32,736 bases of DNA, taken from Methanophagales archaeon (GTDB lineage: Archaea; Halobacteriota; Syntropharchaeia; Alkanophagales; Methanospirareceae). The first letter of the stretch is position 1. Every line of letters begins with the position of its first letter. The notes under the pieces were generated by a model. That model was not told the DNA's origin and did not search any database. It saw nothing but the letters and a program-made list of their open reading frames with translations. A program made the position numbers and the translations under genes. Shown here piece by piece: positions 1 to 32,736 of this stretch. The stretch spans positions 1-32,736 of the forward strand of contig JAGGRR010000015.1 in NCBI GenBank assembly GCA_021159465.1. The letters run 5' to 3'.

Positions 1-243
1 GCTTAGAAGCCTGTAAACTCCCTTAACGATGCTTTAGCCTTTAATTCGCTTATTACGAAGGTTATATCACCTTCAAAGCAATTAGAAACTTTAGCTTTTA
101 ATTTTTTCGGTTTTTATCCGTTGACTTTTAATTATACGCAATTAAAAATTGTCGTTTTAAGTGGCGGTGGTAAAAAATGGTGCTTTGATAGATTGGAGAG
201 TGGTATGATGATCCTTTGTGAATAGTTGGTGGAGGGGATTAAT
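1..243 (-). mobile_element. Truncated, rearranged insertion-sequence remnant (inverted copy of the right-end element)
   Basis: Read on the minus strand, positions 80 down to 21 match 32612-32671 almost base for base, and 243 down to 183 match 32511-32568 with only a few changes. The 81-182 stretch between them has no counterpart in the right-hand copy (43 bp there). Translated, the matching parts give transposase-like peptides (CFEGDITFVISELKAKASL; NPLHQLFTKDHHTTLQSIK), but the frame is broken and a stop follows the final FTGF. This is a dead 5' fragment of the transposase gene that also starts at the right end of the window. Positions 244-363 contain nothing I recognise. Confidence 0.8.
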
Positions 244-363
244 TGTACATGCACCATCGGCGGTGTTTGTGTCTCATCTCCTGTTAAGATTTACCCCCAT
301 AAAAAATAATTTTCTTGTTGTAACCCTCTTTACCCATCTACCAATCCCAATCAGCCGAAAAGC

Positions 364-1014
364 TCAGGGGGCAAATATAGAACTGATCCTCTCTACGTTC
401 TTCGTCTTTGCAAATATCGTCACGAGATCATGAGCTTTTATCACAGTATCACCTTTTGGTAATATAATATCCCCATCACGCTCTATTGCCACGATTATAC
501 CCTCCTTTATACGCAATTTTGATATCTTCTTCCCCACTACCTTCGATTTATCGGAAACGATAACCTCGAAAATCTCTGCCTTACCACCACTCACAGGCAG
601 AAAATCCTTTATCCGCGGGCGTTTCACCGAGAAATAGAGATGACTGGCAACGGTCATATCTGGATTCTCATACATGAAGATGCCTGCCTCCTTGAACATC
701 TCCACATGCTCCTCCTGATTCACCACCGCAACCGTCTTCTTTGTTCCCATCCCCTTCGCTGTTAATGCCATCATCAGGTTTGCTGCATCATCGGAAGTGG
801 TGGCTATCAGTGCATCTGCCTTACTCGCATCTGCCTGCACCAGAGTTGATCTCTCCGTTGCATCTCCCAGAATCGTAAGAACATCATATTGCGCTGCTAT
901 CTCGCGGCAGCGCTTCTCATCCTGGTCTATCACCACAACATCGTTCTTCTCTTTCGTTGCTATCTTTACCAGATTCTTACCTATTCCCCCTAACCCCACT
1001 ATTATCAGATACAT
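364..1014 (-). CDS. trkA: TrkA-like NAD-binding K+ transport regulator (RCK: TrkA-N plus TrkA-C)
   Basis: This 216-residue protein has the two-domain layout of TrkA/KtrA-type cytoplasmic regulators that gate a Trk/Ktr potassium channel by binding NAD(H) or adenine nucleotides. The N-terminal Rossmann fold begins at once (MYLIIVGLGGIGKNL, glycine motif GxGxxG at residues 8-13) with the acidic end of strand 2 at VVIDQDE. The TrkA-C domain occupies roughly residues 135-216 (AEIFEVIVSDKSKVVGKKISKL... HDLVTIFAKTK). The start cannot move downstream without losing the first beta strand, so the gene really overlaps the end of alaS by 38 bp. No TrkH/KtrB channel gene lies in the window, so the transport partner is unknown. 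The family call is secure; the exact channel partner is inference. Confidence 0.9.
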   Translation of the reverse strand: MYLIIVGLGGIGKNLVKIATKEKNDVVVIDQDEKRCREIAAQYDVLTILGDATERSTLVQADASKADALIATTSDDAANLMMALTAKGMGTKKTVAVVNQEEHVEMFKEAGIFMYENPDMTVASHLYFSVKRPRIKDFLPVSGGKAEIFEVIVSDKSKVVGKKISKLRIKEGIIVAIERDGDIILPKGDTVIKAHDLVTIFAKTKNVERISSIFAP

Positions 1015-3865
1015 GATCTCGAATCTCCTTCAACTGCTCACTCACCAGCTCCAGACCCGCTGCTATACCATCCCCCATCCGCTCTATCCTCTCGCCACCT
1101 CCTCTTGCCATCTTCGCAGTTCCTCCACCACCGCCTCCCAGCACATGACAAACTCGCTTCACTATCATAGCTGCATCCAGATCAAGAGTATCGGGCACAG
1201 AGGATACAACAGCTACTCGATTATCTATCCTCGAGAGTAGCAATGTCACAAACCCCTCGGTTGATAACTGCGATGCAATTCTCATCAGCTCCTTCACATC
1301 TGCATCTGGTATAATTTCTGCAATTACCCTTCGTCCTATACCTTCTAGCTCCTGTGCCTTGGCTTTCAGAATACTGACATGCAATTCCGCTATCTCTGCT
1401 CTCAATCGCTCATTCTCTTTCTTCAACTGCTTCCACTCACCAAAGAACCGTTCCACCGTCTCTGGCAGCCTATCCTCCGGTATCCTGAGCACCGATGCCG
1501 ATCTCTTTATCAAATCATCCCGTGCCTGTATCTCCATCACTGCTGCTTCGCCTGCGGAATACCATAACCGCTCTATTCCGTCCTGTATCCGTTCTGTACG
1601 CAATATCTTTATTGGACCCACCTCACCGGTCTTCGAACAATGAGTACCCGCACATGCCTGCACATCTTCATCCGCACCTATACGCACGATTCGCAGTTCC
1701 TTACCCGGAGGCACACCGCCCTGATAGATACGAAAACCGTACCTTCTCTCCGCTTCGTTCCGATCCATAAAAGAAGCGCTTATATCCTCATCACGCATGA
1801 CCATCTCATTAGCGAGCTTCTCTATTTCCCGCTTCTCTGCATCTGAAATACGTTTGAAATGAGTTATATCAAGTCTGGACCTCAATTCCCCCTTCTGCGC
1901 TCCCGCCTGCCACACATGCCTGCCCAGTACCTTCCTCGCTGCCCATATTACTATATGTGTGGCAGAATGGTGTCTTGTATGCGCCATTCTCCGCCTGTAA
2001 TCTATACTGCCACTTACCTGCTTCCCTCTTTCTATCCCGATCGCATCTGTATCTGTATCTACCTCATGCAATATCACTCCCTCTACATCTCGCACGTCAA
2101 CAACCTTTAATTCATTGCCAGTACCCGTATCGAGACGGATGACTCCGGTATCAGCAGGCTGACCACCACCTTCTGGATAGAATAGTGTCCTATCCAGCAC
2201 AATGAACTTATCAAAATAATCCAGCACAGTGGCACTGAAAACCGTTGATTCTGGCTCATCATAGTACAATTGCCTGGTCTTCGGGATTGATTTCGTTCGT
2301 TCCTTCAAACTCATCAGCGCCATGTCTTCTTCTTGTCTCTTCGCCTCGCCATGCATTCTCGCAACCCGGGAATAGAAATCCTCAGGTATGTTTATATCTG
2401 CAGTTACATTTGTATTTGCATTTGTATTCTGAATCCTGGAAGCAACCTCTCTTGTGAATTCTGGTGGTATACCATACGTATCATACAAATTGATGAGTGT
2501 ATCAATGGATATCCCTTTGCGCTCCATCATCATCTGTCTTATTAGCCGCTCACCCTTCGATAAGGTCTCTTCGTATCTCCGCTTCTCCAATGCCAGCATC
2601 TCATTTATCATATCCACAGATTCCGCCAACTCTGGAAATGACTTCCTTAACATTTTTATGTGAAGCGAAACAAGCTCTTCTAATGGCATATCGCATTGTA
2701 ACGATTTAAGCATTCTCAATGCCTGTCTTATAACCAGTCTCGCAAGATAACCCTCCTTCGCATTCGATGGCACTATACCATCAGCGAGCATGAAAGCCAA
2801 GCACCGCGTGTGGTCTGCAACTGCATAGACCGTCTCCAGTGGCTCAAGGAAATTATCAAAGAAATCATCAGATAGCTGCAGCTTCCGGGCTATCTCTCGC
2901 TTATTCATCACACCAGATAATCGTGCTATTTCTATCAACTCGTTGTAATATCTCTCCTTTGGGTGTTCCATCCCAACAGAACCCAGCAGTTCTTCTATCA
3001 CTTCCGGGAATATCGCATCATACACCGTGGGTGTACCTTTTGATGCCCACACAAATCGTTCCAGTCCATATCCCGTGTCTACTATGTACGTCTCCATCTT
3101 CCTGTACCACTGCCCTCCTATAAAGGTATCACCGTTACTGTTATTATTACTGTTACTACGATGATGAACAGCTTCAAGGTCCATGAATACCAGTGTGGCG
3201 AGTTCTAGACCTCCTGCTATGACCTCAAGACAGGGTCCTGCATTTCCTCCGCCCACCCACGGCGCTTCCTTATACGTTATTCCCTCTTCTGCTACTCCCA
3301 GTTGCTTCAAGAACTCATCACAGTACTGCACAGTCTCGTTCTTCCAGTATATCTCCTTCTCACCGCGTTTATTGAATGCATGATGCCCCATCATCTCGAA
3401 CATCGTTAGATGTCGTCCACTCTTACCTATCGAGTGCAGGTCCTCAAGCCTGATACACGGCTGTGAGATGACGAGTGGATTTGCTGGTGGAGGAACGCTG
3501 CCGGAGGTGATTAACGGCTGGAAGTTGGCAATGGAAGCGATATTGAGGTAAATATCATCTCGCCAGCGTGCTACTACCGGGTACCTCTTCAGTCGTGTAT
3601 GGTTCCTCAATTCGAAGAACGATAAGAAAGATTCCCGTATCTCTTCTGGACTATGCTCCTTAAATAGAGGCGCACCAATGAACGAGTAGATTTCACATGG
3701 TGCATCACCACATGTATCCCTATCTCTGTCCCGTGTCCAGAACCCGGAACCACACTTCTTGCATTCCTTCCTTACAAATCCGTTCTCTTTAAAGTATTTA
3801 ATATTATACTCATCTTCATGTTCATGTTCACGAGCTACATCTACCCCCTGATCATGATTGTTCAT
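977..3865 (-). CDS. alaS: Alanyl-tRNA synthetase, archaeal type
   Basis: The 962-residue protein charges tRNA-Ala with alanine. It has the archaeal N-terminal extension with a zinc-type cluster (C35, C38, C52, C57 in CKKCGSGFWTRDRDRDTCGDAPC-like context), the class II catalytic core with motif 2/3 features such as GYGLERFVWA, the editing domain with the metal ligands HSATH (H633, H637) and CAGTH (C738, H742), and the glycine-rich C-terminal domain (GGGGGG...ARGGG). Several low-complexity dipeptide runs interrupt it: EHEHED near residue 15, SNSNNNSNG near 238, NTNANTNV near 480 and DTDTDA near 604, all encoded by hexamer-like DNA repeats. They fall between conserved blocks and so may be tolerated loops. 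A purine-rich stretch precedes the ATG. The gene is probably transcribed together with the overlapping trkA-like gene. Confidence 0.97.
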   Translation of the reverse strand: MNNHDQGVDVAREHEHEDEYNIKYFKENGFVRKECKKCGSGFWTRDRDRDTCGDAPCEIYSFIGAPLFKEHSPEEIRESFLSFFELRNHTRLKRYPVVARWRDDIYLNIASIANFQPLITSGSVPPPANPLVISQPCIRLEDLHSIGKSGRHLTMFEMMGHHAFNKRGEKEIYWKNETVQYCDEFLKQLGVAEEGITYKEAPWVGGGNAGPCLEVIAGGLELATLVFMDLEAVHHRSNSNNNSNGDTFIGGQWYRKMETYIVDTGYGLERFVWASKGTPTVYDAIFPEVIEELLGSVGMEHPKERYYNELIEIARLSGVMNKREIARKLQLSDDFFDNFLEPLETVYAVADHTRCLAFMLADGIVPSNAKEGYLARLVIRQALRMLKSLQCDMPLEELVSLHIKMLRKSFPELAESVDMINEMLALEKRRYEETLSKGERLIRQMMMERKGISIDTLINLYDTYGIPPEFTREVASRIQNTNANTNVTADINIPEDFYSRVARMHGEAKRQEEDMALMSLKERTKSIPKTRQLYYDEPESTVFSATVLDYFDKFIVLDRTLFYPEGGGQPADTGVIRLDTGTGNELKVVDVRDVEGVILHEVDTDTDAIGIERGKQVSGSIDYRRRMAHTRHHSATHIVIWAARKVLGRHVWQAGAQKGELRSRLDITHFKRISDAEKREIEKLANEMVMRDEDISASFMDRNEAERRYGFRIYQGGVPPGKELRIVRIGADEDVQACAGTHCSKTGEVGPIKILRTERIQDGIERLWYSAGEAAVMEIQARDDLIKRSASVLRIPEDRLPETVERFFGEWKQLKKENERLRAEIAELHVSILKAKAQELEGIGRRVIAEIIPDADVKELMRIASQLSTEGFVTLLLSRIDNRVAVVSSVPDTLDLDAAMIVKRVCHVLGGGGGGTAKMARGGGERIERMGDGIAAGLELVSEQLKEIRDHVSDNSGVRGNR

Positions 3866-3993
3866 CCTCTGAAAAACACCTCACACCTTTCCTCTTTATC
3901 TTTATCTTCTATACTATAATACTTTCTATCGTTCTCCTTTATTATTTATTTTATTAGCTCTCCTTATCCCCCCTTTATCTGACTACCTGGCAG

Positions 3994-5085
3994 TTATTGC
4001 ATCACAAAAAGCTTATAAATGTGCTTCAATGCGTTAACCACCCTCATATTCTGCTCCTCTGTACCTACTGTAATCCTGATGAGAGAGTCGCCAGCACCGC
4101 GGAAGGAGGAGCAATCCCTGACCACCACCCCTTCACGGAGCAGAGCATCATAAACAGCATGAGATTTCGCAGGAGAGACATCAACGAGTACGAAATTCGC
4201 ATCCGAGGGGAAAACAGTGAAGAATGGCTGCAGGTGCTCAATCAAGAACTCCCTGCCTTCCCGTATCAGTTTGACTGTGTTGTGCAGGTGCTCTTTATCA
4301 CGCAGTGCTGCAATCGCGGCTGCAATTGCGATGCTATTAACTGAGAAGGGCATTGCGACACGTTTATAGATACCGGTGAGCCACTTTGGAACCACAGCAT
4401 AGCCAACTCTGAGACCCGCGAGTGCAAAAGCCTTTGAGAAAGTCCGTAATACCACTATGTTCATATTCTCATCCCCACGCACATGTTTCACCATCGAGAA
4501 TGAAGAAGGTGCAAATTCCGCATACGCCTCATCTATAATGACCATTGTTTCAGGAACTGCTGCTGCAATTGCATGCACGTCCTCTTCCTTAATACTGTTA
4601 CCGGTTGGATTGTTCGGGGAAGCGAGGAATATCATCCTTGTTCTATCGTTACATGCTGATATTAGCTCATCCAGCGATATACTGAAGTCCTTCTCTCTTT
4701 TTACGTATCTTGGCGTACCTCCCGCTATCTTTATAAGCGATTCATAGAGCGAGAAAGTAGGAATTGGTATTACCCCCTCATCACCTTCTCCCATGAATAT
4801 CCTCACCAATGTATCAAGAACACCATCTATACCAGCACCTATGACTATTCTATCCTCTTCCACTTCAAGATATGCTGCAATTGCACTCTTAAGTTCCGCT
4901 TCGTCACCCTCCCAGGGATACAGGCTAAGGTCCAACTCACCGCTCTCTATCTTCTCTATTATCTCCGTTATTACCTGCCCACTGGTACCCAGAGGATTCT
5001 CATTCGAGCTCAGCTTTATCGCCCCTTTTATCAATTCCCCAGGTTTATATTCCTCCAGATCCTTCAATGTGGGTCGAATCCTCAT
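3994..5085 (-). CDS. hisC: Histidinol-phosphate aminotransferase
   Basis: A PLP-dependent class I/II aminotransferase of 363 residues that converts imidazole-acetol phosphate and glutamate to histidinol phosphate in histidine synthesis. The sequence has KLSSNENPLGTS near the start (substrate and PLP loop), ASPNNPTGN, IIDEAYAEFA and the Schiff-base lysine in TFSKAFALAGLRVGY. I start it at the ATG beginning MRIRPTLKDLEEY because GAGGAG lies 5-6 bases upstream. The frame stays open to 5298 with a hydrophobic, unrelated extension, and another ATG at 5103 would add six residues. An AT-rich tract (about 5105-5125) sits where a promoter would be, and the next gene is divergent. Other aromatic aminotransferases share the fold, but HisC is the best fit. 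Confidence 0.92.
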   Translation of the reverse strand: MRIRPTLKDLEEYKPGELIKGAIKLSSNENPLGTSGQVITEIIEKIESGELDLSLYPWEGDEAELKSAIAAYLEVEEDRIVIGAGIDGVLDTLVRIFMGEGDEGVIPIPTFSLYESLIKIAGGTPRYVKREKDFSISLDELISACNDRTRMIFLASPNNPTGNSIKEEDVHAIAAAVPETMVIIDEAYAEFAPSSFSMVKHVRGDENMNIVVLRTFSKAFALAGLRVGYAVVPKWLTGIYKRVAMPFSVNSIAIAAAIAALRDKEHLHNTVKLIREGREFLIEHLQPFFTVFPSDANFVLVDVSPAKSHAVYDALLREGVVVRDCSSFRGAGDSLIRITVGTEEQNMRVVNALKHIYKLFVMQ

Positions 5086-5183
5086 CCTTTCTCCTCGTAC
5101 CATAACTATAAAATAAAAAATAGAATCACTGATTAAAGCTAATAAAGCAAAGAGAGATAAATGACGGGGGAGAAGAAAAAGAC

Positions 5184-5396
5184 ATGTCATGTGGTATATG
5201 TGGTAAGCGAGAAGCAACGACAAGGTGCAGTATCTGCGGTATTCCTCTCTGTGAGAGCTGTGCGATAGAGATAAAAATAGAAGATACGCATCCAGCACAT
5301 CGAATAAAGGGTATTACAACACCCGGAATTACCGGTGAAGCGGTGAAGAAGAAGATTGTATGCCCAAAATGCGTTGTCGATGTGGATATATTTTGA
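5184..5396 (+). CDS. Small zinc-binding protein (paired Cys motifs)
   Basis: A 71-residue protein with clustered cysteines: CGICG at residues 3-7, CSICG at 15-19, CESC at 23-26 and CPKC near residue 60. The first half resembles a treble-clef/B-box-like zinc knuckle, and the last CxxC with a histidine pair (HPAH) may complete a second site. GGGGGAG lies about 10 bases before the ATG. It ends 10 bp before the riboflavin-pathway reductase and is probably co-transcribed with it. I do not recognise a named family, and the function is unknown. The hydrophobic divergent frame over this region is not credible as a gene. Confidence 0.7.
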   Translation: MSCGICGKREATTRCSICGIPLCESCAIEIKIEDTHPAHRIKGITTPGITGEAVKKKIVCPKCVVDVDIF

Positions 5397-5406
5397 GACC
5401 GAGACC

Positions 5407-6129
5407 ATGAACGCCAAACACCGACCTTTTGTATTTATAAATATGGCAATGAGTGTGGATGGTAAAGTGTCATCGGTGAGACGAGAACAGCTCAGGATAA
5501 GCGGTGTGGAAGACTTTAATAGGGTTGATTCACTGAGAGCGGGTAGCGATGCAATCATGGTCGGTATAGGCACAGTCCTGGCTGATAATCCTTCACTAAC
5601 CGTGAAGTCAGAAAAGAGGAGAAACGAACGCAAGAAAATGGGCAAACCCGAAAATCCTATCCGTGTGATCGTGGATAGCAAAGCGAGAACACCGATAGAC
5701 GCTGAAGTTCTGAACAAAGGTGCAGGCATGCGAATAATTGCAGTCTCAGAACGTGCGATTGTAGAAGATGTGGGGCGATTGGGAGATAAAGCGGAGACGG
5801 AGGTCGTGGTCTGTGGCAGGGAAGAAGTGGACCTGAAAGAGCTATTATATCTTTTATGGCTGCGTGGTGTGAACAGATTGATGGTGGAAGGTGGTGGAAC
5901 GCTCAACTGGTCTCTGCTCTCTCAAAGGCTGGTTGATGAGATTTATATCTATGTAGGCAATGTGGTAATAGGGGGCGAGAGCGCACCAACGCCGGTGGGT
6001 GGTGTGGGGTTTGTAAGAGATGAAGAACTGCTAAGGCTGGAGCTTATAAGTGCTGATAAAATGGATGAAGGTGTATTATTAAAATGGCGTGTTCTTAATC
6101 ATAACCATAAGGAAGACATAATTGTATGA
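5407..6129 (+). CDS. 2,5-diamino-6-(ribosylamino)-pyrimidinone 5'-phosphate reductase (RibD C-terminal/Rib7 family)
   Basis: A 240-residue NAD(P)H-dependent reductase of the RibD-C/dihydrofolate-reductase-like family. In archaea it reduces the ribosyl side chain of the riboflavin intermediate before deamination. Visible marks are FINMAMSVDGKVS at the N terminus, SDAIMVGIGTVLADNPSLTV, PIRVIVDSKART and the signature LMVEGGGTLNWSLL. There is no deaminase domain, as is normal for archaeal and fungal versions. The frame is open from 5356, but those 17 residues do not belong to the family, so I start at ATG 5407. The stop codon overlaps the next start codon (ATGA at 6126-6129), which indicates translational coupling. 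Confidence 0.9.
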   Translation: MNAKHRPFVFINMAMSVDGKVSSVRREQLRISGVEDFNRVDSLRAGSDAIMVGIGTVLADNPSLTVKSEKRRNERKKMGKPENPIRVIVDSKARTPIDAEVLNKGAGMRIIAVSERAIVEDVGRLGDKAETEVVVCGREEVDLKELLYLLWLRGVNRLMVEGGGTLNWSLLSQRLVDEIYIYVGNVVIGGESAPTPVGGVGFVRDEELLRLELISADKMDEGVLLKWRVLNHNHKEDIIV

Positions 6130-6389
6130 AACTACCAGCCGGGATAAAGGATAATATAAAGGATTTTGCATACATAACGCGGCGAAAACTGAGGGACAAC
6201 GATGGAGAAGTGAAAGGCGAGGTATTCCTATGGCGCAAGAAGGATGAGAAGGTTTTCAACTACTGGTTGAAGTGCCCCTATTGTGAAACAGAGGAGGAAT
6301 CAACTGTAACGCTCAGGAGGAGACCTTATAGATTGAAATGTAGCAACTGCGGTAAGAGTATCCTGATAGAGAAGCTTGGACCAAAGTGA
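6126..6389 (+). CDS. Small zinc-ribbon protein
   Basis: An 87-residue basic protein whose second half is a four-cysteine zinc ribbon: CPYC near residue 50 and CSNC near residue 77, separated by a beta-hairpin-like stretch (EEESTVTLRRRPYRLK). The first half is charged and has no motif I know. It overlaps the reductase gene by 4 bp, so the two are translated together. Such archaeal zinc ribbons often bind nucleic acid or act as protein adaptors, but nothing here fixes a role. The gene ends 16 bp before the convergent uppS gene. Confidence 0.75.
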   Translation: MKLPAGIKDNIKDFAYITRRKLRDNDGEVKGEVFLWRKKDEKVFNYWLKCPYCETEEESTVTLRRRPYRLKCSNCGKSILIEKLGPK

Positions 6390-6405
6390 AGTGCTGAATA
6401 TGGAT

Positions 6406-7299
6406 TCAGGAGAACGTTTTCACCAATTTTAGCATCCTCTTCACTGTATATCTCTTTCTCTCCTCCTCACGCTCCTGATAGGTTCTTATCGCCCTGAGCA
6501 GGTCTATTCTTCTGAACTCTGGCCAGAAAGGTGCGCAGAAATAAGCTGCGCATTCGTTGCCCAATGCCTGCCATGGCACAAAATTGCTCAACCTCATCTC
6601 GCCCCCTGTCCTTATAATCAGGTCCACTGCTGTCTTCACATCCTCCTCTGTACCTGTACCTGTACATGGACTCCCATCCCTCAACTTGCTCTCACTTATA
6701 TACAAATGCTGTGATATTGTATCCTCATTTATTTCTGATGCGGATAGCAGTCCCTTCTTCACCATGCCCGCAATTATTCGTACTGAATCCAGTATCTCCA
6801 TCCTGCCACTATAAGCCACTGCTATAAATAACCTGAAATTCCTGTATCGCTCGGTTGCGTGCTCTGCTTTCTTTATCGCTTCTCTCACACTCGCCGGCAG
6901 TAAGCTGATATTTCCTATTGCTCTCACCCTTACACCGCGACGGTGTACCCTATCATCCTTACTTATCTTCTCAAACTCGGCACGCATGAGTTCAAATAGC
7001 TGCTCCTTCTCCTCTTCCGTACGGCAGAAGTTCTCGATTGAGAAAGCGTATATCGTGAGTTGCTTTATGCCGAGATCAAAACACCACTCAATCATTCGCT
7101 CTGTCACTTCAGCGCCATAAAGGTAGCCCTCCTCTGCAGAAACTCCTATCTTCCTCGCAAATCGCCTGTTACCATCCATGATTATAGCCACGTGTTCAGG
7201 CAAGCTTCGTTCCAGTATCTCCTCCTCCAACATCCTCTCATATTCGCCATACGCCCTGTCACGGAGCCAATTGCATAGCCTCGCAACTTCTCGCTTCAT
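6406..7299 (-). CDS. uppS: Cis-prenyltransferase (UppS family, polyprenyl diphosphate synthase)
   Basis: A 297-residue cis-isoprenyl diphosphate synthase that adds isopentenyl units to make the long polyprenyl carrier lipid used for glycosylation. HVAIIMDGNRRFARKIG (D42 catalytic) is the family hallmark. YAFSIENFCRTEEE and FIAVAYSGRMEI follow, and DLIIRTGGEMRLSNF plus WPEFR are the C-terminal IPP-binding motifs. It is longer than bacterial UppS, as archaeal versions often are. One of its loops carries a TGTGT run coded by repeated six-base units (about 6649-6666). The start lies 2 bp after the DP1 stop codon, with GAGAGG 6-7 bases upstream, so it is read from the trx-DP1-uppS operon. Confidence 0.95.
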   Translation of the reverse strand: MKREVARLCNWLRDRAYGEYERMLEEEILERSLPEHVAIIMDGNRRFARKIGVSAEEGYLYGAEVTERMIEWCFDLGIKQLTIYAFSIENFCRTEEEKEQLFELMRAEFEKISKDDRVHRRGVRVRAIGNISLLPASVREAIKKAEHATERYRNFRLFIAVAYSGRMEILDSVRIIAGMVKKGLLSASEINEDTISQHLYISESKLRDGSPCTGTGTEEDVKTAVDLIIRTGGEMRLSNFVPWQALGNECAAYFCAPFWPEFRRIDLLRAIRTYQEREEERKRYTVKRMLKLVKTFS

Positions 7300-7301
7300 C
7301 T

Positions 7302-8819
7302 CTATCCCTCTCTACCTTTACCTTTACCTCTACCTTTACCAAAGTCCAGCACTTTTGTCTTCATCTGAGAGAGCTCTACCAGTGTTGCACATCCGACAAC
7401 GGGACTTATACCTCTCTTCTTCTGATATTGCGTCTGTGACTGCCAGGTTCCTGAATTTATCAGTAGCACATCACGATATCTTGCAATTCCAACTGTATGT
7501 GTATGTCCGCAATGGAGTATATCGGGTATGGGGTTTATCACACCATAATCATGCCCATCCGGGATAATGGACACACTGTTACCATATATCGGCGCTATAT
7601 GCCTCCTCCTTAGCATCTCTACCATCATATCTTCAGGTTTTGAATAATTCAGGCGTGATACAGAGTTAACGAAGTCGTCAAAAGATTGACCGTGATATAT
7701 CAATACAATTCTGCTACCAATCTTTATGTATGCGGGATTGCTCACGAAGCAGGTATCAGAGGAGAAGAAGCGCTGGAAATCCTCATACAATGGTGGCTGA
7801 GGCTCTGCACTCCTTACTGCATCGTGGTTACCCGGTGCAAGCACCACGTGTATACCACCGGGTATGCGCCGAAGACAGCGCGCTGCCGTCTTATACTGCT
7901 CCTCTATATCTGCAATTGCCAGATCATTCTCCTGTCCTGGGTATACACCTATCCCGTCCACGATATCACCTGCAACAATCAGATAACCGATGTCTATACC
8001 TCTGCTCCTGGCTTCTTCTCTCAGCCAGTCCACAAAGCTATCCCATGCATCTTCCCGGAAAGTATGGCTACCTACATGCATATCGGATATAAACAGCGCA
8101 TACTCAGGTTCTTCATCTTCGCATGAGGATGCAAGCGGCAAAGAAGACTGCGCTGACGCTGATTTATGGAGCGGGACATCGGGATACACCAGCCTATGGG
8201 CAAACAGATAACCGCTCCTGGTTAGAGTACCGGTCACACCTATCACCTCATCAGGAATTACCTCATTATGTGGGGGTATGACCACCGGGATATGCCCTGA
8301 AGGGTCTTCTAAATCAACCAGGAGATTGCCCCTCGCTGTTTTGTTCACCGAGGAGACCATGCCCACCACGGAAACATCTTCGTCCGTTCTTGTATTTCTA
8401 ACAAATCTTATCTGGGAACTATTCATCCTCCTCTTTATTATACCCCCTATCTCCTCGTATCTGCTGATGAAATGCTGTAAGAAATCACCCTGCTGCACAC
8501 TGTTACCACTATTGGAGAACGATTTAACAATTCCGGGTGGTGCTCGCCTCTGCTTCGGTGCTCGATGCTGTTGCTGTTGCTTGATGAGTTCTGCTATCTT
8601 CTCTCCGGAGATGACAAATATGGATGAGGAATCAAGCGATTTAGCCACCCATTCCGCTATCTCGTTGATCCCAACTCCTTGCTCCAATTGATATTGCCTT
8701 AATAAATCAATGACATCAGGCTGTACCTGATATCCCAGCTCAGCAAATCGCTTCACTATCTCTAACTCAACCTCAACCCCTACCTCGATCTCTCTGCCCC
8801 CGCGCTTTGGACCATCCAT
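7302..8819 (-). CDS. polB: DNA polymerase D (family D) small subunit DP1, 3'-5' exonuclease
   Basis: A 505-residue DP1, the proofreading subunit of the archaeal replicative polymerase PolD. An N-terminal helical region and an OB-fold segment (about residues 130-220, VSVVGMVSSVNKTARGNLLVDLEDPSG) precede a calcineurin-like phosphoesterase domain. That domain has its metal motifs in order: SDMHVGSHTF, AGDIVDGIG, APGNHDAVR, IYHGQSFDD and HCGHTHTVG. The catalytic motifs look intact. Low-complexity tracts are inserted at three places: EIEVGVEVELEI near the start, KQQQQHRAPKQ near residue 85 and GKGRGKGKG at the extreme C terminus, all from short DNA repeats. The large subunit DP2 is not in this window. 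It lies 25 bp after the thioredoxin gene and 2 bp before uppS. Confidence 0.95.
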   Translation of the reverse strand: MDGPKRGGREIEVGVEVELEIVKRFAELGYQVQPDVIDLLRQYQLEQGVGINEIAEWVAKSLDSSSIFVISGEKIAELIKQQQQHRAPKQRRAPPGIVKSFSNSGNSVQQGDFLQHFISRYEEIGGIIKRRMNSSQIRFVRNTRTDEDVSVVGMVSSVNKTARGNLLVDLEDPSGHIPVVIPPHNEVIPDEVIGVTGTLTRSGYLFAHRLVYPDVPLHKSASAQSSLPLASSCEDEEPEYALFISDMHVGSHTFREDAWDSFVDWLREEARSRGIDIGYLIVAGDIVDGIGVYPGQENDLAIADIEEQYKTAARCLRRIPGGIHVVLAPGNHDAVRSAEPQPPLYEDFQRFFSSDTCFVSNPAYIKIGSRIVLIYHGQSFDDFVNSVSRLNYSKPEDMMVEMLRRRHIAPIYGNSVSIIPDGHDYGVINPIPDILHCGHTHTVGIARYRDVLLINSGTWQSQTQYQKKRGISPVVGCATLVELSQMKTKVLDFGKGRGKGKGREG

Positions 8820-8844
8820 CGCTCATTCTTGATAGAATCTCGGA

Positions 8845-9294
8845 TCAGATCCATTCCTTCAACTTCGCTTCGAGATATGGTTTTGGTAAAGCGCCCTGGA
8901 TAACATCCACCGGCTCGCCGTTCTTAAATATGAACATTGTGGGTATAGCCATGATAGCGAACTCAGCGGCAATCCGTGGATTCTCATCCACATTCAGCTT
9001 CCCAAAAACAACCTTACCCGCATATTCACGCGCCAGCTCATCTATTATCGGTGACACCATTCTGCATGGCGCGCACCATGGAGCCCAGCAATCTACCACG
9101 ACCAGTGGATATTTCCTCACGGTTGGTATAAAACTGCTATCATCCAGGGTCAGGGGGTGGTCAATTAACTCCTTTGACCCCTCACCTTTCTTATTTCCTC
9201 TCATTGCACTCATTCTCGCTTCCATTTCACGCATCTTCTTCGCTTTTATCTGCTCTATCTCGAAATCTTTATTGCCACTACCCTCTTCCTTCAT
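8845..9294 (-). CDS. trx: Thioredoxin with N-terminal charged extension
   Basis: A 149-residue protein. Residues 42-149 are a standard thioredoxin fold with the active site WCAPC (C74, C77), the conserved buried Asp-type position in VVVDCWAPW and the cis-proline motif AIPTMFIFKNG. It reduces protein disulfides in the cytoplasm. The first ~40 residues (KDFEIEQIKAKKMREMEARMSAM) are highly charged and probably helical, which normal ~105-residue thioredoxins lack. No signal peptide is visible. The gene is first in a likely operon with DP1 and uppS, and there is no obvious functional link to replication. Confidence 0.93.
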   Translation of the reverse strand: MKEEGSGNKDFEIEQIKAKKMREMEARMSAMRGNKKGEGSKELIDHPLTLDDSSFIPTVRKYPLVVVDCWAPWCAPCRMVSPIIDELAREYAGKVVFGKLNVDENPRIAAEFAIMAIPTMFIFKNGEPVDVIQGALPKPYLEAKLKEWI

Positions 9295-9376
9295 CCTGAT
9301 ACCCTCCTTTGTCTTTATGAAACAGCATAAGAAATAGCTTTTATCTATTTAAGTTTTGTTGTTAGATGTTATTGTA

Positions 9377-9452
9377 CCGTATTGTGGTTACCTCTTGCGG
9401 TCATTGCTCACATCAAATTAAATGTTGCTACCGCAGGGACCGTACAATACGG
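9377..9452. repeat. Nested inverted repeat / possible structured element in the mfnB-trx intergenic space
   Basis: CCGTATTGT at 9377-9385 is matched by ACAATACGG at 9444-9452. Inside it TGCGGT (9396-9401) is matched by ACCGCA (9430-9435), so two stems nest coaxially. The right arm is also a small hairpin on its own (CCGTA-CAA-TACGG). No ORF of note lies in the 254-bp gap 9295-9548. It could be a structured RNA leader or 3' element, or the relic of a small inverted-repeat transposon. Nothing in the sequence decides between these. Confidence 0.5.
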
Positions 9453-9548
9453 CTCTCTGTTGCCCCCCGTTTGCCCATAGTAATCATCCTATCTTACTAC
9501 TCTTCGAAGAGGGCAATTCTAGTATTCTTCATTATTATAAATAAAATA

Positions 9549-10265
9549 TCACTCCACTATCATTCTCTTCAAATTCCGTACCAGGTCCTCTCTCACCTTC
9601 GCTCTCCGATCTCCTCCACAGACCATGCCCCGGACACCTATTATATCGGGTGCTATCTTCTTTATCCTGGGTACATCCTCGAACTTAAGCGAGCCTGCGA
9701 GTGCTGTTTCCAGTCCAAGCGCCTTTGATTCTCCAATAAAGCGCCTGAGTTCCTCTTCACTCATGAATTCCAGTGTTGAACGCCCGTCTTTTATACCTGT
9801 ATCGAGCATTGCCACATCTATATCCACCGCCTCTGCAATCTCAGAGATCTCAAAAGGTGAGATCGAATTTATTCGCTTATAGTCAGAATAGAAAGCAGAA
9901 ACCACTTTCTTTGTGGATGCGACGTTCTTCACCGCTCTAACCACCCCGGAGAGGAGGTTAATCGCCTCCTGCTTATCTCTTATCCCAAAAAGACCAACCT
10001 TTACGTATTCAGCACCTGCAGATGCAGCACCTAATGCAGCTAAAGAAGCAGTTCCTGGTCTATAATCGAAATCCCCTATCGCTGCGCTCACTTCTACCGC
10101 TTCACCACACTCACTCATAACCAGCTCCTTTACTGACTTGATAACCCAGGGAAAATTCGCACCCAGAGAACCCTCAGATGGATTCTTCACATCTATTATG
10201 TCCGCGTCACCCTGAATCACTGCCTTCGCTTCTTCCAAATCCTTCGGACTTACCAACAATCTCAT
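9549..10265 (-). CDS. mfnB: (5-formylfuran-3-yl)methyl phosphate synthase
   Basis: A 238-residue TIM-barrel enzyme (formerly DUF556) that condenses two glyceraldehyde-3-phosphate molecules to 4-(hydroxymethyl)-2-furancarboxaldehyde phosphate, the first furan intermediate of methanofuran. MRLLVSPKDLEEA at the start, the lysine at position 27 in IIDVKNPSEGSLGANFPWVI and the second lysine at 89 in AEYVKVGLFG fit the family's catalytic lysines. MLDTGIKDGRSTLEF carries a third lysine. Methanofuran is the first C1 carrier of methanogenesis or reverse methanogenesis, so this gene points to a methanogen-related lineage. It starts 10 bp after rpiA ends and the two are likely co-transcribed. Confidence 0.95.
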   Translation of the reverse strand: MRLLVSPKDLEEAKAVIQGDADIIDVKNPSEGSLGANFPWVIKSVKELVMSECGEAVEVSAAIGDFDYRPGTASLAALGAASAGAEYVKVGLFGIRDKQEAINLLSGVVRAVKNVASTKKVVSAFYSDYKRINSISPFEISEIAEAVDIDVAMLDTGIKDGRSTLEFMSEEELRRFIGESKALGLETALAGSLKFEDVPRIKKIAPDIIGVRGMVCGGDRRAKVREDLVRNLKRMIVE

Positions 10266-10275
10266 TTCCTTTCCC

Positions 10276-10959
10276 TTATTTCTTTAATATCTCCACACCT
10301 TCATCATCACCCACATGCACTTCCGAAGCATTGGTAAAGATACCATGCTCAACAGAGCCAACGATCGAAGAGAGAGCCATACTCATCTCCTCTGGATTAT
10401 TTATAGTCCCCATATCCACATCCAATATCAGGTTCCCTCCTTCTGTGATGAAATAACCGCCTCTATTCCCATCCTGCCTCAGGACGGGAACACCGCCAAG
10501 CTGCTTCACCTGTGCCTCGACCACCTTCACTGCGTATGGCAATACCTCCAAAGGAACCGGCTTATTCAAGCGTTTCACCATTTTGCTGTCATCAACGCAG
10601 ATAACAAACCTCTTCGCCGCGTATGATACTATCTTCTCCTTTGTATGCGAGCCCCAGCCGCCCTTTACCAGGTTTAACTGTAAATCAACCTGGTCCGCAC
10701 CATCTATGCTGATATCGAGCGAAGGGTGCTCAGAGAGCGTGGTAACGCGAATACCGGATTCTATCGCGACCATCTCGGTTCTGAGCGAAGTAGGGACACC
10801 GAGAATCTCAAGCTCCTCTACTTTTACACGCTCTCCCAGCTTCATTATCGCCAGTTCCGCTGTAGAGCCCGTACCAAGACCAACCACCATGCCATCTTTC
10901 ACCATTGATACAACAGATTCCGCTGCTTTCTCCTTCTTCATGCTCTTATCCACCGTCAT
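10276..10959 (-). CDS. rpiA: Ribose-5-phosphate isomerase A
   Basis: A 227-residue RpiA that interconverts ribulose-5-phosphate and ribose-5-phosphate. GLGTGSTAELAI is the phosphate loop, SIDGADQVD carries the catalytic acid pair and KEKIV carries the conserved Glu/Lys. The loop that normally reads KGGGGA(A/L)xREK is KGGWGSHTKEK here, an unusual variant that keeps the Lys-Glu-Lys. The rest (FVICVDDSKMV, PVPLEVLP, EHGIFTNASEVHVG) is ordinary. Downstream of Fae-Hps in the pathway sense, it turns the ribulose-5-phosphate from the reverse ribulose monophosphate route into ribose for nucleotides. Confidence 0.94.
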   Translation of the reverse strand: MTVDKSMKKEKAAESVVSMVKDGMVVGLGTGSTAELAIMKLGERVKVEELEILGVPTSLRTEMVAIESGIRVTTLSEHPSLDISIDGADQVDLQLNLVKGGWGSHTKEKIVSYAAKRFVICVDDSKMVKRLNKPVPLEVLPYAVKVVEAQVKQLGGVPVLRQDGNRGGYFITEGGNLILDVDMGTINNPEEMSMALSSIVGSVEHGIFTNASEVHVGDDEGVEILKK

Positions 10960-11065
10960 CTCTCAATCTGTCTTTTCCATATTAAGTATTTTTCTATTTT
11001 TACCTCTTGCCTTTTTGCCTTTTGCAGGTATGGATAGTGATAATAATAATGGAGCGAAGTATATT

Positions 11066-11548
11066 TTATCTCAGCCCTTTCAGTCTCTCACGCATATTTA
11101 GCCAGTGAGAGCCTTTCCAGTATATCCTGCCACAGCTATTACAGACCCAGAACTCCCACTTCCCTATTTTATCTCCTGGAACATAGCTCTTAGCCAGTAG
11201 CATAGCCTCTTCCCCGTCCTTCACCTTTCTGAGCTCACCATTGCAGGTGCTGCACCGACGCGGTACGGGTTCAAGATTTATGTCGATTTTATGGTGAAGT
11301 AACTCCTTCAACTGTTCCATCACCTCTCCGCCTTTCACATACACATATCGAATACCCCTCCGCTTTGCTTCTCTTATCATATCCCTATCACGTGTGAGCA
11401 ATATCCGCCCCTCTCGTTCCGCGAATGTGACTATAAATCGGTCTTCATCATCTTTAACATCCAGGTCCGCCGCATATACTGTATCGTAGCCCAGGATACG
11501 CAACCACGTGCTCAATTTCCCCAACATTCTATCAGTTACGAATCTCAT
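11066..11548 (-). CDS. Mut7-C family PIN-like RNase domain plus zinc ribbon
   Basis: A 160-residue protein with a Mut7-C (PIN-like) nuclease fold over residues 1-85. MRFVTDRMLGKLSTWLRILGYDT gives the first acidic residue (D6), followed by DDEDRFIV and LLTRDRDMI for the remaining acids. A four-cysteine zinc ribbon follows (CSTCNGEL and CNSCGRIYW) and the ending ...WKGSHWLNMRERL is typical of the family. It is presumed to be an RNase, but substrates are not known for the archaeal members. It overlaps the alkyltransferase gene by 4 bp, so the two are co-translated. Confidence 0.88.
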   Translation of the reverse strand: MRFVTDRMLGKLSTWLRILGYDTVYAADLDVKDDEDRFIVTFAEREGRILLTRDRDMIREAKRRGIRYVYVKGGEVMEQLKELLHHKIDINLEPVPRRCSTCNGELRKVKDGEEAMLLAKSYVPGDKIGKWEFWVCNSCGRIYWKGSHWLNMRERLKGLR

Positions 11549-11877
11549 CCTCTCCCAACACTGGAAAACTGAAAAAGTACCTCATTGATCTTCTTCACCT
11601 TTCTACCTTCTATCTCTATCCCCTCTGCTCTCAGTAGCTCTATCTTCTTCGCTATACCCTGACTATAACCCCCTATATCACCGTCACTTCGCACCACCCG
11701 ATGGCAGGGTATAACCCCCGGGTGGGGATTCTTCGCAAGTGCCTGTCCAACTGCACGGGCGGCATGTACTGAACCCTTTACTTCGTTGGCTATTCTACCG
11801 TATGTCGTCACTCTGCCCTTCGGTATCTGCATCACTAACTTCAATACCGCTTCCTGAAATGTCTCACCCTCATCCAT
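11545..11877 (-). CDS. ogt: Methylated-DNA--cysteine methyltransferase (MGMT/Ogt C-terminal domain)
   Basis: A compact 110-residue protein consisting only of the DNA-binding and active-site domain of O6-alkylguanine-DNA alkyltransferase. GRVTTYGRIA leads the helix-turn-helix, RAVGQALAKNP carries the arginine finger and PCHRVV holds the acceptor cysteine C58. Because the cysteine is present, it should transfer alkyl groups rather than be an alkyltransferase-like (ATL) sensor. The usual N-terminal domain is absent, as in many short archaeal and bacterial forms. The ATG is preceded by a GCAATA microsatellite (11879-11901) that fills the whole gap to the HisA-like gene, so spacing and ribosome access could vary between strains. 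Confidence 0.92.
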   Translation of the reverse strand: MDEGETFQEAVLKLVMQIPKGRVTTYGRIANEVKGSVHAARAVGQALAKNPHPGVIPCHRVVRSDGDIGGYSQGIAKKIELLRAEGIEIEGRKVKKINEVLFQFSSVGRG

Positions 11878-11878
11878 T

Positions 11879-11901
11879 GCAATAGCAATAGCAATAGCAA
11901 T
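11879..11901. repeat. Hexanucleotide microsatellite (GCAATA)n
   Basis: Nearly four tandem copies of GCAATA fill the space between the stop of the HisA-like gene and the start of the MGMT gene. The tract lies exactly where a ribosome-binding site for the MGMT gene would be. Confidence 0.9.
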
Positions 11902-12626
11902 TAATGCAGGTAAGAGACCGGAATTGTACCATTATGGATGGCAGTAGCAACAAGTACACCCTTTACTCCTATATCCTCCATTTTGTAGAGGTCTTCACAA
12001 CTTCTCACACCACCACCGCACAGGATATCATGCTCAGAGCATTCTACAGCGCGAGCGAGGAAATCAAAGTCTACGCCTATCCCCGTGCCCACTCTGTCCA
12101 GTTCCAGTAAGATAATATCCCGAATTGGATAAGAATTTAACTCCGTTATCAAGCTCAGAGGGTCTATCCTCATTCTCCTATCAGAGGTCTGTACCTCCTT
12201 ATTGAAGAGGTCTATACTCACAGTCACGGTCACAGGTATAGTTAAGGAGGCTGATGAGGATTTAGAAGCTATTTCACGAATCAAATCCAGTGATGCTGTT
12301 TCTGTACCCAGAATGATGCTGTCAGCTATATCAATTATATCTCCGATGTCCGCTATGGATTTTATACCATAATCCAGCGCCATCCACATTGTTCTGTACC
12401 TATGTCTCAACTCATCCAGTATCTCCCGGTTGGAACCGTTACCCATCAGCCTGTTCAGGTCGGCGATATAAACAGCAGCAGGTTTTATCTTCTCTATGAC
12501 TTGCCCGGGCTCCGATGTGCTGACAATCGAACTGAAAAGATGAACCGGCTGATATTTCTCACGTGCCCCCCTCTTTGCATGTACCACCATGCCGTTGAGC
12601 AGGTCCATCACGAAAATCAGCCTCAT
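11901..12626 (-). CDS. HisA/HisF-related TIM-barrel protein
   Basis: A 241-residue (beta/alpha)8 protein of the HisA/HisF superfamily. The N-terminal Asp in MDLLNGMVVHAKRG, YIADLNRLMG at strand 3, ILGTETASLDLI and the C-terminal phosphate-binding motif LCGGGVRSCEDL...GVKGVLVATAIHNG are all visible. It differs from canonical HisA throughout, and methanogens commonly carry such a second HisA-like protein in addition to the histidine enzyme. Its substrate is not known to me. A VTVTV run near residue 130 comes from a GTCACx repeat. It sits just downstream of fae-hps (15 bp gap) and is likely co-transcribed with it, which hints at a sugar-phosphate substrate. Confidence 0.8.
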   Translation of the reverse strand: MRLIFVMDLLNGMVVHAKRGAREKYQPVHLFSSIVSTSEPGQVIEKIKPAAVYIADLNRLMGNGSNREILDELRHRYRTMWMALDYGIKSIADIGDIIDIADSIILGTETASLDLIREIASKSSSASLTIPVTVTVSIDLFNKEVQTSDRRMRIDPLSLITELNSYPIRDIILLELDRVGTGIGVDFDFLARAVECSEHDILCGGGVRSCEDLYKMEDIGVKGVLVATAIHNGTIPVSYLH

Positions 12627-12641
12627 AATATCTGATAGATA

Positions 12642-13841
12642 TCAGAAATCGGTCATCACCCGGTACTGGTCTATCTCCTCCTTCATCAATCTCAGGAATC
12701 GCCTCGCTGTACCTTCCACATCCCTTGAATTTGTTATACCACGACCCACAATCAGTATATCTGCACCGCCCTTCAATGCCTCAGGTGCATTCTCCTCCCT
12801 TATCCCTCCTGCAACCGCAACCAGAATCCCACCACCTATACGTTTTATCTCCTCTATATTCCCCCACGCATGCTGTTCTCCCAGTTCTTCAACGTCTATC
12901 GCACGATGCAGTTCCACAACATCTGGCATTAGTCCTCCTATGCTCAACTCTTTTAGCAGCTCTATCGGACTTCTCACATTCAACATATCCAGGCTGGAGT
13001 AAATGCCTGTCTTCTTCGCTTCTTCTATCGCTTTCTCTATTGTCCGAAGCGGTGCCAGACCTGAGATTACTACTGCATCAGCACCAGAGTCCGCAACCAT
13101 TCTCGCCTCCAGATTACCGGTATCGAGCGTCTTCAAATCGGCAATCACAAACGTCTCGGGCTTTATCTCCTTTATCTTACCCACTATATCCACTCCGTAT
13201 CGCTTTATCAATGGCGTACCTGCCTCTATAATCAGATGGTCATTCCGTGGCAATGCCTTTATCACCTGCTCCATATGCCCCCAATTTGGTATGTCCAGTG
13301 CAACCTGCAGATATGGTGGGTCCCACAACTTCGTCACTTTCATACCCAGGGCAGGATGTCGTGACCTGTCCTTCTCGTACAGCACCTTCTTTACATCCGG
13401 GAAGCCGGTCATCGCCCTCTTTATCGCTAATTTCGCTGCCCCATAGTTGAACCGATATATCTTATTATAATCACGCGCCTGGGGATGCACGAACACACTT
13501 GCAATCACCACGAGATCCTCCGCTTTCTCCGCCTGTATTATCCCCTCCTCCACCGAATCTGCTACCGCTTTCGCTATTGCACTCTGTGCAGGTCCAAATA
13601 TCTTATCCGCATCCTTCATGTTCTGCACCGTCACTTTCGGTACGATCAATGTAGGTGGTTTTACTGGTAGATTCGGTCTTATCACTGCGAATACCGGAGT
13701 GTGCCCGACAGATAACTGGCTGAGGGCATTTGTGAATGCCATTCCTACAGGTCCATACTTGTCCCCTATCATAAGATCAATGTGAGCAACCTCTGGACCT
13801 TCCCCTATCAGTGCCTCCCCAACATACATATCCTTATTCAC
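12642..13841 (-). CDS. fae-hps: Bifunctional formaldehyde-activating enzyme / 3-hexulose-6-phosphate synthase
   Basis: A 399-residue fusion. Residues 1-165 are Fae ([23 protein letters not shown] with the catalytic His20; [20 protein letters not shown]), which joins formaldehyde to tetrahydromethanopterin. Residues 175-399 are the Hps orotidine-decarboxylase-like barrel ([66 protein letters not shown]), which splits hexulose-6-phosphate into ribulose-5-phosphate and formaldehyde. In archaea without the oxidative pentose pathway this fusion runs in reverse to supply pentoses while trapping formaldehyde on H4MPT. It overlaps the marker-6-like gene by 8 bp and precedes the HisA-like gene. Confidence 0.96.
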
Positions 13842-14202
13842 CTTCTATCTTATCCAGTGCTCTCCTTACTTTTGGTAAGAGCGAGTGTTCCAGTTCAAGC
13901 TGATGGAAACCGGGTCTCGGACCTCCTCGCCTCGTGGCACGGCATATTCGCGGGTCACCAATAGGAAAGCCTCGCGGTTTCGAGTAGATACCATTCCTGT
14001 CCATCTCTCTCACTTCATCTATTATCTGCTTCAATTCGTCCGCTTCTCCCTCCACTAATGCACCATAACATGTCTCCTTCACCTTGATACTCCTGTTCGA
14101 GCCACTAAGTATCGCCAGAATCTTGCCCTTCATTTGCGCCGGTGTTACCTTCGAATCCGGTGAGATCAATATCTCCCTCGTCTCAATACTCATATCCTTC
14201 AT
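13834..14202 (-). CDS. Methanogenesis marker protein 6-like
   Basis: A 122-residue protein I match from memory to the methanogenesis marker 6 family. Marks are [16 protein letters not shown] at the start, [15 protein letters not shown], a central [18 protein letters not shown] and the ending [20 protein letters not shown]. Members occur in methanogens and relatives, and the biochemical role is not established. The invariant-looking cysteine in KETCYGA and the CRATRRGG segment are the obvious functional candidates. It is first in a gene string with fae-hps (8-bp overlap) and lies directly after tRNA-Ile. Confidence 0.8.
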
Positions 14203-14214
14203 TTACCCCCTTTA

Positions 14215-14289
14215 TGGGCCCGCGGAGATTTGAACTCCGGACCTCTCGGTTATCAGCCGAGCGCTCCAACCAGCCTAAGCTACGAGCCC
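14215..14289 (-). tRNA. tRNA-Ile (anticodon GAT)
   Basis: On the minus strand, from 14289 to 14215, a full cloverleaf can be drawn. The acceptor arm is GGGCTCG with CGGGCCC (one G-T pair), followed by discriminator A. The anticodon arm is TCGGCTGATAACCGA with loop CTGATAA, so the anticodon is GAT. The T arm is CCGGAGTTCAAATCTCCG. It is 75 nt, has no intron, and CCA is not encoded. Confidence 0.97.
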
Positions 14290-14449
14290 ATAACATAAGA
14301 TGTAAAGATATATTCTTTATTCCTTTATTCCTATATCCATTCTATTCATTCTACACTAAAAGTTTTAGTTCCTTTTCTTTGTATAGCTTTATTCCATTAT
14401 ACCTTCATACCAAACTTTTTTCTTTTACCTTCTCTTTTTCATTACTATT

Positions 14450-14758
14450 GTGCATAATCGGGGGGATATATACATAAAGAGGTACGAACTCGGGCTCGAT
14501 GTGCTCGTGGCGGTTTGCGATAGCGAGCTGATAGGGAGGCGTTTAGAGGAGGGTGAGCTCAGTCTTGAGGTATCAGAATCCTTTTATAAAGGTGAAGCAG
14601 TAACCGAGCGCGAAGTGATTGCGAATCTGAGGCAGGCAACGATTGCGAATCTGGTTGGAGAAAGGGCGGTAAGATGTGCACTTGCCAATTCCTTCATCGA
14701 AGAGGCAAATGTGATATTCATCGAAGGTGTACCGCACGCACAGATGGTGCGTATATAA
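14450..14758 (+). CDS. DUF424 family protein
   Basis: A 102-residue archaeal protein with the DUF424 pattern: DVLVAVCDSELIGRRLEEGELSLEV, FYKGEAVTE, a helical NLRQATIANLVGERAV and the ending IEGVPHAQMVRI. The family is nearly universal in archaea and small. Its function is not settled, though a link to translation has been suggested by gene context. It starts at GTG 14450 (an alternative start slightly downstream at the IYIKRYELG region would also preserve the domain). It ends 9 bp before the convergent TrkA-N/DHH gene. Confidence 0.88.
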   Translation: MHNRGDIYIKRYELGLDVLVAVCDSELIGRRLEEGELSLEVSESFYKGEAVTEREVIANLRQATIANLVGERAVRCALANSFIEEANVIFIEGVPHAQMVRI

Positions 14759-14767
14759 ATTTTTTAT

Positions 14768-16255
14768 CTATTCGCTCTTCTCTTCCTTCATCACCGAGAG
14801 GAACCGCCTTGATACCGCATCTTCCGCAAGCTGCATTATCGTCTCCTTGTCCTTTACACCCTTGAAGATGCCCAGTGGCAACTGTGCCGCAGCCATCGTA
14901 GCATGCCCGCCCGCTGAGCCGATATCCCCGAACGCGCGTACAAAAGCATCTCCTATATTCACCCTTATATCTTTACTCCGCCCTGAAACGCATATCATGT
15001 CCTCGCATAGCCCTATCACCACCACCGTTGATATCCCTTCCAGATTGAGCAGATAATCCGCCGCCTGCGGTATGGCGTCGCGATTCGCTACTACCCCCAC
15101 ACTCGTGATCAGATAACTCCCCTTTATCTTCTTATGCTGTATCGCACCCCCCACCACATTCAACATCTCTGTGGACATGGGAGGCGTCTCTATCTGATCT
15201 AATAGCTCTTTATCTGCCCTCAAATGCAGGAATGCCGCGGCATAGAAATCTGCCGGGTGTGTCTCTCGCTTAAATCCACTTGTATCTGTCCTTATACCAT
15301 GTAATAACGCAGTTGCAAGAATTTTGTCTACCGGTATACCCAGCTCACGCAGATACCTCGTCATCATCGTTGATGTTGCACCACTATCTGTCTGTATATC
15401 TATGAATTCGGCATGCACTTTACCCTTATCGTTCGCTACATGGTGATCTATGATAATAGACACGTCATTTTTATCGGTTAATGGATTGTTAGCGCCAGGA
15501 ACAGAGGCGTCAACCAGTGCCAGTTTCTCATAGCTTCGCAAATCATCTTCTCTTTCTATCCTCCGCATCTCTATCCCCAGGATGTTCACAAATGCGCGAT
15601 TCACGTGGTGTCCTATCTCGCCCCTGTAGAGTATATCCGCTGGTACTCCTACCTGCCTTGCTATCTGCTTGAGTGCGAGTCCGGAAGCTATTGCGTCAGG
15701 ATCTGGACTGTCATGGACGATAATACCTAACTTACCGTCGGGCTTCTTCTTTATCTCGCCTATTATTTGCGTTAATTTCTTCGCCTTCTTCCTGAACCTC
15801 ATCCGCTCCAGATAGTCCAGTGCTGTTTTCGCTGTCAGATCTGGTATAGCAAGAATCACATCCACATCCAGCTCCTTCAGTGCCTCTTTATCCCCCGGTT
15901 CAATCGCTCGCACTACAAGCTGAGCATCTGGTAACTTCTCCTTTATATTCCTCGCCGCCTTCCTGTTCACCTCGCCATTGCTGCTCATGATAAAGACCAC
16001 TTCTGGCGTACCCTCGCTTTTTATAACCTCTACCGTATCCGGGTCGCTTATATCCCCCACGAACGCAATGAAGTCCTCTTCTTTCAGCAGTTCCACCTTC
16101 TTATCATCTATATCCACAATGACGACATCAATACCACACCGCTTCAATTCCTTTGCCACTGCGTAGCCCATTCGCCCGCAGCCACAGATAACCTGCACTA
16201 CTTTCCCTCTCTTCTGCTCTGTCCCGCTTACCTCAGTATCTGTATCTCCTGCCAT
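14768..16255 (-). CDS. TrkA-N (RCK) plus DHH/DHHA1 phosphoesterase fusion
   Basis: A 495-residue protein. Residues 15-140 form an NAD-binding TrkA-N domain (VICGCGRMGYAVAKEL, VVIVDIDDKK). Residues 170-495 form a DHH-family phosphoesterase of the NrnA/RecJ-like type: HDSPDPDAIASGLAL, LALVDAS, IIDHHVANDK, HGIRTDTSGF and the C-terminal GSAGGHATMAAAQLP of DHHA1. The metal-binding Asp/His motifs look complete, so it probably hydrolyses short oligonucleotides or a (cyclic) dinucleotide. The RCK domain would sense a nucleotide or NAD(H). This architecture is common in euryarchaea, but the substrate is not proven. A DTDTE run near the N terminus is coded by a short repeat. Confidence 0.9.
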   Translation of the reverse strand: MAGDTDTEVSGTEQKRGKVVQVICGCGRMGYAVAKELKRCGIDVVIVDIDDKKVELLKEEDFIAFVGDISDPDTVEVIKSEGTPEVVFIMSSNGEVNRKAARNIKEKLPDAQLVVRAIEPGDKEALKELDVDVILAIPDLTAKTALDYLERMRFRKKAKKLTQIIGEIKKKPDGKLGIIVHDSPDPDAIASGLALKQIARQVGVPADILYRGEIGHHVNRAFVNILGIEMRRIEREDDLRSYEKLALVDASVPGANNPLTDKNDVSIIIDHHVANDKGKVHAEFIDIQTDSGATSTMMTRYLRELGIPVDKILATALLHGIRTDTSGFKRETHPADFYAAAFLHLRADKELLDQIETPPMSTEMLNVVGGAIQHKKIKGSYLITSVGVVANRDAIPQAADYLLNLEGISTVVVIGLCEDMICVSGRSKDIRVNIGDAFVRAFGDIGSAGGHATMAAAQLPLGIFKGVKDKETIMQLAEDAVSRRFLSVMKEEKSE

Positions 16256-16323
16256 TTGCTTAATGTATTCTTTTAACTAATATACATACTCTCAATGTAT
16301 CATTTATTACTATTATTAAGATA

Positions 16324-17010
16324 ATGCGGAACAGTGATTGGCGCTCGATATACGAGGAGATACTGAAAGATTTTGGGTTTGATGAAGAGAGAGATAAAGA
16401 AGCGATGAGAATAGCATCAGAAATTATGGGTCATAGAGCTATAAATAGCTTGAGGGTACAGAATGAGTTAGAAGAGCGAATAAATGGTAAAGAAGCGATA
16501 GTATGTGGTAATGCACCCTGTTTGGAAGATGACATAAAGGCTAAGGGGCTCGAACGCGAACCTTCACAGCGCGGACGCGTTATAATCGCCGCGGACGGTG
16601 CCACTTCTGTTCTCGTTCGCGATGCCATATTACCTGATGTCATTGTTAGTGACCTGGATGGATATATCCCTGATATAATATATGCAAACAGACTCAGTTC
16701 GATAGTCATTGTGCATGCACATGGTGACAATATAGAGATGTTGAAGAAGGTACTGCCTGCACTGAATGCGAATGTGATATGCACAGCCCAGAGCAGTCCG
16801 ATAACTCCTCATGGGCACGCCTCCTCAAATATCTTCAACTTCGGGGGATTCACTGATGGTGACCGCTGTGTATTCATTGCGAAGGAGTTTGGTGCGAGGC
16901 GGATAGAGCTTTTAGGGTTTGATTTCGAGGATACGCAAGTAACCGAAAGGAAGAGGAAGAAACTGAAGTGGGCAAAACGACTGATAGAAGGGTGCATCCC
17001 AGTCCATTAG
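16324..17010 (+). CDS. mptE: 6-hydroxymethyl-7,8-dihydropterin pyrophosphokinase (DUF115)
   Basis: A 228-residue archaeal MptE, which attaches diphosphate from ATP to 6-hydroxymethyl-dihydropterin in tetrahydromethanopterin/folate synthesis. Family marks are NAPCLEDDI, VIIAADGATSVLVRDAILPDVIVSDLDG (nucleotide and metal site), VIVHAHGDNIEML and NIFNFGGFTDGDRCVFIAKEFGA. It is divergent from the TrkA-N/DHH gene, and the 68-bp gap contains an AT-rich block (about 16266-16300) that could hold both promoters. It is the last housekeeping gene before the accessory island. Confidence 0.92.
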   Translation: MRNSDWRSIYEEILKDFGFDEERDKEAMRIASEIMGHRAINSLRVQNELEERINGKEAIVCGNAPCLEDDIKAKGLEREPSQRGRVIIAADGATSVLVRDAILPDVIVSDLDGYIPDIIYANRLSSIVIVHAHGDNIEMLKKVLPALNANVICTAQSSPITPHGHASSNIFNFGGFTDGDRCVFIAKEFGARRIELLGFDFEDTQVTERKRKKLKWAKRLIEGCIPVH

Positions 17011-17104
17011 ATAGTTTGATAGTTTGTGTGAGAAAGAGAATGGAGGAGGCGTAAAACGATGTAAGGAAGGAAAATCGAGGAAATGGGAGTTTCATCCAGA
17101 GGGA

Positions 17105-17225
17105 TGTATATGCGCAATATTGCGGATATAACACCAAAATGGAAGGATATACGCATTGCAGATATAATACCAAATGGGAGTTATTTATGCAGTAATGCGG
17201 ATATACCGAAGTTATGTGAAATTGT
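17105..17225. repeat. Degenerate direct repeats of about 40 bp
   Basis: Three imperfect units share the core GC(A)x-ATTGC(A/G)GATATA-(A)x-CC(A)AAA(T)GG: one starts near 17110, one near 17150 and one near 17190 (the last has TAATGCGGATATACC). A 60-codon frame (17083-17265) runs through them, but it has no recognisable domain and I do not call it a gene. The stretch 17011-17269 otherwise contains nothing I recognise. Confidence 0.5.
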
Positions 17226-17269
17226 GGCTACGAATATTACAGATATTTTATTTAGAGAAATATAATTAT

Positions 17270-17281
17270 TAACCTTAACTC
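17270..17281. repeat. Left terminal inverted repeat of the IS
   Basis: TAACCTTAACTC, the exact reverse complement of 18797-18808. It defines the left end of the insertion sequence. Confidence 0.9.
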
Positions 17282-17364
17282 TTCCATTTTTAGGGTTTAA
17301 CTTTTTGGATATTCCCCCGCTAAACCTTTATTCTTTGATCGGAGATTCTAGCGGATAGAAAACT

Positions 17365-18792
17365 ATGTATAGTGTTATTCCCTATAGGGAATACATGGAG
17401 CAATGGGTTAAGGACTGGGTTAAGAAACAGAGGGAGAGTGGGGAGAAGGGGATCGAGATAAAGAAGCAGGCAAACAGTTATTATGTCTACAGGTCGACGA
17501 CTTACTGGGATAAGAAAGCGAAGAAGAGAAGAAAGAAATCTACATACATAGGGAAGTTAAGCAGGGATGGTTTGAGAGAAAAGAAGGAGAAAAGGGTCAC
17601 TGTAAAGCAGTATGGGAATGCTGTGTTACTTCAGGAGGCTATGAAGGATATTGTTCCTTCTCTCAAGGTATTTGAGAGCTGGGAGGAGATATACGCCCTT
17701 GCGTTGGTGAGAGTTATGGATTACGTCCCTCTGAAGAGGGTTAAGGCTGTGTGGGAGAAACTGTACATGAAGGGTTTATCGCCCAACTTGAACCCCAAGA
17801 AGCTGTCAACAGTGTTGAGAGAAGTCGGATTGGACAGGGAAGGGCAGAATGCTGTCTTCAATCAGTTGATGAAGGGGGAGAGCTTTGTTTATGACTTGAG
17901 CGTAGTTTTCACCAGGTCAGCCATCAATTTCGCTGAAGTGGGGTACAACAAGGACAAGATACACATCCCCCAGATCAACATTGCATTACTATACTCCTCG
18001 GATGGTTTACCGGCGATGATAAAGGCTTTACCCGGTTCAGTCAGAGATATAACTTCAATCTACAATAGTGTGAAGGAGATTGATTCCCACGTAATCCTTA
18101 TGCTGGACAGGGGCTTCTTCTCCATGGGGGTGGTAAAGTTCCTGTTGGACAAAGCATCTTTTGTTATTCCTGCTAGAAGGAATAGCAAGCTTTACGAAGA
18201 AGAAATAGATGTTAAAGACCATTTCTTCTACAGGGAAAGACTCATAAAGTGCGGTAAAACCGGGAAAGAGATTAAAGGTGAAAGGAAAAAGAAGAGCTAC
18301 TACCTCTACCTCTTCGAGGACGTCACCCTGAGAGCTGAAGAGGAAATAACCCTATATAAAAAGCATGATAAAGGCAAAATCAGCAAGGAAGAGATAGAAA
18401 AGGGGTTGAAGAGGGCAGGCAAAATCCTTATCATCTCTGATCTAGATAAAGAACCAAAGGATATCTTCCTGATGTACAAGCAGAGAGAAGGAGTGGAGAA
18501 AGCCTTCGACGTATACAAAAACGTGCTGAACGCAGATAAAATGTATTTACAGGACAATGAGAGCGTATTTGGTCATTTATTTGTGTCCTTCCTTTCTCTT
18601 TACGGATACTGCAAGTTGCAGTGCATGCTGAGAGAGAAAGGAATGCTAAACAAGGTATCTCCCATGGATTTGATGGATGAATATGCCAAAGTCTACAAAG
18701 TGGAATATGGAGACAAAGAACTGATGTCCGAGGTTCCAAAAAAGGTTAGGGAGCTGGACGAGAAACTTGAGTTAAACTTATTCCCTAAATGA
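17365..18792 (+). CDS. DDE transposase (IS4/IS1634-like)
   Basis: A 475-residue, very lysine-rich transposase that looks intact. An N-terminal basic region (YYVYRSTTYWDKKAKKRRKKSTYIG) is followed by the RNase-H-like catalytic core. The first Asp is in FVYDLSVVFT (about D177), the second in ILMLDRGFFS (D248) and the Glu in QREGVEKAFDVYKN (about residue 380), preceded by the usual aromatic/basic context. The FGHLFVSFLSLYGYCKL segment near the end is typical of the family. The reading frame has no interruption, so the element may still be active. Confidence 0.92.
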   Translation: MYSVIPYREYMEQWVKDWVKKQRESGEKGIEIKKQANSYYVYRSTTYWDKKAKKRRKKSTYIGKLSRDGLREKKEKRVTVKQYGNAVLLQEAMKDIVPSLKVFESWEEIYALALVRVMDYVPLKRVKAVWEKLYMKGLSPNLNPKKLSTVLREVGLDREGQNAVFNQLMKGESFVYDLSVVFTRSAINFAEVGYNKDKIHIPQINIALLYSSDGLPAMIKALPGSVRDITSIYNSVKEIDSHVILMLDRGFFSMGVVKFLLDKASFVIPARRNSKLYEEEIDVKDHFFYRERLIKCGKTGKEIKGERKKKSYYLYLFEDVTLRAEEEITLYKKHDKGKISKEEIEKGLKRAGKILIISDLDKEPKDIFLMYKQREGVEKAFDVYKNVLNADKMYLQDNESVFGHLFVSFLSLYGYCKLQCMLREKGMLNKVSPMDLMDEYAKVYKVEYGDKELMSEVPKKVRELDEKLELNLFPK

Positions 18793-18796
18793 TGCG

Positions 18797-18808
18797 GAGT
18801 TAAGGTTA
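18797..18808. repeat. Right terminal inverted repeat of the IS
   Basis: GAGTTAAGGTTA, the exact reverse complement of 17270-17281. A TAA immediately after it (18809-18811) is in the frame of the truncated downstream gene. Confidence 0.9.
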
Positions 18809-18811
18809 TAA

Positions 18812-19642
18812 AAGATAAAAGATATAGTAGCAATAGCTAACTCAGGCGGGGGAGCGATAATATTTGGTGTTAATAATCATGGGAAAGCTTCTGAGTATGA
18901 TGTGTCATCTATTTTAGATCTGGATCCTGCGAAAATCACCGATAAAATAGCAAAATACACGAATCAACAATTTTCAGAATTTGAAATAGAAGAATTTAAA
19001 AGAGATGGAAAGAAAATAGCGGTTCTCATAATTTTTGGCGTTTCTTTGCCAATGATTTTTACTAGACCTGGAACATATAACATAGACGGCGGACGCCAAA
19101 AAACAGTTTTCAGTAAAGGAACGATATACTTTAGACACGGAGCTAAAAGTGAGCCAGGAGATTCTAATGATTTATCAAGAGTTATTGAAGGAAGACTTGA
19201 GGAGATCAGAAAATCATGGTTAAGTGGTGTCAGAAAAGTTGTGAGTGCTCCTATTGGGCACGTAGTCCAAGTATTACCCCCAGACGTAAAAATGTCTATA
19301 CGTTCTGATGCGATACCAGTGAGAATAACAAACAACAAAGAAGCCCCTGCTTATAAATTAGAAACCCCAGATAGTACCTACCCATACAGACAAAAGGAAG
19401 TAATAGAAAACGTGAACAAGAAACTAAGAGGCAAAAAGATAGTCAATCAATATGATATTTTATGCGTTAGAAGAGTTTACGGAATAAATGAGTTAAGACC
19501 TGATTTTTATTATAAACCCAAATATGGAGGGCCTCAATATAGTGAAGAATTTGTTGATTGGTTGGTTGAGTCCTATGAAAATGATCCCTCATTTTTTGAT
19601 ACGGCGAGAAAGAAAAAGAAGTATTATGAAAGTAGAAGATAA
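18812..19642 (+). pseudogene. AlbA_2 (Schlafen-type) domain protein, 5'-truncated by the IS
   Basis: The frame opens right at the IS edge and reads KIKDIVAIANSGGGAIIFGV, the core motif of the AlbA_2/Schlafen DNA- or RNA-binding domain found in bacterial and archaeal HTH regulators and defence proteins. The domain continues through FIFxRxG-like segments (GTIYFRHGAKSEPG). The residues normally ahead of KDIVAIANS (including the ExKEFK-like strand) are missing, so about 30 or more codons were lost. A GTG at 18902 gives an open 246-codon frame but would start inside the domain. The C-terminal half (residues about 140-246) has no motif I know. Codon use is AT-rich compared with the housekeeping genes. 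It ends 28 bp before the first attC-like site. Confidence 0.82.
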
Positions 19643-19670
19643 ATATGTTTGCTTAAGTATATCTGGCACG

Positions 19671-19762
19671 GCGTATAACAGAGCGTATCTGACTTCGGTG
19701 CTTCGCACCTCTACCAAAATTCTCCTTCGGGAAACTTCAGATACGCTCGAAACGTTATACGC
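19671..19762 (+). other. attC-like recombination site 1 (candidate)
   Basis: A 92-nt imperfect palindrome. The outer arms are GCGTATAAC (19671-19679) and GTTATACGC (19754-19762), a perfect match. The inner arms are GAGCGTATCTGA (19681-19692) and TCAGATACGCTC (19737-19748), also perfect. The spacers are asymmetric: A on the left, GAAAC on the right. The centre holds small hairpins (GGTGCTTCGCACC and TCCTTCGGGA). R''-L''-loop-L'-R' with ...AAC on the left and GTT... on the right is the layout of integron attC sites, and the size is in their range. The orientation is right for + strand cassettes. The arms depart from the strict RYYYAAC/GTTRRRY consensus, so this is a candidate. Confidence 0.6.
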
Positions 19763-19897
19763 AATCATGGAGTAAGAGCGTTTGGTAAGGTTGCTATACT
19801 ATTAATATATTATTAAAACTACTAGGCTAACAGGTGATGAAGTCCACCTTTAACCGCTTTCAAAAGCTGATGACTTCTGAAACTATAAGTATCGACT

Positions 19898-20722
19898 ATG
19901 TATGTTGATGTGGTTAAGGAGCGGACTATTAATTACGTAACCAGATGTAGGTGTGTAGAGGGTGGATTTTGTTTTTATAGATTAGAAGAACCGAATGCTT
20001 CAGATACCTATTATGCATTATCTATCCTGAATTTATTGGGTATTGACATTGAAGACGATGATACCGTGTTCTATCTGAAAAATCTACAAAAAAAAGATGG
20101 ATCATATAGCAGTATTTACTCAGCGTATTATTCAATTAAGAGTTTATTATTGTTAAACGAAAAGCCGATATCGAGTCCAAGAGCATATATCCTAAATAAC
20201 ATCAATTTTTATAATGTTAATAAACTACCAGTTGAAGTTATTTCAATTTTTAAACCCTTGTGGTATCTGATGGATTTGTGCTTCAGACTAAAAATTGAAC
20301 TGGATGACAAACTTAAGAGAGATTTAATAAATTTTGTTCTCACTTTCAGGAATGACGATAACGGTTTTGGAAATACTAATTCTACGCTTATTGAAACTTT
20401 TCAAGCATTATCGATTCTGAACTGGTTGGATTATGAAATAGATTCTTTAGGGGTTAAATCGTACATTAAACGCTGTGAAAGCCCTGTTTATGGCTTCGTG
20501 AATGTACCCAACACCGCACCTTCGTTCATTGAACATATACATGCCGGAGTAATGACGAGTAATTTATTAGATTATAAGCCACATTACATATCTCAATGTG
20601 TTAAATTTATAATGGGATGTCAAAATAACAATGGAGGATTCTCAAGAGGGTCGATTGGAATATCTACATTAGAGTATACATATTATGCTATTGAATCGTT
20701 GGCTAATTTATCAATTAGTTGA
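19898..20722 (+). CDS. Prenyltransferase/squalene-cyclase-like alpha/alpha-toroid protein
   Basis: A 274-residue protein built of helical repeats like those of prenyltransferase beta subunits and terpene cyclases. There are recurrent GGF...DTYYALSILNLLG (residues about 22-49), DGSYSSIYSAYYSIKSLLLL, DNGFGNTNSTLIETFQALSILNWL and NNGGFSRGSIGISTLEYTYYAIESL segments, each a glycine turn followed by an aliphatic helix. CRCVEGGF and CQNNNGGF resemble the Cys/Gly motifs at repeat starts. No DxDD or zinc triad is obvious, so the catalytic role is unknown. The gene is strongly AT-rich, stands alone and is the only gene between the two attC-like sites, 136 bp after the first and 76 bp before the second. 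Confidence 0.75.
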   Translation: MYVDVVKERTINYVTRCRCVEGGFCFYRLEEPNASDTYYALSILNLLGIDIEDDDTVFYLKNLQKKDGSYSSIYSAYYSIKSLLLLNEKPISSPRAYILNNINFYNVNKLPVEVISIFKPLWYLMDLCFRLKIELDDKLKRDLINFVLTFRNDDNGFGNTNSTLIETFQALSILNWLDYEIDSLGVKSYIKRCESPVYGFVNVPNTAPSFIEHIHAGVMTSNLLDYKPHYISQCVKFIMGCQNNNGGFSRGSIGISTLEYTYYAIESLANLSIS

Positions 20723-20798
20723 AATATATCTATTCCTCCATGACTCTTCGTCACTTCGTGCCTCGCCCCGTTGTACTCTCCTCCTTTCTGTCGTCTGG

Positions 20799-20877
20799 GC
20801 GTATAACAGGTGCGTATGCGGTTCGCTTCGCTCATCCAAACCCTTACGGGCTTCGCATACCTACCAAACATTAGGCG
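20799..20877 (+). other. attC-like recombination site 2 (candidate)
   Basis: A 79-nt imperfect palindrome with the same plan as the site at 19671. The left outer box is GCGTATAAC (20799-20807, identical to site 1), then A, then GGTGCGTATGCG (20809-20820). The right side is CGCATACCTACC (20854-20865), spacer AAAC, then ATTAGGCG (20870-20877). The inner arms pair at 10 of 12 positions. ATTAGGC is one base from the canonical GTTAGGC core. The loop includes GGTTCGCTTCG and CCCTTACGGG. Left boxes and right spacers (xAAAC) of the two sites correspond although their arms differ, as expected for two attC sites rather than two copies of one repeat. Confidence 0.6.
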
Positions 20878-20902
20878 AAATGCTATCTAAGGAGTGGAGG
20901 TT

Positions 20903-21353
20903 ATGACAACAGATACCAGAGAGAAGCTACTCGAGGCGAGGTACTTCTTGGAACAAATGAAGGAGAGACAATCTGACCAAGATGCTTTCAAATACAATCT
21001 TAGTGCATTCTTGGCTGCAGCTCGGAGTGTGACTTTGATTATGCAAAAGGAATTTGCAAGGCTCCTGGCTTTAAAAATTGGTACGCTGAGAAACAGTCTA
21101 AGATGCAAAGCGACAAGACCATGAGACTTTTGAATGATAAACGAGTGATGACAATAATTCACCAACAGCCTGTTCGGTCTCATGCTCATGTTAATATAAG
21201 AAGCAGCGAGCACATCACATTAGTGAAAGCATCTCAATCGTCATCACCCGCGCCAACGGCACTGTTGAAAGATGGGAATCAAAGCCGACGCCACCACCTG
21301 CACCTGTTAAAACCAATGTGACAACGGAATGGCGATGGTATTTTAATGAATAA
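20903..21353 (+). pseudogene. Frameshifted hypothetical protein gene
   Basis: A strong GGAGTGGAGG precedes ATG 20903. The first frame gives MTTDTREKLLEARYFLEQMKERQ...AARSVTLIMQKEFA, a helical N-terminal part. Near 21060 coding continues one frame over (PGFKNWYAEKQSKMQSDKTMRLLNDKR), and near 21222 it shifts again (ESISIVITRANGTVERWESKPTPPPAPVKTNVTTEWRWYFNE) to a stop at 21351-21353. Joined, this would be a protein of about 148 residues with an acidic/helical start and a proline-rich end. I do not know its function. Two frameshifts within 300 bp make it non-functional unless the sequence is wrong. Confidence 0.65.
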
Positions 21354-21384
21354 CCTCCCCTCAAAGTACCTACAATCTTGAAGC

Positions 21385-22202
21385 CATTGGTTCTGGAAAA
21401 GCAAAAGAACCGCAAGCAGGCTGAAAATACCCGATGTAGAACGGTTTATAGACATAATGAGACTCATTATGGTTGCAGATCTCTTTGAAATGAGCTATTC
21501 CGATTTTATATCGGAATTAAAAGATAATGAGAAGCTGAAAACATTTATGGGTGTAAGAAAAATACAAATGGTCTTATTACCCCTCTGAAGGGTATTATGT
21601 TGGTTTTAAGCTGATCGTTGCGATAGACGCCGAGAATTACGAGCTATCAGGTTATGAACTCTACGATGGATGCCCGAATGGTGCAATTATACTTATTCCA
21701 CTCATTGAAAAGCTACACATACACAGCGCGAAAAAGATGAGTATGTGCGATGTAATCATCTGTGATATGGGTTCTAACTCAATGAAGAATTATATCACCA
21801 CCATTAATCGATTTTTCGTTATTACAATCATTTATATTTATCCAGGGATGAATACAAATATGAGTAAGATTGATGCAAATCTCGTTCCACCGCTCGATAT
21901 ATGATATGGGCTGGAAAGGGTTATTTGCTTGACATTTGGAATAAGATCAGATCAGATCTGGCAAGAATTCCTTGGGCTAATCGAGAAGTGGGAAACGTTC
22001 AAAGAAAAACGGAGCAGAATCGTGGTATTATCCGATATTGTGAAAAATACGCTTGAATTGAAGCGTTTGCATCAATATACAGGTAGAAGTATTGAAAAGA
22101 GAGTGTGTCGTATCTTCTATTTAGCTTTCTACCTCATACAGTTGTCTAAAGGCATGGAGATAAGTGCGAGAGAGCTTGTTTATTGGTGAGTGGAGGAGGG
22201 AG
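21385..22202 (+). mobile_element. Decayed DDE insertion sequence, copy A
   Basis: The stretch contains a broken transposase gene. Both its left part (about 21385-21443) and its right part (about 22056-22202) are repeated at 25567-25795. The element's right end lies in the sequence GGGAGTTACC, where it abuts a truncated membrane-protein gene on the other strand. Confidence 0.75.
21421..22189 (+). pseudogene. Transposase pseudogene (DDE type)
   Basis: Fragments in different frames line up with one transposase. The N-terminal LKIPDVERFIDIMRLIMVADL and FEMSYSDFISELKDNEKLKTF come first. After a frameshift near 21560 comes the core YYPSEGYYVGFKLIVAIDAE... DVIICDMGSNSMKNY, ending in TGA at 21901-21903. 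The C-terminal EKWETFKEKRSRI and LKRLHQYTGRSIEKRVCRIF...ARELVYW follow in a frame that is open from 21929. The second catalytic motif reads ICDMGSNS where ICDRGFxS would be expected. At least two disruptions make it dead. Confidence 0.75.
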
Positions 22203-22295
22203 TTACCAGGAATAATCTCTGTCGGTGAGTCGGTAATAGACCATGCCAACGAGTATTGCAATTGCAGCCGAGTACACCCAGTGTTCGAAGAGCAT
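22203..22295 (-). pseudogene. Truncated membrane protein start (metal-dependent hydrolase, DUF457-like)
   Basis: A 30-codon minus-strand frame reads MLFEHWVYSAAIAILVGMVYYRLTDRDYSW and then a stop. This resembles, from memory, the first transmembrane segment of archaeal DUF457/YdjM-type membrane hydrolases, which continue IIIASAYAPDID. The stop arises exactly where the inserted element copy A begins, so the rest of the gene has been replaced. It could alternatively be a genuine 30-residue single-span peptide, but the junction argues for truncation. Confidence 0.5.
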
Positions 22296-22309
22296 AGCAT
22301 ATTACCTGT

Positions 22310-23233
22310 TTATTGGACATCAACCCAGAGGTGAAGTGAACGATACACCTCTCCCCTAATTTCTCCTTTTCCGTAAACGCTTTTGCTAAAAGGGTTTTTG
22401 TATAATAAGAACTCTAACTTCTGATCTTTTCCCTTTTTCTTCGCCTTGAACGTAAAAGGGCTTTCCCATGTCTCATTATGCATTAACTCAATGCTCTTCC
22501 CGCTTATAACTTCTCCATTAAGTTTCACTTCCAGCCAGTATGATACATTAGCATATTCGTGATTCACAACGCCTATAATAACTTTGCCCTCTTCTCCTAC
22601 TTTTAGATTTGTGGGATAATCACTTGCCGTTCCATTTGGACCGAGGATATAGAACTCAGTGAACTTCTCACCTTCTTTGGGCGTTGCTATCACGTAAACG
22701 GTCATGGAGATTGCAAGTACAATTGAAATGATCAGAAAGACCGATAACATCTTATCTATTTTCGTATCAGTGGCTTTAAACGGTTCTTTCATGCTTTTGA
22801 AGAATTTTGCAATGTGGGGCTCAACCACAAACCTATCCCTTTCTGGAATCATGCTTCTCCTTGCATACACACCTAAGGCAAGTGAAACAGTGAATACTGA
22901 AAGAACGATAAGAACAGGTATCAAACGTATTCCAAATGGCGTGTAGTTCAATGCCAAACCCAACAGGGGGGTAATTGCTATACTCAATCCAAAGCTTAGT
23001 GCAATATGCTCTATCGCATCCAGATCATCTCTTCGTGTGAATAATGCAGCGATTAAAGCGTAGCCGGGTAGGAAGAGAACCAGGGGTAAACCAAAGATGA
23101 CCCTTATTGGCGAAATTTCGGTTAGGGGTGAGATTAGTACGAATAAAATGCATAAAAGGGTGAAGGGGACAACGAGTGCGAGGTCGTTTGGGAAGTGTTT
23201 GAGTGTGTTTGACTTCATCTTAAACTGCCTCAT
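22310..23233 (-). CDS. DUF1616 membrane protein
   Basis: A protein of about 307 residues. Four hydrophobic spans form the N-terminal half (ALVVPFTLLCILFVLIS; VIFGLPLVLFLPGYALIAALF, with the family's LPGYAL motif; IALSFGLSIAITPLLGLAL; IPVLIVLSVFTVSLALGVYA). A cytoplasmic linker and a fifth span (LSVFLIISIVLAISMTVYVIA) lead to an outside domain of about 110 residues with several N-glycosylation sequons (NGT, NVS, NET). I start at ATG 23233 (MRQFKMKSN); MKSNTL at 23218 is equally possible. The frame stays open to 23356, but those codons belong to a UPF0175-like relic. The family's function is unknown; a cell-surface or glycosylation-linked role is often assumed. Confidence 0.82.
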   Translation of the reverse strand: MRQFKMKSNTLKHFPNDLALVVPFTLLCILFVLISPLTEISPIRVIFGLPLVLFLPGYALIAALFTRRDDLDAIEHIALSFGLSIAITPLLGLALNYTPFGIRLIPVLIVLSVFTVSLALGVYARRSMIPERDRFVVEPHIAKFFKSMKEPFKATDTKIDKMLSVFLIISIVLAISMTVYVIATPKEGEKFTEFYILGPNGTASDYPTNLKVGEEGKVIIGVVNHEYANVSYWLEVKLNGEVISGKSIELMHNETWESPFTFKAKKKGKDQKLEFLLYKNPFSKSVYGKGEIRGEVYRSLHLWVDVQ

Positions 23234-23263
23234 ATTTTTGTTCTTCCATTCTCTTATAATCAT

Positions 23264-23430
23264 GGAATTTGTAGTTCTCAATCCATTCTTTTCCTGGATG
23301 TCGTATGCTTCCCAGATGCTTATTCCGGCTTGCTCTGCAAGATAGCCCAAGTGCATTCACCACTTTTAAAATCTTCATATAGCTCCATAAGTTTCTGTTC
23401 AAATCCCCTCACCATAAACTCTCCTACCAT
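23264..23430 (-). pseudogene. UPF0175-like antitoxin remnant, frameshifted
   Basis: Minus-strand reading gives MVRGFEQKLMELYEDFKSGE, then a one-base shift near 23356, then LGYLAEQAGISIWEAYDIQE. This is the C-terminal half of the UPF0175 family (ALELYxxGKISLGxAAELAGISIWEFLDLL pattern), small proteins usually paired with a PIN-type or DUF3368-like toxin. The N-terminal half and the partner are missing. The shifted frame then runs without a stop into the DUF1616 gene, so an automatic start at 23356 would wrongly fuse the two. Confidence 0.65.
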
Positions 23431-23574
23431 TTCCGATTCCCACACATTCTTCTCTCCTTATTTCTCGCATATTCACTCCAGAACATCTTTTATTTCAGGC
23501 ATCACACGCTTTTTCTTTTTAGGAAAAAGAAAAACAATGGGAATGTTTTTTAGAGACAGTTTCTTATTTTCCCA

Positions 23575-23797
23575 TTATGTCCAATCTGTTATCCTGTTCA
23601 AATATTTCAATATTTCGCCAAACAAGTTTCTCCTCGCCCTCCATAACTCTATTTCCACTATGTTCTTTTTCTCATCATACGCCACGAACAAATCCTAGCT
23701 GACTTCGGTGGTATTCTCAATATCCCCCTCCTTTATCAACAAATATAGGAATACCCGAATCTGGATCATATCTAACCTTCATCTGATTCTCACTCAT
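23575..23797 (-). pseudogene. DUF2283 family gene, frameshifted, with an in-frame TAG
   Basis: The start reads MSENQMKVRYDPDSGIPIFVDKGG, then a one-base shift in a GGGGG run (about 23730-23735), then GDIENTTEVS-TAG-DLFVAYDEKKNIVEIELWRARRN...NRITDWT. This is the DUF2283 pattern (MKVxYDPDxDILxI... SEDLxVExDxxGxIxGIEIWxA), small proteins that are often toxin-antitoxin-linked. It has one indel and one nonsense codon, so it is inactive as sequenced. GGAGG-rich sequence lies upstream of the ATG. It is next to the UPF0175 relic; both may be debris of toxin-antitoxin-type loci. Confidence 0.65.
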
Positions 23798-23889
23798 CTT
23801 CGCCGCTCCTTCCTCCTTCCTCCCTCCAATTATTTCCATCCTTGATGTATCTATAACCGTAACTACTTTAATTCCTTTTCCTGGCGAAA

Positions 23890-24862
23890 ATCGTCACAAG
23901 TATGTCACAAGTATAAATGCAATGCCGTGACTGCGGTCATGGGTTCACCGCAAAGGACGCGGAATGCCTCAAAAGGGTAGATTCGGCGTGAATCTACCTG
24001 TATATCTGATAATGTTGAAATTTAGCCTCCGCGGTGTTCTTCTTCTTCGCAGAATCAAAGATTTTGCTTTCCATCTCAATGCCTTTGTGATCACACCTAA
24101 GGGCATTCAAGATGTATCCTCCGTGTAGGAGCAGCCTGCAAGACTGTCTATCTCCAGAATATCAATAAAATCAGAAATGCAAGGTGGATTTATATGGACG
24201 TGACGGGAATGCGGGTTCTCAATAAAAACTACTGGCTCTGGACTTTCAGGACGCCTGATGACGAAGTGGTGGTAGCGATCAGACCGTCGAGGGGTGAGGA
24301 CGTTTTACGTGAATTTTTCGGCTTGGACATCAATGGTGCGGGTGTTGTCGATGGCTGGCGTGCCTATAATCATCCCTGTCATACAGCGATGCTGGGCGCA
24401 CCTGATAAGGGAAGTAGACACGTTCGTTGAACAACCAGGGGTAAGGAGCTGTCAGAAGCCTTTCATAAAAAATTCAAGGTGCTAAAAGAGTTCCTCGGTA
24501 AAGACCTATCGGCATCCATGGAAGAGCGGAAACGGCAGAAAGAAGTGAGGGATAGCGAAATGGCAGATGGCAAAGCATTTTGATCAAACTTTCCTGAAGT
24601 TTGAATCAGGAATGGTCTGGGGGAACTGGTATACGTGCATGCTTTATCCATGTATGGAGTCAACAAACAATCTCAGTGAGCAGTTTATCAGGGAGCATGT
24701 GCTCATGCGGACGATCATGGGTATTTTTAGATTCGGAGATCGGTGCCGATGCCGAATATTACCAATACATCGCTTCCGTCTTCGCCACGTGACGGTTACA
24801 GGGAAAAGATGTCTACGACGAACCCAAAAAATTGCTCGTTAATGTGCTTTGTTTGAAGTGGG
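23890..24862 (+). pseudogene. IS66-family transposase pseudogene
   Basis: Pieces in all three + frames rebuild an IS66-type transposase. CRDCGHGFTAKDAECLKRG is the zinc-finger part. Next come FSLRGVLLLRRIKDFAFHLNAF, then MDVTGMRVLNKNYWLWTF and RPSRGEDVLREFFG (first catalytic Asp region), then VVDGWRAYNH (second). IQRCWAHLIREVDTF, a lysine-rich spacer, the NNLSEQFIREHVLMRTIMGIF end with its Glu motif and QYIASVFATW follow. Frames change near 23990, 24390, 24440, 24560, 24590 and 24740 or so, and stops interrupt. It is an old, dead copy; I did not identify its terminal repeats. Confidence 0.8.
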
Positions 24863-24992
24863 CTATACAATTACTAAGAATGATTTGCGGGACAGGCTCA
24901 TTGAATTAAAAATAGCAGGAGGTTGCTTGAATGGGCAGAGAAACATATTGAACTTTAATTTAATTGCAATATAATAAAGAGAATTCATAGAG

Positions 24993-25463
24993 ATGAAACT
25001 GAGAGATAAAGACAGATGTATTTTACGGACATTAATAGAGAACGGCAGGCTATCTTATTCCGAGGTTGGTAGGAGATGCGGGATAAGCAGGCAGGTAGCT
25101 TTTGAACGAGTACAGAAGTTGTGCTCAGAGGGTATAATTAAGGGCTTCTCCGTATGTGTGGATGCTGATAAGCTGGGATTTGAGTTTATGGCTTACGTAC
25201 TGCTGATTGTGAAGCCTGAAGAGCGACTGAGGAACGAATTGGCGGAGTTCCTGCGTCGAAGCAAGAATGTAAGGCGGATCCAACTACTATTTGGGCGCTT
25301 TGACTTCTTCCTCGAGCTCCTGTTCAGAGATAAGAAGGAGATGACGGAGTTCATAAGGCGAATGCACTCATTTGGTGCTGTTGAGAGGACAGAGACGTTC
25401 ATCGTCTACCAGACGGTGAAGGATACACCCGAAGACCCTTTCTTAGAATGCCTGGGTAAGTGA
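24993..25463 (+). CDS. Lrp/AsnC family transcriptional regulator
   Basis: A 156-residue regulator. Residues 1-50 form the winged-helix HTH-AsnC domain (KDRCILRTLIENGRLSYSEVGRRCGISRQVAFERVQKLCSEGIIKGF). Residues 65-145 form a RAM/ligand-binding domain (FMAYVLLIVKPEERL... VRRIQLLFGRFDFFLELLFRDKKEMTEFI). AATATAATAA at about 24968-24977 is a plausible TATA box 20-odd bases before the ATG, which would give a short-leader or leaderless transcript. It is the one apparently intact regulator in the island; its targets are unknown. It lies between an IS66 relic and the deleted element copy B. Confidence 0.9.
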   Translation: MKLRDKDRCILRTLIENGRLSYSEVGRRCGISRQVAFERVQKLCSEGIIKGFSVCVDADKLGFEFMAYVLLIVKPEERLRNELAEFLRRSKNVRRIQLLFGRFDFFLELLFRDKKEMTEFIRRMHSFGAVERTETFIVYQTVKDTPEDPFLECLGK

Positions 25464-25566
25464 TCAGGATCATATTTGTGCTCTTATTACAATTTCTGCA
25501 ATTCTATTCATTTCATTCCTTTGTATCGACACATCTAAAAACTTAATGGAAGAACTGAAATGAAAC

Positions 25567-25795
25567 CAGCTCTGGAAGAGCAAAGAAGACGGCAAGCAGG
25601 CTGAAAAATACCCGATGTAGAACGGTATCGCGAAGAATGCGCCTTGTTTGAAACGTTTGCATCAATATACAGTCAGAAGTGTTGAAAAAAGTGGGTGTGT
25701 CGTACCTTCCTTTTAGCTTCCTACCTCATACATCTGGCGAAAGGCATAGGGATAGGTGTAAGAGAGCTTGCTTATTGGTGACGGGAGAGTGGGTT
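25567..25795 (+). mobile_element. Internally deleted derivative of the copy-A element (copy B)
   Basis: 25567-25630 matches 21385-21445, including the shared CAAGCAGGCTGAAAATACC-type core and ATACCCGATGTAGAACGGT. 25650-25795 matches 22056-22202, including CGTTTGCATCAATATACAG and the stretch ending in GCTTATTGGTGA. The 600-odd bp between them in copy A are absent. The result is a short, non-coding element that keeps both ends, the shape of a MITE. The leading residues (MKPALEEQRRRQAG) still read as transposase N-terminal codons. Flanks 25464-25566 hold nothing else I recognise. Confidence 0.75.
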
Positions 25796-25805
25796 ACTAT
25801 TTATT

Positions 25806-25819
25806 TAGGGTATACCCTA
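25806..25819. promoter_or_regulatory. 14-bp perfect palindrome upstream of the STT3-like gene
   Basis: TAGGGTATACCCTA is its own reverse complement and lies about 42 bp before ATG 25861. Its position fits an operator, or a palindrome around the TATA element of that gene. It lies just outside the end of element copy B. No second copy was noticed in the window. Confidence 0.45.
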
Positions 25820-25860
25820 TGGTTTAACTATCCAAAGCAGATAAATTGAGAATAGAAAAA

Positions 25861-26520
25861 ATGAAACGAAAAATCGTTATAGGTGTTGCGGCTGTAGCTG
25901 TAGCGATAATGGCAATTGCAATAACAGGGATGTGGTTGGATTTCTGTAACCTGGAGGCTGTAAAGTGGCATATTGGAGGACCAAAGGGCGAAGAAGGCTA
26001 TGAATGGCTGACTAATAACACCGAAGGTAATGCAACCGTTCTGGCATGGTGGGACTATGCAGACGGCATACAAGCGATCAGTCACAGGAAAGTAGTAATA
26101 AAAGAAGCTTCTGAGAATATTAAAGAGACTATTGCTCCTTATAATTCCCCTGGGCGACCATGGAGGAAAATTGAATATGAGCTATGGTATCCTTTTGAGT
26201 CAGAGGATAAGGTCAGGGACGTTGCCAACTTCTTTATTGCTGAAAATTCCAATGAGTCCATGAGAATTGCGAGAAAGTACGGAGCTGATTATGCGCTTGT
26301 GGTCTATCCTGATGATATATGGAAATTCCCTTGTATAGTCTTGGCTTCTGGAAACGAGCCCGACGATTACATCACCGGAAATCTCACCATCGAGAGTATA
26401 GAAAGAAGAGAAGTAGTAAAGAGAGAAACAGTCGGGTTGAAAATGATTTACGGCGACAATGTTGAAGGATTTGAGAAAGTGTTCGATAATGAGAAAATGA
26501 GAATCTACAAGTTAAAATAA
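25861..26520 (+). CDS. Single-span protein with STT3/AglB-like C-terminal domain
   Basis: A 219-residue protein. Residues 5-25 form a hydrophobic anchor (IVIGVAAVAVAIMAIAITGMW), leaving the rest outside the cell. Residues 45-75 read EGYEWLTNNTEGNATVLAWWDYADGI, the WWDYG-type motif of the soluble domain of oligosaccharyltransferases (AglB/STT3) in the form WWDYA. RKVVIKEAS and ARKYGADYALVVYPDD follow as in that domain. The 11-13 membrane segments of a real AglB are missing, so it is not a complete transferase. It may be a detached accessory domain or a relic. I start at ATG 25861, since the open frame at TTG 25846 adds only five residues. Confidence 0.6.
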   Translation: MKRKIVIGVAAVAVAIMAIAITGMWLDFCNLEAVKWHIGGPKGEEGYEWLTNNTEGNATVLAWWDYADGIQAISHRKVVIKEASENIKETIAPYNSPGRPWRKIEYELWYPFESEDKVRDVANFFIAENSNESMRIARKYGADYALVVYPDDIWKFPCIVLASGNEPDDYITGNLTIESIERREVVKRETVGLKMIYGDNVEGFEKVFDNEKMRIYKLK

Positions 26521-26686
26521 AAAGAACGAAAAAGACAAGCGCAAGCAACACACAAGGGAAGGGATACCTCGAATTCCAATCCGGGGTGGTGCGGATGTGG
26601 CTTTATAGTTTTATATTATGGGAGAATAGACAATCATTGATGGGAATACAGTTTAATGAGCTTTTAGCTTTGTGGTAAACTTTCAA

Positions 26687-26738
26687 CTTTATATATTTAT
26701 AGATCCTCAGTGAAAGATAGAATAAGGAGTATGGAGGT
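26687..26738 (+). promoter_or_regulatory. Promoter and ribosome-binding site of htpX
   Basis: CTTTATATATTTA at 26687-26699 is a good archaeal TATA box, and GGAGGT at 26733-26738 is a strong Shine-Dalgarno 9 bases before ATG 26748. The spacing predicts a short 5' leader of roughly 20-30 nt. Confidence 0.65.
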
Positions 26739-26747
26739 AAGAGAGCT

Positions 26748-27662
26748 ATGAAGAGAAAGGAGAAGGCATGGTACGGGAAGGATATGGGATTGGCAGTGAG
26801 GATGGTACTAACCACGGGCTTATTGATGCTCGTCTATCTTGCGTTTATTACAATTTTATCACGGTTTGTGGAGTTCTTTCCTCTGCTGGTAATCGCTGCG
26901 ATATTCCTCTTTGCTCAGTATTACTTCGCTGATAGGCTCGTTCTCTGGAGCACTGGAGCGAAGATAGTATCGAGGGAGGAGAGACCGGAATTACATACGA
27001 TGATAGAGCGGTTATGTAACATAGCAAATTTACCGAAGCCCCGTGTCGCGGTCATTGATACGCCGATACCCAATGCTTTTGCTACCGGCAGGAGTCAGAA
27101 GAAAGCGGTCGTCGCAGTCACAACAGGGCTGTTGAGTAGATTAAACAATGAGGAGCTGGAGGGCGTACTGGGGCATGAGCTCACCCATGTTAAGAACCGT
27201 GATGTGCTCGTGATAACAGTTGCAAGCTTCTTATCCACCGTAGCATGGTTTGTAATGCGGTTCTCCTTTTACTCCTCTCTCTTTCGCACTGGTGGTAGGG
27301 ACAGAAACGTAGGTGCTACTGTTATCATATTCCTCATCTCTCTGCTCGTATGGCTCATCAGTTTCCTGTTGATAAGAGCGCTCTCACGGTATCGTGAGTT
27401 CGCGGCGGACAGAGGTTCGGCAATCATCACGGGTAATCCTTCTGCTCTGATTTCCGCGTTATTAAAGATAAGCGGGCAGATGAAGCGTGTTCCATCAGAG
27501 GATCTGCGCAGGGTGGAAGGCATGAATGCGTTCTTCATCATACCAGCTATATCAGGGGATACACTCATGAGCCTGTTCTCAACGCATCCGCCACTTGAGA
27601 AGAGGATTGAGCGATTGAGCGCACTGGAACGTGCGATGGAAGGCTTCCATGAAATTTATTGA
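26748..27662 (+). CDS. htpX: HtpX-type membrane zinc metalloprotease (M48)
   Basis: A 304-residue protease of the HtpX family that degrades misfolded membrane proteins. Two N-terminal spans (VLTTGLLMLVYLAFITIL and FFPLLVIAAIFLFAQYYF) precede the catalytic motif GHELTHVKNRDV (H143-E144-x-x-H147). Two further hydrophobic segments (VLVITVASFLSTVAWFVM and TVIIFLISLLVWLISFLLI) and the third zinc ligand in SRYREFAADRGSA follow, with a closing FSTHPPLEKRIERL. All catalytic residues are present. Its last 14 bp overlap pspAB, so the two are translationally coupled. Together with PspAB this looks like an envelope-stress pair. Confidence 0.95.
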   Translation: MKRKEKAWYGKDMGLAVRMVLTTGLLMLVYLAFITILSRFVEFFPLLVIAAIFLFAQYYFADRLVLWSTGAKIVSREERPELHTMIERLCNIANLPKPRVAVIDTPIPNAFATGRSQKKAVVAVTTGLLSRLNNEELEGVLGHELTHVKNRDVLVITVASFLSTVAWFVMRFSFYSSLFRTGGRDRNVGATVIIFLISLLVWLISFLLIRALSRYREFAADRGSAIITGNPSALISALLKISGQMKRVPSEDLRRVEGMNAFFIIPAISGDTLMSLFSTHPPLEKRIERLSALERAMEGFHEIY

Positions 27663-28227
27663 TGCCTTACTGGGGCGAGTAAGACCAGCGGCGTCGAAGA
27701 CCGAAGCACTATTCAGTATCACTACAGCATACACCACGCTGGAGACGAAGCTGGATATCTTTCATGCCGATGTAGCAGGTATATGCTTCAAGATAATACC
27801 CTCTACAACTTTTGAACGATTGAGAGCTGACCTGGACGAGCTATTGACACTCGCGAAGCGTGAAACGGCGACGGAATATAAGATGGTGAAGGATTCTTTT
27901 GGTTATCTATGGATAGTGCTCAGGGACAAGGATTTTGAGGATATAGTCACCACCATGCATCTAATCTCCAATACACTGATTGAGAATGGGTTTGGGGAAG
28001 AGCTATTGAGCTCGGTATTCAAATTTAAGAAGCGGGATAAAGTCATATACATAATATACAACTATAAGAGTGGCAATTTTTACCCCTTTATACCTATAAC
28101 CATACCCGGAGATGGCAGGCAGAGGGACGAGCAGTACGAGTTAAAGCTGGGTACATTGCTGCGTAATGAGCTACCTGTAGAGCGTGATATAGAGAAGTGG
28201 TACCCGATGTGGGATATTCCGTTGTAG
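27649..28227 (+). CDS. pspAB: PspA-associated protein PspAB
   Basis: A 192-residue protein matching the archaeal PspAB family: MKFIDALLGRVRPAASKTEALFSITTAYTTL, IIPSTTFERLRADLDELL and the closing KLGTLLRNELPVERDIEKWYPMWDIPL. Members occur beside PspA- or HtpX-type genes and are thought to belong to the membrane-stress response. Here it overlaps htpX by 14 bp, and no PspA gene is in the window. I begin at ATG 27649 rather than the in-frame 27631 because MKFID is the family's start. The protein has no membrane span. Confidence 0.8.
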   Translation: MKFIDALLGRVRPAASKTEALFSITTAYTTLETKLDIFHADVAGICFKIIPSTTFERLRADLDELLTLAKRETATEYKMVKDSFGYLWIVLRDKDFEDIVTTMHLISNTLIENGFGEELLSSVFKFKKRDKVIYIIYNYKSGNFYPFIPITIPGDGRQRDEQYELKLGTLLRNELPVERDIEKWYPMWDIPL

Positions 28228-28258
28228 CGAAGTAGCGAAGTAGCGCAGTAGCGTAGCC
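28226..28258. repeat. Tandem 8-bp repeat AGTAGCGA-like
   Basis: Four near-identical units (GTAGCGAA, GTAGCGAA, GTAGCGCA, GTAGCGTA) begin inside the stop codon of pspAB and fill most of the gap to dinB. Confidence 0.85.
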
Positions 28259-28284
28259 ATAGCATTTGCTTTTTTCATAAGGCG

Positions 28285-29379
28285 ATGAGAGTGATACTGC
28301 ATGTAGATATGGACAGTTTCTTCTCTGCTATCGAAGTGAGAGAACACCCGGAGTTGAAAGGGCTGCCGGTGGTTGTTGGTGGTGTTTTCGATACGGGTAA
28401 GATAAGGGGTGTTGTGAGTACATGCTCGTACGAAGCACGTAAATATGGTATCCATTCTGCAATGTCATTATCAAGAGCATATAAACTCTGCCCGGATGCG
28501 AAGTTCCTGCCCGTGAACATGAGATTATACAAGCGTGTCTCCGCAGCGATAATGGCTATCCTGCATACTCAAGCCGATAAAATGGAGCAGGTGAGTATAG
28601 ATGAGGCATACCTCGATATCAGTTCAAGGGTACGTGACTGGGCTGAGGCTCGAGCTTATGCGGAGCGGATAAAGGCTGAGATATGGGCTAAGGAGAGATT
28701 GACATGCTCAATTGGTGTGGCACCGAACAAAACGATAGCCAAGATAGCCTCGAATTTTGTGAAGCCAGACGGTCTGACGGTGGTAGAAGAGCGTGCTGCG
28801 AAGGTGTTCTTAGCTCCTTTACCCGTGAAGAGCATCCCTGGTGTAGGACCGAAGACGGAGAATATACTCAAACAAATGGGCATCTTCAAGATAGGGCAGC
28901 TTGCCAATACCAATGTCCAATTACTAGTAGCTCGTCTGGGTAAATATGGCGAACGAATCCATTTAATTGCAAATGGGATAGATGAAAGCGATGTGGAAAC
29001 AGCTTGTGAGCGCAAATCGCTGAGCAGGGAGAGGACGTTCACAGAGGACACAGATGATATAGCGATAGTGGAGAAATGTGTGGAGGAATTGGCGTATGAG
29101 GTCCATAAAGCGCTGGAAACAGAAGGTTTTGTATTCAAGACGGTTGGTATAAAAGTGAAATATGCGGATTTCACAGTGATAACGAGGGCAAAGACATTGA
29201 GGGCATTCCATTCCGACCTGGAGACTCTCAAGCGGATAGCAAAAGAACTGATGATGGGCGTGAATGCGAAGGGAAAAGAGAAGAAAATAAGATTGGTTGG
29301 TGTTCGCGTCTCAAAATTGTCGTTGCTGGACTATCGGCAGAGGCGATTGTTCTTATTCAGTCCACCTTCGGCATATTAG
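28285..29379 (+). CDS. dinB: DNA polymerase IV (Y family)
   Basis: A 364-residue translesion polymerase. [11 protein letters not shown] (metal Asp pair 8 and 10), [36 protein letters not shown] (catalytic Asp-Glu) and [23 protein letters not shown] are present. So are the helix-hairpin-helix [16 protein letters not shown] and the little-finger domain ([33 protein letters not shown]). All catalytic motifs look intact. The C terminus ends [12 protein letters not shown], without a PCNA-box I can be sure of. Its last 23 bp overlap the 3' end of the convergent trpB2. Confidence 0.96.
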
Positions 29380-30715
29380 CCAGTGCCTGCTTCACCAATT
29401 CCGCGGGATATTCGTAATCCACAAGCTTTCCATTCAGGAAGACTTCGTACGCACCTAAGTCGAAATGCCCATGACCACTGTTATTGAAGAATATCACCTC
29501 TTCTTTTCCTTCCTCCTTGCATCTCAGCGCTTCATCTATAACCGCCTTCACATCATGTGCAGCCTCTGGTGCTATGAGAAAGCCCTCCGTCTCCGCGAAT
29601 AGCTTCGCCGCCTCGAATATCTCTGTCTGATGGTATGCCACTGCATCTATCCAGCCGTCATTCACCAGTTTGCTGAGCAGAGGTGCATCACCGTGATATC
29701 TCAGTCCGCCTGCATGAATCGGTGGTGGTACGAACGTGTGTCCCAGGGTGAACATCTTAAGTAAAGGAGTCATCCCTGCGCAATCGCCGAAATCGTATAG
29801 ATACAGCCCTTTTGTCAGTGTCGGGCATGCCATTGGCTCACATGCTACAATCCGCAGGTCGGGTTTATCGCCCCTCAGCTTATCGGCAACGAACGGGAAA
29901 CAGGAGCCACAGAAGTTGCTGCCTCCACCCACGCATCCAAATATGACATCGGGGTATTCATCTATCTGCTCAAATGCCTGTTTCGCCTCCAATCCTATCA
30001 CCGTCTGGTGCAGCAGGACGTGATTGAGAACAGAGCCGAGCGCATAATGCGCATTATCATGTCCGGCAGCATCTTCCACCGCTTCAGAGATTGCAATTCC
30101 CAGGCTACCTGAGGTGTCAGGATCATTCTGCAGATACTGCTGCCCAAATTTGGTATTCGTGCTTGGACTTCGATATACCTCGGCATTCCAGATATCCATC
30201 ATTACGCGCCTGTACGGCTTCTGGTCATAACTCGCAGCAACCATGTAGACTGTACAACGAAGTCCGAAGAGCATGCAGCCGAAGGCAAGGGCAGAGCCCC
30301 ACTGTCCTGCACCTGTCTCTGTTGTTATACGTTCCGTACCCTCCTTCATATTGTAGTATGCCTGTGCGACCGCGGTATTGGGCTTGTGACTCCCAGGTGG
30401 ACTAACTCCTTCCCACTTGTAATAGATACGGGCAGGGGTCTTCAACTTTTTTTCTAACCGGATAGCTCTATACAGCGGTGTGGGTCGCCATAGCCGATAA
30501 ACCTCCCTCACTTCCTCTGGTATTGGAATCCACCGCTCTGTACTCGCCTCCTGCCTTATCAATTCCATAGGGAATATTGGTGCTAACTCCTCGGGCTTTA
30601 TTGGCTCCTTCGTCACCGGGTTTTTCGGTGGGTCCAGAGGTGAAGGTAGGTCTGCCTGTATATTGTACCATGCTCGCGGTATATCCTCCTCACTCAGTAA
30701 TATCTTCTCGTCCAT
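29357..30715 (-). CDS. trpB2: Tryptophan synthase beta chain-like, TrpB2 type
   Basis: A 452-residue PLP enzyme, longer than TrpB1 (~400). [14 protein letters not shown] carries the PLP lysine (K111). [13 protein letters not shown], the glycine-rich [10 protein letters not shown] phosphate loop and [25 protein letters not shown] follow. The N-terminal [27 protein letters not shown] is the TrpB2 form. It makes tryptophan from indole and serine. TrpB2 enzymes often act without a TrpA partner, and no trpA is nearby. It converges on dinB with a 23-bp overlap, and its promoter must lie in the AT-rich region after 30716. Confidence 0.95.
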
Positions 30716-30956
30716 TTCTCACTTACCTCGTTTCTCACTTTATCTCTTTTAATAAATTAATGTAATCATTTTCCATCATCACCATCACCATAGCTTTATG
30801 GCAGGTATCCAGTCATAATAACCCTAACCCCTTCCGTTAGCGTCAATGAATTTATCGCAAGTAATTGTTCCTCCGGTTGCTTTGTCATATCATATGCAGT
30901 CCATGAATTATATGATTATGACCTTGCAACAGCATGAGATAAGCACAGGGGCAGTA

Positions 30957-30980
30957 GTCATATAATCTATATTATACGAC
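30957..30980. repeat. Inverted repeat GTCATATAAT-CTAT-ATTATACGAC
   Basis: Two 10-bp arms with one mismatch flank a 4-base loop. The arm sequence is the complement of the ATTATATGAC that ends each of the direct repeats at 31029 and 31063. Confidence 0.6.
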
Positions 30981-31028
30981 ATAAGCCACGAAAAGCTTTA
31001 AAATCGTATATCAAAACCCTCAGAACGG

Positions 31029-31083
31029 GGTTTTGGGATTATATGACATTTCATTTCGTTGTGGTTTTGGGATTATATGACAT
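31029..31083. repeat. Two 21-bp direct repeats, period 34
   Basis: GGTTTTGGGATTATATGACA followed by T occurs at 31029-31049 and again, identical, at 31063-31083. The sequence between the copies is 13 bp. Only two copies exist, so it is not a CRISPR array. Confidence 0.8.
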
Positions 31084-31098
31084 ATAGAACACCTCTAA

Positions 31099-31178
31099 AT
31101 TTGAGCTATAATCTATTTTTTCAATGTCACTTGAGTAATTATATTCATAACGGCAATATATTTCGTTATAGCTCAAAT
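31099..31178. repeat. 80-bp element bounded by 13-bp perfect inverted repeats
   Basis: ATTTGAGCTATAA (31099-31111) and TTATAGCTCAAAT (31166-31178) are exact reverse complements, 54 bp apart, with AT-rich, non-coding sequence inside. The shape is that of a very small MITE. A transcription-terminator role is unlikely given the long loop. Confidence 0.6.
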
Positions 31179-31224
31179 ATGAAGATGGTCTAATTCGGGA
31201 CATAAATAAATAACCCAATAACCC

Positions 31225-32400
31225 TCAGGTGCTTAATACGCCCATCACATCATCACCTGCTATAGCCAGTATACGCCTCTTCAGCTCCTTTATCTGATGT
31301 TTAACGTCATCTCCAAGTTCTAACTCCTCACACCCGCTGAAGATCTCTTTTTTTATCCGCTCTCCTATTATATCATCACGCTCTGGCTTCAGTCTTACTA
31401 CCATAGAGCCTGATGGCAGGAATTTCGCATACTGCTCCAGAGTACCATCGCCTATACCCGCTATCAGTCCATCTGCATCGCCATCCGTGATACCTATTAG
31501 AGGGACACCAAATCTCTTCAATATGTCAGCAGCAATGCTCGTCGTGTCATCGCCTATGGTAACTGCTACACCCAGGTTCAACGTCTCTATCTTCGGAAAT
31601 AAGTGCTCTACGGTGTAGAATAGACAGGCTACTTTTCTCCCTCCTTCGCGCATGCGTCCCTTACCGACAAATTTCGGCATAGTTCTCCTGATTATACGCG
31701 CTGACTTTATCATCGCATCCCTCAGACTCAGCGGTGGTAACTTCTCAAGGTTATGTTCTATCAATCGTCCACCAAAAACATCCACAATTCTACCATCACG
31801 TGCTACCAGAGTGATACTACCGTCACATGAAGTTGTACCTATAACAACACCATTTACAAATATCTTCTCTCCCGCATGCACACCCCTTATCTCCCTGTAC
31901 TCGAAATCAGACTCTCTTTTACATCTTAATTTAGGTTTATACGGCTCTCGCTCCTTAAACTCAGCAAAGATCGCTCTTATAGTACTGTATAGTTCCTCAT
32001 CACCCTGCTTCAATATCCATGGGATGATGAGCCGGCTGTAATATTCCAGTTGAATGAATGAAGGCTTATCCTTCGCTCCTCCATCTCCATAATAATTCCT
32101 CAATATCCCCTCACCGAGTAATAACCCGCTCTCTTCTGTCTTACCTCGATTCACCAGTATAACAAATTCTATCCCTCGTCTCATAAAATCTTCTATAACT
32201 TCTGATGGTCGCATATCCTTGCTTATATCTATCTCATCCTGCATATCAGCGTCAATAACCGCAGTTTTACCGGTTATACCACCAAGAGCCGCTTTAATCT
32301 CTATTCCCGCGTCCTTCAACCGCTCTATCGCTTCCCTCGCCTCACCCTCATCTATTACCTCCGGTCCGTGGATTAATAATCCTACTCCTGCCATGACCAT
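31225..32400 (-). CDS. DUF2117 family protein
   Basis: A 391-residue protein I recognise as DUF2117, found mainly in methanogen-related archaea and of unknown function. The N-terminal domain (residues 1-150) begins VGLLIHGPEVIDEGEA and contains KAALGGITGKTAVIDA. The middle (about 185-260) has VFVNGVVIGTTSCDGSITLVARDGRIVDVFGG-like beta structure. The C-terminal domain has LNLGVAVTIGDDTTSIAADIL and GVPLIGITDGDADGLI, which looks like a nucleotide- or metal-binding fold with acidic clusters. It starts at ATG 32400 (a second in-frame ATG two codons on is possible), preceded by a long AT-only stretch. Confidence 0.85.
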   Translation of the reverse strand: MVMAGVGLLIHGPEVIDEGEAREAIERLKDAGIEIKAALGGITGKTAVIDADMQDEIDISKDMRPSEVIEDFMRRGIEFVILVNRGKTEESGLLLGEGILRNYYGDGGAKDKPSFIQLEYYSRLIIPWILKQGDEELYSTIRAIFAEFKEREPYKPKLRCKRESDFEYREIRGVHAGEKIFVNGVVIGTTSCDGSITLVARDGRIVDVFGGRLIEHNLEKLPPLSLRDAMIKSARIIRRTMPKFVGKGRMREGGRKVACLFYTVEHLFPKIETLNLGVAVTIGDDTTSIAADILKRFGVPLIGITDGDADGLIAGIGDGTLEQYAKFLPSGSMVVRLKPERDDIIGERIKKEIFSGCEELELGDDVKHQIKELKRRILAIAGDDVMGVLST

Positions 32401-32503
32401 GATATAATATATAATATGTCTAATGTCTAAATTTAACTTAACTTTGTCACATTTAATAAACTTTATGTAAACAGCACTTCTACTGAAAAGTATGCACTTT
32501 TAA

Positions 32504-32736
32504 AAAAGCTTTAATCCCCTCCACCAACCATTCACAAAAGATCATCATATCACTCTCCAATCGATCAAAAGAGAAGCTATAACGATGCTGAAGGTCGTAA
32601 TACTCGCAATGTGCTTTGAAGGTGATATAGCCTTCGTAATAAGCGAATTAAAGGCTAAAGCATCGTTAAAGAAGTTTACAGGCGTGCACGATGTTCCAGA
32701 TGCTAAAGAAGTTTACAGGCTTCTAAGCAGGTTTAC
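32504..32736 (+). CDS. Transposase, N-terminal part (runs off the window)
   Basis: The + frame is open from 32504 to the end and reads NPLHQPFTKDHHITLQSIKRE...MLKVVILAMCFEGDIAFVISELKAKASLKKFTGV...DVPDAKEVYRLLSRF. DVPxAxEVYxxLSRF is typical of the N-terminal region of a large group of IS4/IS1182-like transposases; the family is not certain from this fragment. ATG 32585 is one possible start, but similarity to the left-end copy continues upstream to 32511. The catalytic domain lies beyond the window. The same sequence in inverted orientation forms positions 1-243. Confidence 0.7.
32667..32720. repeat. 17-bp direct repeat within the transposase gene
   Basis: TAAAGAAGTTTACAGGC is present at 32667-32683 and at 32704-32720, 37 bp apart. 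The left-end copy of the element has only one such unit, joined to what follows the second unit, so this repeat mediated a deletion there. Confidence 0.85.

Follow-up and report, generated by a model that had tools for sequence, protein, structure and literature searches.

Most integrons described in archaea are clusters of attC sites lacking an integrase gene (CALINs); six archaeal IntI integrases with the additional domain have been reported, and the attI sites lie 3' of intI (Ghaly et al. 2022, PMC9668308). That survey used IntegronFinder, in which an integrase is called only when the IntI-specific domain is matched, so a lineage without this domain (I2) would be missed or booked as a CALIN. 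In known attC sites the L arm carries two or three extrahelical bases; without them, the asymmetric spacer is still able to bias the choice towards the bottom strand (PMC2727003). IntI reads the extrahelical bases through I2, and the two have been described as co-evolved (PMC4792948). Escudero et al. (PMC4792948) regarded their joint origin as a chicken-and-egg paradox that functional intermediates could resolve.

The window analysed here is the whole of contig C15 (32,736 nt; JAGGRR010000015.1) of a Methanophagales (ANME-1) archaeon, whose genome assembly (1.89 Mb, 268 contigs) is 97% complete. A preliminary description of the window had proposed an integron-derived cassette array in a methanogen-related archaeon. 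The cassettes and the Methanophagales host were borne out, but the lineage is not an integron in the strict sense, because the additional domain of IntI is missing from its recombinase and extrahelical bases from its sites. We consider it probable (roughly 0.8) that the window carries a degenerate copy of a widespread integron variant that is driven by a recombinase related to Xer and IntI but devoid of I2.

This platform resembles IntI integrons in its one-gene cassettes with a structured site, its G^TT crossover, its asymmetric central spacer and its attI beside the integrase gene, which lies 3' of that gene as in the archaeal integrons of PMC9668308. It differs from IntI integrons in the missing additional domain, a HARP-like N-terminus, an attI of repeated palindromes, sites without extrahelical bases, and an array oriented in the same direction as the integrase. 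The Spirochaete integrons with reversed intI (PMC9668308) share this last trait, whereas their integrases are counted as IntI. With XerA and XerCD-dif (NF040815) the platform has in common a catalytic domain without the I2 insert, a score over the XerA_Arch cut-off and dif-like palindromes at attI. Unlike those systems, its integrase is tied to a cassette array and an attI, and the chromosomal XerA-like protein of these archaea forms a separate, distant branch. The CTX phage also relies on an I2-less Xer recombinase and on a folded single-strand site without extrahelical bases (PMC4792948), a mode of recombination that would apply here as well; in contrast to this platform, CTX borrows the recombinase of its host and lacks cassettes, an attI and arrays.

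Results

Arrangement of the degraded platform

The elements of the platform lie on the plus strand of the window in the order integrase relic, attI, start of cassette 1, IS1634 element, cassette 1 ORF, site 1, cassette 2, site 2 and broken cassette 3. The relic (17004-17059, '..PLDSL..EKENGGGVKR') consists of the last codons of an integrase gene in a broken frame, overlaps the 3' end of an MptE-like gene (16324-17010), and aligns with the intact integrase 3' ends of four related loci (L108, L110, L102 and L105). The attI-like site (17101-17211), which matches the block directly 3' of intact integrases in relatives, contains three palindromes, at 17107-17130 (TATATGCGCAATATTGCGGATATA), 17145-17167 and 17181-17207, followed by the putative crossover point between G17211 and T17212. 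Judging from the R' box, the first cassette would start there (TTATGTGAAAT..., 17212-17364); it is interrupted by an IS1634-family transposase gene inserted in the island (17365-18792; NF033559, 137.5 bits). The cassette 1 ORF (18902-19642) has lost its 5' end and encodes a C-terminal EC042_2821-like endonuclease domain. The first bases of cassette 2 (19755-20870), TTATACGC, can pair with the R'' box of the same cassette, GCGTATAAC. Cassette 3 (20871-21373) starts with TTAGGCGAAAT, its ORF from 20903 is frameshifted, and no third site was detected downstream of it in the window.

The attI-like block behind an integrase 3' relic marks the window as a degraded platform, and the sequence is best read as what remains of an integron-like platform after decay. 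With two attC-like sites and no integrase gene the window formally falls within the definition of a CALIN (at least two attC sites, no integrase gene), as the preliminary description had suggested; since it retains the integrase 3' relic and the attI-like site, however, it is more than an integrase-less cluster. A tRNA gene lies to the left of the island (14215-14289, minus strand), and decayed transposase-like frames were noted by eye at its right edge (21420-22190 and 24200-24900).

Cassette 2 is a cassette of about 1.1 kb with a single ORF, as had been claimed. The ORF (19898-20722, plus strand) encodes a prenyltransferase-type alpha/alpha toroid protein (PF00432, E=3.8e-21) that was absent from all 50 related genomes searched. 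The cassette also contains a fluoride riboswitch (19824-19886, plus strand; Rfam RF01734, 54.4 bits against a gathering score of 34), and thus cassette 2, at least, supplies its own RNA control. The riboswitch precedes the prenyltransferase-toroid gene, not a fluoride exporter. Scans of eight other array loci yielded no riboswitch.

Structure of the two palindromic sites

Both palindromes were located with their exact boxes on the plus strand. Site 1 (19671-19762, 92 nt) reads GCGTATAAC-A-GAGCGTATCTGA ... TCAGATACGCTC-GAAAC-GTTATACGC, with R'' at 19671-19679, a spacer at 19680, L'' at 19681-19692, L' at 19737-19748, a second spacer at 19749-19753 and R' at 19754-19762. Site 2 (20799-20878), measured at 80 nt, reads GCGTATAAC-A-GGTGCGTATGCGG ... 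CTTCGCATACCTACC-AAAC-ATTAGGCGA, with R'' at 20799-20807, L'' extending to 20821, L' at 20851-20865 and R' at 20870-20878. Of the plan that the two sites had been said to share, the complementary arms of 12 nt are too strong a description for site 2, whose arm consists of seven perfect pairs and a mismatched portion.

Folding likewise separated the two sites. Both strands of site 1 folded far beyond shuffled sequences and the bottom strand folded best (z = -7.8; 0 of 200 dinucleotide shuffles as good), whereas site 2 as integrated showed no excess stability over dinucleotide shuffles (z ~0). When the far end of site 2 was replaced by the start of its own cassette, a full outer stem formed (-15.1 vs -9.7 kcal/mol), so the null result for the integrated site is explained by the circular form of the cassette. 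A scan of the window against Rfam returned no attC-type family. A weak model match elsewhere in the window (30890-30981, minus strand) lacked R boxes and was dismissed.

A family of sites in the host genome and its relatives

Relatives of site 1 were found on other contigs of the host genome. A covariance model, R1, was built from eight sites of this genome, including the two of the window, and it found further sites on other contigs with E down to 2e-17. At E<1e-4, R1 recognised 21 places in the genome, some of them outside the set used to build the model, with arrays on contigs C75 (three sites, one weak), C157 and C218 (three sites). That related genomes hold more such sites was confirmed in 50 of the 51 genomes of the host family (Methanophagales, ANME-1), with up to 27 sites per genome. 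At least two sites within 4 kb, among ORFs of the same orientation, occurred in the window, on C75 (3) and C218 (3), and at two further loci, L105 (5) and L126 (6).

Across the family alignment, 91.4% of cells in the arms were paired and the covariation score was 0.64; this alignment was fitted to the model and is hence biased towards it, and a second alignment, A2, gave a similar result. The score exceeded all 500 shuffles (0.19 +/- 0.01) and any slid alignment (at most 0.12), which shows that the arms keep pairing rather than sequence. In the box consensus, AAC and GTT were near invariant and position 1 of R' was G in 89% of sites; the middle bases of the R boxes were often TAT/ATA where attC boxes (R'' RYYYAAC, R' GTTRRRY) have YYY/RRR. 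The central spacer was unpaired and asymmetric, most frequently 5 nt against 1 nt.

No single-base bulge was found in the main helix of 65 of the 71 sites. The same code found one or two such bulges in each of four class 1 attC controls, a small set in which the strict box pattern left out the dfrA1, dfrA12, dfrA14, estX, psp and gcuF attCs; further class 1 attCs agreed. When R1 itself was run on class 1 attCs it gave no matches, and since it misses them R1 is unfit as a substitute for the attC model of IntegronFinder.

A signature of circular cassettes

A cassette that left its array as a circle is expected to carry an R'' box matching its own start, which the preceding site of the array contains. 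R'' boxes agreed with the R' at the start of their own cassette at 4.69 of 6 variable bases on average, with 14 of 36 pairs exact, and with the R' of their own site at 3.17 of 6, with none of 36 exact. Shuffled pairs agreed at 3.37 +/- 0.17 bases, and none of 10,000 shuffles gave more than eight exact pairs. The site pair of the window is among the 14 exact matches. When the circular junction was rebuilt, the hairpin became more stable in 29 of 36 cases and less stable in 3 of 36 (p=3e-6).

Replacement of a cassette is visible between sister genomes. Over 6597-17167 the window shares 89% identity with a sister genome, G006, and the identity ends inside attI, at palindrome 2; palindrome 3 is missing from G006. 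Beyond attI, the same platform continues in G006 with another cassette, which has a site of its own (60 bits), in agreement with the expectation that related genomes would differ by gene exchange at the boxes. The replacement cassette (L208, G006:C3, ~7146-8381, minus strand) encodes a protein of ~410 residues at the same attI.

The palindromes thus follow the 3' ends of genes within arrays of one strand, show strong covariation between their arms, and carry an outer box that matches the start of their own cassette. On these comparative grounds the palindromes are cassette recombination sites, as the preliminary description had held.

Linkage of integrase, attI and cassette arrays

In relatives, an intact integrase gene stands ahead of the array in the same orientation. 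At L105, for example, the integrase and attI are followed by five alternations of ORF and site. Over 64 loci of the main integrase group, 52 sites (E<=1e-3) lay 3' of the integrase on the same strand, in 251 kb of such sequence in total, and a single site was found elsewhere (440 kb upstream plus all minus strands). Where more than 1.5 kb of room was available, 24 of 33 main-group loci had a site and the R1 search found none in the other nine; loci of distant homologues had none (0 of 14). The intact integrase genes of ANME-1 genomes were mostly at contig ends, and the genomes analysed were almost all MAGs.

The integrase stop codon is followed directly by one to three dif-like palindromes (TATACGAA..TTCGGATATA), and after these a short spacer leads to the G^TT at which the first cassette joins. 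This arrangement recurs in loci of ANME-1, WOR-3, Nitrospinota and Caldisericota. The palindrome arms change in a compensatory manner (CGCAATATTGCG, CGAACTCGAGTTCG, CGACATTGTCG), and palindromes were denser in attI regions (1.47 per 260 nt) than in stretches drawn at random from those loci (0.30). A conserved palindromic block adjoining the integrase gene, the window included, is what would be predicted of an attI.

Two further platform relics were observed in the host genome. The first (L056, G000:C218, 86-2939, minus strand) has an integrase 3' end ahead of three sites; one of its ORFs, of 275 residues, resembles by eye a nucleotide-binding TIR-like defence protein (no Pfam match), and another is CAAX protease-like. 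The second (L022, G000:C52, 11574-12777, plus strand) comprises an integrase 3' end, an attI-like palindrome, a TauE/SafE exporter cassette and a site.

The integrase lacks the IntI additional domain

The integrase is ~340 residues long, with mostly 52-73% identity over a main group of 80 named loci and 38-50% to remoter loci. Its archaeal hosts are Methanophagales, Altiarchaeota, Nanohalarchaeota, Methanocellales, Micrarchaeota and Archaeoglobales, and its bacterial hosts include Nitrospirota, WOR-3, Nitrospinota, Caldisericota, Acetothermia and Acidobacteriota. The spacing from KGxKDR to HxLRH was 58-61 residues in 58 integrases, compared with 100-101 in two IntIs and 62-66 in XerC/XerD. This short spacing in all 58 measured proteins indicated that the IntI additional (I2) domain of ~40 residues is absent. 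The integrase scored 226-239 bits against the integron integrase model TIGR02249, below the cut-off of 265 and with matches split around the insert, and 255-257 bits against NF040815 (XerA_Arch), above the cut-off of 220, and NCBIfam places the protein in the latter family. A profile of the integrase family scored IntI4 from the PDB at 195.7 bits and XerA at 188, and the integrase family and IntI have a C-terminal SPLD motif in common.

In 18 of 32 members the first 60 residues gave a match to Pfam HARP, with a best E of 5e-5. In an AlphaFold model of moderate confidence overall (pTM 0.52), this region formed five strands and two helices with pLDDT ~90, the make-up described for HARP, which has been named among the junction-specific DNA-binding domains (PMC4666394).

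In a quick tree search with four IntIs and long branches, IntI formed a single clade (SH-aLRT 98) that was the nearest neighbour of the integrase family (90). XerC/D and the chromosomal XerA-like protein of ANME-1 lay apart from the integrase family, which was not nested in IntI and had distant I2-less homologues branching near its base. The placement of IntI as nearest neighbour is to be taken as a lead only.

The preliminary description had also called for a search of related genomes for an IntI with its additional domain. No IntI scored above the cut-off in the 51 family genomes, or in 394 genomes of the phylum, which were searched without a positive control. Integrase genes of the platform were found in the host genome as relics only (C52, C218 and the window), none of them intact. 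The one full-length tyrosine recombinase of that genome, on contig C122, is a distant XerA-like protein and was rejected as the integron integrase. Since only integrase relics are present, the cassettes of the host genome are possibly immobile unless an integrase is supplied in trans, and the copy in the window probably is.

Two observations concern homologues elsewhere. A Chryseobacterium plasmid (L216, NZ_CP041688.1, 5971-7014) encodes a 42%-identical homologue annotated as tyrosine recombinase/integron integrase, and R1 found no sites near it. In three ANME-1 genomes (loci L102, L106 and L108) the integron integrase adjoins, by eye, a dihydrodipicolinate-synthase-like gene, which may mark a common chromosomal insertion place.

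Discussion

In the mechanism that we propose, an intact platform consists of an integrase gene, an attI-like site and a same-strand array in which each cassette brings one gene and one hairpin site. The I2-less integrase, rather than a different one, would carry out recombination by binding attI as a palindromic duplex and the cassette site as a hairpin of the bottom strand, and its HARP-like N-terminal domain is a candidate reader of that hairpin. The asymmetric 5:1 spacer would select the strand and so give the reaction its polarity. A single exchange at G^TT between the folded cassette site and attI would then insert the circle, and cassettes would be exchangeable in this way.

Several other explanations were weighed against an integron variant with its own I2-less integrase. 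The sites could be ordinary attCs forming a canonical CALIN, served by an I2-bearing IntI encoded elsewhere or in bacteria, with the Xer-like gene a bystander. The overall architecture, the R boxes and the G^TT point are indeed attC-like, and other archaea have true IntI integrons (PMC9668308), but the search of 51 family and, without a positive control, 394 phylum genomes gave no IntI above the cut-off, extrahelical bases are missing from 65 of 71 sites, and the sites are tightly linked, in a fixed orientation, to the I2-less integrase across both domains, with relics beside two arrays of the host genome itself. We regard a canonical CALIN as improbable. A dispersed palindrome family of the REP/MITE kind, intergenic by chance, would account for the many scattered copies per genome (up to 27), singletons among them. 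It would not predict oriented same-strand arrays behind an integrase and an attI; moreover, the arms covary rather than being copied and the boxes of neighbouring sites match, which makes this origin highly improbable. We give even less credence to bacterial contamination or misbinning of the integron contigs. The genome is a draft in 268 contigs and several array contigs are merely 4-5 kb long, yet the contig of the window carries archaeal genes for alanyl-tRNA synthetase, the DNA polymerase II small subunit and a Fae/Hps fusion, its left flank (MptE-like gene, integrase relic and attI) is collinear in the sister genome, and 50 of 51 family genomes have the sites.

Within the preferred reading, an integron variant with an I2-less integrase, the history of the lineage can be read in more than one way. 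It may be a true IntI lineage that lost I2 and the extrahelical bases secondarily. The adjacency of IntI and the integrase family in the tree, the SPLD motif of both and the slightly higher score of IntI4 over XerA point in that direction; IntI is nevertheless a clade of its own (SH-aLRT 98) with the integrase family outside it, in a small tree, and distant I2-less homologues lie near the base of the integrase family. Secondary loss thus appears rather unlikely to us. Tentatively, and with somewhat greater weight, the lineage may be a living intermediate: a widespread system of hairpin sites whose recombinase never had I2 and whose sites never had extrahelical bases, in which a HARP-like junction-binding domain would recognise the hairpins, and to which many CALINs would possibly belong.

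Within the open-licence literature we found no description of this pairing of recombinase and site; archaeal integrons as such were already known. Annotators already treat XerA and the integron integrase as one, as the NCBIfam name of NF040815 ('site-specific tyrosine recombinase/integron integrase') shows. Because I2 and extrahelical bases are missing together in a coherent and widespread cassette system, the question of their origin becomes directly testable, and the platform may reveal how integrons can operate, or formerly operated, in the absence of both features. The presence of the sites in 50 of 51 genomes points to this system as a main route of accessory-gene exchange in ANME-1 methane oxidisers and between archaea and bacteria.
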